NCBI RefSeq assembly: GCF_900019265.1
Contig: NZ_CYGX02000015.1
Span: 62,150-126,149, forward strand
Reading direction: 5' to 3'
DNA: 64,000 nt
Source: Paraburkholderia ribeironis
Lineage (GTDB): Bacteria > Pseudomonadota > Gammaproteobacteria > Burkholderiales > Burkholderiaceae
Every line of letters begins with the position of its first letter. Within the stretch, counting starts at the first letter, position 1. Below, one piece after another: positions 1 through 64,000 of this stretch. The notes beneath the pieces are model-generated. The model had not been told where the DNA came from. It did not search any database and worked only from the letters and a program-made list of their open reading frames with translations. Both the position numbers and the translations under genes were made by a program.

Positions 1-1
1 C

Positions 2-760
2 ACGATCGGCTGGAAAGGTTATATCAACGACCCGCGTCTCGACGGCAGTTTCCGCATCAACGAAGGTCTGCGTCTCGCGCGGCAATTGCTGCTCGACATC
101 AACGGTCTTGGTCTGCCCACGGCCACGGAATTCCTCGATCTGCTCAGCCCGCAATACATCGCCGATCTGATCGCATGGGGCGCCATCGGCGCACGCACGA
201 CAGAGAGTCAGAGCCATCGGCAACTCGCGTCGGGGCTGAGCTGCCCGATCGGTTTCAAGAACGGCACCGACGGCGGCGTGCAGATCGCCGCGGACGCGAT
301 TGTCGCCGCACGCGCGAGTCACGCGTTCATGGGCATGACGAAAATGGGCATGGCCGCGATCTTCGAAACGCGCGGCAACGACGACGCGCATGTGATCCTG
401 CGCGGCGGCAAGAAGGGGCCGAACTATGACAGCGCGTCGGTGCAAGCCACCTGCGCGACGCTCGCATCAGCGGGTTTGCGCGAGCAGGTGATGATCGATT
501 GTTCGCATGCGAACTCGGGCAAATCGCACTTGCGTCAACTGGAGGTGGTGCAGGATCTGGCGCAGCAACTCGCGCAGCGCGAGCGGCGCATTATCGGCGT
601 GATGCTGGAGAGTCATCTGGAAGAAGGCCGACAGGACCTGAACGCCGGTGTGCCATTGCGTTATGGCGTCTCGATCACGGATGCCTGCGTGAGCTGGGCG
701 CAAACCGAGCCGGCGCTCGACACCCTCGCCGACGCAACCCGCAAGCGTCGCGCGGGCTGA
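2..760 (+). CDS. aroG: DAHP synthase, class I, C-terminal part (5' end outside window)
   Basis: 3-deoxy-7-phosphoheptulonate synthase, first step of the shikimate pathway: phosphoenolpyruvate plus erythrose 4-phosphate. The open frame runs in from the left edge, so about 250 residues of a roughly 350-residue enzyme are present. Visible family blocks are TIGWKGYINDP, the GARTTESQSHR block, GFKNGTDG, the ILRGGKKGPNY block, DCSHANSGK and the final GVSITDACV segment, all typical of the AroF/AroG/AroH type. The feedback-sensing N-terminus is missing, so which amino acid inhibits it cannot be told. The stop is TGA at 758-760. Confidence 0.95.
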   Translation, partial: TIGWKGYINDPRLDGSFRINEGLRLARQLLLDINGLGLPTATEFLDLLSPQYIADLIAWGAIGARTTESQSHRQLASGLSCPIGFKNGTDGGVQIAADAIVAARASHAFMGMTKMGMAAIFETRGNDDAHVILRGGKKGPNYDSASVQATCATLASAGLREQVMIDCSHANSGKSHLRQLEVVQDLAQQLAQRERRIIGVMLESHLEEGRQDLNAGVPLRYGVSITDACVSWAQTEPALDTLADATRKRRAG

Positions 761-914
761 GCACGGCGCCGGTGCACACGCGCTGCACCAGCCGCCGATC
801 AGCCTGGCTTACGGCGTTGCGGGGTTGGGCAGCGCGCGATTCTTCACGCCCGATGCATCGCTCGCCGTGCGCTTCGCAGCGCACCGTGGACGCTCCGGCG
901 TGAAGCGCGTTGTC

Positions 915-1193
915 TTACGACGCGTTGACGGCTTCCTTGAAGGCCTTGCCGGCGGTGAACTTCACCGTCTTGGCTGCGGCGATCTGGATCTCGGCGCCCG
1001 TCGACGGATTGCGGCCCACGCGTGCTGCGCGCGCGCCGGTCGAGAAAGAACCGAAACCGACCAGTTGCACCGTATCGCCACCCACCACGGCCTTAGTCAC
1101 CGCTTCGACGATCGCGTCGATGGTCTGGCCGGTGGCCGCTTTGCTTTCGCCCGTTGCTGCGGCGACTGCATCAATCAGTTCCTGTTTGTTCAT
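915..1193 (-). CDS. HU family DNA-binding protein
   Basis: Histone-like nucleoid protein of 92 residues, a normal HU length. It begins [17 protein letters not shown] and carries the GFGSF turn and the GRNPSTG arm tip that inserts into the DNA minor groove. It probably acts as a homodimer that bends DNA. A GGGAAG ribosome site precedes the ATG. It is a single gene, divergent from the small secreted protein at 1543, with its own promoter expected in the 349-base gap between them. Whether it is HupA or HupB cannot be decided here. Confidence 0.96.
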
Positions 1194-1542
1194 AGCACTT
1201 CCCGTATGGTAATCATGGAACCGGCGCTACATCTGTCGCGCCGGGACCGACACACTAACGCATAGGCGCGCTTTCGCGCAAACCCCCGCTGCAAGGCTTG
1301 TATCACCCGCCCAGAGCCAATTTGACGATTTTTGGTAGCAAACTGCCAGCAGAATCGTGTGCTTACGCGTTTTACGCGCATTCGACGCGCTTGAGCCGGA
1401 TCACAATCCGTTGCAATTTCATGCATTTAGCGTCGCGCCAAAGGCTGCCAGCCGGCTTTTTTACTATGTATGGCGGTTCGCGCGGCGGTCGCATGGCCGG
1501 TCCCAAGGCACGGCAAATTCAAAATCCGGGAGAGATAAAAAA
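1194..1542. other. Divergent intergenic region, HU / secreted protein
   Basis: This 349-base gap lies between two divergent genes and must carry both promoters. A TTGACG hexamer lies at 1322-1327 on the plus strand, but no convincing -10 partner follows at normal spacing. No gene, RNA or repeat is seen. Confidence 0.5.
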
Positions 1543-1938
1543 ATGAAATTTCGCCATATTGCAACAGGTGCACTGCTCGCCGCGCTGTCCTCGGCGGCCA
1601 TGGCGGCCGAGGACGATAGCTGCGCCACCCTGGTCGGCGCGGCAAGTTCTGCTGCGCCGCAAGGCTTCCGGGTTCGCGATGGCGAACCGGTGGATCTGGT
1701 CAGTGGCGCGAAAAGCGACACGAAAACCGTGCATGGCAAGCTACTGGTATTCAGCGACGACGGCGTCTTTCGAGCCTACTGGCAGCCGGATAACAGCGCG
1801 GAAAAATACGTGCTGGCGAATGCGGGCGTCAATACGGTGCGCCTCGTGTCGACGCCCCCGCAAGGCACGCCGGCCACGAACGGCGAACCCGGCACGACGC
1901 TGCCGCCCCAGCACGTGCTCTCGTGCCCCGCGCTCTGA
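1543..1938 (+). CDS. Small exported protein of unknown function
   Basis: The product has 131 residues. The start at 1543 follows a GGGAGAGAT ribosome site and gives a clean signal peptide: basic MKFRH, a hydrophobic run of about 12 residues, then AMAAED as the likely signal peptidase site near residue 21. The mature part has two cysteines (one near its start, one three residues before the end) that could form a disulfide. It contains a VHGKLLVFSDDGVFRAYW stretch and a Pro/Thr-rich tail. A longer reading from 1357 would hide the signal peptide and is less likely. No family is recognised. Confidence 0.75.
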   Translation: MKFRHIATGALLAALSSAAMAAEDDSCATLVGAASSAAPQGFRVRDGEPVDLVSGAKSDTKTVHGKLLVFSDDGVFRAYWQPDNSAEKYVLANAGVNTVRLVSTPPQGTPATNGEPGTTLPPQHVLSCPAL

Positions 1939-2122
1939 ATCGATAAAGCACGCCGGATGCCACCTGCTGGCGCAGCACGACCGCTCCGTCATCCGTGTTG
2001 CCCGGTCGTACTTACCGATTCTTCGCCGCCCTATTCATTTCACGAAAAATCGATCTCAAGCTGCCACCAGCACAGCCGATATACAGAGTTACGCGTGCCG
2101 CGCAAACGTTGAAAGGAAGGGA

Positions 2123-4105
2123 ATGGGTCGGCTAGCCAGATTGAGGGAAGGACTGTTGGTCGCGGAGGGCGATCCTGAACTGGTGCGCTCCAAGCTTCAG
2201 GCATTCAGCCGCCAGATACCCCTCCTCTATTTCATGCTGCTCGTCAACACGACGGCCGTCGCAATCACGCACCGGCACAGTGCGCCGGCGTGGTTGGCCT
2301 TGTATGTGCCCGCGGCGCTCTGCGCGCTGTGCATCGTGCGCTGCGTGCGATGGTGGCGCGTGCGCCAGCGCGTGCTGACCGACGACGATGCCGTGTCCGA
2401 GCTGCGCAAGCTGCTCTGGCTGGTCGGCGTCTTGGGCACCGCGTTCAGCCTCTGGTCGCGGCTGCTGTTCCCTTACGGCACCGTGTTCGAGCAGGCGCAG
2501 GTCGCGTTTTACATGGCGACCACGCTGGTCGGCTGCATGTTCTGCCTGATGCATATACGCGTGGCCGCCCTGCTTCTGCTTTCAATAGTTATCCTGAGTT
2601 TCTCCACTGTCCTCGTATTCACCCGTTGTCCGGTATTTATCGCGATGGCGATCGACATGACGCTGGTCGGTGTCGCGCTCGCCGTCATCATCCAGCTTTA
2701 TTGCCAGACTTTTACCGGCGCGGTTGGCGCACAGCGCGAATTGCAGGCGAGCCAGCAGAATACGCAGCGGCTCAGCGACGACAACTTCCGGCTCGCGAAC
2801 ATCGACAGTCTCACCGACCTGCCGAACCGGCGCAGCTTCTTCGCGTCGCTGCGCGCGATGTCGGAACAGACGTTCGCGTCGAGCGGCGGCTTCAATGTCG
2901 GACTGATCGATCTCGACGGCTTCAAGCAGGTCAACGACATCTATGGCCACGCAAGCGGCGACCTCGTGCTTCAGGAAGTCGGCGCACGCCTGCTGGCGCT
3001 CGCCGAGCCGGGTCTGTTCTTCGCGCGTCTGGGCGGTGATGAATTCGGCGTGCTCGCGCAGCACAAATTCTCGAACGAAACGCTCGTCGAGTTGGGCGAG
3101 CGTATCTGCAATGCGCTCAGTCAACCGTACCTGGTGGCCGGTAATGTCGCCGAGCTGTCGGGAACGATCGGCTGGGCTGCGTTTCCCGACGCCGGCACGA
3201 CGGTCACGCAACTGTTCGAACGCGCCGACGCCGCGTTGTACTTCGGCAAGGAGAGCCGCCGCGGCACGCCGGTAATCTTCTCGACGGAACATGAAACGCG
3301 TATCCGGCGCTCGAGTCTCGTGACCCAGGAACTGCGCCATGCCGATCTCGAAGCGGAGCTGTTCCTCGAGTTCCAGCCGATCTACGATCTGCTCACGCAC
3401 CGCCCCATGGGCCTGGAAGCGCTCGGGCGCTGGCATAACCCGCGGCTCGGCATGGTCAGGCCGGAAGAATTCATTCGGATTGCTGAGCGTACCGAACTGA
3501 TTCTGCGCATCACCGACGTGCTGCTGCGCAAGGCGCTCGACGAAGTTGCACGCTGGCCGAGCGAGCTGTTTCTGTCGTTCAATCTGCCCGCCATCGACAT
3601 CTCCACGTCGGCGCGCGCCCGGCGGCTCATCGATATCGTGAGCGCGAGCGGTGTCCCGCCGCATCGCGTGTCGTTCGAGATCACCGAGACCGCCGTGACG
3701 CGCGATTTCGAACAGGCCCACAGCGCACTGACGATGATCAAGCAAGCCGGCTGCCGCGTTTCGCTCGACGACTTCGGCACCGGCTATTCGAGCCTGAGCT
3801 ACGTGCATCGCCTGCCGTTCGATTCGATCAAGATCGACCGCAGCTTCGTGACCGACGTGGATTCGAACAGCGCGTCGAAGAAGATCGTCAAGTCGGTGCT
3901 CGACCTGTGCCGGAACCTCGGACTCGAATGCGTGGTGGAAGGGCTCGAAACGGCGCAGCAGGCCGAGGTCGTCAAGGCGCTCGGCGCACGCGCGGTGCAG
4001 GGCTATCTGTTCAGCCCGCCGCTGCGGGCAAACGCCGTCGATACCTATCTGCGGCCGGCGCCTGACCGGGGTCTTACGGTGGCTGAGGCGCAGGCGCAGT
4101 CGTAG
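2123..4105 (+). CDS. Membrane GGDEF-EAL protein (c-di-GMP turnover)
   Basis: The protein has 660 residues. The N-terminal part (about 30-200) contains several hydrophobic membrane segments, then a short linker, a GGDEF domain and an EAL domain. The diguanylate cyclase motif GGDEF is intact at about residues 304-308 with the IDLDGFKQVND metal site upstream. No RxxD inhibitory site sits before it. The EAL motif starts at about residue 432, and the catalytic surroundings FNLPA, FEITET, DDFGTGYSS, KIDRSF, VVEGLET and QGYLFS are all present, so phosphodiesterase activity is plausible. The start was chosen at 2123 because a GAAAGGAAGG site precedes it. Which activity dominates cannot be told from sequence. 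Confidence 0.92.
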   Translation: MGRLARLREGLLVAEGDPELVRSKLQAFSRQIPLLYFMLLVNTTAVAITHRHSAPAWLALYVPAALCALCIVRCVRWWRVRQRVLTDDDAVSELRKLLWLVGVLGTAFSLWSRLLFPYGTVFEQAQVAFYMATTLVGCMFCLMHIRVAALLLLSIVILSFSTVLVFTRCPVFIAMAIDMTLVGVALAVIIQLYCQTFTGAVGAQRELQASQQNTQRLSDDNFRLANIDSLTDLPNRRSFFASLRAMSEQTFASSGGFNVGLIDLDGFKQVNDIYGHASGDLVLQEVGARLLALAEPGLFFARLGGDEFGVLAQHKFSNETLVELGERICNALSQPYLVAGNVAELSGTIGWAAFPDAGTTVTQLFERADAALYFGKESRRGTPVIFSTEHETRIRRSSLVTQELRHADLEAELFLEFQPIYDLLTHRPMGLEALGRWHNPRLGMVRPEEFIRIAERTELILRITDVLLRKALDEVARWPSELFLSFNLPAIDISTSARARRLIDIVSASGVPPHRVSFEITETAVTRDFEQAHSALTMIKQAGCRVSLDDFGTGYSSLSYVHRLPFDSIKIDRSFVTDVDSNSASKKIVKSVLDLCRNLGLECVVEGLETAQQAEVVKALGARAVQGYLFSPPLRANAVDTYLRPAPDRGLTVAEAQAQS

Positions 4106-4150
4106 CGCTACAGTGCGTGCGCGGCGCGGGTTCACGCCGCTGCGCCTGAA

Positions 4151-4210
4151 CCGCCCCATCAGCCGCCCCATTAACCACCCCATCCACCGCCCCATCCACC
4201 GCCCCATCGT
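4151..4210. repeat. 12-bp tandem repeat, five units
   Basis: Five imperfect copies of a 12-base unit close to CCGCCCCATCCA lie between the convergent ends of the GGDEF-EAL gene and the DUF899 gene. The last two full units are nearly identical and the outer ones have drifted. Confidence 0.85.
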
Positions 4211-4235
4211 CCAGCACAGCGCGGCAACCGCCGGC

Positions 4236-4964
4236 TCAGCGCGGTGCCGCGCCGTATTCCAGCTTCGGGTACCAATCGCTGCCGCGGCCGCCGGGCGTCA
4301 TGTCGAGCACGGTCCAGAGCGGCATCACATCGGGCGCGCCGCGCGGGTCCTGGCCAGGGTCGGCCGTCGACGGGCCCATTTCCGCGCCCCAGAAGTGCCG
4401 CACCGTGCCATCGCCACGCGTGAACACGTTGAACGCGGGTTGATCGTCGCCAGCGGGATCTTCACCTGCGTAGTCGCGATTGAACGTGTTGCCGCCCGAC
4501 GAATACAGACGCAGATGCCGCCAGCCCCGCTCCTTGCCGAACGCCACGAGCCTGTCGATCGGAGAACGGCCGATCACCGCGAACGCCACGCGTTGCAGGA
4601 TGTCGGGCATTTCGCCGTCGTAGGCGCTCAGCAGCGATGTGCACATCGGGCAGGGCCGTGCGCGTCGTGGGCCGAACATCCAGTTGTAGGTGACAAGCGT
4701 GTCGTGCTCGCCGAACATCTCCGATAGCGTCACCGGACCCGCCTCGCCGACGAAACGGTAATCCTCCGGCACCACGCCACCTGGCGGCAGCGCGCGACGC
4801 TGCTCGGCGACCCGTTCGATGTGACGGCGCAATTCGATTTCCTCGGCCAGCAGTTCGTTGCGCGAGCGCCGATAGGCGGCGCTTTCGCCGGGAAATCGTG
4901 ACGGCAGATCGGCCAGTTGCCGGGCCGGTCTCAAGGTCTGGATGGATCCGTTGGCGTCAGTCAT
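4236..4964 (-). CDS. DUF899 family thioredoxin-like protein
   Basis: The product has 242 residues of the DUF899 family, which has a thioredoxin-like fold and no settled reaction. The sequence shows the family blocks YRFVGEAGPVTLSEMF, the LVTYNWMFGP strand, a C-P-M-C motif in the next segment, and a WGAEMGPS...WTVLDMTP region. The ATG at 4964 is preceded by GAGGAGA. An upstream ATG at 5042 would add 26 residues without family similarity and was not used. The gene is divergent from the LysR regulator at 5277, which may control it. Confidence 0.85.
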   Translation of the reverse strand: MTDANGSIQTLRPARQLADLPSRFPGESAAYRRSRNELLAEEIELRRHIERVAEQRRALPPGGVVPEDYRFVGEAGPVTLSEMFGEHDTLVTYNWMFGPRRARPCPMCTSLLSAYDGEMPDILQRVAFAVIGRSPIDRLVAFGKERGWRHLRLYSSGGNTFNRDYAGEDPAGDDQPAFNVFTRGDGTVRHFWGAEMGPSTADPGQDPRGAPDVMPLWTVLDMTPGGRGSDWYPKLEYGAAPR

Positions 4965-5153
4965 CAGCCGTCTCCTCTTGCGGAAAGGGAATTGGGAGAG
5001 CGCGTCGGCGCGCCTGACATCGCCGCGCTCCACATGCTCCATATAGCGACGACGAACGGGTCGGCGGCAAATCGACAGCGGCGGCGAAATTTTCTCTGCG
5101 CGCTCGCCAGCGTCTCACCGAACCCGAACCCGGCCACGCGAGCGCCGACGCCG

Positions 5154-5184
5154 ACCACAACCGCAACCACAACCACAACCACCC
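5154..5184. repeat. Hexanucleotide repeat in LysR upstream region
   Basis: About five copies of an AACCAC hexamer, one of them altered, lie within the divergent promoter region between the DUF899 and LysR genes, roughly 95 bases before the LysR start. Confidence 0.75.
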
Positions 5185-5276
5185 GGCAAGGTATGCTTTC
5201 GCGTAACAGAACGCGCGCACCCGGCGCGCCAGAGCCATCGTCACGGCGCACCACGCGCCGTTCCTGGGGATGCAAC

Positions 5277-6218
5277 ATGCCGCTTCGTCTGCCACCTCTG
5301 CCCGCGCTTCGCTTCTTCGAAGCAGCCGGCAGGCATCAGAGCTTCAAACTCGCCGCCGAGGAACTGAACGTCACGCCGAGCGCGATCAGTCACGGCATCG
5401 TCGGCCTGGAACAGGCACTCGGTGTCGAGCTGTTCGTGCGCGAGCCGCGCGGCATTTCGCTGACCGCAACGGGCGCTGACTATCTCTCCTATGTCTCCGA
5501 AGCGTTTTCGCTGATCGCGATCGGCACGCAGCGCTTACCGAATCATCGCGCGGATCGCCCGATCGCGCTGAGTTGCGCGCCGACCCTCGCGTCGCGCTGG
5601 CTGCTACCGCGCCTCACCGGTTTTCGCACGCGCTGGCCGAAGGTGAACGTGAGCGTCGACACGTCGCATCGTCAGGTCGGCTTTCCGGTCGACGGTTTCG
5701 ACTTCGCGATCCGTCTGAGCCGCGCGCCGGTTGCCGGCACCGCGTGGACGCGTCTGTTCGGCGAACGCCTCGTGCCGGTGTGCAGCCCTGCTTACCTGGC
5801 GAGTCTGCGCGACGAGCAGGGGAACATCGCGTTACGCCACGCGACGCTGATTCACGTGAATGCGGCGAGCGAGGACTGGCAGACATGGCTCGACGCGACC
5901 GGCGCCGACGGCATCGATACCGCCGGCGGCCTGCGCGTCGACACGATCCAGCTTGCGTTCGAGGCAGCCAGCTTGGGCCTTGGTGTCGCGCTCGGCCGAC
6001 GGCCGCTGGTCGATGGCGATCTTTCGAGCGGCGCGCTCGTCGAGGCGTGCTCGGCGACAGTCGCCTCCGCCGGCGCGTATTGGCTGGTGAGTGCGGAAAG
6101 CTCGGACCGTCGACCGGAACTGATCGACTTCAAGCGCTGGCTCGTCAGCGAGGCCGAACCGTTCGACCTGCCATCCGAAACCACGTCGCCAGACTCACGG
6201 CGCGTCGAGTCGAGTTGA
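5277..6218 (+). CDS. LysR family regulator, GcvA type
   Basis: A transcription factor of 313 residues. The N-terminal winged helix-turn-helix is clear: LRFFEAAGRHQSFKLAAEEL then TPSAISHGIVGLEQALG. The effector-binding domain follows, with SCAPTLASRWLLPRL and a DFAIRLSR block typical of the GcvA subgroup. The ATG at 5277 starts the usual MPLRLPPLPALRFFEAAGR opening. It is divergent from the DUF899 gene and followed by an MFS exporter, either of which may be its target. Its stop codon lies inside a 10-bp tandem repeat, so the last residues (RRVESS) are encoded by the repeat. Confidence 0.93.
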   Translation: MPLRLPPLPALRFFEAAGRHQSFKLAAEELNVTPSAISHGIVGLEQALGVELFVREPRGISLTATGADYLSYVSEAFSLIAIGTQRLPNHRADRPIALSCAPTLASRWLLPRLTGFRTRWPKVNVSVDTSHRQVGFPVDGFDFAIRLSRAPVAGTAWTRLFGERLVPVCSPAYLASLRDEQGNIALRHATLIHVNAASEDWQTWLDATGADGIDTAGGLRVDTIQLAFEAASLGLGVALGRRPLVDGDLSSGALVEACSATVASAGAYWLVSAESSDRRPELIDFKRWLVSEAEPFDLPSETTSPDSRRVESS

Positions 6219-6248
6219 GTCGAGTTGAGTCGAGTTGAGTCGAGTTGA
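6204..6248. repeat. 10-bp tandem repeat over the LysR stop codon
   Basis: Four near-perfect copies of GTCGAGTTGA, plus flanking half-copies, span the end of the LysR gene. The 10-base period is out of phase with codons, so a change in copy number after the stop would not alter the protein, while changes before it would. Confidence 0.9.
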
Positions 6249-6391
6249 ACCGCGTTGACTGGGGCAGCGCCGCATCGCGTTGCGCGGTCTGCGAAGCCAC
6301 ACAGATGAGCCGCGCTCACCTGTGCTCGAAATCTTTTCTTTTGCCGCTTCTGACGCTCGCTGCGACCATGGTGTCGAAGGAGATCAGAACC

Positions 6392-7642
6392 ATGTCGACT
6401 GCCAACAGCAAACGCTTCACCCCCGCCTTCAACCCGAGCACGCTGATAATCCTCGCCGGCGCGCTGATTCTCAGCGCGGCGCTGGGCATTCGCCAGACCT
6501 TCGGGCTGTTCATCGGGCCGTTCTCGTTCGACCGCGGCTTGCCGGTCACACAAATCGCGTTCGCGATCGCGCTGCACAACCTGGTGTGGGGCTTCGCGCA
6601 ACCGTTCGCGGGCGCCGCCGCGGATCGCTACGGTTCGGCTCCGGTGGTCGCGTTCGGCGCGACGACGTTCGCGGCCGGTCTCGGACTCGCGGCGGTCGCG
6701 CCCAACGGCGCGCTGCTGGTCGTCGGCATGGGACTGCTGGTCGGCATCGGCGTGAGCTGCACAACCTTCGGCGTGGTGTTGCCGGCAGTCGGGCGTACCG
6801 CGTCGCCGGAAAAACGCAGCGTCGCGATGGGGCTGGTGAGCGCGGGCGGATCGGCGGGTCAGGTGCTGATGGTTCCGCTCGTGCAAGGCATCCGGCTCAG
6901 CTCGGGCATCGTCGCGTCGCTCTTCGCGCTGGCTTTCCTGATGCTGTTGATCGCCCCGCTCGGCATCGTGCTCGACCGTCGCGGGCAGGCCGGCACGACC
7001 GTTGCACAGGCGGGCGCAGCGCCGCTTCGCCAGGTGCTTGCGCAGGCAAGCCGGCATCGCGGCTATCGGCTGCTGACGCTAGGCTTCTTCACGTGCGGGT
7101 TTCAGCTCGCCTTCATCGCGACGCACCTGCCCGAGTATCTGTCGCTCTGCCATATGCCGGTCGGGCTCGGCGCTACCGCGCTCGCGCTGATCGGCCTGTT
7201 CAACATGGCGGGCAGCTGGACATGCGGCTGGCTCGGCGGCCGGTTCCGGCAGCATCATGTGCTCGGCTGGCTCTATCTGATTCGCAGCGTGACGATCGGC
7301 GCGTTCTTCGTCTTGCCGAAAAGCGCGGCGTCAGTCGTGATGTTCGCGGCCGTGATGGGCCTCACGTGGCTCGGTACCGTGCCGCTCACGAGCGGACTGG
7401 TCGCGAAAGTGTTCGGTACGCGCCACCTCGGCACCCTGTTCGGCGTCTGCTTTCTGAGCCATCAGATCGGCTCGTTTCTCGGCGCATGGCTAGGCGGCCT
7501 GGTGTTCGATCTGACGGGATCGTATTCGTTGCTATGGGACGCCACAGTGGTCGCCGGGTTGATCGCCGCGATGCTGCATTTCCCGATCGATGACACCTCG
7601 GCGAACATGCCCGCGCTACGGTCCGAACCGGTGAATGCGTGA
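6392..7642 (+). CDS. MFS transporter
   Basis: An inner membrane carrier of 416 residues with about 12 hydrophobic segments. It contains the MFS loop 2-3 signature in altered form (GAAADRYGSAPVV) and FGLFIGPFSFDRGLP after the first helix, as in oxalate/formate-antiporter-like and drug-efflux-like families. The start at 6392 is preceded by AAGGAG at nine bases; an earlier ATG at 6368 would add eight residues. The substrate cannot be read from sequence. It probably forms a unit with the LysR gene upstream, separated by the 10-bp repeat. Confidence 0.9.
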   Translation: MSTANSKRFTPAFNPSTLIILAGALILSAALGIRQTFGLFIGPFSFDRGLPVTQIAFAIALHNLVWGFAQPFAGAAADRYGSAPVVAFGATTFAAGLGLAAVAPNGALLVVGMGLLVGIGVSCTTFGVVLPAVGRTASPEKRSVAMGLVSAGGSAGQVLMVPLVQGIRLSSGIVASLFALAFLMLLIAPLGIVLDRRGQAGTTVAQAGAAPLRQVLAQASRHRGYRLLTLGFFTCGFQLAFIATHLPEYLSLCHMPVGLGATALALIGLFNMAGSWTCGWLGGRFRQHHVLGWLYLIRSVTIGAFFVLPKSAASVVMFAAVMGLTWLGTVPLTSGLVAKVFGTRHLGTLFGVCFLSHQIGSFLGAWLGGLVFDLTGSYSLLWDATVVAGLIAAMLHFPIDDTSANMPALRSEPVNA

Positions 7643-7755
7643 ACATACGGTAGCGGGGAACGCGCGCTGACGCATTACATCGTCGCATTGCGTCCTCGCC
7701 TTGCATTCCTATGTCCGATTCGAACTGGTATGGAGCCCGAAATAATCTCCCATGA

Positions 7756-8361
7756 TTATTCTATCGGCGCATCCGCCGCTGCTTTCGGCACACGTCCCAT
7801 CAGATAGAACTCGTTGTTCGGACGCATCGAAATAACGTTGGCCATCCGGTTCGACAAGCCGAAAAACGCGGTAATCGCCGCGATATCCCAGATGTCCTCG
7901 TCGGTAAAGCCATGCTCGCGCAGGGTTTGAAAATCGTCGTCATCGACCGTGCCGGATGCGCGGCAAACTTTCAGCGCGAAGTCGAGCATGGCCTTCTGGC
8001 GCTCGGTGATATCCGCCTTACGATGATTGACCGCGACCTGATCGGCGAGCAACGGCGCCTTTTCGTAAATACGCAGAATCGCACCGTGCGCGACCACGCA
8101 ATACAGGCAGTCGTTCACCGCGCTGGTGGCGACCACGATCATCTCGCGCTCGCCCTTGGTCAGGCCGCCCTCTTTCAGCATCAACGCGTCGTGATAGGCG
8201 AAGAATGCGCGGAATTCATCCGGACGATACGCGAGCGTCAGGAACACATTCGGAACGAAGCCTGCTTTCTCCTGCACCTCGAGGATGCGGGCACAGATGT
8301 CGTCCGGCCATTCGCTCGGCTCGGGCACAGGGTAGCGGCTGATGGGCTGAAGATTGGCCAT
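7756..8361 (-). CDS. AhpD-like peroxidase-related protein (carboxymuconolactone decarboxylase fold)
   Basis: A protein of 201 residues. The AhpD core is recognisable: a helix ending in the redox motif CLYC followed by VVAHGAI, then ITERQKAMLDFALKV. This is the uncharacterised peroxidase-related branch, presumed to reduce hydroperoxides with the CxxC pair. The ATG at 8361 was preferred to one 37 codons upstream because family similarity begins there. A TACAAT hexamer on the minus strand (8399-8404) could be its -10 box. A small AT-rich inverted repeat (7741-7760) overlaps the stop codon. Confidence 0.88.
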   Translation of the reverse strand: MANLQPISRYPVPEPSEWPDDICARILEVQEKAGFVPNVFLTLAYRPDEFRAFFAYHDALMLKEGGLTKGEREMIVVATSAVNDCLYCVVAHGAILRIYEKAPLLADQVAVNHRKADITERQKAMLDFALKVCRASGTVDDDDFQTLREHGFTDEDIWDIAAITAFFGLSNRMANVISMRPNNEFYLMGRVPKAAADAPIE

Positions 8362-8663
8362 GCTTTGCCTCCGTGATATCTGTATGCACACGACGCCGAT
8401 TGTAGCAACAGGGCCAATACGCCGTGCGGCGAGCCCGTGGTCGCGACGCCAGTCACGTTGCAGTGCTCGCACCAGGCGCCGCAGCCGGTCTGCGGCAACT
8501 GACTGGCGGCAACCGGGCGAATGGACCCGCGCCGGCGGCGCTCGACAAGGTCCGATAGCGCCGCCACGATCGTCTAGACTTTCAGTCTCAGGGAGCGTGC
8601 GCCGAACCGTGGCGAGCGGCGTCAGCCGGATTGCAGAGAGCGGCGACCATGACAGGAGCGACT
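8362..8663. other. Divergent intergenic region, AhpD-like / cupin
   Basis: Roughly 300 bases between two divergent genes. Apart from the possible minus-strand -10 box noted for the AhpD-like gene, nothing specific is visible. No open frame here resembles a protein family. Confidence 0.5.
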
Positions 8664-9080
8664 ATGACAGACGTATTGCACGATGCGCGAGCACCCGTCA
8701 TCAAGGTGCGCCCTGACCGGGAGATGGCGACGGCCCAGCGCTTGCCCTACTTCGTCGGCATTTCCGCCGGCACTGCGGGCGCGAGGGGTTTGTCGATGTA
8801 CATGGTGGTGGTGCCGCCGGGCGGCCATGCCGAACCTCACTATCACGCCGACTACGAAACCGCGATCTACCAGCTCGAAGGCAGAATCGAGACGCGCTAC
8901 GGTCCCGGTTTGCGCGAGTCGGTCATCACCGAGGCGGGCGACTTCCTGTTTATTCCGCCTGGCGTGCCGCATCAGCCATTCAATCTCGACGCGCTGAACG
9001 CCGCACGCGCCATCGTGGCGCGCAATCATGCGGACGAACACGAACGCGTAATCCCCTACGATCCGGCGACAGACGCATGA
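8664..9080 (+). CDS. Small single-domain cupin protein
   Basis: A protein of 138 residues with both cupin motifs. Motif 1 is GGHAEPHYHADYETAIYQLEG, supplying two histidines and a glutamate for a metal. Motif 2 is GDFLFIPPGVPHQPFN, supplying the third histidine. The second ATG (8664) was chosen because CAGGAG lies five bases before it. Such proteins may be isomerases, dioxygenases or sugar-binding sensors, and no specific reaction can be assigned. Confidence 0.88.
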   Translation: MTDVLHDARAPVIKVRPDREMATAQRLPYFVGISAGTAGARGLSMYMVVVPPGGHAEPHYHADYETAIYQLEGRIETRYGPGLRESVITEAGDFLFIPPGVPHQPFNLDALNAARAIVARNHADEHERVIPYDPATDA

Positions 9081-9402
9081 ACTGACAGGGCGGGCGGCGC
9101 ACCGCGCGGCGCCGCGCCACTAACAAGGACCATCGGACTCGAACCGACCGCGTAAGCCGCTTCGGCTTGCGCGCCACCACCCAATCCTGCGAGAATCCTC
9201 GCGCCCAGCGGGGCCCGCAGCGTCCGCGCGCCACCTGTGTTTAAATCCGCCTTCGCGCCAACGCGTGCGTGTGCGCCGGCCGACCTGCCGCCAACGTGAT
9301 CCAGGTGCGGTCCAGGTGCGGAGCATGCGCCGCGTGTTCGCCGCGCGCCCGCTTGGCGCGAACCATTTCAATTCTCTTCATTGCATTCTCAGGAGCGCGG
9401 TT
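9081..9402. other. Intergenic region with a short hairpin
   Basis: This 322-base stretch contains no gene. A 6-bp stem with a 3-base loop (AAGCCG-CTT-CGGCTT, 9154-9168) is present without a following T-run, so it is not a clear terminator. A GGACTCGAACC string at 9135-9145 resembles a tRNA T-arm on the minus strand, but no tRNA can be folded around it. Confidence 0.45.
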
Positions 9403-10431
9403 GTGTGGCATTTTCCGGTTGCGATTCCACCCTCGCTGAGCGTTTGGGCCGTTTTCATGAGCGTGCTCATCACACAGCTCGGTGTGCCGATTCCGGCCGC
9501 GCCGATGCTGGTTTTCGGTGGAACCATGGCCGCCATGGGACAAACCTCGTATGTCAATGTCGTATGCGCCGCGGTCGTCGCGACGCTGCTCGCCGACTCG
9601 TTGTGGTTCTTTACCGGACGCGCGTACGGCCGTCGTCTGCTGAACTATCTGGTGCGTTTCTCGCTGTCGCTGGACACCACCGTCCGCGTCGCACGCAATA
9701 CCTACGAACGTTATGGCGCGCCGATTCTCACCGTCGCGAAGTTTCTGCCGGGCCTCGGTCTGATCTCTGCGCCGCTGCTCGGCACGACCGCGATCGGCGT
9801 CGGTGTGTTTCTGTGGTGGGATCTGGTCGGCGCGACGCTATGGGCTAGCGCATGGGTGATCGGCGGCGTGGCGTTGCACGATCAGATCGTGCAACTGGTG
9901 CTGCTCGTGCGGCAAAACGGCGGGACGATTTTCGATGCGTTCGCTGCGATCTTCATCGCCGCGCTGCTGTACCGCTGGGTGCGCCGTTTGCAGTTCCGGC
10001 GCTGGCTCGCGCATACGCGCATCACGCCGGATCAGCTCGACGCGTTGATGAAATCCAATGAGCCGCCGCTGATTCTCGATGCGCGGCCACACAGCGTGCG
10101 CGAAAAGGAGTCGCACCGCATTGCCGGCGCGCGGCCGCTGGATCTCGATTCACCCGAGCCGATTCATCCCGAACTGCTGAACCGGCCGATCGTCGTCTAT
10201 TGCGTGTGTCCGAACGAAGCGACGGCCAAGCGTATCGTCAGTCAGTTGCATCGCAAGAATATTCACCATATCCGCGCGCTCAAAGGCGGCCTCGACGCGT
10301 GGGAGAAACGCGGCTATCCGGTCGAGCCGCTGCCGCCCGACTTCAATACGGCGATGGCGCACATGATCGAGGATCAAGGCAACGAAGGCGAATATACCGT
10401 GCGTGCGAGGCTGGCGAAACACGCGCGATGA
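9403..10431 (+). CDS. DedA family membrane protein fused to a rhodanese domain
   Basis: A protein of 342 residues. The first two thirds form a DedA/SNARE-associated membrane domain with VPIPAAPMLVFGG near the start and the FLPGLGLISAPLLGTT block. The last 110 residues form a rhodanese domain with ILDARPHSVRE and a catalytic-loop cysteine in VVYCVCPNEATA. The GTG at 9403 was chosen because AGGAG sits seven bases before it; the open frame continues upstream without a family match. DedA proteins are implicated in lipid recycling and proton-motive-force-dependent stress tolerance. The rhodanese part would face the cytoplasm and may bind sulfane sulfur or act as a sensor. Confidence 0.9.
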   Translation: MWHFPVAIPPSLSVWAVFMSVLITQLGVPIPAAPMLVFGGTMAAMGQTSYVNVVCAAVVATLLADSLWFFTGRAYGRRLLNYLVRFSLSLDTTVRVARNTYERYGAPILTVAKFLPGLGLISAPLLGTTAIGVGVFLWWDLVGATLWASAWVIGGVALHDQIVQLVLLVRQNGGTIFDAFAAIFIAALLYRWVRRLQFRRWLAHTRITPDQLDALMKSNEPPLILDARPHSVREKESHRIAGARPLDLDSPEPIHPELLNRPIVVYCVCPNEATAKRIVSQLHRKNIHHIRALKGGLDAWEKRGYPVEPLPPDFNTAMAHMIEDQGNEGEYTVRARLAKHAR

Positions 10432-10447
10432 TCGGGCGACTTGCCGC

Positions 10448-10495
10448 GCTGTTCCTTCACGCTGTTCCTTCACGCTGTTCCTTCACGCTGTTCTT
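10448..10495. repeat. 13-bp tandem repeat just after the DedA gene
   Basis: Three perfect copies of GCTGTTCCTTCAC and a partial fourth begin 17 bases after the DedA-rhodanese stop codon. Confidence 0.92.
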
Positions 10496-11480
10496 TTCGA
10501 TAATGAGCAGACAGCGCGCGACTTTCTTTTAACAGATGTCTCAATGTCATACGCGCGACACAGACCAATGCTAATCGTTGCAATGCTGGAGCAATACCCA
10601 GCCGCGATGACCGGCTATGCATGCCGCAAAGATCTTCTTTTGATTGTCGCCGCATCGTTTTCGGGGAAGTTCGGCCCATCATTGTCGAAAATGATTTGAC
10701 GGCGTTATTGGCTCGTATATGCTGCTCATAAGGCGGTCGTCGCGCCCGCGTCACGAGACATCACCGGTGTCTTGCCACGCGGCGAATTCAGTTCGCGCAG
10801 TTGCGAGACGATTCTCCTGACGTCCTGCTTCTTTAAGCGCCGCGTGCGGATTTTGAACAGGCCGTTCAATACGTTCAACGTTGCCAGTCGAGTGTAATCG
10901 TGAGAGTCCGATGCCCTTTGGTGAGATGGAATCGTAGTCAGGCGGGTTGTCCCCGCGCTGACGGCGTCATCACCGACGGCAGCAACGGCAGCCTTGCGTT
11001 CCGCCGCTTTCTGTCCGTCTTCACGATCCTGTCCCGCCGTTCAGTTCGACGTCACAACTCCATTTCCGCACGCGCCTTCATCGCGGTGCGTACAGACGAA
11101 GTCGCTTCGCTGCTGCCGTAGCGCCTCCTTCCTTTTCGCCGTTCGATTCGTCCGTTTGCGTGAGCGCGCCCTTGTGGGTCTGACACTGCGCAGGAGCGGT
11201 GCTGCCCGCCGTCGATGCGCTTCGTGCGGCCTGGATTGAGTCGCGCATCGCGGCGGATCGAACCGGACAGCGCACGCGATTGCGACGCGCGGCGAGTCCT
11301 TTCCGTCGACGACGACCGCCCGCATGACCCTGGCGGCCTGGCGCCTTGCGCCCGGCTGTGGAATCGTGCCGCGCCGTGTTCGACATGGTTCATACCGCGT
11401 CCCGCGGGGAACGCACCGAAGGAAGTTCCCTTGCGGGAACTTCGAAGGTAGTCCCTTCTGACCACCCACATCTATTCGTT
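10496..11480. other. Gene-poor 985-base region before the polyamine genes
   Basis: No protein family is recognised on either strand. A plausible sigma-70 promoter lies on the plus strand at 10696-10723 (TTGACG, 16 bases, TATGCT), about 760 bases before the next gene. On the minus strand an open frame of about 100 codons (roughly 10739-11047) lacks any usable start codon near its beginning. It contains a non-random-looking stretch, DYTRLATLNVLNGLFKIRTR, and could be a gene remnant. The last part holds the palindrome at 11422-11443. Confidence 0.4.
11422..11443. promoter_or_regulatory. Perfect 9-bp inverted repeat before puuD
   Basis: GAAGTTCCC and GGGAACTTC flank a 4-base spacer, ending 37 bases before the puuD start codon. 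It could be an operator for a dimeric repressor of the polyamine genes, or a hairpin in the leader RNA. No regulator gene lies next to it. Confidence 0.55.
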
Positions 11481-12275
11481 ATGCGAAATAAACCACTAGT
11501 CGGCATCAGCGCCGATAGAACGATGATCGGAGCCCACCCGTCGCACGTGGTGGGCGAGAAGTACATTGCCGCGATCGTGGACGGTTCGCAGGCGCTGGCC
11601 ATGCTGCTGCCGGCACTCGGTGAACGCCAATCCGTCGAGGACGTGCTGGCGACGATCGACGGCCTGTTGTTGACCGGCAGCTATTCGAACGTCGAGCCGC
11701 ATCGCTACGGCGGCAAGCCCAGTGCGCCAGACACCCCGCGCGACGCCGCACGCGATGCGACGACGCTGCCGCTTCTGCGCGCGGCAATCGTCGCCGGTGT
11801 GCCGGTGCTGGCCATATGCCGAGGCTTGCAGGAAATGAATGTTGTGTTCGGCGGGACATTGCATCAAAGCGTTCACGCGGTGGCAGGCCTGAACGACCAT
11901 CGCGAGAACAGCCAGGACGACCTCGACGTGCAATACGCGCCGTCTCACGCGATCACGCTGACGCAAGGCGGCTTGTTGCAGCGCCTCGCAGGCGGCACGA
12001 ATGAAGCGCGCGTGAATTCCCTGCATGGCCAGGGCATCGCGCGGCTGGGCGCGGGCCTCATGGCCGAAGCCATCGCGCCGGACGGCCTGATAGAAGCAGT
12101 CAGCGTGACGGGTGCGCGCGCTTTCGCGCTGGGTGTGCAGTGGCACCCGGAGTGGAAACATGCCGACGACGCGCTGTCCCGCGCGATCTTTCGCGCGTTC
12201 GGCGACGCCTGTCGCGTTCGGATGCGCGGCAAGCCAGGCTATGGCGCGGTATCCGCCGCTGTTACGCACGCCTGA
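11481..12275 (+). CDS. puuD: Gamma-glutamyl-GABA hydrolase family protein (class I glutamine amidotransferase fold)
   Basis: A cytoplasmic hydrolase of 264 residues. It would release 4-aminobutyrate from gamma-glutamyl-GABA in the glutamylated putrescine route. The nucleophile elbow AICRGLQEMNVVFGG supplies the cysteine, and QWHPEWK supplies the His-Glu pair. The beginning (KPLVGISADR) matches the family, supporting the ATG at 11481 although the ribosome site is weak. It is the first gene of a three-gene unit with puuA 32 bases and a spuC-like aminotransferase further downstream. Confidence 0.9.
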   Translation: MRNKPLVGISADRTMIGAHPSHVVGEKYIAAIVDGSQALAMLLPALGERQSVEDVLATIDGLLLTGSYSNVEPHRYGGKPSAPDTPRDAARDATTLPLLRAAIVAGVPVLAICRGLQEMNVVFGGTLHQSVHAVAGLNDHRENSQDDLDVQYAPSHAITLTQGGLLQRLAGGTNEARVNSLHGQGIARLGAGLMAEAIAPDGLIEAVSVTGARAFALGVQWHPEWKHADDALSRAIFRAFGDACRVRMRGKPGYGAVSAAVTHA

Positions 12276-12307
12276 GACGCTCACGCACCAAATCAGAGAG
12301 AACGACC

Positions 12308-13642
12308 ATGCATGACATCGACGAATTTCTGAAGAAGCACCACATCACCGAAATCGAAGCGATCATTCCGGATATGGCCGGGATCGCACGCGGCAAGATC
12401 ATTCCGCGCAGCAAGTTCGAATCCGGCGAGTCCATGCGCTTGCCGCAGGCGGTGATGATCCAGACCGTCACCGGCGACTATCCCGAGGACGGATCGCTGA
12501 CCGGCGTCACCGACCCCGACATGATCTGCGTGCCCGATGCGAGCACGATCCGGATGATTCCGTGGGCAGTCGATCCGACCGCACAGGTGATTCACGATTG
12601 CGTTCACTTCGATGGCACGTCCGTCGAAATCTCGCCGCGCTTTGTATTGCGACGCGTGCTCGACCTCTATAAGGCCAAAGGCTGGAAGCCGGTCATCGCG
12701 CCCGAACTCGAGTTCTACCTGGTCGACATGAACCGCGACCCGGACCTGCCGCTGCAGCCGCCAATTGGTCGCACCGGTCGGGCTGAAACCGGACGTCAAG
12801 CGTACTCGATCGAAGCAGTCAACGAATTCGATCCGCTCTTCGAAGACATCTACGAGTACTGCGACGTGCAGGAACTGGAAGTCGACACGCTGATTCACGA
12901 AGTCGGCGCGGCGCAGATGGAAATCAACTTCATGCACGGCGATCCATTGAAGCTCGCCGACAGCGTATTCCTGTTCAAGCGGACGGTACGCGAAGCGGCG
13001 CTGCGCCACAAGATGTACGCGACCTTCATGGCCAAGCCGATGGAAGGCGAACCGGGCTCGGCGATGCACATGCATCAAAGCCTCATCGACGAAGAAACCG
13101 GCCGCAACATATTCACGGGTACGGACGGCAAGCCGACCTCGTTCTTCACGAGCCATATCGCCGGCCTGCAGAAATATACGCCGGCGCTGATGCCGATTTT
13201 CGCGCCGTACATCAACTCGTATCGCCGGTTATCGCGCTTCATGGCCGCGCCAATCAACGTCGCCTGGGGTTACGACAACCGCACGGTGGGTTTCCGCATT
13301 CCGCATTCAGGGCCGGCCGCGCGCCGCATCGAAAACCGCATTCCGGGCGTGGACTGCAATCCCTATCTGGCGATCGCCGCGACACTGGCCGCGGGCTATC
13401 TCGGCATGACGCAAAAACTCGATGCCACCGAGCCGCTGCTCAGCGACGGTTACGAATTGCCGTACCAGTTGCCGCGCAATCTTGAAGAAGGCCTGACGCT
13501 GATGAGCGCCTGCGAGCCGATCGCCGAGGTACTCGGCGAGAAGTTCGTCAAAGCTTACCTCGCGCTGAAAGAAACCGAATACGAGGCGTTTTTCCGCGTG
13601 ATCAGTTCATGGGAACGCCGGCATTTGCTGCTGCACGTCTGA
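12308..13642 (+). CDS. puuA: Glutamine synthetase family protein, probable gamma-glutamylputrescine synthetase
   Basis: A ligase of 444 residues that joins glutamate to putrescine with ATP. Glutamine synthetase motifs are present: PELEFYLVD, MEINFMHGD, GSAMHMHQSL, the substrate loop region NRTVGFRIPHSGPAARRIENR and DCNPYLAIAA. True GlnA is excluded by length and context: it lies between puuD and a putrescine-type aminotransferase. AACGACC precedes the ATG, a weak ribosome site, so coupling to puuD translation is likely. Confidence 0.9.
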   Translation: MHDIDEFLKKHHITEIEAIIPDMAGIARGKIIPRSKFESGESMRLPQAVMIQTVTGDYPEDGSLTGVTDPDMICVPDASTIRMIPWAVDPTAQVIHDCVHFDGTSVEISPRFVLRRVLDLYKAKGWKPVIAPELEFYLVDMNRDPDLPLQPPIGRTGRAETGRQAYSIEAVNEFDPLFEDIYEYCDVQELEVDTLIHEVGAAQMEINFMHGDPLKLADSVFLFKRTVREAALRHKMYATFMAKPMEGEPGSAMHMHQSLIDEETGRNIFTGTDGKPTSFFTSHIAGLQKYTPALMPIFAPYINSYRRLSRFMAAPINVAWGYDNRTVGFRIPHSGPAARRIENRIPGVDCNPYLAIAATLAAGYLGMTQKLDATEPLLSDGYELPYQLPRNLEEGLTLMSACEPIAEVLGEKFVKAYLALKETEYEAFFRVISSWERRHLLLHV

Positions 13643-13679
13643 GAGCGCCGCCCGCAAACGCAGAACTATTGGAGGCAAT

Positions 13680-15128
13680 ATGAGCTACAGAACAGAAGAA
13701 CTCGCTGATGCAAAACCGGCACTGCCCGCGCAACCGGCCGCAATCGCACTGGCCGCGCAGACAGCACCACGCAGCACCGCCGAATACCGCGCACTCGACG
13801 CCGCTCATCACATCCATCCGTTTTCGGATATGGGCTCGCTCAATCGCAGCGGCAGCCGCGTGATCGTGAAAGCTCAGGGCGTGTACCTGTGGGACTCGGA
13901 AGGCAACCAGATCGTCGACGGCATGGCGGGACTCTGGTGTGTGAACGTCGGCTACGGCCGCAAGGAACTCGCCGACGCCGCGTACCGGCAGATGCGGGAA
14001 CTGCCCTACTACAACACTTTCTTCAAGACCACGCATCCGCCTGTGGTCGAACTGTCGGCGCTGCTAGCGGAGCTGGCGCCCGAGCCGTTCAATCACTTCT
14101 TCTATTGCAATAGCGGTTCCGAAGGCAACGACACAGTGCTGCGCATCGTCCATCGATACTGGGCGATACAGGGCAAGCCGGCGAAGAAAATCGTCATCTC
14201 GCGCAAAAACGGCTACCACGGTTCGACGATCGCGGGCGGCACACTGGGCGGCATGGGTTACATGCACGAACAGATGCCGTCGAAAGTCGAGAACATCGTG
14301 CATATCGACCAGCCGTATTTTTTTGGCGAAGCGCAACCCAATCAGACACCTGAAGAATTCGCGCTGGCTCGCGCGCAGCAACTGGAAGCGAAGATCCTCG
14401 AAATCGGCGCGCAGAATGTGGCCGCGTTCATCGGTGAGCCTTTCCAGGGAGCGGGCGGCGTGATCTTCCCGGCCTCGACCTACTGGCCGGAAATTCAACG
14501 CATCTGCCGCAAGTACGACATTCTGCTGGTCGCCGATGAAGTGATCGGCGGTTTCGGCCGCACCGGCGAATGGTTCGCGCATCAGCACTTTGGCTTCGAG
14601 CCGGATCTGATCACGCTCGCGAAGGGCCTCACGAGCGGCTATGTGCCGATGGGCGCGGTCGGCCTGCATGACCGCGTCGCCGAAGCGATCATCGAGAACG
14701 GCGACTTCAACCACGGCCTCACCTACTCGGGTCACCCGGTGGCGGCTGCCGTCGCGCTCGCCAACCTCAGGCTGTTGCGCGACGAAAAGATCGTCGAGCG
14801 CGTGAAGAACGACACTGGGCCGTACTTTCAGAAGACGTTGCGCGATACCTTCGCCAACCACCCGATCATCGGCGAGATCGCCGGCGCGGGGCTCGCGGCC
14901 GGTCTGCAACTCGCAGAAGACCCTCACACGCGCAAACGCTTCGCCAATAGCGACGTCGGCACGATCTGCCGCGACTTCTGCTTCAACGGCAACCTGATCA
15001 TGCGCGCGAGCGGCGACCGGATGCTGCTGTCGCCGCCGCTCGTGATCAGCAGGCGGGAGATCGACGAAATCGTCTCGAAGGCGAAAATCGCCATCGACGC
15101 AACCGCACAGCAGCTCGGCATGTCGTGA
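13680..15128 (+). CDS. spuC: Class III aminotransferase, probable putrescine-pyruvate aminotransferase
   Basis: A PLP enzyme of 482 residues. The lysine that binds PLP lies in ITLAKGLTSGYVPMGAV, preceded by LLVADEVIGGFGRTG. The early block HHIHPFSDMGSLNRSGSRV is characteristic of the SpuC/omega-amino acid transaminase group. It probably transfers the amino group of putrescine (or its glutamyl derivative) to pyruvate. GGAGGCAAT precedes the ATG. It is the last gene of the polyamine unit and converges with the Rieske gene, 63 bases away. Confidence 0.9.
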   Translation: MSYRTEELADAKPALPAQPAAIALAAQTAPRSTAEYRALDAAHHIHPFSDMGSLNRSGSRVIVKAQGVYLWDSEGNQIVDGMAGLWCVNVGYGRKELADAAYRQMRELPYYNTFFKTTHPPVVELSALLAELAPEPFNHFFYCNSGSEGNDTVLRIVHRYWAIQGKPAKKIVISRKNGYHGSTIAGGTLGGMGYMHEQMPSKVENIVHIDQPYFFGEAQPNQTPEEFALARAQQLEAKILEIGAQNVAAFIGEPFQGAGGVIFPASTYWPEIQRICRKYDILLVADEVIGGFGRTGEWFAHQHFGFEPDLITLAKGLTSGYVPMGAVGLHDRVAEAIIENGDFNHGLTYSGHPVAAAVALANLRLLRDEKIVERVKNDTGPYFQKTLRDTFANHPIIGEIAGAGLAAGLQLAEDPHTRKRFANSDVGTICRDFCFNGNLIMRASGDRMLLSPPLVISRREIDEIVSKAKIAIDATAQQLGMS

Positions 15129-15191
15129 CGCCAGTCGATTTGCGACAACAATTCGCGACTGCTATCGGCGTTGCTTTGACGCCCCCCGTCG

Positions 15192-16448
15192 TCAGAGGCC
15201 ATGCGCCTTGAGCCGCGCCGTGTACCAGTCGACGAACTGGTCGACATAGGTTTCCGTGAACTGAGAGTACGGTCCGGGAATGTAACCCGGGTCCTGCGCG
15301 CCGCGATGATTAACGGCAACGAGGCGAGCATCTTGCGCATTTGTGGCGACCCATACCTCAGTCAGTTTGTTGATGTCATAGTCCACTCCCTCGACCGCGT
15401 CAGCGTGAACGAGCCACTTCGTGCGCACCAACGTTTTTTCCGGGGTAAGCGGGATGATGTAGGAAATCATGGCGTGGTCACTCATCACATGGGTCCACGA
15501 GTTGTGAGTCCACATATGTGTGTCTCCCAGGTCACGCCGTGAAGAATTACCCAGCAGCTTTTGACACGCCACCCTGGTGTCCATGGTCTGGGATTCTCCG
15601 CATCCCGCAATGACCAGACGTTGAGTCCGGAAATGCGTAGCCACGTCCCCACTCAGTTCTTCCACCGGCGAGCACAGCAATCCCTCCTTTTCCCACCCAT
15701 CCTGACTGGCAGCGTTGCGCTTGTGGTACTCGTCGAGGGCGCGCAGCGACTCTTCATTCATTTCGTCGGTGCTGAAGCCAAAATCCTCCGGCAGAAAAGA
15801 TACCGTCAGTTCCGGGTGCCCCGCCTCGCAGTGATAGCACTCGCGATTGTTCTCCATGACGAGTTTCCAGTTACCGTCTTCGATAATCTCCGCTTCATAC
15901 GCAATCCTCGTGTTCTGCAAATCGTACGGAGCAAAGCGCGGCGCCATCGTCGTTGCCAACTTCGCGATGTCAGCCGGCGGTTCGTCTGCGAGGCAGACAA
16001 AGACGTGTGTTCCAACGACCTTGATGTGAACCGGCAACAGGCTGCGGCACGTCGGGTCGAAATGCTTTCCCATGTGTTTCGTGTGACGCAGGCTTCCATC
16101 GAGGTCATACGTCCACTGATGATAGGGACATACGAGCATGCCAACCGTCGACTTTCCGGCCTCCTTCAATCGCGCTCCACGGTGACGACAGACGTTGCGA
16201 TAGGCACGAATGTTTTCGCTGTCATCCCGCACGAGGATCACCGATGCTTTGCCGATATCGACAACGGAAACGTCGCCCGGTTCGGGTATGTCCGCGGTTA
16301 CTCCGACCAGAATCCAGTGCTTGTGGAAGAAGATATCAACGTCCGTTTCGAAGACGTCTTGTCGGACAAAGGCCCCTCCGGGTAGTCCGCATCCTGGCTC
16401 ACGGCTGCGGATAAGCTCACCAAGGGTCTTCAATGGAACTTCTGACAT
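15192..16448 (-). CDS. Rieske non-heme iron oxygenase, alpha subunit (GbcA-like N-demethylase)
   Basis: An oxygenase of 418 residues. The Rieske cluster ligands are C87-x-H89 (VCRHRGARL) and C107-x2-H110 (CPYHQWTYDLDG). The mononuclear iron site lies at about 200-212 in ENNRECYHCEAGHPEL, giving two histidines. This ECYHC pattern is typical of betaine-type N-demethylases (glycine betaine GbcA, stachydrine Stc2) more than of aromatic dioxygenases. It would hydroxylate an N-methyl group, releasing formaldehyde, and needs a reductase; the best candidate is at 27507. The ATG at 16448 follows TTGGAG. The gene is last in a minus-strand series behind a LysR regulator and a betaine transporter. The substrate is inferred from context only. 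Confidence 0.9.
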   Translation of the reverse strand: MSEVPLKTLGELIRSREPGCGLPGGAFVRQDVFETDVDIFFHKHWILVGVTADIPEPGDVSVVDIGKASVILVRDDSENIRAYRNVCRHRGARLKEAGKSTVGMLVCPYHQWTYDLDGSLRHTKHMGKHFDPTCRSLLPVHIKVVGTHVFVCLADEPPADIAKLATTMAPRFAPYDLQNTRIAYEAEIIEDGNWKLVMENNRECYHCEAGHPELTVSFLPEDFGFSTDEMNEESLRALDEYHKRNAASQDGWEKEGLLCSPVEELSGDVATHFRTQRLVIAGCGESQTMDTRVACQKLLGNSSRRDLGDTHMWTHNSWTHVMSDHAMISYIIPLTPEKTLVRTKWLVHADAVEGVDYDINKLTEVWVATNAQDARLVAVNHRGAQDPGYIPGPYSQFTETYVDQFVDWYTARLKAHGL

Positions 16449-16682
16449 CGCTTTTCTCCAACGTTGACGGTGTACCGGGACTTCGAATGTTCCCGCGTTA
16501 TCCCTGAGTATTGGATTGCTGAAAAACGGCGTCAATGCGCTTTATTTTCCCGGAAGTATTACTTTGAATCATGGGTGCGGCGCGTTGCCTGGAGGCACTA
16601 CGAGGTGCATGAACGCGTGCTCGCTGCCGCGGGGGCGCGGCGTTTCATATGCTCAAGCCAACCGACGAGTATGACTACATGT

Positions 16683-17612
16683 TCAAGCAACACCCGCAGC
16701 GTTGCGGAGCAGTTCAATCAGCGTTTGAATCGTCGGGGACATGGTCTTACCGTGTGGCACGACGACGTAATAAGCGTCGCTCAGCGGTAGAGAAGCGCTT
16801 GTGAGACGAACAAGTTCGCCTGATGCCAGATGTTCGTGCAGCAGCCTTCCCCAACCAAGCGCGACTCCCTGACCAAGCCGTGCAGCCTGGATTGCATCTG
16901 TATAGAGACAGGTACGAACGCCATATTTGAGTTTGGTCGGACGTGCGCCAATGGCGCGAAACCATTCTTCCCAGGTCAACCAGCCCTCGGATGTCGGGTC
17001 ATACGCAATGAGCGTCATGTTCGCCAATTCTTCCAGCGATCCCGGCGTGCCATACTCATTTTTCCAGCCAGGCGAGCAAACCGGAAACACCTGCTCATCA
17101 AACAGTAAGTACGATGTCCCATCACCCCACTTTCCGTTGCCCCAGCGAATCGCAGCGTCCACTTCGTTGTGACGAAGGTCCGCGGTGAACATCGTCGTCG
17201 TGAGTCGAAGGCGCAGATTGGGTTGAAGACGCGTGAGCCTCGCGAGACTGGGCATCAAGCGGAAATGCGAGAACGCCGCCGTCGTCGCGAGCACAAGCTC
17301 CTCGTCCTCAATTCCGGTCGACAGGCGGTCAAATACGCCGGCGATTTTCCCCATCGCCTCTGCAACGACCGCATACAACGCTTCGCCCTCGCGCGTCAGC
17401 GTGGTGGTACGGTGCAACCGGTCCAGCAGACGGACGTCGAGCATTTCCTCGAGAAGCCGAACCTGCCGACTAACCGCCGCCTGTGTGACGCCAAGCTCGG
17501 AGGCAGCTACCGTGAAGCTTCGTAGTCTCGCCACCGCTTCAAATTCGACCAACGCCGTTAGCGACGGAATGAGTCGACGGTAACCCTTCGCGCCATCAGT
17601 GACTGCTTTCAT
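16683..17612 (-). CDS. LysR family regulator of the betaine genes
   Basis: A protein of 309 residues. The helix-turn-helix is ALVEFEAVARLRSFTVAASEL then TQAAVSRQVRLLEEM, followed by an effector domain with NEVDAAIRWGNG and QAARLGQGVALGW blocks of the GcvA type. The ATG at 17612 gives a normal N-terminus; the open frame upstream has no similarity. It lies between the Rieske oxygenase and the betaine-binding protein genes, all on one strand, so it is the likely activator of one or both. In pseudomonads the analogous genes use an AraC-type GbdR instead. Confidence 0.9.
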   Translation of the reverse strand: MKAVTDGAKGYRRLIPSLTALVEFEAVARLRSFTVAASELGVTQAAVSRQVRLLEEMLDVRLLDRLHRTTTLTREGEALYAVVAEAMGKIAGVFDRLSTGIEDEELVLATTAAFSHFRLMPSLARLTRLQPNLRLRLTTTMFTADLRHNEVDAAIRWGNGKWGDGTSYLLFDEQVFPVCSPGWKNEYGTPGSLEELANMTLIAYDPTSEGWLTWEEWFRAIGARPTKLKYGVRTCLYTDAIQAARLGQGVALGWGRLLHEHLASGELVRLTSASLPLSDAYYVVVPHGKTMSPTIQTLIELLRNAAGVA

Positions 17613-17728
17613 GGTGAGTTCGTGGAATTCTTTCGTACACGCTCCAAACACGGGCGGCAAGCAATACCGCCCGTTGGAGACTCGCCGCTCAAGCAGGAGC
17701 AGCGAGTCGAAACTGCTTCTGACCGCCT

Positions 17729-18730
17729 TTACAGCGACGCCTTGATTTTCTCCGCTGCGGCCGGCGTTACCCACTTGGTCCAGACATCCTGCTTCTCTTT
17801 GAGGAAGCGCTTTGCGCCATCCTCGCCGGTGGCCTGATTATCGGTCATCCAAACCATGACTTGCTGAAGGTCAGCGGTCTTGAACGTCCTCGTATTCAGA
17901 TACTTCATGACATCTGGGCTCGCTTTGTCTGCAAACGGTTTTGCGAGCAACGTGTACAACCGTCCCACCGGCCACGCCGTTGGCTTCGGATCAGGGCAAT
18001 TTGCCACCGTCGTGCACCGTTTCCATTCAGCCTCGTCGACAGGGACTCCAGCCTCGAGTCTCACCATCTTGTATTTGCCGAGAAGCGAGGTTGGAGACCA
18101 ATAGACGCCTAGCCACCCCCGCTTGCGCTCATAGGCTTTCGCCATCGACCCGTCCAGACCTGCAGCGGAGCCTGTGTCGATAAGCCGGAACCCAGCCTGG
18201 TCAGCCTTGTACGCTTTGAACAGTGCTGCGGTAATGACCGTCACGCCCCATCCTTGCGGACCGTTATAAATCGCGCCTTTCCCCGGATTCTCCGGGTCGG
18301 GGAAAAGTTCCGGATGTTTCAGGGCATCGGGAATCGTCTTGATCTCAGGATGCGCATCCGCCACGTATTTGGGGATGAACCACCCAGAGATTGCACCTTC
18401 CTGAATGGTGTTTGCTCCCATGATGATTTTCTTCGAATCGATCCCCTGCTTTACGATTGCCGGCAGCAAATCGATGGCCCCCTCGGACACGATGTCGGGT
18501 TGGCCTTTGTTCACCATTGCGGTAATCGTCGGAACTGTATCGCCAATCACCATATTTACCTGACAGCCGTAACCCTCTCCAAGAATCACCTTGTCAACCG
18601 CGGATTCGAGCTCGGCACTCTGCCAGTTCATGCTCGCAATCGTCACGTTGCCGCAACCGGAGGCGTTGGCCTGTGTGCTGCCGCAGAAAATTCCAACTGC
18701 GACAACTGCCCCTAGAAATTTCAGTTTCAT
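17729..18730 (-). CDS. Periplasmic betaine/choline-type substrate-binding protein
   Basis: A protein of 333 residues with a signal peptide (MKLKFLGAVVAVGIFCGSTQ..., cleavage near NASG). It belongs to the ProX/OpuAC-type family: TIASMNWQSAELES, the GPQGWGVTV and GWLGVYWSP tryptophan-rich loops, and WPVGRLYTLL. These aromatic residues fit the cage that holds quaternary ammonium groups. It would serve the ATPase and permease encoded at 20281-22102, from which it is separated by glyA. The 276-base gap after glyA may hold its own promoter. Confidence 0.9.
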   Translation of the reverse strand: MKLKFLGAVVAVGIFCGSTQANASGCGNVTIASMNWQSAELESAVDKVILGEGYGCQVNMVIGDTVPTITAMVNKGQPDIVSEGAIDLLPAIVKQGIDSKKIIMGANTIQEGAISGWFIPKYVADAHPEIKTIPDALKHPELFPDPENPGKGAIYNGPQGWGVTVITAALFKAYKADQAGFRLIDTGSAAGLDGSMAKAYERKRGWLGVYWSPTSLLGKYKMVRLEAGVPVDEAEWKRCTTVANCPDPKPTAWPVGRLYTLLAKPFADKASPDVMKYLNTRTFKTADLQQVMVWMTDNQATGEDGAKRFLKEKQDVWTKWVTPAAAEKIKASL

Positions 18731-19006
18731 TGCAGTTCCTTAAAAGTTGCCGGAGCTTGCCCGGTATGCGTTGGCCTAAGACGCTCTTCACCTTCCGATT
18801 TGCATCGGATAACTAACTACATCATTGCGGTGACTACCCGCGATTTTTTGAGTCACCAGCTAAACAACCTCAAAACAACCGTCCATCTTTTCCGATAGCG
18901 AACTCCCAAAACTGGATACCGCATGGATAGTGCATCGACGGAATACTCGCTGCTGGCAAACGCTTCATACTTACCTCATGACTAGCCCGACACCTGTTGC
19001 GAACGG

Positions 19007-20254
19007 CTAGCGGTACACCGGGAAGCGCTTTGTCAGCTCCGAGACCTGAGCGCGCACACGTTCAATTGTGGCGACGTCCTCCGGGTTCTCAAGCACGTCA
19101 GCAATCAGATTGCCGACCAGTTCCGCTTCTTTCGTGCCAAAGCCGCGCGTGGTCATTGCCGGCGAGCCGAGGCGCACGCCGCTCGTGACGAACGGCTTCT
19201 CCGGGTCGTTCGGAATAGCATTCTTGTTGACCGTGATGTGTGCTGCGCCGAGTGCCGCTTCCGCTGCCTTGCCGGTGATCTTCTTCGCGCGCAGATCGAC
19301 CAGCATCACGTGGCTTTCGGTGCGGCCCGAGACGATACGCAGACCGCGTTTGACCAGTGTTTCAGCCAGCACACGCGCGTTTTCGACAACCTGCTGCTGA
19401 TACGCCTTGAATTCCGGCGACAGCGCTTCCTTGAAGGCGACGGCCTTGCCGGCGATCACGTGCATCAGCGGACCACCCTGGATGCCCGGGAAGATCGCCG
19501 AGTTGATCTGCTTTTCGAACTCGGCCTTCATCAGGATCACGCCGCCGCGCGGGCCGCGCAGGCTCTTGTGGGTCGTCGTGGTAACGAAGTCGGCGTGAGG
19601 CACCGGGTTCGGGTAGACGCCCGCGGCGATCAGACCGGCATAGTGCGCCATGTCGACCATGAAGTACGCACCAACACTCTTCGCAATCTTCGACAAGCGC
19701 TCGAAGTCGATTCGCAGGGCGAATGCCGACGCACCACCAATAATGAGCTTCGGTTTGTGCTCCCTGGCGAGCGCCTCGGTCTTCTCGTAGTCGATATCTT
19801 CCGCCTCGTTCAGCCCATAGCTGACGACGTTGAACCACTTGCCCGACATATTGACCGAAGAGCCGTGCGTCAGGTGACCACCTTCGGCGAGACTCATCCC
19901 CATGATCGTGTCGCCCGGCTTGAGCATCGCGAAGAACACGCCCTGGTTTGCCTGCGAGCCGGAGTTCGGCTGCACGTTGGCGGCTTCGGCGCCGAACAGT
20001 TGCTTGACGCGGTCGATTGCCAGCTGCTCGACGATATCCACGTACTCGCAGCCGCCGTAGTAGCGCTTGCCAGGGTAGCCTTCCGCGTACTTGTTTGTCA
20101 GTTGCGAACCTTGCGCTGCCATCACGGCGGGCGAGGTGTAGTTCTCCGACGCGATGAGCTCGATGTGCTCTTCCTGACGACGGTTTTCCTGTTTGATTGC
20201 CTTGAGCAAATCGGGGTCAACGGCTTCGAGAGTGTGTTCGATTCGGTTGAACAT
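19007..20254 (-). CDS. glyA: Serine hydroxymethyltransferase
   Basis: A PLP enzyme of 415 residues converting glycine plus methylene-tetrahydrofolate to serine and back. It has the GlyA sequence [25 protein letters not shown], and the PLP lysine in [13 protein letters not shown]. The ATG at 20254 was chosen for the standard [14 protein letters not shown] opening; 21 upstream codons were rejected. A housekeeping glyA is expected elsewhere. Its place inside a betaine transport and demethylation cluster suggests a catabolic role, taking up one-carbon units released by N-demethylation, as with glyA1 beside the gbc/sox genes of Pseudomonas. Confidence 0.96.
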
Positions 20255-20280
20255 AACTATCCAGATTTTGAAAACGTCAT

Positions 20281-21222
20281 TTATCCACGAGAAACGGCTA
20301 CCGGAGCATCTACGCAAGCGCGCTCATCGGCTGACACACGAACCATGTCGCATCCTTCTTCGGTCGTAATCAGTGCACACGCCAACTGACGGAGACTCAC
20401 GGTTCCAAGCGGCTGATTTCCTGCCCCAACAACAGTCAACTGATCGATTTCGGGGTTGCGTGTCAGCATCGAAATCGCTTCCTCATTTCCGTCGCGCAAA
20501 ATGGCGATCTGGTCACCGAGTCGCAGTGCCTCATCCAGGTCGTGCGTAATGAAGACGATCGTCTTGCGGATTTCCTTCTGAAGGTCCAACAGGACTGTTT
20601 GCATATCCATACGGATCAGCGGATCAAGCGCCGAATACGCTTCGTCCATCAGAAGAACAGGCGCGTCCATCGCAAGAGCGCGTGCCAGACCCACACGTTG
20701 CTGCATGCCACCAGACAACTGATTTGGAAAGCGCTGCTCGAATCCCTTGAGGCCCACGCGCTCAATCCATCTCATCGCTGTCTCGACAGCGGCGTTGCGC
20801 GCGACACCGCAAATCTCGAGACCGTAGATGACGTTGTCGAGCACGTTGCGATGGGGAAGCAGCGCGAACTTCTGAAACACCATCGCGGTGTGGCGTCGGC
20901 GAAATTCGCGCAGGTCCTTTTCCTTCATCTTGCACACGTCGACGCCGCCAATCATCACCTCGCCGGCCGTCGGGTCGATCAATCGATTGATGTGCCGGAT
21001 AAGCGTCGACTTGCCCGAGCCAGACAGTCCCATAATGACCTGGATGGAACCGGCAGGGATATCCAGATTGATGTCCCTCAATCCAAGCACGTGACCGTGC
21101 TGCTTGAGCAACTCGGCCTTGGACAGACCATTTTTGACGGCGCCAACATAGGATGCGGCTTTCGGCCCGAAAATCTTGTAGAGATTCTGGATTTTGATGC
21201 CGCCGGCTTTGATGTCAGCCAT
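20281..21222 (-). CDS. ProV/OpuAA-type ABC transporter ATPase with shortened C-terminus
   Basis: An ATPase of 313 residues that energises betaine import. Walker A is [10 protein letters not shown], the signature [15 protein letters not shown], Walker [13 protein letters not shown] and the H-loop ITHDLDEA. The N-terminal extension with [17 protein letters not shown] is typical of ProV. The usual tandem CBS regulatory pair is reduced to about 60 residues containing only one weak CBS-like unit. ProV itself is near 400 residues, so osmotic or ionic gating may be lost. The ATG at 21222 overlaps the permease stop by eight bases. Confidence 0.92.
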
Positions 21223-22102
21223 GGACCACCTCCTGGTGCTTTTGGAGCCGCTTGCCATATGCCTGACTGACGCGGTCAAAGATGACCGCGATGCCCACGA
21301 TAGCAAGACCGTTGAAGATGCCGAGCGTGAAGTACTGGTTTGCGATGGCCTTCAGCACCGGTTGGCCGAGACCTTGAACGCCGATCATCGCAGCGACGAC
21401 AACCATGGCCAGCGCCATCATGATGGTTTGGTTGACGCCTGCCATGATGGTCGGGAGCGCGAGCGGCAACTGGACTTTCACGAGTCGTTGCCAGCCCGAG
21501 GAACCGAAAGCGTCGGCGGCTTCAAGGATGTCCTTGTCAACCAGGCGGATGCCGAGATTGGTCAGTCGAATCATCGGCGGAATCGCGTAAATGACGACGG
21601 CGATAAGGCCGGGCACGCGTCCGATGCCAAGCAACATGACGACCGGAATCAGATAAACGAAGCTGGGCATGGTTTGCATCACGTCGAGTACCGGGTCGAC
21701 CAGCCTGCGGACCCGGTCCGACTTTGCCATGAGAATGCCGATTGGCAAGCCGATGACGATTGACAGGAACGTGCAAACGAAAATCATCGACACGGTTCTC
21801 ATCGTGTCCTGCCACATGTCGAGGTATCCAATCGCAGCAAGCGTGACGCAGCAGCCAACCACGATTTTCCAGTTCCTGCTTGCGGCCCACGCCACTGCAA
21901 GAATCAGCAGCATGATGATTGGCCACGGCGTGCGGGTCATGAAGTGCTCCGCTGCCGTCAGGAATTGCTGCAGCGGCTGGAACGCATTGTCGATGGGGTC
22001 GCCGTATGCTGCGGTGAAGGCGCGAAAGCTGTCATCGATTGAACGCTTCATGCCGAGAAGCGCGTCATCCTGCATATGTGGGAATCTTGTTAGCCAATCC
22101 AT
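21215..22102 (-). CDS. ProW-type ABC transporter permease
   Basis: An inner membrane protein of 295 residues with about six helices. The ABC-permease coupling helix is visible around DILEAADAFGSSGWQRLVKVQLPLALP, and GVNQTIMMALAMVVVAAMIG follows, as in ProW/OpuAB. The ATG at 22102 was selected because GGAGG lies five bases before it. It forms one importer with the ATPase downstream and the binding protein at 17729. Likely substrates are glycine betaine, proline betaine or related quaternary amines. Confidence 0.92.
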   Translation of the reverse strand: MDWLTRFPHMQDDALLGMKRSIDDSFRAFTAAYGDPIDNAFQPLQQFLTAAEHFMTRTPWPIIMLLILAVAWAASRNWKIVVGCCVTLAAIGYLDMWQDTMRTVSMIFVCTFLSIVIGLPIGILMAKSDRVRRLVDPVLDVMQTMPSFVYLIPVVMLLGIGRVPGLIAVVIYAIPPMIRLTNLGIRLVDKDILEAADAFGSSGWQRLVKVQLPLALPTIMAGVNQTIMMALAMVVVAAMIGVQGLGQPVLKAIANQYFTLGIFNGLAIVGIAVIFDRVSQAYGKRLQKHQEVVHG

Positions 22103-22170
22103 TTCTTCCTCCGTCATTCGGATGCTCGTCGGGAATCACTGCCGGTTTGCGCACGTGAAGATGCAGTTCC

Positions 22171-23496
22171 TTACTCCAAACCAGCCGACCATTCCTTGAC
22201 GCTCAAATTCGCTGTTGCGCCTATCGTCAAGAAGGGCTGCGGCGGAAGTCGCTTAGGGGCGGCGAAGCCTCGAAAGACGTCTACCAACCATGAATCGACA
22301 CCCAGTGCAGCCTCGGCGGCAGCAATCCCGGACGCGGTTGCCTTGGTGGCGCCGACTCCATTGCACGCAATTGCGGCGAAGATTCCGGGCTCAATCTCAC
22401 CGAACGCCGGGACTCCATTCCATGTGAGTGCCATGGCGCCAGCCCATCGATATTGCATCTGCACACCCTTCAACATGGGAAAGCGTGCTTCAAACTTGCG
22501 GTCGTGTATCCGACCAGCCCGGGCAATCGCTCCATCACTCACCTGCATGCCCGGGTTGTAGGTATAGCGGGAGCGAATCAGAATCCGGTCGCCCGCCTCG
22601 CCCGGTACCCTGCGAACCGTTGTTCCCATCGGGAACGCAGGCGTTGCCGCCCACGAGCGGTGACCGCCCAGCCGCGCGGGGGTAAATGCCTCAGTCATCG
22701 ACGCGTACGTATACACATGCAGGAGCACGCCCCGGAACAGACCAAAGCTCTGCGCCTGTCCGTTATTCGCAAGAATGATCTTTCCCGCGTTGATGACACC
22801 ATTCGGCGTCTTGATACGCCACGATGTGCCCTGTCGCTCGAATGACAACGCCGGTGTATTCTCGAAAAGCTTGACCAGGTCGCCGAAAGAATCGGCCAGG
22901 CCTCTGATGTAAGCTGCGGGTTGGATGATGACGGTGCCGGGGGTATAAATCGCTGACGTGAACGAATTCGTCCCCGTTACGCTGGCAATCTCCTTTGCAT
23001 CGAGAAGGCAATACTCCTCCCTTATCTTTTCCAACTGCTTTGCGTACGACACGACATGTTTGTCGCCTTGCGGACCCATCGCGACGTTGTACTTTCCGCA
23101 AGCGTCGAAGATGTCTTTGCCCCAGCCCTTTTCGGTGGCCAGCTCGCGTGCGAGAGCAATCGCCAAACGATGAACCTTGATATCGTGTCGCCGCTCGTCA
23201 CCGTCCGAACCACTGTAGTCTTCGGATGAGACTTCGTGAGGCAAGTCGATAATGAAACCCGAGTTGCGCCCGGTGGCGCCCTCTGCAATTTCTCCGGCCT
23301 CCACGATGACAACTTTAAGTTTTGGGTCGAGTTGCGACAGACGCCGGGCTGCCGATAGTCCAGCGAAGCCCGCGCCAATGACGGCAATATCGGCGCTTAT
23401 CGTGCCGTTCAACGACGGCCGCGGCGTCCGGGGAGGCAGCATGGCTACCCAACCTGATTGGCCAAGGTGCTGGGGAAGTTTGCTCGCTACGAACAT
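22171..23496 (-). CDS. FAD-dependent oxidoreductase, DAO family
   Basis: A flavoprotein of 441 residues. The dinucleotide-binding motif is IAVIGAGFAGLSAARRL near residue 37, with the EGATGRNSGFIIDLPHE flavin contact and a C-terminal AIACNGVGATKATASG block. This is the glycine/D-amino acid oxidase fold used by sarcosine oxidase, PuuB and N-methylproline demethylases. In this context it probably oxidises a secondary amine, for instance the mono-N-methyl product left by the Rieske enzyme. The start follows AAGGAATT and lies 18 bases after the DapA-family gene. Confidence 0.85.
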   Translation of the reverse strand: MFVASKLPQHLGQSGWVAMLPPRTPRPSLNGTISADIAVIGAGFAGLSAARRLSQLDPKLKVVIVEAGEIAEGATGRNSGFIIDLPHEVSSEDYSGSDGDERRHDIKVHRLAIALARELATEKGWGKDIFDACGKYNVAMGPQGDKHVVSYAKQLEKIREEYCLLDAKEIASVTGTNSFTSAIYTPGTVIIQPAAYIRGLADSFGDLVKLFENTPALSFERQGTSWRIKTPNGVINAGKIILANNGQAQSFGLFRGVLLHVYTYASMTEAFTPARLGGHRSWAATPAFPMGTTVRRVPGEAGDRILIRSRYTYNPGMQVSDGAIARAGRIHDRKFEARFPMLKGVQMQYRWAGAMALTWNGVPAFGEIEPGIFAAIACNGVGATKATASGIAAAEAALGVDSWLVDVFRGFAAPKRLPPQPFLTIGATANLSVKEWSAGLE

Positions 23497-23514
23497 GATA
23501 TTTCGCCCAATTCC

Positions 23515-24408
23515 TTAAACCGCCAATCTTTCGCGCTCGACAAGGTCACCCAGGGCGTTCCTCAGGACGTCGATTTTCTGGGCCGACAGACGCGACAACG
23601 GACGTCGCGGATTTCCCGCTCCATAACCTGTCATTTCCGAAGCTGCGTACACCGACTGCACATAGTCCCCTTCCCAGATCAATGACATGGCGGGCTCCAG
23701 CAACCGCCAGATTTCTCTGGCGTCGTCCCACCAATGCGCCTGTGCAGCCGCGACGAGCTCGATGCATGTCTTCGGTGCAAAATTCGCTCCGCCCCAGATG
23801 AGGCCACGTGCGCCGGCATACATTGCGTACGGCACGAGCGGGTCCGCACCGTTCATCACGGGAAGGCCCGTTCGAACGAGAGCCGCTTGTCTGGACAAAT
23901 CTCCACTACTGTCCTTTACAGCGAGGAACTCGGGAATCTCGCACAGTCGACGCAAAAGCGCTGGCGTGATTTCCACGCCGACAGCTTGCGGCACGTTGTA
24001 ACCGATGATTGGCAGACCGGCGCGCGCAACAGCGGAATAGAATTCGAAGACACCGTCATCGTCCGTCGGTCCCTCGAAGAACGGCGGCAGCACCATCACA
24101 GCGCCCGCGCCACAGTCGGCCGCATGACGGGTTCGCTCCACGACATCTTCAACTAGCAGAGCGGACGTCTGGGCGACAATTCGGGCTCGCCCGTCAATAA
24201 CCTTCGCCCCGAATGCCACCAGCGCTTTCGATTCCTCCTGCGACAGGTAGACGTGCATACCGGTGCCCGAGCTCAGCACGAAGCCGCGAACGCCCGCAGC
24301 AAGGTAACGCTCGATCAGCTGCTCCAGTCGATTGAAGTCCGGCTTACCGTGTTCATTGAAAGGAGTACTAATTGCCAGATTGATGCCAGTAAAAGAAAAG
24401 TCTTTCAT
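23515..24408 (-). CDS. DapA family (dihydrodipicolinate synthase-like) lyase
   Basis: A TIM-barrel enzyme of 297 residues. The Schiff-base lysine is in FLAVKDSSGD and the acid/base tyrosine in IIGYNVPQ, so it should be catalytically active. The family includes aldolases and deaminating dehydratases such as the hydroxyproline pathway deaminase HypC. This copy differs clearly from the HypC-like gene at 36068 (here GTGMHVYLS where the other has GSTGEYYALN), so a different keto or imino acid is likely. It is four bases from the aldehyde dehydrogenase upstream, which points to a semialdehyde product. Confidence 0.87.
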   Translation of the reverse strand: MKDFSFTGINLAISTPFNEHGKPDFNRLEQLIERYLAAGVRGFVLSSGTGMHVYLSQEESKALVAFGAKVIDGRARIVAQTSALLVEDVVERTRHAADCGAGAVMVLPPFFEGPTDDDGVFEFYSAVARAGLPIIGYNVPQAVGVEITPALLRRLCEIPEFLAVKDSSGDLSRQAALVRTGLPVMNGADPLVPYAMYAGARGLIWGGANFAPKTCIELVAAAQAHWWDDAREIWRLLEPAMSLIWEGDYVQSVYAASEMTGYGAGNPRRPLSRLSAQKIDVLRNALGDLVERERLAV

Positions 24409-24412
24409 GTCG

Positions 24413-25912
24413 TTACGCTTCTTCCATTTCGTTATCGTTCAGGTCGAGCCAGATAGTCTTCAGTTGCGTGTACTGGTCGTGCGCACTGAGAGAGTTATCG
24501 CGTCCACCGAAGCCCGATTGCTTGTATCCGCCAAACGGGGTGGTAATGTCACCTTCGCCAAACGAGTTCACCGTCACGGTGCCTGCCCGGATCGCACGCG
24601 CCGCACGCATCGCACGCTTGCCGTTGCCGGCGAACACGGAAGCAGCAAGGCCATAGTCGGTGTCGTTCGCGATGTCGATTGCCTCCTGCAGGCTGTCAAC
24701 AGTGATCACCGACAGAATCGGTCCGAAGATTTCTTCTTGAGCATGCCTGGCGTCGTTGCTCCCCACGTCGATGATGGTCGGGTGAACGTAGCGCCCGTCG
24801 CTCGTCTGACCGCCATAGAGCACTGTGTTGTCGTCGGACAGATACGACTGCACCTTCTCGTAATGCTGTTGAGAAACCAGCGGCCCGATTCGGTGTGCGG
24901 GGTCAAGCGGGTCGCCGACGCGCCACTCCTCAGCGAGCGTCGTGATTTTGTCGAGCAGGGTCGCCTTGATATCGCGATGCACGATGAGCCTGGAAATGGC
25001 CGAGCAGTTTTCGCCCATGTTCCAGAACGCGCCGTTGACGATATGGCCGGCCACTGAGTCGACGTCGGTAATATCGGACATCACGATGCAAGGGTTCTTC
25101 CCGCCCATTTCGAGCACAATCTCCTTGAGATTGCTCTCGGCCGAATAGGAAAGGAATCGCCGCCCGGTATCAGTCGAACCGGTGAAAGACACCATGTCGA
25201 TGTCGCGATGACGACCGATGGGTTCGCCGACCGAGGGTCCCGTACCCGTCACGACGTTGAAGATACCCGGAGGAATGCCTGCCTCGAGCGCAAGTTCAGC
25301 GACGCGCATGGTCGTCAATGAAGTTTCTTCAGCGGGCTTTACGACCAGCGAACAGCCTGCAGCAAGAGACGGTCCGATTTTCCATGCGAGCATCAGCAGC
25401 GGGAAGTTCCATGGCAACACCAGGCCGACGACGCCGACCGGCTCGCGCACAATCATCGCGATGTGGCTATCAGAAGCTGGCGATACCTGGTCGTAGATTT
25501 TGTCGATTGCCTCCGCGTGCCAGCGAAGTACGTTGATCGTTTCGGGAACGTCGACCGTCTGGCAGTCGAAGATGGTCTTGCCGCTGTCGAGGCTCTCCAT
25601 GACCGACAGCTCGAGAGCATTCTTCTCGATGAGGTTTGCCAGCCGCAGAATCGCCTGCTTGCGCGCAGCGGGGTGCAGCCTGGACCAGCGTCCGTCAGCG
25701 AATGCGGCGCGTGCGCTGGCGACCGCAGCATCAACATCCTCCTGCGAGCAAGCCGGCACGTCTGCGAGGTGCTCGCCCGTTGCCGGATTGAACGTCGCGA
25801 ACGTCTTGCCAGACGCTGCACCGCTAGCCTTGCCATCGATAATGGCGAGACTCGGCAGCTTCAACTCAAGAGCGATTTTTTTATATTCGCTTCTGGACAG
25901 CAAATCAGTCAT
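24413..25912 (-). CDS. NAD(P)-dependent aldehyde dehydrogenase (PuuC-like)
   Basis: An enzyme of 499 residues that oxidises an aldehyde to an acid. The general base is in LEMGGKNPCIVM, the catalytic cysteine in NMGENCSAISRL, and VLPWNFPLLMLAWKIGPSL is the cofactor-binding segment. The C-terminal SFGEGDITTPFGGYKQSGFGGRD is like gamma-glutamyl-aminobutyraldehyde dehydrogenases. It is followed directly by the DapA-family and FAD oxidase genes, so it probably takes an aldehyde from that route. It is preceded by the GntR gene on the same strand. Confidence 0.92.
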   Translation of the reverse strand: MTDLLSRSEYKKIALELKLPSLAIIDGKASGAASGKTFATFNPATGEHLADVPACSQEDVDAAVASARAAFADGRWSRLHPAARKQAILRLANLIEKNALELSVMESLDSGKTIFDCQTVDVPETINVLRWHAEAIDKIYDQVSPASDSHIAMIVREPVGVVGLVLPWNFPLLMLAWKIGPSLAAGCSLVVKPAEETSLTTMRVAELALEAGIPPGIFNVVTGTGPSVGEPIGRHRDIDMVSFTGSTDTGRRFLSYSAESNLKEIVLEMGGKNPCIVMSDITDVDSVAGHIVNGAFWNMGENCSAISRLIVHRDIKATLLDKITTLAEEWRVGDPLDPAHRIGPLVSQQHYEKVQSYLSDDNTVLYGGQTSDGRYVHPTIIDVGSNDARHAQEEIFGPILSVITVDSLQEAIDIANDTDYGLAASVFAGNGKRAMRAARAIRAGTVTVNSFGEGDITTPFGGYKQSGFGGRDNSLSAHDQYTQLKTIWLDLNDNEMEEA

Positions 25913-25973
25913 ATCAGTCTCTCATTGATGCGGGTTTTCATGAGGAACCGAACACGTCACTCGGTTCACGAAG

Positions 25974-26699
25974 CTAGAAGTCAATCGACACATTGACGCC
26001 TTCTGGTGTTACGTACGACGCCATGTTTCGCCGCGCCAGGTAAACATGCGCGCGCACGACTTCGCCAGCCGCTTCTGCGTCACGGCGCTGAATGGCATCG
26101 ATGATGTCCTCATGCTGCTGAAGCGCTTGCGCGAGTTCAGCATCCATTCGCTCGTCGCGCGGCTGATAAAACGTCTTGCCTAACCGTGCATGGTCGATTA
26201 GCAGGCGGCACAAGCTTGGCAACAGATACGGGTTGTGAGCCATCTTGCCGATTGCAAGGTGAAACTGGTCGTTCTGCAAAACCCTCTCATCCACATCGAC
26301 ACCTTCCACCGCTGCGCGAAACCGCTCCTGGATTCGCTTCAGCCCGTCGATTTCCGCCTGTGTCGCGTGCGTTGCTGCGAGCTTGGTGGTCGCAACATAA
26401 ATCAACGGAGCCGCCAGAAAATAGTTTCGCAGCGAGTCGTAGTTCATGGACGCAACGCGAGCGGCGCGATTCGCCTCGAGTTCGATATAGCCTTCAGCTG
26501 CCATCTGCCGCATGAGCTCCCGCACGGGTGGGCGGGACATCCCGAACTCCTCGCTCAGCGCGACCTCGTCCAGGGTCGAACCCGGCGCCAGTTCCATGCT
26601 GAGGATGCGGTGCCGTAAAGCCTGTCCCAAAGCTGCCTTGCGGTCCTGGGACGATGACTGTCCTTCCTCACGATCGATTTCAACGACGTTCGCTTTCAT
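25974..26699 (-). CDS. GntR family regulator, FCD subgroup
   Basis: A regulator of 241 residues. The winged helix-turn-helix spans about 20-85: ALRHRILSMELAPGSTLDEV then FGMSRPPVRELMRQM. The helical FCD effector domain follows, with metal-site histidines in NDQFHLAIG, RLLIDHARL and RAHVYLARR. The ATG at 26699 follows GGAGGAC. It leads the left catabolic operon (ALDH, DapA, FAD oxidase and transporter downstream), and a perfect inverted repeat 36 bases upstream of it is the obvious site for autoregulation. Confidence 0.93.
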   Translation of the reverse strand: MKANVVEIDREEGQSSSQDRKAALGQALRHRILSMELAPGSTLDEVALSEEFGMSRPPVRELMRQMAAEGYIELEANRAARVASMNYDSLRNYFLAAPLIYVATTKLAATHATQAEIDGLKRIQERFRAAVEGVDVDERVLQNDQFHLAIGKMAHNPYLLPSLCRLLIDHARLGKTFYQPRDERMDAELAQALQQHEDIIDAIQRRDAEAAGEVVRAHVYLARRNMASYVTPEGVNVSIDF

Positions 26700-26734
26700 G
26701 TGTCCTCCGGTTGGAAATATCCTGTGTCTACAAT

Positions 26735-26755
26735 TTGTCTTCGTCAAGAAGACAA
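26735..26755. promoter_or_regulatory. Operator-like inverted repeat upstream of GntR
   Basis: TTGTCTTC and GAAGACAA face each other across five bases. A GTGTCTA heptamer lies on each side (26724-26730 and 26757-26763). Size and symmetry fit a dimeric GntR/FCD regulator, and it lies between the GntR start and the plus-strand genes. Confidence 0.65.
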
Positions 26756-27506
26756 TGTGTCTAATAAGGGAAGTTACTGAGAAAAAGCCCCTTTGAGGCG
26801 GTGATATGTGGCCGTTGCCGACGATCCGCGCTGCGGCGAGGCATAGTAGTTTTATTTTATGAATTGTGCTCTTGCAAGATACTTACTACTCTTATTTTGC
26901 GATATAAGAGAATAAAACAAGTTAAAAACACCAGTGGCGGATTCGAAATAGTCCTTCCGCCAAACTTTCACCAGCGACGTGGGCGACAAAAAGCAGACCC
27001 AGGCGTCATGCACGCCAAATTGGCGGCGAGAACCTGAACCTCGTCAGAGCCAGCTGCGGCGTGCAGCTGTCCGCATGGACCACCTTCAACGAAGCGGAAG
27101 ACTGCAACCATGTCGTCGTCATCGCTGCGCAAATCGGCAGCGTCGCGCAAGACGCCGGCTGGAATTCGTACGGCGCGTTTTCGCTAGCGCGCTCGACTTG
27201 TCATTCATCAGCGAGTCTGTATCAACTGGTTCCATTGTGAACCCTGAAGAGCTTGCGAGAAGACTTGCTATTTCCCCGCGCCAGGTCGACTCTGCGCGAC
27301 GTATTACCCAATGTAATAGAGTCGGGAAAATAAAGCGCATTGACGCTGTCCTATCGCACACCAATACTCAAGGCACATCGAAGGCAGTCCGAACGAAGAG
27401 AGGCAACATCAGAAGAATGGAGTCCGGCATCGATGCTGAACGGCACTCTGCTTTCGCGACTCACGACAATGCACGTTGAGCAGTTCACGCGCTGGTAGGC
27501 AGCCGA
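26756..27506. other. AT-richer intergenic region with coding-like debris
   Basis: About 750 bases without a recognisable gene. The first 170 bases are much more AT-rich than the rest of the window (around 26840-26930). From about 27004 to 27190 on the plus strand one frame reads a protein-like stretch (LVRASCGVQLSAWTTFNEAE, then a helix-like run), which resembles the C-terminal end of class V aminotransferases. The match is weak and there is no start, so it may be a gene remnant. Promoter signals for the reductase at 27507 should lie here. Confidence 0.35.
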
Positions 27507-28670
27507 ATGAGCGCAAGGCGTCCCAACAGATTTGATGCTATGAACCTGGTAGAAAGAATGTTCGACCCTGCGCCGCAAGCAGAAGATAGACTTTCCAGCG
27601 CCGGCACATGGGAATGTGGTGGAACGCTTTGGGCGAGCAACGAGCAGCAGACTCTGACATGTTGCCGTGTGGTTGACGAGACCCACGATGTCAAAAGCTT
27701 CGAATTCCAGATTGGCGATGGCACTCCCGTCCGTTTCGAACCGGGTCAGTTCATGACCGTGTCGGCAAACGTGCAAGGGCAGTCGGTCGAGCGGTGCTAC
27801 ACGATTTCATCTCCACCGACGCGCCCCTATCTGCTGTCCATTACAGTCAAGCGAGTGCCGGGCGGCACCATGTCGAACTGGCTTCACGAGAACATGAAGC
27901 CCGGAAACCAGTTGCGCGCGTACGGCCCATCGGGCAGCTTCACCCCGGCATCTGGTCGCGCCGCAAAGTCGCTGTACCTATCCGCAGGCTCAGGAGTTAC
28001 GCCGCTGATGTCGATGACGCGTGCAAGCATCGACCTCGGGTTGGATCGGGACATCGTGTTCGTTCATAGCGCGAGGACACCCGCAGATATCGTTTTCCGC
28101 AAAGAGCTGCAGAGACTCGTGGAGCTCTCTGGTGGCCTTCGCACGTTCTTCGTCTGTGAAGGCCTCGGAGATGAAGAGGATTGGTCGGGACCGACAGGCC
28201 GACTCAGTCTGCAACTGCTTTCCGAATGGGTGCCGGACTATGCCGAGCGCGAAGTCTTCACTTGCGGTCCCGCTGGCTACATGAGCGCAGTGCGCGAGTT
28301 GCTCCGCGAAGGCGGACATGACCCGGCACGCTACCACCAGGAAAGCTTTGATATCGCCGCCGGTGCCGCGCCAGAACCTGCTGCACCAGAGAACGACACC
28401 GCTCATGAGACCTTCACCGTGAAGCTCTCGCGCTCCTCGAAGACATTCACGACGCGTGCTTCGGAAACCGTGCTCTCCGCCGCAAGAAAAGCCGGCGTGC
28501 CTATCCCGTCGTCTTGCAGCCAGGGCATATGCGGTACATGCAAGACCAAGGTCCTCGAAGGCACGGTCGACATGAAGCACAACGGTGGGATTCGCGACAG
28601 AGAGGTCCAGAAGGGATTCCGACTGCTCTGCTGCAGCCGGCCGACGTCGGACCTGGTGCTGGAGCTATAG
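27507..28670 (+). CDS. Ferredoxin reductase with C-terminal plant-type 2Fe-2S domain (probable Rieske demethylase reductase, GbcB-like)
   Basis: An electron-transfer protein of 387 residues. The flavin domain has RCYTISSPPTRP, the NAD(P) domain has YLSAGSGVTPLMSM and FTCGPAGYM, and the last 90 residues form a 2Fe-2S domain with CSQGICGTC and the fourth cysteine in LLCCSRP. This domain order is that of GbcB and related reductases that feed Rieske N-demethylases. The only Rieske oxygenase in the window, at 15192, lacks a reductase beside it, so these two are likely partners despite 11 kb and opposite strands. The ATG at 27507 has a weak ribosome site; 27540 is an alternative. Confidence 0.88.
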   Translation: MSARRPNRFDAMNLVERMFDPAPQAEDRLSSAGTWECGGTLWASNEQQTLTCCRVVDETHDVKSFEFQIGDGTPVRFEPGQFMTVSANVQGQSVERCYTISSPPTRPYLLSITVKRVPGGTMSNWLHENMKPGNQLRAYGPSGSFTPASGRAAKSLYLSAGSGVTPLMSMTRASIDLGLDRDIVFVHSARTPADIVFRKELQRLVELSGGLRTFFVCEGLGDEEDWSGPTGRLSLQLLSEWVPDYAEREVFTCGPAGYMSAVRELLREGGHDPARYHQESFDIAAGAAPEPAAPENDTAHETFTVKLSRSSKTFTTRASETVLSAARKAGVPIPSSCSQGICGTCKTKVLEGTVDMKHNGGIRDREVQKGFRLLCCSRPTSDLVLEL

Positions 28671-28791
28671 ACCATTGGCAACGGCGCGCGACGCGCCCAT
28701 CGAAAGCTTGCGCGCGGGCCCAGCGTCGATCAGCTACGCCAGGCCTCATTCGCTGCAAATTCACCACCCAAATATTCCCAGGAGCAGCAGT

Positions 28792-30021
28792 ATGGCGGGC
28801 GACCAGCTCTTCGATACGGATAACGCAGTCGAACTGGATGGCAAAGATGTGATTTTGCGAGACGTACGGGCGTATCGGCTCGCGCGGGTGCAGCAGCAGT
28901 TACTCAGGCATAAGGTCCCGGCAATTCTGCTGTATGACCCGGTGAACATTCGCTATGCAACCGACACGTCCAACATGCAAGTGTGGGCCGGGCGCAATCC
29001 GTCGCGGTACGTGATGATTTTTGCCGACGGCCGTGTCGTCGCATGGGAGTTTCACAGCTGCGAGCATGTATGGGACGGCCTGGATCTCCATGTCGAACTA
29101 CGCAGCGCCGTGAGCTGGACGTTCTTCAATGCCGGGCACGCGGCCGAGTCCCGCGCCGAAGTCTGGGGAGCGGAGGTGGTGGACGTGTTCAGGAAGCACG
29201 CGCCGAATGACTGCCGGTTGGCAGTCGACCGGCTCGACCCGATGGGGGCAGCGTATCTGCAGAAGAACGGACTGACTCTACTGGATGGGCAGGTCTTGAT
29301 GGAAGAAGCCCGGGCCATCAAATCAGCCGGCGAACTCGTCCTGATCGGAGAATCGTTGCGCACGTGCGAGAAAGGCATCGAACGCATGCAACGCGAACTG
29401 CGTCCGGGCATAACCGAGCAGGACCTTTGGGCAAACCTTCATTTCGAGAACATCCGGCACGGCGGAGAGTGGATTGAAACAAGGCTTCTTGCTTCCGGAG
29501 ACCGGACCAACCCGTGGATGCATGAATGCTCCGCGCGAACTTTGCAAGCCGGCGAGCTTCTGGCGTTCGACACAGATATGGTTGGGCCAAACGGCTACTG
29601 CTCAGACATTTCCCGCACCTGGCTCGTGGGTGGCGGTCGTCCGTCCGATGAGCAGCGCAGGCTCTATGAAACAGCCTATAAACAAGTCCATTTCAACATG
29701 GACCTTTTGCGGCCGGGCATGACATTCCGGGAGTTCTCCGATAAAGCTTGGAAGATTCCAGAGCAGTTCCTGAAAAACAGATATTGCTGCCTCGCCCACG
29801 GCATTGGAATGGTCGACGAATATCCGTCGATCGCTCACCAGGTAGATTGGGATAGCGCGGGCTACGACGGGCAATTCGAAACCGGAATGACGCTGTGCGT
29901 TGAAAGCTATATCGGTGCGGACGGAGGCACCCAAGGTGTCAAGCTCGAACAGCAAGTTGTGCTGACGGAGCACGGTTGCGTGCCACTCACCGCATGCAGC
30001 TTCGAGACCGACTGGCTGTGA
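28792..30021 (+). CDS. DddP-like M24 family metalloenzyme (DMSP lyase homologue)
   Basis: A protein of 409 residues with the creatinase/aminopeptidase P fold. The six metal ligands are visible as D260, D262, D272, H336, E371 and E386. Their spacing (2, 12, 76, 111 and 126 residues from the first) equals that published for DddP of Ruegeria lacuscaerulensis. Blocks NIRYATDTSNMQVW, GGEWIETRLLASG and FDTDMVGPNGYCSDISRTW are those of DddP rather than of ordinary Xaa-Pro aminopeptidases. DddP cleaves dimethylsulfoniopropionate to acrylate and dimethyl sulfide, but DddP-like proteins without that activity exist. It follows the reductase by 121 bases and may act on a betaine-like compound. CAGGAG precedes the ATG. 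Confidence 0.85.
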   Translation: MAGDQLFDTDNAVELDGKDVILRDVRAYRLARVQQQLLRHKVPAILLYDPVNIRYATDTSNMQVWAGRNPSRYVMIFADGRVVAWEFHSCEHVWDGLDLHVELRSAVSWTFFNAGHAAESRAEVWGAEVVDVFRKHAPNDCRLAVDRLDPMGAAYLQKNGLTLLDGQVLMEEARAIKSAGELVLIGESLRTCEKGIERMQRELRPGITEQDLWANLHFENIRHGGEWIETRLLASGDRTNPWMHECSARTLQAGELLAFDTDMVGPNGYCSDISRTWLVGGGRPSDEQRRLYETAYKQVHFNMDLLRPGMTFREFSDKAWKIPEQFLKNRYCCLAHGIGMVDEYPSIAHQVDWDSAGYDGQFETGMTLCVESYIGADGGTQGVKLEQQVVLTEHGCVPLTACSFETDWL

Positions 30022-30058
30022 CACTTAGCGCATGGCCAGTTCCTGGTACAGATGACAT

Positions 30059-30346
30059 GGCTTTGAAGCGCGTGGCCATGGCCACTCGGGTTCGCAAGTC
30101 GAGGCGCCGGCCGCCGTTTTGAACTCCCTGATGGAAATCAGGCGCGCTCCCGGCAAGATCGGCATCCCGGGCCTGTATGTGACTGATGACCCCAGCGCTG
30201 TCGATGCGGCTGCCAAACACGGAAGCCTCACCGTGCGCTTGGGCCTCGGCTGGTCGAAGTCACACGCTTTCATCACCGGCCAGACGCCGGTGATGAAGTA
30301 CAACAAAAATCTCATGCAGGCGCAGCGCTGGCAGGAGTCAATGTAA
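30059..30346 (+). pseudogene. fdhA: Decayed fragment of glutathione-independent formaldehyde dehydrogenase (fdhA)
   Basis: About 90 codons in one frame read GFEARGHGHSGSQVEAPAAV, then NSLMEIRRAPGKIGIPGLYV, then TDDPSAVDAAAKHGSL, GLGWSKSHAF and GQTPVMKYN. This is an internal to C-terminal segment of zinc-dependent FdhA, which is near 400 residues when complete. In-frame stops bound it and the first 75 percent, including the catalytic zinc site, is gone. It lies between the DddP-like gene and the terminator of the hydroxyproline operon. It shows that a formaldehyde dehydrogenase once belonged to this island, as expected if methyl groups are released as formaldehyde. Confidence 0.88.
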
Positions 30347-30378
30347 AAAAGGCAGCCTTGGAGGGACCAAAGCTGCCT
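30344..30378 (-). terminator. Intrinsic terminator of the hydroxyproline operon
   Basis: On the minus strand an 11-bp stem with one mismatch (AGGCAGC and TTGG paired with CCAA and GCTGCCT, loop of five bases) is followed by TTTTTT. It begins nine bases after the GntR stop codon at 30387. Confidence 0.88.
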
Positions 30379-30386
30379 ATGTTCGC

Positions 30387-31151
30387 TCACAGAATCGCCA
30401 TCGATTCCGTCATGTTCTGTCTCATGTAATCGAGGAACCGCTTCTGGAACAGCATGGTGTGTTCGTGCGCGAGTCTCTCGGCGGCCTCAGCGTCTTTGCG
30501 CGCAATGGCGTCAATCATGTCCGCATGGTCACGCCCCAGCTTTGCCGCCGTCGGAGACGTCACCGTGAAATCAAAGTGAAGGTGCAAGAGGCGCTGACCT
30601 TCGCCCAGAAGCCGCTCGTAGTATCCGACGAAGTAAGGATTATTTGCAGCATGCGCAATCGCCATGTGCAATGCCTTGTTCGTTTCGGACATTGCATTGA
30701 AATCGCCGCTATCGACCGCCTGCATGTAGGTGTCGTCCGCTTTGCGGATGCGCGCGAGGTCGGCTTCCGTCCGGTGCAATGCGGCGAGGCGGGTAACGGC
30801 ACGCTGGATAAGGTCGAGAGCCGACACATACTTCGGAAATTCTTCGATTTCAAACGGCGTAACAAGCGTCGTCCGGTTTGGAAGAATCGTCACCAGACCT
30901 TCGCTTATCAGCCGGGCGAGCGCGTCACGTACCGGAGAACGCGAAAGTCCGAATTGTGCGGCGAGCGACACCTCATCCAATGGCGCGCCCGGCTTCAGCT
31001 TTAGCGTCAGAATCTGCTTGCGCAGTTCCTCGTAGATATACCGTCCGCCGTGCCGCCGACCGTTGGTCTCCGTCTCGCTCGTACCTTTGCTCATGATTTC
31101 ACCGCTGTCATTGTGGGCCCGAAAAGAGGGACGCGCTTTCAAGTTTATCAC
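30387..31151 (-). CDS. GntR family regulator, FCD subgroup, of the hydroxyproline operon
   Basis: A regulator of 254 residues if the GTG at 31151 is used (AGGGAG eight bases before it, 15 bases after the upstream stop); an ATG at 31094 would give 235. The DNA-binding part has YIYEELRKQILTLKLKPGAP and LSRSPVRDALARLISEG. The FCD domain has NKALHMAIAHAANNPY and EHTMLF with metal-site histidines. It is the last gene of the minus-strand operon that starts at 40239, and its effector is probably hydroxyproline or a pathway intermediate. The palindrome at 40283 is its likely site. Confidence 0.92.
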   Translation of the reverse strand: MINLKARPSFRAHNDSGEIMSKGTSETETNGRRHGGRYIYEELRKQILTLKLKPGAPLDEVSLAAQFGLSRSPVRDALARLISEGLVTILPNRTTLVTPFEIEEFPKYVSALDLIQRAVTRLAALHRTEADLARIRKADDTYMQAVDSGDFNAMSETNKALHMAIAHAANNPYFVGYYERLLGEGQRLLHLHFDFTVTSPTAAKLGRDHADMIDAIARKDAEAAERLAHEHTMLFQKRFLDYMRQNMTESMAIL

Positions 31152-31166
31152 CGTCCCCACTCCCTT

Positions 31167-32198
31167 TCAGACCTTCGGGAAACCCGAGCCCCACGTATCG
31201 CTGAGCATGAATCCGGCGGCCAGCGGGTCATCGGGGTCGACGCCGATTTGCCGTATGCCATAGACCCATGCTCGCCCCTGAACGCGTGGCAGCACGGCTG
31301 GCCTGCCGCCCACCTCCGTCTTTGCGAGCAACTCAATGCTGAACTCACCGCCGATTGTCGAACGGGACGTCAACCTGCTACCGACGTCAGCCAGACCGCG
31401 GGCCGCCAGCGTCGCCAGATTGGCCGAGCTCCCCGTTCCGCACGGGGATCTGTCAACGCGACCGGGTGGGAGGGTTGTGCAGGTCTGGTACAGATCGTCA
31501 CTGATGCGATTGCGAAACATCACATACGCGACTTCGTTGATTTGCGGGAAGAGAGGATGCTGTATCTGAATCTGCTGGTTGATGACACCCTTTAGCGAAA
31601 CACCGAGTTCGGCCAGTTCGCGCGCATTCTCTGGCGCAATCTCCAACCCAACCTGGTCCACATCGATGAGTGCATAGTAGACGCCCCCGAAAGCGATATC
31701 CGCCTTTATTTTTCCGAACTTCGGTGTTTCGATGCTGACGTCAAGCTGTTCGACGAACGATGGCACCATATCGAGCGAAACGCCCGTGCAACGCCCCTCC
31801 CTGCAAGTCGCGCGAGCGGTCACAAGCCCCGCCGGTGTGTCCAGAACGACCGTCGTTTGCGGCTCCTGCATCTCGACCATGCCAAGCTCGAGCAACGCTG
31901 TGACCACGCAGATTGCATTGCTCCCTGACATCGGATGCGCCTTGTCCGCCTGCAACACAATGAAGCCCGCGTGTGCTTCGGGACGCGTTGGCGGCAACAG
32001 AAGATTGACCGACATCTGGAGACAACCACGCGGTTCAAGCACGACCAGTCGTCGCAGACTGTCGTCGACTTCGTTGATGTAGTTCATCTTGTCGAGCATG
32101 GTCTCACCGGGAATGCCGACCACCCCTGCTGTGATGACCTTGCCGATCTCACCTTCGCAGTGAACGTCGACGAGTTGAAGTGTCCTTTTCCAGCGCAT
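31167..32198 (-). CDS. Proline racemase family protein, Ser/Cys active site (probable 4-hydroxyproline epimerase-type)
   Basis: A protein of 343 residues. In this family two residues on opposite sides of the substrate act as acid and base. Here they are Ser91 (HPMSGSNAIC) and Cys253 ([12 protein letters not shown]). Published surveys of the family describe Cys/Cys and Ser/Cys members as 4-hydroxyproline 2-epimerases or proline racemases, and Cys/Thr members as trans-3-hydroxyproline dehydratases. It therefore may epimerise a hydroxyproline isomer different from that of the Cys/Cys paralogue at 34994. It sits 12 bases after the aldehyde dehydrogenase and 15 before the GntR gene. Confidence 0.85.
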   Translation of the reverse strand: MRWKRTLQLVDVHCEGEIGKVITAGVVGIPGETMLDKMNYINEVDDSLRRLVVLEPRGCLQMSVNLLLPPTRPEAHAGFIVLQADKAHPMSGSNAICVVTALLELGMVEMQEPQTTVVLDTPAGLVTARATCREGRCTGVSLDMVPSFVEQLDVSIETPKFGKIKADIAFGGVYYALIDVDQVGLEIAPENARELAELGVSLKGVINQQIQIQHPLFPQINEVAYVMFRNRISDDLYQTCTTLPPGRVDRSPCGTGSSANLATLAARGLADVGSRLTSRSTIGGEFSIELLAKTEVGGRPAVLPRVQGRAWVYGIRQIGVDPDDPLAAGFMLSDTWGSGFPKV

Positions 32199-32210
32199 GA
32201 TCGACCTGCC

Positions 32211-33692
32211 TTACTTGATGTACCAGCCCCATGGCTTGTCGCTGTCGTACCTGGTAATCTGCTTCGTTTCCAGATAGTTATTCAGGCCCCACTCGCCCAG
32301 TTCACGGCCGATGCCGCTTTGCTTGTAGCCGCCCCAGGGCGCTTCGGTGAAGGTCGGCTGTGAGCAGTTGATCCAGACAATGCCTGCTCGCAAAGCACGC
32401 GCAACGCGGTCGCAACGTTCAAGGTCTTTTGACATGACGGCGGCAGCGAGACCGAAACGCGAATCGTTGGCCGACCGCAGTGCTTGCGCTTCGTCCTCAA
32501 ACGGTCGGATGCAGACGACAGGGCCAAAAATTTCCTCCCGCCAGATCCAGCTGGTTTCAGCAACATCTGCAAACACGACCGGTTCCATGAAATAGCCGGT
32601 CTTGAGATGCGCGGGGCGACCGCCGCCTGTCACAAGACGTGCCCCCTCGAGCTTGCCACGCGCGAGCGCTTCCTGAACCTTGTCGTACTGTCCCCGGCTA
32701 ACGATCGGGCCGAGCAGAACACCATCCTCGAGTCCGCTGCCGATGCGAATTTTGCGCACTTCATCCGTCAGTCGTTCAAGCAGACGTTCATAGATGCCAC
32801 GCTGCACCAGGACGCGAGACGTCGCAGAGCAGACCTGCCCCTGGTTCCAGAAGATGCCAAACATAATCCACTCGACAGCCGCCTCAATGTCGCTGTCGTC
32901 GAAAACGATGAACGGTGACTTGCCGCCCAACTCGAGACTGACGTTCTTGATGTCGCGCGCCGCGGTCTGCATGATTTTGCTTCCAGTCGGAACGCTACCG
33001 GTGAAAGCCAGTTTATCGATGCCGGGATGCTCGCTCAGCGCAGCACCGGCATCCGTGCCAAAGCCAGTGACGATGTTCAGTACGCCAGCGGGAAGTTCAG
33101 CCGCAGCAGCAATGTTGCCGAGTTCAAGCGCTGTGAGAGGCGTAAGCTCCGACGGCTTGAGAACCATCGTGCAACCCGCTGCAAGCGCCGGTGCGACCTT
33201 CCACGCGGCCATCAGCATAGGAAAGTTCCACGGAATAATCGCACCTGCCACCCCAACTGGCTCTTTCCTTGCAATTGAACTGAAGCGGTCGTCGGGCAGC
33301 GCGACTGCATTTTCGGCCTTCCCGTCGAGTTCTTCTGCAAGTCCAGCGTAGAACTCGAAGCAGCCCGCGGCATCGCCCAGGTCCCACAGTGCTTCGGGCA
33401 ACGGCTTGCCGTTATCGCGTACTTCGACTTCTGCCAGTTCGGGCAGCCGTGCGCGGATGCCGCTTGCGATTTTGCGCAGGACGGCGCCGCGTTCGGCCCC
33501 GCTCATGCGTGGCCATGGACCATGGTCGAATGCCTCTCGCGCCGCTTTCACGGCAAGGTCCACATCCTCCGCGGTCGCCGCCGCGACGCTCGCGATGACC
33601 CTTTCCGTGCAAGGGTCGATAGTCTCGAATGTTCCGCCCTTGACGGGCGATACCCAACGGCCATTGATGAAAAGTTGGTCGTATGATTTCAT
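32211..33692 (-). CDS. Aldehyde dehydrogenase, probable 2-oxoglutarate semialdehyde dehydrogenase
   Basis: An enzyme of 493 residues. The catalytic cysteine is in NQGQVCSATSRV, the base in LELGGKSPFIVF, and the C-terminal APWGGYKQSGIGRELGEWGL is of the betaine-aldehyde-dehydrogenase-like type. In the 4-hydroxyproline pathway the deaminase product, 2,5-dioxopentanoate, is oxidised to 2-oxoglutarate by such an enzyme. All other steps are encoded beside it, so this assignment is favoured over betaine aldehyde dehydrogenase, although sequence alone does not exclude the latter. Confidence 0.87.
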   Translation of the reverse strand: MKSYDQLFINGRWVSPVKGGTFETIDPCTERVIASVAAATAEDVDLAVKAAREAFDHGPWPRMSGAERGAVLRKIASGIRARLPELAEVEVRDNGKPLPEALWDLGDAAGCFEFYAGLAEELDGKAENAVALPDDRFSSIARKEPVGVAGAIIPWNFPMLMAAWKVAPALAAGCTMVLKPSELTPLTALELGNIAAAAELPAGVLNIVTGFGTDAGAALSEHPGIDKLAFTGSVPTGSKIMQTAARDIKNVSLELGGKSPFIVFDDSDIEAAVEWIMFGIFWNQGQVCSATSRVLVQRGIYERLLERLTDEVRKIRIGSGLEDGVLLGPIVSRGQYDKVQEALARGKLEGARLVTGGGRPAHLKTGYFMEPVVFADVAETSWIWREEIFGPVVCIRPFEDEAQALRSANDSRFGLAAAVMSKDLERCDRVARALRAGIVWINCSQPTFTEAPWGGYKQSGIGRELGEWGLNNYLETKQITRYDSDKPWGWYIK

Positions 33693-33704
33693 GAGTTGTC
33701 TCTG

Positions 33705-34997
33705 TCAGGCAAAGCGATAGGCACTAAAGGGCGCCAGGTTTTGTTTCGTCGTACGGCCGGCGACCATGTCGCCGATCAATCTCCCTGTGGTCGCGCCCAG
33801 TGTGAGTCCGAGCTGACCATGACCGAAAGCCATAAAGACGTTTTGCAACCGGTGCGAACGGTCGATGACCGGTTTGGTGTCCGGCAGGAACGGCCTGTAA
33901 CCAACGCCAAATTCAATCTGGTCTGTCCGGAGTCCGGGCAGTATCCGTTGCGCTTTTTCCAGAATGATTTCGGCGCGCTTGAAGTTGGGCTGCGCGTCGC
34001 GACCCGCGAACTCGATGGTGCCGCCTATCTGCAAGCCACGAGTCATGGGGGTGAAGCAGAAGCCACCGTCGGCATAGATGATTGAATGCCGAATCTCAAC
34101 TTGCGGGTTCGGCACAAGCACCTGGTAGCCAGCAACGCCTTCGAGCGGAACGCTCACGCCAAGCTGGCCAAAAAACTTTCGTGACCCCGTGCCGGCGGCA
34201 ACGACCACATGTTTGGCCGCGATTTGCTGTCCGCTTGTGAGCGTGACACCGGTGGCCAGCCCCGACGCTTCATCGATCCGCGCGGCGCTCGAGCGCACCC
34301 GAGTGCCGCCATTGGCAACAAAGCTCGCGGTCAAGGCCGCGATGAAACCCTCGGTGTCGCTGACGAACCGCCAGTCCGGAAATAGCAGACCGTGTGAAAA
34401 GCGTCCCGCGAGTGCCGGTTCCAGGTCGGCGATATCTTTGGCGTTTAACCGCTGATAAGAGAAGCCGAGCGATTGCCGCAAGTCGAGATGCGCCTTGTCG
34501 CGTTCTATCGCGGTCGGGCTGTCGAAGAGCTCGAGGACGGGCAGCTGCCCGAGGAGTGTCTTGTCTTCGCACATCTGAAGCAGCGGCGCGTAATCCGCGT
34601 ACACGTCGTGTGTGAGCGACGCCATCGATTGCGCGATGTCGACAATCTTCGCATGGCGCGCCGATGCTACGAAACGCAAGAACCATGGCAGAATGCGCGG
34701 CAGCGCTTGGGGACGTAAAGCCAGCGGTCCCTTCTGGTCGATGAGCCAGCCTGGTACTTTCATCAGGATGCCCGGCTTCGACAGCGGAATGACCTCGCTG
34801 ACCGCCATCTGTCCGCAGCTCCACTTTGCCGTGCTATTGCCAGGCGCTTCCGGGTCTATGAGGGTGACCGCATAGCCATCGCGTTGCAGATAGAGCGCGC
34901 AACACACGCCGACAATGCCACCGCCAATCACCACTGCTTCTTCATGCACAGCAGGATGCGGCGTTCCGGCAATTCGTTCACGAGGCACGGCATTCAC
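33705..34997 (-). CDS. FAD-dependent D-hydroxyproline dehydrogenase/oxidase (DadA-like)
   Basis: A flavoprotein of 430 residues. The motif [17 protein letters not shown] lies near the N-terminus, followed by [20 protein letters not shown] and a C-terminal [20 protein letters not shown]. This is the single-subunit D-amino acid dehydrogenase type that converts cis-4-hydroxy-D-proline to the pyrroline. The GTG start was chosen: it overlaps the stop of the racemase gene upstream as GTGA, and CAGGAG lies eight bases before it. That gives translational coupling between epimerase and dehydrogenase, consecutive steps in the pathway. Confidence 0.88.
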
Positions 34998-36010
34998 TTG
35001 ACGAACTCCTGCAGACTGAATCCATGTGCGTAGGGCTGCGAGTCGTCGACATAATGTTCTCCACGACCCGTAATCCATGCGCGCCCTTCAATGCTCGGGT
35101 ACACGGCGTCAAGACCGCTTTCGAGTCTGGTCGTCGCCTCGACGCGGCCGATGAAACGGCTGCCAATCAGGCTTTCATGCCTGAACGGCTGGCCTTCGGC
35201 CAGGAGACCGCGCGCAAACCGCTGCGCCACGCGCGCCGAACTGCCCGTTCCGCACGGCGACCGGTCGATGAGACTGTCACCTGCGATAACCACGGAGCGT
35301 CCATCGGCATCGTCGGCAAGCGGGCGGCCCGTCCACATGCAATGCTTCACTCCGCGAATGTGCGGATTGTCCGGGTGAACCACTTCGATAGTCTCGTTGA
35401 CGAGCCGCTGCATGTCTCGCCCCCACTCGAGTAGTTGCTCAGGGGCAAAGTGTTCGCAGCCCGGATAGTTCGCCTGCATTTCAACAATCGGATAGAAGTT
35501 GCCGCCATAGGCAATGTCAACCGAAAGTTTCCCGAGTTGAGGCAACGTGACCTCGACGTCGCGATGGAGCAGGAAGCTGGCGACATTCGTAAAGCGAACC
35601 GACGAGACGCGCTCACCCGCCATTTCATAGCGTGCCGTCACCTGACCAGCCGGCACATCCACGACGACGGTCCCCGCTTGCTTCGGCGAGACAAGACCTG
35701 CTTGCAGCGCGAACGATATCGAGCCAATCGTCGCGTGACCGCACATGGGGAGGCACCCGGACGTTTCGATGAACAGCAGGCTGAAATCTGCGTTTGCGGT
35801 CAATGGCGGATAAAAAATCGTTCCGGACATGTGGGAATGACCACGCGGCTCCAGCATCAACGCGCGGCGAACCCAGTCGTAGTGCTCAACGAAATACTTG
35901 CGCCGGTCATTCATCGTCGCCCCCTGAAGTTCAGGGCCACCGTTGATGACCATACGGACCGGCATACCTTCGGTATGACCTTCGATGCAAGTAAAACTAT
36001 GTCTGGACAT
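34994..36010 (-). CDS. 4-hydroxyproline 2-epimerase (proline racemase family, Cys/Cys)
   Basis: A protein of 338 residues converting trans-4-hydroxy-L-proline to cis-4-hydroxy-D-proline. Catalytic cysteines are Cys90 ([10 protein letters not shown]) and Cys253 ([12 protein letters not shown]). The N-terminal [17 protein letters not shown] opening is that of proline racemase and 4HypE enzymes. Neighbours code for the following three steps, which makes the epimerase role more likely than a plain proline racemase. Its stop overlaps the start of the dehydrogenase gene by four bases. Confidence 0.92.
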
Positions 36011-36067
36011 TTGCTCGATCTCTTTGCAGAATCACCGCCCTCGAGCGAGGGCGGTGCGTGACGTGAA

Positions 36068-36946
36068 TCAGCGCTGCGCCGCTTCGAACACCTTGCGGAA
36101 TTCCGCCTTTTCCTCGTCGGTCAGTGGCTTGAGCGGCAAGCGTGCATTGCCGACATTGAAGCCCGCCAGTTCGCAACCGTACTTCACCTTCTGCACGAAC
36201 TTGCCTGCTTCCATGATAGCCATCACCGGGAAGAGCGAGCGCATGACCGCCTGAGCGCCAAAAATGTCGCCGGCAGCGAACTTGTTGTAGATATCGACCG
36301 TCTGCTTTGCAAAGCAGTTAGCGGGTCCGCAGATCCAGCTTGTCGCCCCCCAGAGGAAGAAGTCGAGCGCCTGGTCATCGGAGCCGCAGGAAAGCTGATA
36401 GTCGTCCTTGTACTTCGAGCCGATTTCAATCGCGCGCAGCAGGTTGCCGCTGCTTTCCTTGATGCCGACAACGCGCGGGTGGTTCCTGAACGCTTCCAGG
36501 ACGCCAAAGCCGACCTCGACGTTGGTGCGGACCGGATAGTTGTAAAGAACCAGATTGATGTCCGGTGCAGCTTCCAGGATAGCTTCATAGTGCCCGATGA
36601 GCTCTTCCTGCGACGGCAGAGCATAGTACGGCGGAGCGATGAGCAGATTCGTATAGCCTGCGTCACGCGTCTGCTTGACCTGTTCGATGACTTCACGCGT
36701 CGACGAACCATTCGCACCTGCAATCAGAATGCCACGCTCGCCCACCACTTCGCGGACCGTCTTCAGAACCGCACGGCGCTCGTCATTGTTCAGCGCATAG
36801 TATTCACCCGTCGACCCCAGCGGTACAAAGCCCTTGACGCCAGCTTTGAGTTGATACTCGATGATGTTCGCGAGCGTGTCGTGGTCGACAGCCCCCTTGC
36901 TGTCGAACGGCGTCACGAGGGCGGGCAGGATTCCTTTCATTTCCAT
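36068..36946 (-). CDS. DapA family deaminase, probable pyrroline-4-hydroxy-2-carboxylate deaminase
   Basis: A protein of 292 residues. It has the DapA motifs GSTGEYYAL, the tyrosine in VLYNYPVRTNVEVG and the Schiff-base lysine in VVGIKESSGN. In hydroxyproline clusters this family member (HypC) opens and deaminates 1-pyrroline-4-hydroxy-2-carboxylate to 2-oxoglutarate semialdehyde. It lies between the permease and epimerase genes in one operon, supporting that role over lysine biosynthesis. Confidence 0.9.
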   Translation of the reverse strand: MEMKGILPALVTPFDSKGAVDHDTLANIIEYQLKAGVKGFVPLGSTGEYYALNNDERRAVLKTVREVVGERGILIAGANGSSTREVIEQVKQTRDAGYTNLLIAPPYYALPSQEELIGHYEAILEAAPDINLVLYNYPVRTNVEVGFGVLEAFRNHPRVVGIKESSGNLLRAIEIGSKYKDDYQLSCGSDDQALDFFLWGATSWICGPANCFAKQTVDIYNKFAAGDIFGAQAVMRSLFPVMAIMEAGKFVQKVKYGCELAGFNVGNARLPLKPLTDEEKAEFRKVFEAAQR

Positions 36947-36976
36947 GTGTATTCTCCAACTTTACAAGTGCTGGGG

Positions 36977-37642
36977 TTAGTAGGCAAAACGCCTGAGCAA
37001 TCGCGTCTCAACCACGCCGACCAGACGCGTCAGCGGGAAAGCGACAAGGAAGTAAATCATCGCGACCGTGGTCAGAAACTCCACCGGTCGTGCTGTGCTG
37101 TTCGAAATGTTCTGACCAACGAACATCAGGTCGGCAACACCAACCGACGAGATGAGTGCGCTCTCCTTGAAAAGACTGACGATGTTGGACAGCAACGGCG
37201 GAATCGCTCGCAGCAGCGCCTGAGGAAAAATCACGTACAGAATCTTTGCCTGAGGCGAGAGACTCAACGCGGTGCACGCGTCATGTTGCTCGGCGGAAAT
37301 CGATTTCAATGCCCCACGAAACGTCTCGCTGGTGATGGCCGCCATGTAGAGCGTCAGCGAAATAACGACCGAGAGATACGGTGGAATCGGCAGTCTGAAA
37401 ACAACCGGAAAGCAGAAGAAGACCCAGAACAGTTGAATCAGCAGCGGTGTACCTCGAAAGAATTCGACGTAAAGAGTCGTCGCTGCCTTCATCCACCGCG
37501 ACGGTGACATCCGCAGCAGGCTCAAGACGAATCCCGCGAGACTTCCAATGACTGCACAGCTGCTCGTAAATGCAATGGTGAGTCCGAGGCCTTTGAGCAA
37601 GACCATCCAGTAAGGCAATACAGACGAGAAATCCAGATGCAT
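36977..37642 (-). CDS. Polar amino acid ABC transporter permease (HisM/GlnP type), second
   Basis: An inner membrane protein of 221 residues with about five helices. The GLTIAFTSSCAVIGSLAGFV opening, the EFFRGTPLLIQLFWVFF segment and the coupling loop EQHDACTALSLSPQAKILYVIFPQA define the family. It pairs with the permease gene ten bases upstream to form the heteromeric channel for the importer whose binding protein is at 39409. Confidence 0.92.
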   Translation of the reverse strand: MHLDFSSVLPYWMVLLKGLGLTIAFTSSCAVIGSLAGFVLSLLRMSPSRWMKAATTLYVEFFRGTPLLIQLFWVFFCFPVVFRLPIPPYLSVVISLTLYMAAITSETFRGALKSISAEQHDACTALSLSPQAKILYVIFPQALLRAIPPLLSNIVSLFKESALISSVGVADLMFVGQNISNSTARPVEFLTTVAMIYFLVAFPLTRLVGVVETRLLRRFAY

Positions 37643-37652
37643 GGTGTTCTCC

Positions 37653-38324
37653 TCAGCGCTTGACTGCGAGGTCCTGACGACGCTCGATCACATGAACCAG
37701 TCTGGCAATCGGCAGCGAGAGCGCGAAGTAAATGAGCGCGACCACCGTGTAAGTTTCGAGCGGACGATATGCCTGCGTCGCGAGGCTCTTGCCGACATAC
37801 ATCAGGTCGGCAACCGCGACGATGGCAACTAGCGCGCTCTGCTGCAGGCTGCCGATGCCGTTGGTCATCAGCACCGGCATCGCACTGCGAAGCGCCTGGG
37901 GCAAAACCACATAGACGGTGCGTTGCCACGGCTTCAACCCAAGCGCTACGGATGCGTCGAGATGCTCTTTCGGGACTGCCTGGACACCCGCACGATAGGC
38001 TTCTGCGTTAAATGCCGTCAGATTCAGGCCGAGCGCCAGAACGCCCATCATGATGGGGTCGATGAAAACGTCGACCATCATCGGAATGCAGTAGAAGAAC
38101 CAGACGATTTGCAGCAGCGCCGGCGTGCAGCGGAAAAATTCGATGAACAACTGCGCCGGCCAGCGAACGACTACCCAGCGGCTCATCGCCAGAAGACACA
38201 GCAGAAAGCCCAGCACCAGCCCCATGACGTTGGACGCAACCGCTAGCTCAACCGTGACCTTCAGCCCGTCGAGCAAGGAACCGAAGCTCCCGGCCAGGAA
38301 ATTGAAATCAAAGTGGTAGTTCAT
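37653..38324 (-). CDS. Polar amino acid ABC transporter permease, first
   Basis: A protein of 223 residues. The same family landmarks are present: GLKVTVELAVASNVMGLVLG, IEFFRCTPALLQIVWFFY and a coupling loop around KEHLDASVALGLKPWQRTVYVVLPQ. The ATG at 38324 was chosen because it gives the usual short cytoplasmic start and lies eight bases after the ATPase stop. The 39 codons upstream belong to the ATPase gene in another frame. Confidence 0.92.
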   Translation of the reverse strand: MNYHFDFNFLAGSFGSLLDGLKVTVELAVASNVMGLVLGFLLCLLAMSRWVVVRWPAQLFIEFFRCTPALLQIVWFFYCIPMMVDVFIDPIMMGVLALGLNLTAFNAEAYRAGVQAVPKEHLDASVALGLKPWQRTVYVVLPQALRSAMPVLMTNGIGSLQQSALVAIVAVADLMYVGKSLATQAYRPLETYTVVALIYFALSLPIARLVHVIERRQDLAVKR

Positions 38325-38332
38325 GGCCGGCC

Positions 38333-39166
38333 TCAGTCGAGATGCAGAACCTTCTCGAGGAACTCGCGGGTGCGGGTTTCCTTCGGACACTTGAACATCT
38401 CGGTGGGCGCGCCCTGTTCCACGATTTTTCCGCTCGCGCAAAACACGACGCGTGTCGCGATGTCGCGGGCGAAATGCATGTCATGGGTCACGATAATCAT
38501 CGCCATCTTCTGCTCGGCGAGCTGCAACATCACATTCTGCACCTCGATCACCATTTCAGGGTCGAGGGCCGAAGTGACTTCGTCGAACAGCATCAGCTTC
38601 GGTTCGAGCATCAGCGCACGGGCAATCGCAACGCGCTGCTTCTGGCCGCCGGAAAGCTGACTGGGATACGCGTGAAGTTTGCTTTCCAGACCCAGACGGG
38701 CGAGATACATGCGGGCCCGCCCCGTCGCTTCAGCCTTGGAGATGCCACCAACCTTGACTGGCGCAAGGATGAGGTTGCTCAGGACAGAGAGGTGGGGGAA
38801 AAGTGTGTAGTGCTGAAACACCATCCCGATCTGCTTCTGCAGTTTGGTGTCGATGCGTCTCGTTCGGCCTGAATCGGCGCCGTAGATGTACGGCTTGCCC
38901 TGGAACCCGATTTGACCGCCCTGGATGCCTTCCAATCCCATCATGACGCGCAGCAGCGAACTCTTGCCGCTTCCGCTCGGGCCGATGATGACGAGCCGGT
39001 CATCGGCGCGCATGTCGAGATTCATATGATCCATCACGACCAGGTTTTCGCCGTACGACTTGTAGACCTCGGTGAACTGCACGAAGTCGCCAGTCGTCGA
39101 CGGCGAGAAATCCAGAACTGTCGACGGAATCGAAGATTGGGAAACCATGGTTTGCGTTGACAACAT
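38333..39166 (-). CDS. Polar amino acid ABC transporter ATPase
   Basis: An ATPase of 277 residues. Walker A is IGPSGSGKSSLLR, the signature QLSGGQKQRVAIARAL, Walker B LMLFDEVTSALDPE, and the H-loop VTHDMHFA. It has a longer N-terminus (about 35 residues) than GlnQ-type relatives. The start at 39166 follows CCTGGAG. It serves the two permeases downstream and the binding protein gene 242 bases upstream. Confidence 0.93.
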   Translation of the reverse strand: MLSTQTMVSQSSIPSTVLDFSPSTTGDFVQFTEVYKSYGENLVVMDHMNLDMRADDRLVIIGPSGSGKSSLLRVMMGLEGIQGGQIGFQGKPYIYGADSGRTRRIDTKLQKQIGMVFQHYTLFPHLSVLSNLILAPVKVGGISKAEATGRARMYLARLGLESKLHAYPSQLSGGQKQRVAIARALMLEPKLMLFDEVTSALDPEMVIEVQNVMLQLAEQKMAMIIVTHDMHFARDIATRVVFCASGKIVEQGAPTEMFKCPKETRTREFLEKVLHLD

Positions 39167-39267
39167 GAAATTTCTCCAGGGCAGCGCGCCTTGATGCACG
39201 CGATGTGTGATTCGAACGTGCGATTCGAACCCGGCTTTTCCCGATTGGCTGCTGCCCTTCTACCGGT

Positions 39268-39296
39268 CGGCCTCGACGAGCGGTCCAACGAGGCCG
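39268..39296 (-). other. Intercistronic stem-loop between binding protein and ATPase genes
   Basis: CGGCCTCG pairs perfectly with CGAGGCCG over a 13-base loop, with three more positions outside that can pair partly through wobbles. No T-run follows on the minus strand, so it is not a normal terminator. It may protect the upstream transcript and let the binding protein be made in excess, as in many ABC operons. Confidence 0.55.
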
Positions 39297-39408
39297 GTCG
39301 GCATAGAGACGCTCAGGCAGAGCGGCCTCGCTGGTTGCCGAGGGCAGCGTCTGGGATTGCGTCGAGACGGAGGGCGGGGGCGAACCCGGTCATGCGACCG
39401 GGCAGACG

Positions 39409-40239
39409 TTACTTGTTGGTGACGAGCATTGCCTGAACTGACGTCTTGATGAGTCGGTTGACTGCACCGGACTTCACCTGCTCATTCACATAGTTGTTGA
39501 GGACGGCGACATCGCTCGCGGGCGTCTCTTTCCTGAGGCCAAACGCAACTTCCTGTTGCGCGAGCGGAGGATTGGGCTGGATGGCCACTGCCCACTCCGG
39601 GTGCGCTTCGGTGAGCAGCATGTTGGTGATGTTTGCGTCGGCCAGCAGGTCTGCGCGTTTGGACATGAGCGCGAGGCGCGTTTCATCGTTGCCGGGCAGC
39701 CGCATGATCTGCGCCTGCTTGATGACGGCCGAGATTGCCTTGTCCTGCGCCGTGCCGGACATGACAGCAATGGTCACGCCCGGCTTGTCGATTTCCGCGA
39801 CAGAGTGTGCGCTCTTCGGAATCTTGGGGTTGTTCTTGTTGTAGACGAACGAGACGTTGTAATCCGTGGCGGGTGCCGAGAAGCTTACCGCCTTCTCCCG
39901 CTCCGGCGTTTGATTGAGCGCCATCGACAAGTCCCATTTGTCCGATTGCAAGCCGGCGACGATGTTGTCCCAGGTGGTATCGACAAACTCGACCTTCACT
40001 TTCAGAACGTTTTGCCCGAAGTTACGGCAGAGTTCCGAGAAGAAGCCGCTGTACTCGCCGGTTTTCGGGTCACGCATCACATAGGGAGGCGCGACTGCAG
40101 CGCCACAACGAAGGACTCCAGCCTTCTTCACGCTCTCCCAGCCGGTGCCGTCGGCGCGCGAAGGCGCACTGGCCATGACGCAGCCAACCGCGAGAAAACA
40201 CAGAAGAGCTTGACGGGTGAGACGAGACAGCCGAACCAT
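39409..40239 (-). CDS. Periplasmic amino acid-binding protein, first gene of the hydroxyproline operon
   Basis: A protein of 276 residues with a signal peptide (basic MVRLSRLTRQ, a hydrophobic run, cleavage near PSRADG). It belongs to SBP family 3: VLRCGAAVAPPYVMRDPKTG at the start, GFFSELCRNF and WDLSMALNQTPEREKAVSFS. Its position at the head of the operon suggests hydroxyproline or its betaine as ligand, but family 3 proteins bind many amino acids. It is preceded by a palindromic operator-like site. Confidence 0.9.
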   Translation of the reverse strand: MVRLSRLTRQALLCFLAVGCVMASAPSRADGTGWESVKKAGVLRCGAAVAPPYVMRDPKTGEYSGFFSELCRNFGQNVLKVKVEFVDTTWDNIVAGLQSDKWDLSMALNQTPEREKAVSFSAPATDYNVSFVYNKNNPKIPKSAHSVAEIDKPGVTIAVMSGTAQDKAISAVIKQAQIMRLPGNDETRLALMSKRADLLADANITNMLLTEAHPEWAVAIQPNPPLAQQEVAFGLRKETPASDVAVLNNYVNEQVKSGAVNRLIKTSVQAMLVTNK

Positions 40240-40282
40240 GGTGACCTCTCCAATAAGGGTAATCCCGTATTAAACGCTCTAC

Positions 40283-40310
40283 CACACAATCTTGTGTGCT
40301 TAATTGTGTG
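40283..40310. promoter_or_regulatory. Operator-like palindrome before the hydroxyproline operon
   Basis: CACACAA and TTGTGTG form a perfect inverted repeat with a 2-base spacer (40283-40298). A second TTGTGTG follows 12 bases later (40304-40310). It lies 44-71 bases upstream of the binding protein start, a likely position for GntR control. The regulator would be the FCD protein at 30387, encoded at the far end of the same operon. Confidence 0.7.
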
Positions 40311-40433
40311 CAGCGTTGCATGCATATTAGGAAGCCAATATCTGGACTGTCAACTAGGCAATTGCCCCTGGTCGTAAAAAATGGTCGGGCAACCGGCATC
40401 GCTGGCGGGATTGAGAGGCAACGCAGCAAAGCT

Positions 40434-40630
40434 GAATCGGCGAACGCTCGATTTCGGCTCTGCTAATTCTGTCTATTGCGCGGGGACTCTCGACGAAGCG
40501 TTCCTCGCTGCGTGTCCCTGGAATAGGAGCGAGGTCGGTGCTCTGGGCAAGCAACCATGCGAGTACAAGTTGGGCGACTGTCGCGCCTTTGCTCTTCGGG
40601 GTTTTAGTGCGGGCGGTCGCTTCCTGGTCG
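40434..40630 (-). pseudogene. C-terminal remnant of an aldo/keto reductase
   Basis: The minus strand reads a stretch of about 60 codons with SKGATVAQLVLAWLLAQSTD, then LAPIPGTRSEERFVESPRAID and RISRAEIERS. This is the last part of an aldo/keto reductase, where the cofactor-binding IPGT loop lies. No other part of the roughly 330-residue enzyme is readable nearby, and the open frame continues into unrelated sequence, so it is a relic. Confidence 0.78.
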
Positions 40631-40982
40631 AAGGCAGGATCGCCTACGGACCAGGCTATACCGCCGCCCTGGTCCATGGTCTTGATCGGGTTCATGTCTT
40701 CGTCGTCAATGGTGACCACGCTGCACCCTGACCGACGGTGAGTTGAGTCACGTGAAGGCGCTGCATCGCCATGCAGATTCGCCATCGCATTCGGATCGGC
40801 ATCGCAGGACAGGTTTCGCAGATCCCGCTTCACGCCGCGCACTTCAATATCGCGCCCGCAGCGCTGCTGGAGCTGAAAGACCGCCACGGCGCGATCGAAG
40901 CGCAAATGGCCGGGCGCTTTACTATTGTTGATCGCCAACACCATACTGTCGTACCTGCTCGCATTGCGCATTTGAGGAGCCG
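40631..40982. other. Intergenic region between the reductase relic and the DUF2891 gene
   Basis: About 350 bases. Open frames exist on both strands but none shows similarity to a known family or a good ribosome site. Older parts of the reductase relic may extend into it beyond recognition. The promoter for the DUF2891 gene should be here. Confidence 0.4.
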
Positions 40983-41996
40983 ATGATGATTGCCCAACTC
41001 ACACGCGAATTCGCGTCCAAATTCGCCAATCTCGCGCTCGCCCACCTCACGCGCGAATATCCGAACAAGCTGACTCATTCGCTCGCCGGCCCGCAGGACG
41101 TGCAAAGCCCGCGCGCCCTGCATCCGATCTTCTACGGCAGCTACGACTGGCATTCGTGCGTGCACGGCTACTGGCTGATCCTGTATCTGCTCGACCGCTT
41201 TCCCGATCTGCCCGAGGCCGCACGCATCGTCGCAGTGGTCGACGAGCATTTCACCGACGCCAACGTGGCCGGCGAACTCGCCTATGTCAACCAGCCGCAC
41301 AACCGCGGTTTCGAGCGGCCGTATGGCTGGGCCTGGCTGCTCACGCTCAGCGCGCAACTCGCATCGCTGAAGCTCGCGGACGCCGCGCGCTGGTCGAAGA
41401 CTCTCGCACCGCTCACCAACACGTTCGTCGAACGCTTCGAGGAGTTTTTGCCGAAAGCGACCTATCCGCTGCGCGTGGGCACGCACTTCAACATGGCCTT
41501 CGCGCTCGCGCTTGCACTGGATTTCTCGCGACAGACTTCGCGCGAATCGCTGGAGGCGTTGCTCGTCAATACATCGGAGCGCTGGTTTCTCAACGACGTC
41601 GCGTGCCAGGCGTGGGAACCGGCCGGTGACGAATTCCTGTCGCCGTCGCTGATGGAAGCGGATTTGATGCGGCGCGTGTTGCCGCCCGGTCAATTCGTCG
41701 ACTGGTTCGGGCGCTTTCTGCCGGACCTCGGCGCGAAAAAGCCCGAGACGCTGTTCGAACCCGTCATCGTCACCGATCGTAGCGACGGCAAGATCGCGCA
41801 TCTGGACGGCCTCAATCTGAGCCGCGCGTGGTGCCAGCGGTCGCTCGCGCGTGCGCTGCCGGTGGGCGACATACGTCGGACGGTGCTGCTCGATGCGGCC
41901 GAGCGTCATTTGCACTGCGCGCTGCCACACGTGGCCGGTGACTATATGGGCGAGCACTGGTTGGCCACGTTTGCGACGCTGGCGTTGGATGCGTGA
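40983..41996 (+). CDS. DUF2891 family protein
   Basis: A protein of 337 residues (336 from the second ATG, which is better spaced from GAGGAG). The family is all-helical with an active-site-like set of histidines and tryptophans: HPIFYGSYDWHSCVHGYW, RPYGWAWLL, GTHFNMAFAL and the C-terminal GDYMGEHWLATFATLAL. Such an alpha/alpha toroid suggests a carbohydrate-active or related hydrolase, but no reaction is established. There is no signal peptide. The stop codon lies in the first copy of a 12-bp tandem repeat. Confidence 0.85.
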   Translation: MMIAQLTREFASKFANLALAHLTREYPNKLTHSLAGPQDVQSPRALHPIFYGSYDWHSCVHGYWLILYLLDRFPDLPEAARIVAVVDEHFTDANVAGELAYVNQPHNRGFERPYGWAWLLTLSAQLASLKLADAARWSKTLAPLTNTFVERFEEFLPKATYPLRVGTHFNMAFALALALDFSRQTSRESLEALLVNTSERWFLNDVACQAWEPAGDEFLSPSLMEADLMRRVLPPGQFVDWFGRFLPDLGAKKPETLFEPVIVTDRSDGKIAHLDGLNLSRAWCQRSLARALPVGDIRRTVLLDAAERHLHCALPHVAGDYMGEHWLATFATLALDA

Positions 41997-42120
41997 TTCG
42001 ATGCGTGATTCGATGCGTGATTCGATGCGTGATTCGATGCGTGATTCGATGCGTGATTCGATGCGTGATTCGATGCCTGATTCGAGGCCTGATTCGAGGC
42101 CCGATTTGAGGCCTGATTCT
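41989..42120. repeat. 12-bp tandem repeat, eleven units, over the DUF2891 stop
   Basis: Seven perfect copies of ATGCGTGATTCG are followed by four diverged copies (changes mostly ATGCGT to AGGCCT). The DUF2891 stop codon is the TGA inside the first copy. The unit is a multiple of three, so each copy carries the same stop in that frame. The rest of the gap to 42311 holds only a short inverted repeat (GCGCAC/GTGCGC) and a TAAAAT hexamer at 42270 that could be the -10 box of polB. Confidence 0.95.
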
Positions 42121-42311
42121 CAGGCCAAAAATTCAATATCCTCACTACCCGGATAGTCCGCGAGTAACGCGATAGCCGCGCCGTAAACACACCACGGTTT
42201 GCATCACACCCACCGTTGCGCACCACGTGCGCACACGTTCCGCTCGCCACCCCTCAACGCGCATGGCGGTAAAATCGCGCAAGGCGATCACGCCCGTTTA
42301 AAGGTGGAAGT

Positions 42312-44678
42312 TTGACTGAGCTTGAACAGGGTTTCATTTTGACCCGACATTGGCGGGACACGCCCGCCGGCACGGAAATCGATTTCTGGCTGGCGACAGA
42401 CGGCGGGCCCCGGCACATCCGCCTGCGCCCTCAGCCGTCGGTCGCGTTCATTCCGACCGAACAACGCGAGCGCGCCGAAACCATCCTGCGCCGCGAAGCG
42501 CCGCTCGATCTGCGTGCGCTGGAGTTGTGCGACTTCCAGCATCGGCCGGTCATGGGGCTGTATTGCTCACAGTACCGGCAATTGACCGGCTTTGAAAAGC
42601 GCCTGAAGCAAGGCGGCGTCGACGTATACGAAGCCGACGTGTTCCCGCCCGAGCGCTACATGATGGAGCGCTTCATCACTGCGCCGGTATGGTTCGGTGG
42701 CGAGCCGCAAACTGGCGGCCCGTTGCTGAATGGCGAATTGAAGCCGGCCACCGGCTATCGTCCGCCGTTGCGGCCGGTCTCGCTCGACATCGAAACCAGC
42801 GCGCACGCCGAGCTCTATTCGATCGCGCTCGAAGGTTGCGGCGAGCGCCAGGTGTATATGCTGGGTCCGCCGAATGGCGCCGCGAGCGCGCTCGACTTCG
42901 ATCTCGAATACTGTGAAACTCGCGCACAGTTGCTCGAAAAACTGAACGCGTGGATGGAGCTGCACGACCCCGACGCGATCATCGGCTGGAATCTCGTGCA
43001 GTTCGATCTGCGCGTGCTGCAGCAGCACGCCGAACAGTATCGCGTACCGCTGCGCCTCGGCCGCGGCGGTGCGGTGATGGAGTGGCGCGAGCACGGCCTC
43101 ACGCGCAATCACTTCTTTGCCGGCGCTGCGGGGCGGCTGATCATCGACGGCATCGAGGCGCTGCGCTCGGCGACCTGGAGCTTCCCATCGTTCAGTCTCG
43201 AACACGTGGCGCGTGCGGTGTTGGGCGAAGGCAAGTCGATCGACAATCCGTATCAGCGCATGGATGAAATCCAGCGCCGCTTCGACGAGGACAAGCCCGC
43301 GCTCGCCCAATACAACCTGAAGGATTGCGAGCTGGTCACGCGCATCTTCGCGAAGACGGAGTTACTGCCGTTCCTGCTCGAACGCGCCAGCGTGACCGGC
43401 CTGCCCGCCGATCGCAGCGGCGGATCGGTCGCGGCGTTCACGCATCTGTATATGCCGCGCATGCATCGGCAAGGCTACGTCGCGCCTAATCTCGGCGAGG
43501 TGGCGGGCGCGGCGAGCCCCGGCGGCTTCGTGATGGACTCGCGCCCGGGCCTCTACGATTCCGTGCTGGTGCTCGACTACAAGAGCCTGTATCCGTCGAT
43601 CATCCGCACCTTTCTGATCGACCCCGTCGGTCTGGTGGAAGGCATGCGCAATCCCACCGACGACCGCTCGGTGCCGGGCTTTCTCGGCGCGCGCTTCTCA
43701 CGCACGCGCCATTGTCTGCCGTCGATCGTCGGGCAGGTCTGGCAGGGACGCGAGACGGCCAAACGCGAGCACAACAAGCCGCTTTCGCAGGCGTTGAAGA
43801 TCATCATGAATGCCTTTTACGGCGTGCTCGGCTCGACCGGTTGCCGCTTCTTCGACCCGCGGCTCGCGTCGTCGATCACGATGCGCGGCCATGAAATCAT
43901 GCACGCGACGCGTGAGCTGATAGAAGCTGAAGGCTACGAGGTGATCTACGGCGACACCGATTCGACGTTTGTCTGGCTGAAACACGCGCACGACGAAGCG
44001 CAAGCCGGCCGCATTGGCCGCGCGCTGGTCGAGCATATCAATGCATGGTGGCGCGCGAATCTGCAGACGCGGTTCGGGCTCGACAGCGCGCTCGAGCTGC
44101 AATTCGAGCGGCACTATCAGCGCTTCTTCATGCCGACGATTCGCGGCGCGGAGGAAGGCAGCAAGAAACGCTATGCCGGACTCACCGTGTTGCCGGACGG
44201 CAGCGAAGAGATCGTCTACAAAGGACTCGAAACGGTACGCACGGACTGGACGCCGCTCGCGCAGCAGTTTCAGCAGGAGCTTTACCGCCGCATTTTCAAG
44301 CAGCAGCCGTATCAGGACTACGTGCGCGACTATGTGCGCGATACGCTCGAAGGCAAGCTCGACGAACAGCTCGTGTATCGCAAGCGTCTGCGCAGACCGC
44401 TTGGCGACTACCAACGCAATGTACCGCCGCATGTGCGCGCGGCACGCGTCGCGGACGAGTTCAATCGTCGGCAGGGGCGCCCGCTGCAATACCAGAACGG
44501 CGGCTGGATCAGCTACGTGATGACGGTCGCCGGCCCCGAGCCGCTGGAGACGCTGCGCTCGGCGATCGACTACGAACACTATCTGACGCGGCAACTGCAA
44601 CCCGTCGCCGATGCCATCCTGCCGCTGCTGCGCGACGACTTCACGACGCTGATGTCAGGGCAAAAGCAACTGTTCTGA
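42312..44678 (+). CDS. polB: DNA polymerase II (family B)
   Basis: A polymerase of 788 residues with proofreading, used in repair and translesion restart. The exonuclease site is [15 protein letters not shown] and YNLKDCELV. The polymerase motifs are [26 protein letters not shown] and [10 protein letters not shown]. The start is a TTG at 42312, with AAGGTGG six bases before it and no better upstream codon. In E. coli polB is LexA-controlled, but no LexA-type box is visible here. It converges with mxaL, 60 bases away. Confidence 0.96.
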
Positions 44679-44738
44679 GTGGGTTCCAACATCGGGCCGC
44701 TTGCAAATCGATGAAGCGGTTTCGTTCGGCGCGTGTCG

Positions 44739-45749
44739 CTATCGAGACTGCGACTGGCGCGCGGACGCCGCCATCACCTGCGACTTCATCGAACCGCGAC
44801 GCGCCTGCGGCGATCCTCTCCACCATTGCCACCCCTGCCACCGCCAAACGACATCGGGCATGAACCGCACCACGAGCAACAACAGCGCGAACAGTGCAGG
44901 ACACCAGCGCAAATCGGTCCGCACCGGTTCACGGTGAGCGAAGCGCGCGTCCAGCATCGCTTCGCCCAATGAGCTCGTGCTCACAAGGCGACGATAAGCG
45001 AGACCCGTTTGCCCGGCCACGGACTCCAGATACTGGCCTCGCAATTCGGAAAGCTCCTCATGCGTGACGACCGGCGCAGCGGAGCCCGGCGTAGGGGGAA
45101 CCTGGATGACGTCCTCAGCCCGCCAGTATCCGATGCGATTGCCGTTGGCGTCGGTTTTCGGAATGGCCACGGGCTGGTCACCGCCCACACCGATCAACCA
45201 GCCTTTGATCCGCGCGGGGTTGATATCGCGCATCAGCGCTCGCGACGGCAGGACAGGCGGGGCCTCTTGCCCATCGGTGACGAACACGATGGCCGCGCCA
45301 TGGCCGACGTCCTGCGCCACGCGCACCGCCGAGTAAACGCCGCCCTCGGCGATACGGCTCCAGTTGGTCCAACGCATGCGTCCGTCGATACCGTCAAGCG
45401 ACACCAGCAGCGCGTCGTAGTTGCTGCACACCTCGACGGGCGACAGCAACAGCAAAGTCCGCTGCCCTGTAAACACACTCCAGCCGACCTTCGAGCCGCA
45501 AGGCAATTGTCCCAGCGCGTCGCGCATCGCAGCCTGCGCGAACTTCAACCGGCTCACCGGCGCGCCGTTCAGACCGACGTCCTCGACGTCCATGCTTTGC
45601 GTGATGTCGAATGTCACGATGTAGCTGAACGTATCGCGTGGCAGCGTCACCTCCGGCATGACGACGGCGGCGATCAACGCGAGGAACGCGACCGGCGTCA
45701 TCCAATGGCGCATCCTGGAGAAGCCGCGTTCCCCGCTCCCCGCGCTCAC
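44739..45749 (-). CDS. mxaL: MxaL, von Willebrand A domain membrane protein
   Basis: A protein of 336 residues with one N-terminal and one C-terminal hydrophobic segment around a vWA domain exposed to the periplasm. The metal site begins FDITQSMDVED and continues with FVTDGQEAPP. In the methanol oxidation operons of methylotrophs, MxaL is needed for metal insertion or assembly of methanol dehydrogenase. The GTG start at 45749 overlaps the mxaK stop as GTGA, with AAGGA seven bases before. An ATG at 45713 is the alternative. It is the last gene of the mxaRSACKL operon. Confidence 0.87.
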   Translation of the reverse strand: MSAGSGERGFSRMRHWMTPVAFLALIAAVVMPEVTLPRDTFSYIVTFDITQSMDVEDVGLNGAPVSRLKFAQAAMRDALGQLPCGSKVGWSVFTGQRTLLLLSPVEVCSNYDALLVSLDGIDGRMRWTNWSRIAEGGVYSAVRVAQDVGHGAAIVFVTDGQEAPPVLPSRALMRDINPARIKGWLIGVGGDQPVAIPKTDANGNRIGYWRAEDVIQVPPTPGSAAPVVTHEELSELRGQYLESVAGQTGLAYRRLVSTSSLGEAMLDARFAHREPVRTDLRWCPALFALLLLVVRFMPDVVWRWQGWQWWRGSPQARRGSMKSQVMAASARQSQSR

Positions 45750-46336
45750 GGCAAGTCCTTGCTTTGCGGGTCCCGCACTGTCACGTTGTGCTGCGACTTC
45801 ACATTGGGCTCGACGGGCGCGCCATCTGTTTCTGGCGCGAGCCAAAGCGCTCGCTCGAGGTTATAGCGAGCGTCCCAATCGTCCGGCGCCGCGCGCAGCA
45901 GCCTGCGGTAGCCCGCTTTGGCCTCTCCGATCATATTGAGCGATTTGACGGTGCTCGCGGCGCCCTCTCCCGCGCCCTCGCGCAGATACATGTTGGCGAG
46001 ATCGAACAGCGCTGTGCGGCCGAGATCGTCAAGACGGTCGTCATGGATCAAGCCAGCGTAGAGCCTGCCAGCCGCATCGTAGGCACCCGCTTTCGAGAGC
46101 GCCGTCGCGCGTGCGAGCCGGACCTGCGGCGCGTCGGCGGCGGCGGGGTCCTCGCCCGGCTTGCCGTTCGCGACGCTCGCAGCGCTCACGGCGGTCACAG
46201 CGGTCACAGCGGTCACAGCGGCAACGGCCTGATTGATCTGCCCGGCATCCTGAAGCTGTGTCCAGTCATACGCTGCCCAACCGGCGCAGCACAGCGCAAT
46301 GGTCCCGAACATGCCATGCATGAGAGTGCGCGTCAT
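45746..46336 (-). CDS. mxaK: MxaK, small membrane-anchored TPR-like protein
   Basis: A protein of 196 residues with one N-terminal membrane helix, then helical repeats: RLARATALSKAGAYDAAGRL, TALFDLANMYLREGAG and DDWDARYNLERAL. It corresponds to MxaK by size and place between MxaC and MxaL. The linker after the membrane helix contains AVTAVTAVTAV, encoded by a 9-bp tandem repeat. Its ATG overlaps the mxaC stop as ATGA. Confidence 0.83.
   Translation of the reverse strand: MTRTLMHGMFGTIALCCAGWAAYDWTQLQDAGQINQAVAAVTAVTAVTAVSAASVANGKPGEDPAAADAPQVRLARATALSKAGAYDAAGRLYAGLIHDDRLDDLGRTALFDLANMYLREGAGEGAASTVKSLNMIGEAKAGYRRLLRAAPDDWDARYNLERALWLAPETDGAPVEPNVKSQHNVTVRDPQSKDLP
46191..46217. repeat. 9-bp tandem repeat inside mxaK
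   Basis: Three perfect GCGGTCACA units with degenerate flanking units. Because nine is a multiple of three, copy changes would lengthen or shorten the AVT linker without a frameshift. Confidence 0.85.
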
Positions 46337-47319
46337 GGCCAACTCCGTACCTGAAGCAAGCGCACCACGATCAGCATCACCACACCGAACAAAGCGATAG
46401 CGAAGCAATACGGACTCCAGTCCTGCCGAGGCAAATGCTCGACAAACGAGGTCAACGCGTTTTGCTGCCGGTTGATCTCGGTGACGGCCGCCATCATCGC
46501 CTTTGCGTCGCCCGCCTGGAAAAGCCGGTAAGGCGTCTTCAGCGTCAGAAAATAGCGATGCAATTCGGCTTCGGCCGAAGACTCGCCGGCGGAGGGCGCG
46601 GCATTCAGATCCGGGCTATAGATGCTGCTGCGCAAGTAAATGAAGTACAGCGCGATCTGGTTGCGCTGCAGCCCCTGCTGAATGCGTCGCTGCACGGCTT
46701 CGTCGAGCCTCGCGCCGCCATCGGAGACGAGCACGATGGCGCGGCGGCCCGACGAGGCGCGGCCATCGAACTGGTCGATCGCGGCCAGCATGCCCCGGTC
46801 GAGTTGCGTGTCCGGCATGCCGCGGCCGATTGCCGTGGCGGCGATCGTCTCTTCGATCACCCGATGGTTGTACGTGAACGGCATCGCCAGCAAGGCGCTG
46901 GTGCCGAACATCATGAACGCGAGCCGGTCGTTGGGCCGCTGCGTGACGAAGCTCGTCAACGAAGCGCGAGCCACCGTGTTCTTCGCCACGCCACGCGCCG
47001 ACTCGACGCCCTTGCTGCCCATCGGCTCATCCATGCTCGCGCTGCGATCCATCAGGATCAGGATCTGTGCGCCGCTGCCCATGCGCACCACCTGCAGTTG
47101 CGCACGCCCCGGCCCGGCCAGTCCGACGATGATCGCCGCCATCGCCAGCACGCCGCTGCCGCGTGCGAGCCAGCCGGCCCACTGGCCGAAGCGATCGGCT
47201 GGCAGCCAGGCGACACTGGAAAACACCAGCGTATCGCCGCGCCGCGCCAGCAAGGGCAGCGCGGCCAGCGGCAACAAGGCCAGCAGCCACGGAGCGGCGA
47301 AATCGACAGGCGTGGTCAT
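46333..47319 (-). CDS. mxaC: MxaC, von Willebrand A domain membrane protein
   Basis: A protein of 328 residues. Two membrane helices near the start and one at the end anchor a vWA domain whose metal site is LMDRSASMDEPM with VLVSDGGARLDE further on. Layout matches BatA/MxaC proteins that work with a MoxR ATPase. ATG overlaps the mxaA stop by four bases, so it is translated by coupling. Confidence 0.88.
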   Translation of the reverse strand: MTTPVDFAAPWLLALLPLAALPLLARRGDTLVFSSVAWLPADRFGQWAGWLARGSGVLAMAAIIVGLAGPGRAQLQVVRMGSGAQILILMDRSASMDEPMGSKGVESARGVAKNTVARASLTSFVTQRPNDRLAFMMFGTSALLAMPFTYNHRVIEETIAATAIGRGMPDTQLDRGMLAAIDQFDGRASSGRRAIVLVSDGGARLDEAVQRRIQQGLQRNQIALYFIYLRSSIYSPDLNAAPSAGESSAEAELHRYFLTLKTPYRLFQAGDAKAMMAAVTEINRQQNALTSFVEHLPRQDWSPYCFAIALFGVVMLIVVRLLQVRSWP

Positions 47320-48239
47320 CGCTGCCGACCCCGTTCAGCCCGATACAGCGCACGGCACAGCGCCTTGAGCGGAAACTCGGTAGCGCTCGGCGCGGGCTCG
47401 AAGAAGCGCTCGGACGACGCCTGATAAAAGCGCTCGAGTTGCACGCGCAGCGGTTGCAGATGCGGAGCGCGCGTGAACAGACTGGACAGCGAACCTGAAT
47501 GGACGACCTGGCCCGCGGTCTCGTTCAGCGCCTGATGCATCCAGAACCAGGCGTCGGTGGACGCAGCGGCTTGCTCACCTTGTAGCCGCTGCATCTGCCG
47601 CCATGCGCGCGCAAACGGCAACCGGACCGACTCGCGCCAGTTGCGCCACCGCCACCAGGCCGCCCACACCAGCAACGTAGCGATCAACAGACCGAGCGCC
47701 CACGCGATCTGGCGGCGCAGCCCGGCGGTGGCCAGCGCCGCAGCCTCGCGATCCGGCCGCAACGGCTGCAGGTCGCCCGCAGCAAAGGCATTCGGCGGGG
47801 TCAGCGGCCCGACGCTCGCCGGCCATTCGGGCACCTGCAATTGCACACCTGCGGCCGACGTCAAGGTCAGCGCAGGCAACGCGATTTTCGTGAGCGTCTG
47901 CGGCGCGTTGACGACCTGGTAGCCGATCACCATCCACCGACGACCTCGCGCATCGGTTTCGAACGACGCGGGCCGGCGTTCGAGCCAGACGCCGGTGCGG
48001 CCGACTGAAGGTGGCGTGATGCCGCTCACGTCGTTGTCGCCGGCCTGCAGAAGCACGCGTTGCGTGAGGACATCGCCGAGCACGTAGCCGAATGCGCGCG
48101 GCTGTTGAACGACCGCGGGCACGACCGTGGCAGCGTCGCTGCCAGCCGCGTGTGCCGCAGCGACCAGCAGCGACGCGATCAGCGCATGTCTGCGCAAACC
48201 ATCGCGCGTGAAGCCAACCCGGAGCGCCGGCAGTCTCAT
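47316..48239 (-). CDS. mxaA: MxaA, methanol oxidation accessory membrane protein
   Basis: A protein of 307 residues. A signal sequence (to about residue 36) is followed by a periplasmic beta-rich domain with FGYVLGDVLTQRV, one membrane helix near 175-195 (IAWALGLLIATLLVWAAWW) and a cytoplasmic helical tail. This is the MxaA layout; databases sometimes call it a nonribosomal peptide synthetase in error. Its start overlaps the mxaS stop as ATGA. Confidence 0.85.
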   Translation of the reverse strand: MRLPALRVGFTRDGLRRHALIASLLVAAAHAAGSDAATVVPAVVQQPRAFGYVLGDVLTQRVLLQAGDNDVSGITPPSVGRTGVWLERRPASFETDARGRRWMVIGYQVVNAPQTLTKIALPALTLTSAAGVQLQVPEWPASVGPLTPPNAFAAGDLQPLRPDREAAALATAGLRRQIAWALGLLIATLLVWAAWWRWRNWRESVRLPFARAWRQMQRLQGEQAAASTDAWFWMHQALNETAGQVVHSGSLSSLFTRAPHLQPLRVQLERFYQASSERFFEPAPSATEFPLKALCRALYRAERGRQR

Positions 48240-49099
48240 ACCGTCGTCTCCAGAAAGTAGCGCGACATGGCTTCCGGATCAAAGGCGCTTTCGACATGGA
48301 ACGGCCGGATGCCACGCGCGCCGAAGACGCTGGCGAGCTCCGCGCGACGGTGTGCGACGCCCTCGCGCCAGCTCCGCCGGATGCCGCCGCGCAGCCACAC
48401 CATGCGTTCTTCACCCGACTCGGCGTCGTTGACGGCCAGCAGCGGACCGTTGCGAGGCGGCGAAATTTCAGCCTCATCCCAAACGACTATCGGCACCACG
48501 CACGCGTGGACCAGCATGTCGAGCACGGCCGGCAGTTGCGCGAGCGGCCAGTGAAAGTCGGAGACGACGAAGACGAGCGCCTGCCGCCCGGCGAGGCGCG
48601 TCGCGCAGCGCCGCAGCCCTTCGATGCCGCCGCTTCCGCCCGAGCTGCTGACGCACTCGCGCAGCATGGTCGCCAGCAGATTGCCGGTGCCTCGGCCATT
48701 TCGCACCGGCATGAAGAGATCGTCGCGTTGGTCCGCATCGAATGCCAGCATGCCCAGCCGATCGCCGACGCGAAACGCACTGTAGCCTAGCGCCTCGACA
48801 AAGTCGGCGGCGACCTGCAGCTTCGTTTGACGCGTGCCGAAGTGCATGGACGCCGAGACGTCGACGATCGCCACCACCGGCACCGCCACGCGCTGCAGGT
48901 GAACCCGCACGAGCCATTCCGAGCGCGCCGCGCGCACACTCGCCCGCAGATCCAGACGACGCGGGTCCGGGTAGTCGAACAGGCGGCCGTGCATCGCAAA
49001 CTGCTGGCCGGAGCCGAAACTGGAGCCAGGATGCGAACCCGGTCGAGCCCCGCCCGCGCGCATCGACAAACGGTAGTGAAATTCCGCTGTGCCGTTCAT
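48236..49099 (-). CDS. mxaS: MxaS, DUF58 protein with vWA-like domain
   Basis: A soluble protein of 287 residues. The DUF58 entry block HGRLFDYPDPRRLDLRASV precedes an A-domain metal site IVDVSASMHFG and VFVVSDFHWPL. DUF58 proteins are the usual partners of MoxR ATPases. It starts 13 bases after mxaR. Confidence 0.88.
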   Translation of the reverse strand: MNGTAEFHYRLSMRAGGARPGSHPGSSFGSGQQFAMHGRLFDYPDPRRLDLRASVRAARSEWLVRVHLQRVAVPVVAIVDVSASMHFGTRQTKLQVAADFVEALGYSAFRVGDRLGMLAFDADQRDDLFMPVRNGRGTGNLLATMLRECVSSSGGSGGIEGLRRCATRLAGRQALVFVVSDFHWPLAQLPAVLDMLVHACVVPIVVWDEAEISPPRNGPLLAVNDAESGEERMVWLRGGIRRSWREGVAHRRAELASVFGARGIRPFHVESAFDPEAMSRYFLETTV

Positions 49100-49112
49100 G
49101 ATTCAGCGCGCC

Positions 49113-50132
49113 TCATGGCACGGCAACCCTCACCATGATCTGCGCGATCAGCGCCTCGGACAGCTCCTGGCGGCGCAGTTCATAGATCGGCGTGAAGAAC
49201 ACGCGATGACCGAGCGCGGGCATCAGCACGGCATGGATGTCCTCTGGAATCAGATGCGAGCGGCCCGCGAGCCAGGCGACCACGCGGGCGGCCCGCAACA
49301 GCGCACTCATGCCGCGGGGGCTCGCGCCCGCGAGTATCAGTTGCTGCATATCGACGCCGTCGAGCGCAATTCCAAAACGCTGCGGCGTTTCCGTTGCCTG
49401 CCAGATATCCAGCGCATAGCGCTGGATCGTTTCGCTCGCTTGCACGCCCTGCTGAATCGCCGCACCGACCCGGTTCAATTGCTCCCACGGCACCATGGCC
49501 GGCGTCAGTTGGGCGAGCAGTCTGTCGACGTCATGGAACGTCGTATCGAATACCAGCGTGCGCCGTATCTCCGCCTCGGTGGGCGTGGGCATGTTCAGCT
49601 CGAACAGGAAGCGGTCGCGCGCCGCCGATGCCAGCTCGAAGGTTTCTTCTTTCTCGACCTTGTTGCGATCGGCGAACACGGTCATATGCGGGAACCGGTA
49701 TTCGCGGTCGAAACCCCACACCGAGCGCTCGGCCATCGCGCGCAGCAGCAACGACTGGACCTGTGGCCGGGCGCGATTGATTTCGTTGAAGAAGAAAGTG
49801 GTCAACTGCTCGCCGTGGCGCAGCAGCGGGCCGGGATCGATACGCGGCTTGCCGTCGGCATCGACATACGTGTGATAGACGAGGTCGCCGGGCATCAGGT
49901 CGATGGTGCCCTCGACACGCTCGAACTCTCCCCCGACCACGCGCGCAAACGCGCGCAAAACAGTCGTCTTGCCAACGCCGACCCCGCCTTCGAGCAACAC
50001 GTGACCCCGGGCGAACAGTGCGACGTTGATGAGCCTTAGAGTCTGCTGCTGGCCTATGACGGCCTTGGCGACTTCCTTTTCGATTTCCAGTGCGCGAAAA
50101 CGCCAGTCCTGAAGCTGTTCGCCAGAACTCAT
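49113..50132 (-). CDS. mxaR: MxaR, MoxR family AAA+ ATPase
   Basis: A chaperone ATPase of 339 residues. Walker A is LEGGVGVGKTTVL, Walker B FFFNEINRARPQVQ, sensor region FADRNKVEKEE and the C-terminal lid with ASPRGMSALLRAARV. It heads the mxaRSACKL operon. The ATG at 50132 follows AAGGGGATC; the 72 codons before it are not MoxR-like. In classical methylotrophs this set activates the calcium enzyme MxaFI, but none is encoded here, so XoxF is the candidate client. Confidence 0.92.
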   Translation of the reverse strand: MSSGEQLQDWRFRALEIEKEVAKAVIGQQQTLRLINVALFARGHVLLEGGVGVGKTTVLRAFARVVGGEFERVEGTIDLMPGDLVYHTYVDADGKPRIDPGPLLRHGEQLTTFFFNEINRARPQVQSLLLRAMAERSVWGFDREYRFPHMTVFADRNKVEKEETFELASAARDRFLFELNMPTPTEAEIRRTLVFDTTFHDVDRLLAQLTPAMVPWEQLNRVGAAIQQGVQASETIQRYALDIWQATETPQRFGIALDGVDMQQLILAGASPRGMSALLRAARVVAWLAGRSHLIPEDIHAVLMPALGHRVFFTPIYELRRQELSEALIAQIMVRVAVP

Positions 50133-50441
50133 CGATGCGATCCCCTTCCTGTAGCCGGCCTGAAGCGGTGCCGTCAAAGCTTCATTCCGAAGCGGCGCCA
50201 CGCGCGTGCTTTTTTGCTTGTACCGGCATGATCTTCGGCGTGAGCGCTTCTGCACCCGCCAGCATCTGTTCAAGCACGGTCTGTGCCGGTCACGCCGAAC
50301 GAGCGTATCGGCCCACATCGCATCGGGCGCGTTGTCATCCCTTGTCATCCGTTGTCAGCCTGTCACGACATCGGGGTACACACTGTGTCATCGGTCGCGA
50401 CGTACAACGCACGAATGCCGCGCGAGGACGTCTGCTTCATC
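50133..50441. other. Upstream region of the mxa operon
   Basis: About 310 bases between the LysR stop and the mxaR start. It contains a direct repeat of TTGTCATCC-like units (50334-50357) and the ACACACTGTGTCA motif listed separately. The mxaR promoter is expected here. No gene is seen. Confidence 0.5.
50378..50390. promoter_or_regulatory. ACACACTGTGTCA motif upstream of mxaR
   Basis: This 13-mer contains the small inverted repeat ACACA-C-TGTGT. It matches 12 of 13 bases in the xoxF/pcd intergenic region (56259-56271), and its core ACTGTGTCA occurs inverted before mptG. Confidence 0.5.
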
Positions 50442-51434
50442 TCACGTCCCGGCGTCGGCCGGAAAGCTCGTAAATGCCGCGTACTCGCGCTCCAGATGAG
50501 CCGCTGCATGTTCGAGCAGAAACTGGCGAAATATGACGCTGGTCGGCGATAGCTGCTTCGAGCGCAGATGCACGATCTGCCATGTGCGCTCGATCGGCGT
50601 GCCGTTCACGTCGAGCAACGCGATCTCTCCAGTGCGCAGTTCCAGCAGCAGCGTATGCAGCGAGATCAGGCTCACTCCCATGCCTGCCATCACCGCCTGC
50701 TTGATGGTTTCGTTGCTGCCGAGCGTAATGGTCTTGGCGGGCGTGAACAGATGCTGGCGGAACATCGTCTCGGCAGCCATGCGCGTGCCCGAGCCGGGTT
50801 CGCGCAACAGGAACGTATCGCCGCGCAGCTCCTGCAGATCGAAGCGGCGCGCGCCGCGCAGCGGATGATTCAACGGTGCGATCAGCACTTGAGGATGGCG
50901 CGCCAACGGCTCGGCCAATGTGTCGAGTTCGGGCGGCGGGCGTCCCATGATCGCAAGATCGATCGCGTTGTCCTGCAGGAGCCGCAGCAGCGCATCGCGA
51001 TTGCCGACCGAAAAGTGCACATCCACCTTAGGGTACAGATGCGAGTAGAGCGCCAGCAGTTTGGGCGCGAAGTAGGTCGCGGAACTGACGATGCCCACGT
51101 CGATCGAGCCGCTGTCGGCCTGCTTGAGCGACATCATCGCATCTTCGGCATCCTTGATCTCACCGAGAATGCGGCTCGCGTGATGCGTCAGCATCTCGCC
51201 CGCTTCGGTCAGCGTGAGCCTGCGCGCGACGCGCTCGAACAGACGCAGGCCGACCGCATCTTCCAGCTGATGGATCTGCATCGAAACCGCCGGCTGGGTC
51301 AGATGCAGTTCCTCCGCCGCGCGTGCGAAACTCGTATAGCGGCTCGCCACGACGAAGATCTGCAACTGCCGCAGGGTCAATGAGCGGATGAAATTCAGGT
51401 TGACCCGATTCGTCGCGAAGCGCCCAGTCTGCAT
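50442..51434 (-). CDS. LysR family regulator, CbbR-like
   Basis: A regulator of 330 residues. The DNA-binding domain is LTLRQLQIFVVASRYTSFARAAEEL, then TQPAVSMQIHQLEDAVGLRLF, as in CbbR. The effector domain has GIVSSATYFAPKLL, NEPxx-like GNRDALLRLL and LREPGSGTRMAAE, the CbbR phosphate-binding loop. CbbR relatives also regulate one-carbon genes (QscR in Methylobacterium). It lies between the xox and mxa blocks, so it is the best candidate for their common control. Confidence 0.9.
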   Translation of the reverse strand: MQTGRFATNRVNLNFIRSLTLRQLQIFVVASRYTSFARAAEELHLTQPAVSMQIHQLEDAVGLRLFERVARRLTLTEAGEMLTHHASRILGEIKDAEDAMMSLKQADSGSIDVGIVSSATYFAPKLLALYSHLYPKVDVHFSVGNRDALLRLLQDNAIDLAIMGRPPPELDTLAEPLARHPQVLIAPLNHPLRGARRFDLQELRGDTFLLREPGSGTRMAAETMFRQHLFTPAKTITLGSNETIKQAVMAGMGVSLISLHTLLLELRTGEIALLDVNGTPIERTWQIVHLRSKQLSPTSVIFRQFLLEHAAAHLEREYAAFTSFPADAGT

Positions 51435-51439
51435 GTGAA

Positions 51440-51781
51440 CTAACCGCTTTGCTGACCGAATGCATCGAGCGCGCGTGCCGAATAGACCAGCGCCGCGCCA
51501 GCGTTCAACGCAATCGCCACCGACAACGCCTCCGCCACCTCTTCCTGGCTCGCCCCAGCTTTTGCGGCGGCAGCGCTATGCAGCGCAATGCAACCGTCGC
51601 AACGGGTGGTGACGGCGACCGCGAGTGCGATCAGCTCACGCGTGCGCGCGTCCAGCTTGCCAGTGCGGGCAGCGGCGCCGTCTAGCGCCTGGAAACCCGC
51701 CAGCGTGGCCGGTGCGACGGCGCCCAGTTTGCCGATGGCCTCCAGCAGTTTCGGCGCGTAGTCTTGTGTGTCGATCAACAT
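51440..51781 (-). CDS. Carboxymuconolactone decarboxylase/AhpD-like protein
   Basis: A protein of 113 residues. The core is LDARTRELIALAVAVTTRCDGCIALHSAAAAKAG with the redox CxxC pair, then EEVAEALSVAIALNAGAALVY. It is five bases from the LysR gene and 86 from the secreted unknown, in the xox block. It may protect against peroxides or thiol damage during methanol oxidation; the real substrate is unknown. Confidence 0.88.
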   Translation of the reverse strand: MLIDTQDYAPKLLEAIGKLGAVAPATLAGFQALDGAAARTGKLDARTRELIALAVAVTTRCDGCIALHSAAAAKAGASQEEVAEALSVAIALNAGAALVYSARALDAFGQQSG

Positions 51782-51867
51782 GCATGAACCCCATACGGAA
51801 GTTAAATGATGGCAGAACGAACGATCTGGATGCGCGCGGGCGGGCTGCGCCCGTCCAGCAGCGTGCG

Positions 51868-52620
51868 CTAACGGCTGGCCCTCGGCGCGTTGGACGGCTT
51901 CAGGGGCGCTTTGGCCGGTGGCGACAGTTTGCGCACGGCGGCCTGGAAGCTCAGCGTCTCCGAGTGCGCCGGATGCGCGAAGTCGTTGTTCGCGCCGGGC
52001 ACGTCGGTGCGAATCAGCACGACCTGGCCCGGTACGTCATCGGCCAGCACAAAGGTGTAACGCTTGGCCGTGTATTGCGCGAAGCGCGCCGCATTCGGAT
52101 CGTTCAGGTAAGGCTGCACGACGATACGCCGGGCGCTGACTGACTTGCCGCCGACCTCGCTCGCCACGGTCTCGATGCGCGGCCCGGCCGCGAGCGCGAG
52201 GCGCAGGCGCTGCTGAAAATAGCGGCGCTGCCCGCCCGTCAGACCCTGCATCTGCGTGATGTCGTGCTCCAGAAAATAGATGATCACCGGATTGCACTGC
52301 AGCCCGCCATTCGGCAACGGCACATTGCCGCTATGGTCCGACACCTGGGCGTCGCCTTTCGCGTTGTCCGCACTGACCACCAGCACCTTGACGAGGTCGG
52401 CGCTGTGCGACGGCTGTTCGGAGTTGAGCATCGCGTAGTCGAGCTCGGTTTGCGCCTCAACGCCGTGCAAATGGTCCGTCGTGAAGATGAGCTGTTCAGC
52501 CGGTGTGATCTCATCGCTCGCCGACGTTTGCGCCGAATGCGTGGCGAGCGGCACCACGCACATCGTCCACATCATCCATGCGCAAGCCGCGCGAAGCCAG
52601 GCGCTTCGTGCACCTCTCAT
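51868..52620 (-). CDS. Secreted protein of unknown function in the xox cluster
   Basis: A protein of 250 residues with a signal peptide (MRGARSAWLRAACAWMMWTM, cleavage near AQTSA). The mature part contains DEITPAEQLIFTTDHL, a DHSGNVPLPNGGL loop, one cysteine (LQCNPVIIYFLEHD) and a Pro-rich end. Its ATG overlaps the xoxJ stop as ATGA, so it is coupled to xoxJ. I do not recognise the family. The context suggests a periplasmic partner of XoxF. Confidence 0.75.
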   Translation of the reverse strand: MRGARSAWLRAACAWMMWTMCVVPLATHSAQTSASDEITPAEQLIFTTDHLHGVEAQTELDYAMLNSEQPSHSADLVKVLVVSADNAKGDAQVSDHSGNVPLPNGGLQCNPVIIYFLEHDITQMQGLTGGQRRYFQQRLRLALAAGPRIETVASEVGGKSVSARRIVVQPYLNDPNAARFAQYTAKRYTFVLADDVPGQVVLIRTDVPGANNDFAHPAHSETLSFQAAVRKLSPPAKAPLKPSNAPRASR

Positions 52621-53528
52621 GGCGATGTATCGCCGGGCTTGGGCGCCGGCAGGTCGACCGGTTTGAGCATCGGCACCTGGTAGGTGGTCAGGATACTGTC
52701 GATCTTGTCGTGGTTCGCGCCGATCCATTGATCCACCTTGTCTTTCCACGCCTTCTCGCCATAACGGACGCCCATCGAAATCGTATAGTCGAAGCGGATG
52801 CCGGGCCCTGCCGGAAACGGCACGAGCCTGACCGTATCGCCGGCGCGTTTGGCGAAGTAACCCGCGATCGGCCCCCACAGAAACACCACGTCGACGTTGC
52901 CCGCGTGCAGGTCCCGCTCGATCATCTGGCCTGGATATTCCTGTGGATCGCCGCTTTGCACCTTGTACGAGACCGCCTGATCGATCAGGCCGTGGCCGAG
53001 CAGCCAGTCCACCGCCGGGGTCTGCGAAAAGATGCCGAAGCGCAGTTTGTGCAACTGTTCGGGCGGCAGCTTGAGCAGGTCGTCAGGCGTTTTGATGCTG
53101 GCGAACTCGGGACGATTCGGTAACACCATCGCGTAGGTCGAGCGCAGATACGGCTGCGTCGTCGAGGTCATGTCATAACCTTTCGGCACCCCGATGATCA
53201 GGTCGCAGCGGAAGCGCTCGGTGCCTTCCTCTTTCTCACGCAACGTGTGGCGCACGAAGCCCATGCGTTGCGGGAAATAGGTGTACTCGAGCTTGTAGCC
53301 GAAATCTTTCGCCATCTGGCTGGCGATCTGGTTCTCGAACCCTTCGCCCTTGCTGTTGGACAACGGCATGTTGTTCGGATCCGCACACACTCTCAGTATG
53401 CCGTCCGCGCCGTCGTTATTGGGCAGCTCCGGGCCGTCCGCCCTGACCGCGGCGCTCGCGAGCGCCGCGCAGCACAGCGCGGCCGCGCTGAGCGCGGCGT
53501 GCGCGGACATGCCTCTTTTATGACGCAT
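52617..53528 (-). CDS. xoxJ: XoxJ, periplasmic binding protein of the lanthanide methanol dehydrogenase
   Basis: A protein of 303 residues with a signal peptide ending near VRADG. It has the SBP family 3-like fold of MxaJ/XoxJ: ILRVCADPNNMPLSNSKGEG, FPQRMGFVRHTLR, CDLIIGVPKGYDMTSTTQPY and DVVFLWGPIAGYF. XoxJ binds XoxF and may help fold or load it. The third codon of the longer frame was chosen as start because AAGGAG lies six bases before it. It is 33 bases after xoxG. Confidence 0.92.
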   Translation of the reverse strand: MRHKRGMSAHAALSAAALCCAALASAAVRADGPELPNNDGADGILRVCADPNNMPLSNSKGEGFENQIASQMAKDFGYKLEYTYFPQRMGFVRHTLREKEEGTERFRCDLIIGVPKGYDMTSTTQPYLRSTYAMVLPNRPEFASIKTPDDLLKLPPEQLHKLRFGIFSQTPAVDWLLGHGLIDQAVSYKVQSGDPQEYPGQMIERDLHAGNVDVVFLWGPIAGYFAKRAGDTVRLVPFPAGPGIRFDYTISMGVRYGEKAWKDKVDQWIGANHDKIDSILTTYQVPMLKPVDLPAPKPGDTSP

Positions 53529-53561
53529 CGTCACTCCTTGGAAACAATAGCCGCGCCGGCC

Positions 53562-53981
53562 TTATTTAGCGTCGATGGCCTGCAGATCGCCTGGCTTGAT
53601 CTGTCCATCAGAGCGCCCCTTCAGAAACGCATAGAGGTTTTCCCAATTCTTCTGCATCATCTGGCTCGAGCTGAAGTCGGGCATACCCTTCTCCACCCTT
53701 CCGCCGAACACGGTTCGATGAAACTCAGTCTTGTCCAGGGTCTTGAAGGCCTCGACCAGCGACGGTCCAACCATGCCCTGCTGCTGCGCTCCGTGGCAGC
53801 GCTCGCAAGCGAGCGCGCGCCATGTTTTCCACCCTTGCAGCGTATTGCTGTCGACCTTGTTACCGTCGACCACCTTGTATGCGACCTGCGCAACCGCGGG
53901 ATTGGTCTGCGCGTATCCGACGGGGACCAGGACGAGCGCTGCGGGCAGCGCCGCGAGCAACAAGATTGATCGGCCTTTCAT
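53562..53981 (-). CDS. xoxG: XoxG, c-type cytochrome electron acceptor
   Basis: A protein of 139 residues. After a signal peptide (to about AQTNP) comes one haem-binding motif CERCH at 59-63. A candidate axial methionine is in KGMPDFSS. It takes electrons from the PQQ of XoxF and passes them to the respiratory chain. The ATG at 53981 follows GGAGA. It is 165 bases after xoxF, and that gap has a GGCCG/CGGCC inverted repeat. Confidence 0.92.
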   Translation of the reverse strand: MKGRSILLLAALPAALVLVPVGYAQTNPAVAQVAYKVVDGNKVDSNTLQGWKTWRALACERCHGAQQQGMVGPSLVEAFKTLDKTEFHRTVFGGRVEKGMPDFSSSQMMQKNWENLYAFLKGRSDGQIKPGDLQAIDAK

Positions 53982-54146
53982 GCACGTGTCTCCTTCAATT
54001 TCGATGTGAGCCGCACCCCCGATACGCTTCACGAGCGCATCGGCAAAACGGGCGCCTGCGGATAATTCATCCAGTCAGACTGAGACGGCCGCCGCGCCCT
54101 CGTGCAACAGACGCGCCGGCCGTATGGTTCAGTCCTTCCCGGTCAT

Positions 54147-55964
54147 TCAGCTTTTCTCGCCGGGAATCGCGAACACGAAGAGCGTGCCGCCGAGCGCGGT
54201 GTACTTCGCCAGTTCACGATAGCCGCCAACTGCGCCCAGACCCTCGGTCGACTTTTCGAGCCCAGCCGCCATGCCGATGCCGGCCCAGCCGCCAATACCC
54301 GAGTAGACGCCGATGTACTGCTTGCCGGCATGCTCGTACGTGAAGACGTTGCCGATAATGCCCGACGGCGTCTTGAAGCGCCACAGTTCCTTGCCGTCCT
54401 TGATCCGGACTGCCTTGATGTAGCCTTCGAGCGTGCCGTAGAACGCGACGCCGCCAGCGGTAGCAAGCGCACCCGACCAGACCGAGAACTTCTCCGGCTT
54501 CGACCAGACGATCTTGCCCTTGGACGCATCCCACGCGATGAAGTTACCCATCGAGTTGTTGTCGTTCGGCCCCGGGTACATCGACAGCGTGGCGCCGACA
54601 TAAGGCTGTCCCGACACATAGTCGACATCGAACGGTTCGTAGTCCATACAGACGTGGTTGGTCGGCACGAGGAAGAGGTTCGAGTTCGGATCGAACGCCG
54701 CCGGTTGCTGGTCTTTCGAGCCGAGCGCCGCCGGGCAGATGCCCTTCACGTTGTGATCGGAGCCTGCTGCCTGGGTCGAGTACGCCGCGTTGCGGATCGG
54801 CAGGCCGCTCTTCATGTCGACGCGATCAGCCCAGTTCACCGCCGGGTCGAACTTCTGCGCGACGAGCAGTTGTCCGGTCTCACGATTGAGCGTGTAGCCG
54901 AAACCGTTACGATCGAAGTGAACGATCGAGGGCACCTTCTTGCCGTCGATGTTCAGGTCGGACAGGATCATTTCGTTGACGCCGTCATAATCCCATTCGT
55001 CGTGCGGCGTCATCTGGTAGACCCATTTCGCCACGCCGGTATTCAGGTCACGCGCGAAGATCGACAGCGACCACTTGTTGTCGCCCGGACGTTGCGTCGG
55101 GTTCCATGTACCCGGATTGCCGGTGCCGTAATAGACCAGGTTGAGTTTTGGATCCCACGCATACCAGCCCCACGTGGTCCCGCCGCCCAGCTTCCACTGA
55201 TCGCCCTTCCACGACTTGAGCGACGAATCCGCGCCCACCGGCACCATCTTGCCGTCGGCATACGTCATCGTCTTCTCGGGGTCGAGCAGCATTTCTTTGT
55301 CAGGCCCCGTGCTGTAGGCCGTCCAGACCGGCTTGCCGGTCTTGATGTCATAGGCAATGACGCGCCCACGCACACCGAACTCACCGCCCGAGATACCGGT
55401 CAGCACCTTGTCGCCGAATACGTGCGGCGCGTTGGTGTTGGTTTCACCGGCTTTCGGATTGCCGTTCTGCGCGGTCCAGACCACATCGCCTGTCTTCGCG
55501 TTCAGTGCCACGAGCTTGGTGTCGGCCTGTTGCAGGAAGATCTTGCCGTCACCGTAAGCGAGACCGCGGTTGACGGTGTCGCAACACATCACGGAGACGA
55601 CCTGGTCGTCCTGTTTCGGTTGATACTGCCAGAGGAACGTCTGATCCTTCAGGTTGACCGCGATAACCTTGTTAGGAAACGGCGAATGAATATACATCGT
55701 GTCGCCGATCACGAGCGGCGCGCCTTCATGGCCGCGCAGCACGCCGGTCGACATGGTCCATGCCACCTGCAACTTGCCAACGTTGTTTTCGTTAATCTGC
55801 TTGAGCGGGCTGTAGCGGTGATTCGCGTAATCGCCCGCCTGGGCCGCCCAGTTAGATGGATTTTTCATCAGGCCGTCGAGCTGCGAATCGGCCTGTGCCA
55901 CGATAGAGCTAAAGGCTGCCGATGCGACGATCGCGAGCCCAAGAACCATAGTGCGTAAGTTCAT
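54147..55964 (-). CDS. xoxF: XoxF, lanthanide-dependent PQQ methanol dehydrogenase
   Basis: A periplasmic enzyme of 605 residues that oxidises methanol to formaldehyde or formate. The signal peptide ends near VAQAD. The adjacent cysteine pair is at 127-128 ([10 protein letters not shown]). The catalytic aspartate is about D325 in [12 protein letters not shown], and the second aspartate two residues later (D327) is the lanthanide mark of XoxF; calcium-type MxaF has a small residue there. Eight-bladed propeller signatures such as [17 protein letters not shown] are intact. It is first in the xoxFGJ series and divergent from pcd. Confidence 0.96.
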
Positions 55965-56385
55965 GTCTCCTCCAGAATTGTCCTGCGGTTCAACTCACGA
56001 ATGACCCACGCTACCTCGTCGCATCGTGCGCGCCTTCTCGAATGCAGGTAACGATCAACGCCCTATCCCGATCGTTGCCAGGCTTCGCGACGCATGAAGG
56101 GCCAACGCATATTCCATGCCGGGACGTAGCGGCGAGCGTCGGCATCGCTCACGCGCGCCCTTGCGCCGCTCGCTGCGCGCGCCGTACTGCGGCCGTGGAC
56201 CCTTCACAATCGAAGTCACGGTGTGGCAACCTTGAAGCGCTGCGCGAGGCAACGCGGCACATACTGTGTCACCCGAGTGATACGAACCGTGTACTTTGCG
56301 ATTCATGTCTCGCGCATCAACTGGCGCATCACTTGCGGCAATTGTTAGTTCGGCGGGCGGTTCCCGCATCCGAGGAGCAACAGTC
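55965..56385. other. Divergent regulatory region, xoxF / pcd
   Basis: A 421-base gap between divergent genes that must hold the promoters of the methanol and the tetrahydromethanopterin operons. No convincing open frame is present. The ACATACTGTGTCA motif lies at 56259-56271. Confidence 0.55.
56259..56271. promoter_or_regulatory. ACATACTGTGTCA motif between xoxF and pcd
   Basis: It differs in one base from the motif upstream of mxaR and lies 115 bases before pcd and 295 before xoxF. Confidence 0.5.
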
Positions 56386-56784
56386 ATGGCAAAAGCAGAG
56401 CAGGTCTATTCCGACGACGAGATCCAGCAACGCCTCGTCGGTCCGCTGCAGCACTGGTATCTCGAAGATGGCTGGCTGCGGCGCAAGTACAGGACAGAAG
56501 GCTGGAAGGGCACGCTGATGGTGGTCAACACGGTGGGACATCTCGCGGAAGCCGCCTGGCATCACCCTGATCTGACGGTGTCCTACGCATTCGTGATCGT
56601 GAAGCTCAAGACGCATAGCGCAAAGGGCATCACCGACAAGGACTTCGCGCTCGCGACGAAAATGGAATCGGTGATCCAGTGGCAACCCGGCCTCGAAGAC
56701 GGCCCGCTCGAAGGCACACCATCCGACGACCAGCGCTTTCGCTACATCAAGTACGACGCGCCGAAAACCGCCCAAGGCAGCTGA
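56386..56784 (+). CDS. pcd: Pterin-4a-carbinolamine dehydratase family protein
   Basis: A protein of 132 residues. The family core is WHHPDLTVSYAFVIVKLKTHS followed by GITDKDFALATKME, supplying the catalytic histidines (one expected position reads HHPDL). It is longer at both ends than PhhB. In methylotrophs a gene of this family sits in the tetrahydromethanopterin cluster and is thought to act in making or repairing that pterin. The ATG follows CGAGGAG. Confidence 0.85.
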   Translation: MAKAEQVYSDDEIQQRLVGPLQHWYLEDGWLRRKYRTEGWKGTLMVVNTVGHLAEAAWHHPDLTVSYAFVIVKLKTHSAKGITDKDFALATKMESVIQWQPGLEDGPLEGTPSDDQRFRYIKYDAPKTAQGS

Positions 56785-57111
56785 GCAGCTGAGGCCCGTG
56801 CCGCCCTGCCGCCGCGGTGCTTTGGCGGCTACCGGCTAAGGCTGCCCGAAGCCTCGGGCGAGGTGAAACGCCAAGTGAAACAGCGCGTGACACAGTGCGC
56901 CTTCGACGTCACACAGCGTCCATGCGCATGCGGGACACCGAGGCACCCGGCGCGTCTCGCGGCCACTTCATACCGCGGCGGCAAGCGTGATCGGCGTGCC
57001 TGGTACGGCTTCTGCTTGAAGACGCCCGGCGCACTGCCGCTATGGCCCGCGATGCATTGACGGGCGCCCTTCGGCCAAACCCTGCCCAGCGCACACACAA
57101 GGACACTTGCG
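56785..57111. other. Intergenic region pcd / mptG-like
   Basis: About 330 bases. It contains a GC-rich inverted repeat GCCGCC/GGCGGC (56808-56829) without a T-run, and the ACTGTGTCA core in inverted orientation at 56888-56896. No gene is seen. Confidence 0.5.
56888..56896. promoter_or_regulatory. Inverted ACTGTGTCA core upstream of mptG
   Basis: TGACACAGT on the plus strand is the exact complement of the core shared by the mxaR and xoxF/pcd motifs. It lies about 215 bases before the mptG-like start. Confidence 0.4.
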
Positions 57112-58137
57112 ATGCCGCTTCAGTTTCGCCGCCTCCCGCCGCATACGGCCGTCACGATCGATGCGCCCGCGCGCCTGCATCTGGGTTTTCTCGACCCGAA
57201 CGCATCGCTCGGACGCGCGTTCGGCAGCCTGGGACTCGTCATCGACGCACACGGCACACGGCTCGAAGCGCGTGTCGCGCAGCGCGAAGAGATCGACGGC
57301 GCAGTGACCGATACGGAACGCGAGCGCATTGCGCTTTGTCTGGCAAAGTTGCAGGCAGCTTACGGACCGGTAACGGTTGCTATCCATGTCGCCCATGCGC
57401 CGCGTGCGCACACCGGCCTCGGCTCGGGCACGCAACTGGCGCTGGCCGTCGGCACGGCGTTCGTGCGGCTGCTCGGCCATACGGCGAGCAGCGCCGAGCT
57501 CGCCAGCCTGCTCGGACGCGGTGCCCGCTCCGGCGTCGGCATTCTCGGTTTCGATTGCGGCGGACTGCTGCTGGACGGCGGACCGGCCGGCGATCTGCGC
57601 CAGAGCGTGCCGCCGCTGCTCGCGCGCCAGGCGTTTCCGGATGAGTGGCGAGTGCTCCTCGTGAGCGACCACGCCCGCGAGGGTTTGCACGGCGCACAGG
57701 AACGCCGCGCCCTCGCTTCGCTCGCGCCGTTCCCGCAGCGACTCGCCGCGCACCTGTGCCATCTGGTGCTGATGCGGATCCTGCCGGGCGCCGCCGAGCA
57801 CGACTTCGCGCCGTTCGCAGAAGGCCTCACCGAGATGCAGCAGATCATCGGCGAATACTTCGCCAGCGCGCAAGGCGGCGTATTCGCGAGCCCCGACGTC
57901 GAGCGCGTGCTGCGCGCGGTCGCGGCTGAACGAACCGCGGGCATCGGTCAGACCTCGTGGGGCCCGACGGGCTTTGCGATCGTCGCGAGTGCGCGCGAGG
58001 CCGACCGCGCGCTCGCCACGGCGCGTGAAGCGGCACGCGCGATGCCGCATATCGAATGCGCGATCGTCGCGGGACGAAATAACGGTGCGGCCATCCGCTG
58101 CGCCGAGTCACGCACGCGGCGCAGCGACGCCGCATGA
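57112..58137 (+). CDS. mptG: Beta-ribofuranosylaminobenzene 5'-phosphate synthase family protein
   Basis: A protein of 341 residues with a GHMP-kinase-like fold. It catalyses the first committed step of the tetrahydromethanopterin side chain, joining 4-hydroxy- or 4-aminobenzoate to phosphoribosyl diphosphate. It has IDAPARLHLGFLDPN, HTGLGSGTQLALAVG as the glycine-rich loop, GARSGVGILGFDCGG and GQTSWGPTGFAIV. ACAAGGACA lies before the ATG. It opens the tight gene run that ends with the CitG-like gene. Confidence 0.9.
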   Translation: MPLQFRRLPPHTAVTIDAPARLHLGFLDPNASLGRAFGSLGLVIDAHGTRLEARVAQREEIDGAVTDTERERIALCLAKLQAAYGPVTVAIHVAHAPRAHTGLGSGTQLALAVGTAFVRLLGHTASSAELASLLGRGARSGVGILGFDCGGLLLDGGPAGDLRQSVPPLLARQAFPDEWRVLLVSDHAREGLHGAQERRALASLAPFPQRLAAHLCHLVLMRILPGAAEHDFAPFAEGLTEMQQIIGEYFASAQGGVFASPDVERVLRAVAAERTAGIGQTSWGPTGFAIVASAREADRALATAREAARAMPHIECAIVAGRNNGAAIRCAESRTRRSDAA

Positions 58138-58269
58138 TGCAGCGCCGTTCGAACCGCTGCCGGCATCGCGTCCGGCACCCCCACAGTCACCCATCCCGGC
58201 GCATTGCCATGCGCCCTTGCCCTTCCCTTGCGCTGTCCACGAGAGCGCCACTGAAACGAGCCTGCCGCC

Positions 58270-59196
58270 ATGTCCGAACCCATTGAAAGGCCCTATATCC
58301 TGCACATGTTCACGGCCACGCCGCAGATGAGTCCGTTCGACGTCAACATGGCGGCCGACGCCGGCTACCAGGTGATCGTGCCGTATTGCGGCGTCGAAGC
58401 CGGCATGGTCGCGAACCTGACTCAGGACGCGATTTTTTCCCGCGGTCCCAAAGGCGTGTCGCGCACCGGCATCTTCATCGGCGGACGCGACGTGATGCAG
58501 GCCGCCGACATGCTCGACATCGCGCGCAAAGCGATGGTCCCGCCATTCGAAGTCTCGGTGTTCGCCGATCCGAGCGGCTCGTATACGACGGCGGCCGCGC
58601 TCGTCGCGCTGGTCGAACGGCATCTGGGCAAACAGCACGGCATGGAATTGGGCGGCAAGCGCGTGCTGATTCTTGGCGGGACTGGCGCGGTCGGGCGCAT
58701 CGCGGCCGCGATGGCCGCCTCGTGCGGCGCCGACGTGACCATTGCAAGTCATCACGACCGCGCTCGCGCGCTTGCCGTCGCGGCCGAAATCAACCAGCGC
58801 TTCGGGATCGTGACCAACGGCATCAGCACGGCGACACCGGGCGAGCTGCGTGGCGCGCTGGCCGATGCGGAGATCGTGCTCGCCACCGCCGTGGCTGGCG
58901 TTCAGGTCATCAGCAGCGAAGATCTGGCGTATGCCAGGCGTCTGCTGATCGCCGCGGACGTCAACGCCGTGCCGCCGGAAGGCATTGCCGGCGTCAACGT
59001 GATGAACGACGGCAAACCGATCGACGGCGTGCCGAATGCAGGCGCGATCGGCATCGGCGCGCTGGCGATCGGCAACGTCAAGTATCAGGTCGAACACCGG
59101 CTGTTCATGCAGATGCGCACGGGTGGCAAACCGGTCTACCTGGGCTTTCCGCAAGCGTTCGACGAAGCCCGCGCGGTCGCCGCCGGTCTTGGCTGA
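58270..59196 (+). CDS. mtdB: Methylene-tetrahydromethanopterin dehydrogenase
   Basis: A protein of 308 residues oxidising methylene-H4MPT with NAD(P). The start has PYILHMFTATPQMSPFDVNM, the nucleotide loop is LILGGTGAVGRIAA, and later come VNAVPPEGIAGVNVMNDG and GALAIGNVKYQVEH. These are MtdB traits; MtdA also uses tetrahydrofolate and lies in other contexts. It follows the mptG-like gene by 132 bases. Confidence 0.94.
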   Translation: MSEPIERPYILHMFTATPQMSPFDVNMAADAGYQVIVPYCGVEAGMVANLTQDAIFSRGPKGVSRTGIFIGGRDVMQAADMLDIARKAMVPPFEVSVFADPSGSYTTAAALVALVERHLGKQHGMELGGKRVLILGGTGAVGRIAAAMAASCGADVTIASHHDRARALAVAAEINQRFGIVTNGISTATPGELRGALADAEIVLATAVAGVQVISSEDLAYARRLLIAADVNAVPPEGIAGVNVMNDGKPIDGVPNAGAIGIGALAIGNVKYQVEHRLFMQMRTGGKPVYLGFPQAFDEARAVAAGLG

Positions 59197-59206
59197 GCCA
59201 GCCGTC

Positions 59207-60427
59207 ATGAGGTCGCGCCCGCCACTCTCGCACGCGCCGTTCGTGGCAGTGGCCGGACTGTCCGCGCGCCTGCTCGCGCAGTCCGCGGCGCACGCGGGCC
59301 TGCGCGTCGCGGCGCTCGACATCTTTGGCGACCGCGATACGCGCGAGACAGCCGAGCTGTGGTGCGATATCGGCGGCGGCGGCGGGCTGACGATCGACGG
59401 CGAACGGCTCACTCACGCGCTCGCCCGCGTCGCGCGCCTGCCGCATTTTCTTGGCTGGATCGGCGGCAGCGGGCTCGAGCCGTTGATGGCGCAACTATGC
59501 CGCGCGCCGGGTTTGCCCAGATTGATCGGCAACGATGCACAAGCGAGCGCTGCGGTACGCGAGCCACGGCGTTTCTTCGCACTGCTCGACGCGCTGCAGA
59601 TCGCGCATCCGGCGGTGTCGTTCGCACGGCCCGCGACGCCCCAGGGCTGGCTGTTCAAACACGCCGACGGTTGCGGCGGCACGCACATCAAAGCGGCATC
59701 GGCGCTCGGCACAGAGCCATTGTCCGCGCAGGGCTATTTCCAGCGCATCAGCAACGGCCGTTCGCTTTCGGCGTTATTCATCGGCGCGCGAGGCCGCGCG
59801 CACCTGATCGGTTTCGCTGAGCAACTCACCTGCACAGCGGGCAATCTGGCGTTCGTGCATGCCGGCTCGATCGGTCCGATCGATCTGCCGCCAGCGGTCG
59901 CGGCGCGCGTGCAGGAAGCCCTCGATGCCCTGTGCGCGCGAACCGGTCTGGTCGGCATCAACAGTTGTGACTTCCTGCTCGACGGCGATGCGTTCGAAGT
60001 GCTCGAAATCAACGCGCGGCCGTCGTCCACGATGGCGCTTTACGAAACCGCGTCGCCCGATGCGTGGCCGAACGGACTGCTCGCGTGCCACCTCGATGCG
60101 TGCCGTTTTGGCCGCCTGCCATCAACCGCGAGCGCAGCCCCGTCCGTTCAGCCGCGCTGGTGCGCCGGACAGCGCGTGCTCTTCGCACCAAAGCCGTTCA
60201 CCGTGTCAGCCGGCTTTTCCGATGCCTGCCTGCGCGATCCCCACTGCTGCGATGTGCCGATGCCCGGTACGCGCGTCGAGCCGGGGCAGCCTGTCTGCAC
60301 GCTGCTCGTGCGCGCGGCGTCGGTGGACGCGGTGCGGCGCGCGCTCGACGCGCAGCGTGCGCTCGTTCTGCAACGAATCGAAACCTGTGACGAACCCGAC
60401 TATGCCTTCATCCAATGCCACTCCTGA
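59207..60427 (+). CDS. ATP-grasp family protein of the H4MPT cluster
   Basis: A protein of 406 residues. The ATP-grasp core is seen in GWLFKHADGCGGTHIK, FQRISNGRSLSALFIG and the metal-binding EVLEINARPSST. Proteins of this type occur in bacterial tetrahydromethanopterin clusters and are thought to attach a carboxylate group to an intermediate, but the exact reaction is not settled. The ATG at 59207 lies ten bases after the mtdB stop. It overlaps mch by 26 bases. Confidence 0.83.
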   Translation: MRSRPPLSHAPFVAVAGLSARLLAQSAAHAGLRVAALDIFGDRDTRETAELWCDIGGGGGLTIDGERLTHALARVARLPHFLGWIGGSGLEPLMAQLCRAPGLPRLIGNDAQASAAVREPRRFFALLDALQIAHPAVSFARPATPQGWLFKHADGCGGTHIKAASALGTEPLSAQGYFQRISNGRSLSALFIGARGRAHLIGFAEQLTCTAGNLAFVHAGSIGPIDLPPAVAARVQEALDALCARTGLVGINSCDFLLDGDAFEVLEINARPSSTMALYETASPDAWPNGLLACHLDACRFGRLPSTASAAPSVQPRWCAGQRVLFAPKPFTVSAGFSDACLRDPHCCDVPMPGTRVEPGQPVCTLLVRAASVDAVRRALDAQRALVLQRIETCDEPDYAFIQCHS

Positions 60428-61430
60428 GGCTTCGCAACACCGCACCGCACCCAGCGTCAACGCGCTCGCCGAGCGCCCGGTCGCGCGGCTGATCGACGAG
60501 GCGGCGCGCCTCGGCGTCGCACTTACCCGCACGGCCAACGGGACGGTCATCGCCGACGCCGGCGTCGACGCACCCGGCAGCGTCGACGCCGGCGTGCTGA
60601 TCGCGCGCATCTGCATGGGCGGACTCGGCCGCGTCGCGGTGCGCGCCAACTTCGACGCCGCGCCGCTCTGGCCCACCATGATCGAAGTGCACACATCGTC
60701 ACCCGTGCTGGCCTGTCTCGGCAGCCAGTACGCTGGCTGGAGCCTCGCGGCGAGCAAGGAGCAGACCGGCGGCAAGAAGTTCTTTTCGCTGGGCTCCGGT
60801 CCCGCACGCGCACTGGCCGTCAAGGAGCCGCTGTTCGCCGAACTCGGCTATCGCGACCGTCACGATCGCGGGGTGCTGGTGCTCGAAGTGGACCGTCTGC
60901 CGCCACCGGTCATCATCGACAAGGTGTTGCAGGATTGCGGCCTCGCGCCCGACCGGCTCACGCTGATCGTCACGCCGACACACTCTGTCGCAGGAACGGT
61001 ACAGGTCGTGGCGCGCGTGGTCGAAGTTGCATTGCACAAAGTGCACGTGCTCGGCGTGCCGTTGGACGAGGTCGTAGAAGGCGCAGGCTCGGCGCCGTTG
61101 CCGCCGCCCGCGCCAGACGGCATTCAGGCAATGGGCCGCACCAACGACGCGATCCTCTATGGCGGCCGCGTCCATCTGACCGTGAAGCACGACGAGGTCG
61201 CGAGGCGCCTCGCCGACACCTTGCCCGCCGCGAATTCGCGCGATTACGGCCGGCCGTTCGCGGACATCTTCACGTCGTTCAACTTCGACTTCTACCAGAT
61301 CGATCCGGCGCTGTTCGCGCCTGCCGAGGTGTGGGTGAGCAGCCTCGAAAGCGGCGCAACCTATCATGGCGGCCGCCTCGAAGGCGCGTTGCTTCAGGAT
61401 CAGTGGGGCGGCAAGTCCGTCGCGCCATGA
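60402..61430 (+). CDS. mch: Methenyl-tetrahydromethanopterin cyclohydrolase
   Basis: A protein of 342 residues that hydrolyses methenyl-H4MPT to formyl-H4MPT. Family blocks are ICMGGLGRVAVR, VHTSSPVLACLGSQYAGWSL, SLGSGPARALA, ITPTHSVAGTVQVVARVVE-like TPTHSVAGTVQVVA, GRTNDAILYGG and IFTSFNFDFYQIDP. The N-terminus is about 15 residues longer than typical, so a later start is possible. It is coupled to both neighbours (overlaps of 26 and 4 bases). Confidence 0.94.
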   Translation: MPSSNATPEASQHRTAPSVNALAERPVARLIDEAARLGVALTRTANGTVIADAGVDAPGSVDAGVLIARICMGGLGRVAVRANFDAAPLWPTMIEVHTSSPVLACLGSQYAGWSLAASKEQTGGKKFFSLGSGPARALAVKEPLFAELGYRDRHDRGVLVLEVDRLPPPVIIDKVLQDCGLAPDRLTLIVTPTHSVAGTVQVVARVVEVALHKVHVLGVPLDEVVEGAGSAPLPPPAPDGIQAMGRTNDAILYGGRVHLTVKHDEVARRLADTLPAANSRDYGRPFADIFTSFNFDFYQIDPALFAPAEVWVSSLESGATYHGGRLEGALLQDQWGGKSVAP

Positions 61431-62503
61431 CGCTCGCTCGAACGCACCTGAGTCCGCACATGAGTTCGCACATGAGTTCGCACATGAATCCAGACACGAA
61501 ACCGCAAGGACTTCGCAGCGCGACGTACGCGGGTGTGCGCATCGCGATCATGACCGATGAAACCGGCTGGCACACCGGACGTCTCAAGAAGGCGTTTCGC
61601 GCTCGCGGCGCCGAAGCGCGCTGCGTCGATCTCGCGGATTGCCGCATCGACACCACGTGGCAGCCCCACGGGCTGGTGGTGCCGGGCTTCGGCCACGCGC
61701 TGCCGGATGCGGTCTTCGTGCGCGGCATCGCCGGCGGCACGTTCGAGCAGGTGACGTTGCGCCTGGGCGTGCTGCACGCGCTGCGCGAATCGGGCGTGCC
61801 GGTGTACAACGATGCACGCGCGATCGAGCGCAGCGTCGACAAATCGATGACCAGCTTCCTGCTGCACCGCGCCGGCGTGCCGACACCGGCGACCTGGGCC
61901 GTCGAATCCGCGGCGTTCGCCCAACGCGTACTGATGCGCGAAGCGACCGCCGGCCGTCAGGTCGTGCTCAAGCCGCTATTTGGCTCGCAAGGCCACGGAC
62001 TCAAACGGCTCGGCGCACGCCGCGGCGAGCTCGCGCCATTGCCGTCGCTGGCACGTTACCAGCAGGTCGCTTATCTGCAGCGCTATGTCGCCGGCGGGCG
62101 GCCCGGCTTCGACTGGCGCGTGCTGGTGATCGGCGGCCGTGCGGTTGCCGCGATGCGGCGCGTCGGCGGCAAGGGCTGGATTCACAACTTCGCGCAAGGC
62201 GCCGTCTGCGAGCCGGCCGAACTCGATCTGCCGCTCGCGCAAACCGCCGTGCAGGCCGCCGCCGCGCTCGGGCTCGACTATGCCGGCGTGGACCTGATCC
62301 CCAATCCGGACGATGCCGCGCGTCCGCTCGTGCTCGAAGTCAACGGCGTGGCCGCATGGCGCGGCTTGCAATCGGTCACGCCGGTCGACCTCGCGGCAGC
62401 GCTCGCCGACGACCTGCTCGAACGCAGGCTCGCGGCGCAGCGGCGCAGCCGCGAGCAGACTGGCGAACCTGCAGTCGTCGCGCTGCCCGGACGTCATGCG
62501 TGA
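61427..62503 (+). CDS. RimK-like ATP-grasp ligase (MptN-like)
   Basis: A protein of 358 residues. ATP-grasp features are KSMTSFLLHRAGVPTPATW, VVLKPLFGSQGHGLKRLG, GFDWRVLVIGGRAVAAMRRV and LVLEVNGVAAWRGLQ. RimK/MptN relatives add glutamate to tetrahydrosarcinapterin or similar pterins, so a late step in cofactor synthesis is likely. The first ATG at 61427 overlaps the mch stop as ATGA. The next 20 codons are a repeat with three more ATGs, so the true N-terminus may lie at residues 12-20, just before the conserved RIAIMTDETGWHT. Confidence 0.85.
   Translation: MTLARTHLSPHMSSHMSSHMNPDTKPQGLRSATYAGVRIAIMTDETGWHTGRLKKAFRARGAEARCVDLADCRIDTTWQPHGLVVPGFGHALPDAVFVRGIAGGTFEQVTLRLGVLHALRESGVPVYNDARAIERSVDKSMTSFLLHRAGVPTPATWAVESAAFAQRVLMREATAGRQVVLKPLFGSQGHGLKRLGARRGELAPLPSLARYQQVAYLQRYVAGGRPGFDWRVLVIGGRAVAAMRRVGGKGWIHNFAQGAVCEPAELDLPLAQTAVQAAAALGLDYAGVDLIPNPDDAARPLVLEVNGVAAWRGLQSVTPVDLAAALADDLLERRLAAQRRSREQTGEPAVVALPGRHA
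61445..61492. repeat. 12-bp repeat with in-frame ATG codons at the start of the ATP-grasp gene
   Basis: Four units close to CACATGAGTTCG, two of them perfect, encode the run HMSSHMSSHMN. Each later unit contains an ATG in the gene's frame. Confidence 0.85.
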
Positions 62504-63371
62504 GACCGCCGTAATCCCGCTCGAACAGGTTCGCGCGGCGTTCCTCAAAGCCTGTGCACTCGACGTCGTCACCCCCAAACCCGGCAACGTCAGCGCGCAA
62601 AGCCCCGGGCACGGAATGAGCGCGGCGCAGTTCCTCGTCAGCGCGAACGCCGCCATCGACGCACTGTTCGCGAGCGGCGCGTCGGTCGGCCAGCGCATTC
62701 TCGATGCCGTCACCCGCACGCACGAGGCGGTCGGCTGCAACACGAATCTCGGCATCGTGCTGCTCGTCGCACCGCTCGCCGCGGCCCTGGAGGAAACCGG
62801 GCCAGCGCCCTCGGCGCAAGCCTGGCGCGACGCTGCCTCACGCGTGCTGGCGGGTCTCGATGTCGAGGACGCGTGCCTTGCCTACCGCGCCATCGCACTC
62901 GCCAGCCCAGGCGGTCTCGGCGACGCTCCCGAGCAATCGGTCCACGCGCCGCCGACGGTCGGCTTGCGCGACGCGATGCAGCTCGCGAGCGAGCGCGACA
63001 GCATCGCCCGCCAATACGCGAACGGCTTCCAGGACATCTTCGACACCGGTCTCGCGGCGTGTCGCGAAGCGCCGGCCGATGCACCCGAAATGGCGATGCT
63101 CAACGTGTTTCTCGCCTTTCTCGGCGGCTGGCCCGACTCTCACATTGTGCGCAAGCACGGCATGACGCTGGCGCAGAGTGTCACGCTTGCGGCACGCGAA
63201 CAGCACCTGCGATGGCAGCACATGCCGCTCCAGTTGCGACGCGCGCTGGCGACTCCCCGGCTCGATGCATGGGACGCCGAACTGAAGGCGCGCGGAATCA
63301 ATCCCGGCACCAGTGCGGATCTGGCGGTGGCCACGCTGTTCGTCGCCGGCTGTCTCGAAACCGGCCGCTGA
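62496..63371 (+). CDS. CitG/MdcB-like (triphosphoribosyl-dephospho-CoA synthase family) protein
   Basis: A protein of 291 residues. It has family blocks VVTPKPGNVSAQSPGHGMS, HEAVGCNTNLGIVLLVAPL and the C-terminal GINPGTSADLAVATLFVAGC. CitG makes the prosthetic group of citrate or malonate lyases, which are absent here. In tetrahydromethanopterin clusters a relative of this gene is usual and probably handles a phosphoribosyl step of that cofactor. The start overlaps the ATP-grasp gene by eight bases. Confidence 0.87.
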   Translation: MRETAVIPLEQVRAAFLKACALDVVTPKPGNVSAQSPGHGMSAAQFLVSANAAIDALFASGASVGQRILDAVTRTHEAVGCNTNLGIVLLVAPLAAALEETGPAPSAQAWRDAASRVLAGLDVEDACLAYRAIALASPGGLGDAPEQSVHAPPTVGLRDAMQLASERDSIARQYANGFQDIFDTGLAACREAPADAPEMAMLNVFLAFLGGWPDSHIVRKHGMTLAQSVTLAAREQHLRWQHMPLQLRRALATPRLDAWDAELKARGINPGTSADLAVATLFVAGCLETGR

Positions 63372-63517
63372 GCTCGCGCTTTACTACCCGCAGTGAGCAC
63401 TGGCACGGAACATGTTAGTTAGTACCGCCGTACATCAAAACGCCGCTACGCAATGCAGGTTCAGGACGACCGCAGGCGGCTCGTCAGCAGACCGTACCCA
63501 CTCATCGGAGGAACAGA

Positions 63518-64000
63518 ATGGCCAAGATCAACCGCGTCATGATCGGAGAGTCGCTCGTCGGCGACGGCAACGAGGTCGCGCACATCGACTTGCTGATCGG
63601 ACCGCGAGGTTCGGCCGCGGAAACCGCGTTCTGCAATGCGCTCACGAACAATAAGGATGGCTTCACATCTTTGCTGGCCGTCGTCGCGCCCAATCTACTC
63701 GCCAAGCCGAACACAATCCTGTTCAACAAGGTAACGATCAAAGGCGCAAAGCAGGCCGTCCAGATGTTCGGACCTGCCCAGCACGCGGTTGCTCTCGCGG
63801 TCGCCGACAGCGTTGAAGACGGCACCATCCCCAAGGAGGAGGCTGACGATCTGTTCCTGTGCGTCGGCGTCTTCATTCACTGGCAAGCGGAGGACGACAA
63901 GAAGATCCAGAGTTTCAACTACCAGGCGACGCGCGAGGCAATCAAACGCGCCGTCAATGGCGAACCGACTGCGGCGGAAGTGGTGGCGAAGAAGAGCAGT
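63518..64000 (+). CDS. fae: Formaldehyde-activating enzyme (3' end outside window)
   Basis: 161 codons of a protein usually near 170. It condenses formaldehyde with H4MPT to methylene-H4MPT, the entry step to MtdB and Mch. The catalytic histidine is in [14 protein letters not shown], and [22 protein letters not shown] and [18 protein letters not shown] follow. CGGAGGAAC precedes the ATG. The 146-base gap after the CitG-like gene probably carries a separate strong promoter, since Fae is made in large amounts in methylotrophs. The window ends before the stop. Confidence 0.97.

Follow-up and report, generated by a model that had tools for sequence, protein, structure and literature searches.

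The window, that is, the whole stretch of 64,000 nucleotides analysed here, carries a gene for a DddP-like protein of the M24 fold in what the preliminary description took to be a betaine cluster. Pfam and NCBIfam matches of the neighbours bear this out, among them a Rieske oxygenase 12.3 kb away on the opposite strand that was absent from that description. A hydroxyproline block spans 30387 to 40239, and the source bacterium presumably lives in soil. The features are:

15192..16448, minus strand: Rieske oxygenase alpha subunit, Stc2/GbcA type (start possible at 16535)
16683..17651, minus strand: LysR regulator of the cassette
17729..18730, minus strand: OpuAC-type substrate-binding protein (best PDB match RnDmpX)
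19007..20254, minus strand: serine hydroxymethyltransferase (one-carbon use)
20281..21222, minus strand: ABC transporter ATPase, likely of a betaine transporter
21215..22117, minus strand: ABC transporter permease, likely of a betaine transporter
22171..23442, minus strand: FAD-dependent amine/imino-acid oxidoreductase (DAO family)
23515..24408, minus strand: DHDPS-family lyase/deaminase
24413..25912, minus strand: aldehyde dehydrogenase
25974..26699, minus strand: GntR/FCD regulator, divergent from the reductase and DddP-like pair
27507..28670, plus strand: Rieske reductase (FAD/NAD/2Fe-2S), GbcB-like (longest ORF; gene caller start 27669)
28792..30021, plus strand: DddP-like M24-fold protein, 409 aa (from ORF, Pfam, NCBIfam, PDB matches and alignments)
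30387..31094, minus strand: GntR/FCD regulator of the hydroxyproline block
31167..32198, minus strand: proline-racemase-superfamily protein (closest to T3LHyp dehydratase, 355 bits, under the 550 cut-off)
32211..33692, minus strand: aldehyde dehydrogenase
33705..34949, minus strand: FAD oxidoreductase, D-amino-acid dehydrogenase type
34994..36010, minus strand: 4-hydroxyproline 2-epimerase (518 bits, over the 376 cut-off)
36068..36946, minus strand: DHDPS-family lyase/deaminase
36977..40239, minus strand: polar amino-acid-type ABC transporter (two permeases, ATPase, SBP_bac_3)

The bounds of the DddP-like ORF are exact, and an AGGAG motif lies immediately 5' of its ATG. The product passes the gathering score of Pfam M24 (PF00557; E=1.2e-34, 120.3 bits against 23) and matches the NCBIfam DddP model NF043017 (E=5e-116, 388.1 bits) without reaching its 600-bit equivalog cut-off. 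In a PDB sequence search the top matches were RlDddP and RdDddP (E ~1e-91), followed by a prolidase at 1e-15; the same two enzymes are the best structural matches of the predicted fold, with peptidases more distant. In the predicted model, residues 63-69, the loop that bears W65, have pLDDT values below 50. Databases name the protein Xaa-Pro dipeptidase. Because RlDddP and RdDddP are the best matches in both sequence and predicted fold, it is not an ordinary peptidase; it lies nearer to DddP than to prolidases, and a placement with creatinases or Xaa-Pro peptidases, the outcome named in the preliminary description as one that would refute it, did not emerge. Nor is it DddP itself, given the score of 388 against 600 bits and its position in a separate clade (support 100/98).

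Alignment with RlDddP equates D260, D262, D272, H336, E371 and E386 with the metal ligands D295, D297, D307, H371, E406 and E421 at a constant offset of 35, so the identical spacing noticed in the preliminary description holds for all six. The aromatic residues that bind the substrate in DddP are kept as well: W65, Y331 and the putative base D342 align with RlDddP W95, Y366 and D377 (Trp95 being numbered on the PDB-match alignment). One Trp and one Tyr hold the DMSP sulfur in RlDddP, as described in PMC5395565, and the RdDddP paper considers Asp377 and Tyr366 as candidate bases, with Asp favoured (PMC4108388). The solved mutants 4s01 (D377N) and 4s00 (Y366A) hit exactly the residues equivalent to D342 and Y331.

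Across 148 family sequences, RlDddP among them, all six ligands are kept in 144, the exceptions being L182 and L207 (both frame-broken), L192 and L148. W95 and D377 are jointly kept in 118, while in 27 a Y, F or N at position 95 is paired with G or N at 377; L148 is mixed at these positions and the two frame-broken rows lack the site. A separate active-site alignment was used for its rows other than L028, which had been read in a wrong frame. At 39 alignment positions the roseobacter-type DddP proteins share one conserved state, and the Burkholderiaceae and rhizobial groups conserve a different one; these include C376 and A407, which adjoin the base and a metal ligand, respectively. Several paralogues lack the base (L043 9526-10650, L054, L055 9331-10557, L056 and L057; W95 to F/Y, D377 to G), and these adjoin OpuAC betaine-binding proteins and in some cases also GMC oxidoreductases. 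Acidimicrobiia loci L213, L215, L216 and L219 have paired DddP-like genes, one with a full active site and one with Y95/N366/N377, and the related L212 also has a ProXWV-type transporter, MttB-type genes and a HalD-like oxygenase.

The DddP-like protein is a member of the DddP family in a separate clade, distinct from DddP itself. We started from 62 representatives at 80% identity plus three outgroups; the initial 65-row tree had long outgroup branches, and the maximum-likelihood tree described here has 58 rows, leaving out the three outgroups, L148, L149, L065 and L213. Of its three main parts, one is a base-less clade (10 rows, support 100/100). Clade A (17 rows, 100/99) unites the DddP of roseobacters and Oceanisphaera with certain proteins from rhizobia, actinobacteria and Burkholderiaceae. 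Clade B (30 rows, 100/98) holds the window protein, a pair of gammaproteobacterial sequences (L060, L209), rhizobial ones and a mixed group that is mostly marine. The pairing of A and B as nearest kin is weak (90/63), since an odd paralogue (L046 18021) could fall between them. An AU test rejects grouping the Burkholderiaceae proteins with roseobacter and gammaproteobacterial DddP (p-AU 0.0004, the group having been named after the tree was seen). The kinship with true DddP proposed in the preliminary description stands on sequence and predicted fold, but the protein lies outside the clade of characterised roseobacter DddP. Recruitment of the roseobacter orthologue itself is ruled out by the tree and the AU test. 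Over aligned columns the window protein shows 38.7% identity with RlDddP, against 46% with the Rhizobium and 55% with the Pseudomonas form (58% by local alignment). No row named O. doudoroffii DddP2 was found among the 120 matches listed by each of two protein searches. In a sample of 398 genomes of the phylum, 41 had a DddP match at E <= 1e-60, and 24 of these 41 had none over the curated cut-off.

The adjacent gene encodes a Rieske reductase, as had been recognised before; it ends 121 bp 5' of the DddP-like gene on the same strand, and the two are likely co-transcribed. It scores 342.5 bits against GbcB (NF058606), below the cut-off of 500, and the oxygenase scores 402.9 bits against GbcA, below 670. 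The oxygenase has the Rieske ligands CxH/CxxH and a CxxC pair (CYHC) within ECYHCEAGH. A Cys-X-X-Cys motif by the mononuclear iron site is described for some group V (quaternary-ammonium) Rieske oxygenases (PMC10952381), and the window oxygenase has this feature. The proline-racemase-superfamily protein at 31167..32198 has the second Cys motif (DRSPCGTG) and lacks the first, with Ser at the expected first Cys.

Related loci repeat this arrangement (neighbours labelled by tblastn matches above 80 bits and at least 35% identity). Of the 11 loci from Burkholderiaceae of the genus, 8 have the reductase 0-211 bp from the DddP-like gene and 10 have it within about 2.8 kb; in 9 the oxygenase lies on the same contig within 13.3 kb. 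In a wider Burkholderiaceae set of 14 loci, of which two come from one species, 13 have the reductase within 10 kb and 7 the oxygenase. L049, L050, L051 and L066 (L049 and L066 being one species) carry the LysR, oxygenase, reductase and DddP-like genes in a single row. The same genome also encodes a 63%-identical paralogue (L042); this copy and its counterpart L052 lie in a cassette of this type, with another proline-racemase-family gene. A glutathione-independent formaldehyde dehydrogenase gene adjoins the DddP-like gene in 5 of the 14 loci (L042, L044, L045, L046, L127); family membership was checked with the copy in L046 (753 bits, over 637), to which the other copies are 93-98% identical.

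In Rhizobium sp. BT03 the order is LysR, oxygenase (57% identical to that of the window), reductase, DddP-like gene, regulator and 4-hydroxyproline epimerase (586 bits over the 376 cut-off), followed by a glycine-betaine transporter, FAD oxidoreductase, aldehyde dehydrogenase and DHDPS. The Rhizobium homologue of the DddP-like gene spans L062 8872-10152, and the Rhizobium epimerase at L062 11214-12212 has an unusual catalytic pair, with Cys first and Gly at the second position. Among the 33 of 41 rhizobial-group loci with enough flank, one with a frame-broken DddP-like gene, a Stc2-like oxygenase occurs in 32, a proline-racemase-family gene in 24 and OpuAC in 25; the set was retrieved with a Rhizobium query and oversamples Rhizobium. 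Given the kinship among the loci and this mode of retrieval, the counts do not represent independent events.

The oxygenase, the proline-racemase family and OpuAC each occur in 0 of 18 loci with DddP over the cut-off (17 from one family, probably roseobacters, plus L114), where BCCT, ALDH, GMC, or MttB with DMGDH were seen in single loci. One of them, the second copy in G282 (L110), lies beside DMGDH and MttB genes, and the other 17 differ. In 20 control windows, all from Burkholderiaceae (14 from two gene-bearing replicons, 6 around other M24 genes), oxygenase, proline-racemase family, OpuAC and reductase were each found in 0, ALDH in 1 and an ABC ATPase in 3. Across 35 genomes of the genus, at thresholds of at least 62% identity for the DddP-like protein and at least 67% for the Rieske orthologue, both occur together in 7, the DddP-like gene alone in 1 (G029), the Rieske gene alone in 3 and neither in 24 (Fisher p 1.3e-4, uncorrected for kinship); a broken piece of the DddP-like gene in G021 was scored as absent. 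The demethylase does not need the DddP-like gene, since G003, G004 and G022 have the former without the latter.

A second Rieske type lies beside family members L060, L209 and L053, and MttB and/or DMGDH genes lie beside L064, L199, L201, L203 and L204; both sets of loci give independent support for a betaine-type context. A search of 369 genomes of the class for further members of the gammaproteobacterial group found none above 53% identity outside G000, so that the context of this group rests on two loci (L060, L209). Rieske genes were found in 0 of the 9 loci with enough flank (of 21) in the mixed group of clade B, which comprises mostly marine alphaproteobacterial MAGs and others, nor at the locus of G029 or at L183 from Streptomyces sp. 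B-S-A6. The L183 protein is 71% identical to the Rhizobium form, and horizontal transfer into this actinobacterium is likely. Loci L115-L123 (family code f69) are another methyl-transfer island with a DddP relative, in which MttB, DMGDH, DddP-like (~475 bits) and BHMT genes are conserved in 8 of 8 loci with enough flank.

Recurrent linkage connects the DddP-like clade with genes of betaine demethylation in Burkholderiaceae and rhizobia. This genomic context, a DddP-like gene recurrently linked to Rieske demethylase-type genes, is new; in the literature within our reach, which excluded most subscription papers, we found no paper linking the two.

We give about even chances to the reading that the gene encodes a DddP-type two-metal lyase that splits a small onium carboxylate, either DMSP or a betaine, and serves the betaine-catabolic island. 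By analogy with RlDddP, the metal pair bound by D260, D262, D272, H336, E371 and E386 would bind the substrate carboxylate and W65 and Y331 would hold the charged onium head; D342 would then take the alpha proton and the beta bond would break, which in the case of DMSP would yield acrylate and DMS. Its Rieske partner is predicted to remove N-methyl groups from betaines, and in some relatives the adjoining formaldehyde dehydrogenase may consume the formaldehyde so released. From the conserved residues we infer an elimination reaction; the metal content and the substrate are presumptive too, and the fold is a prediction. Counting against this reading are the score below the NCBIfam DddP cut-off, the 39 positions at which the land groups differ from DddP, the low pLDDT of the W65 loop, the clade B loci that have no Rieske gene and the three genomes with a Rieske gene but no DddP-like gene. 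Candidate substrates are DMSP, beta-alanine betaine and proline-type betaines. DMSP activity is plausible, and the genomic context favours a betaine.

The preliminary description had offered two options, a recruited DMSP lyase or a betaine-like substrate. Context speaks for the second, but Pseudomonas sp. MPC6 provides a strong counter-case, as its 58%-identical relative has dddC-, dddB-, dddT- and dddD-like genes at a distance of 5 to 10 kb. A single plasmid island there (L060 4702-25167) holds a Rieske block, the DddP-like gene and the dddC-dddB-dddT-dddD-like cluster, and perhaps serves several onium osmolytes. The annotations read methylmalonate-semialdehyde dehydrogenase, iron-containing alcohol dehydrogenase, BCCT transporter and CoA transferase; we assigned the ddd names presumptively from the gene set. 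A true DMSP lyase, in an island that handles mixed plant onium osmolytes and whose DddP-like gene takes DMSP, would also agree with the complete DddP active site. The DddP of HWgs001 is reported to make DMS, is nearest to O. doudoroffii DddP2, which is termed phylogenetically distinct from most DddP, and has its first metal Asp numbered 263 (PMC10989825). That Asp falls at 260-267 in seven Burkholderiaceae and gammaproteobacterial relatives, at 270-281 in L062, L064 and L185, which also belong to clade B, and at 289-301 in L053, L097 and L115 of clade A, L063 and L212 being missed by the pattern.

Against a DMSP lyase, the genome has no match to the AcuI/YhdH model over the cut-off (best 97 of 297 bits), and a DddD-like query gave partial matches only, with no full-length DddD. 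Rieske, hydroxyproline and formaldehyde genes play no known part in DMSP cleavage. The solved structure nearest to the OpuAC-type binding protein (17729-18730) is the DMSP-binding RnDmpX (7YLE; PMC10030565). Of the eight DmpX pocket residues it keeps Trp35, Thr64, Trp152 and Trp202 and carries W84A, E113S, A153G and Y200V. Changing Tyr200 of DmpX to Ala or Phe is described as abolishing DMSP binding (PMC10030565), and on these pocket residues we rejected the DmpX-type DMSP transporter that the PDB match had suggested for the window. On balance, we regard a true DMSP lyase as rather unlikely.

Another reaction on proline or hydroxyproline betaine, or on its N-methyl product, within the Rieske demethylation pathway (for example, epimerisation, dehydration of a 3-hydroxy form or hydrolysis) would fit the proline-racemase-family, FAD oxidoreductase, DHDPS and ALDH genes that recur beside the gene in Burkholderiaceae and Rhizobium. 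It would also fit the second Rieske type and the MttB/DMGDH loci, which point to a methylated-nitrogen substrate, whatever the demethylating chemistry. Every DddP elimination residue is kept, however, and the Stc2 structure paper describes stachydrine as twice demethylated to proline (PMC10952381), so that there is no pathway gap to fill; we consider such a reaction unlikely. An ordinary Xaa-Pro dipeptidase, as database names, the M24 fold and the proline-related neighbours might suggest, is very improbable and was rejected on the sequence and predicted-fold comparison with peptidases, and RlDddP itself is reported to have no measurable Val-Pro activity (PMC5395565).

If the onium lyase reading holds, the marine enzyme may have a terrestrial counterpart with a function of its own. 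A related clade that shares the active site and repeatedly lies next to betaine demethylase genes in Burkholderiaceae and rhizobia allows two questions to be tested: whether bacteria on land use such enzymes to release DMS from the DMSP of plants, and whether the DddP family began on betaines. It also calls for caution, because DddP searches at loose cut-offs would count genes with possibly another substrate, as in the 24 of 41 genomes above. A bolder proposal, to which we assign a rather low probability, is that the land branch of the DddP fold forms with Rieske monooxygenases a betaine-splitting cassette, in which the M24-fold lyase acts natively on a nitrogen betaine. In that case the DMSP lyase of the sea would be a specialised offshoot of a wider family of betaine enzymes, which would explain its weak Km for DMSP (14-17 mM).

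Compared with DddP (RlDddP 4rzy/4s00/4s01, RdDddP 4b28), the window protein is alike in predicted fold, in metal-ligand spacing and at the W95, Y366 and D377 positions; it differs in its identity of 36-39% over aligned residues, its clade, its score below the NCBIfam cut-off, its shorter N-terminus and its Rieske/betaine neighbourhood. The linked oxygenase and reductase are of the type of the Stc2 stachydrine demethylase and the GbcAB glycine betaine monooxygenase, under the GbcA and GbcB cut-offs. We know of no M24 gene that belongs to the published Stc2 or GbcAB systems. With the hydroxyproline betaine pathway (Zhao 2013, Kumar 2014, cited in PMC4113996) the window shares 4HypE, a DAAO-type oxidase, DHDPS and ALDH; the term M24 is absent from the main text of PMC4113996. 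The DmpXWV DMSP transporter supplies the nearest structure to the binding protein (RnDmpX, 7yle), whose essential Tyr200 is Val here. Creatinase and the ectoine hydrolase DoeA have in common with the DddP-like protein the pita-bread fold, here predicted, and small nitrogen compounds as putative substrates.
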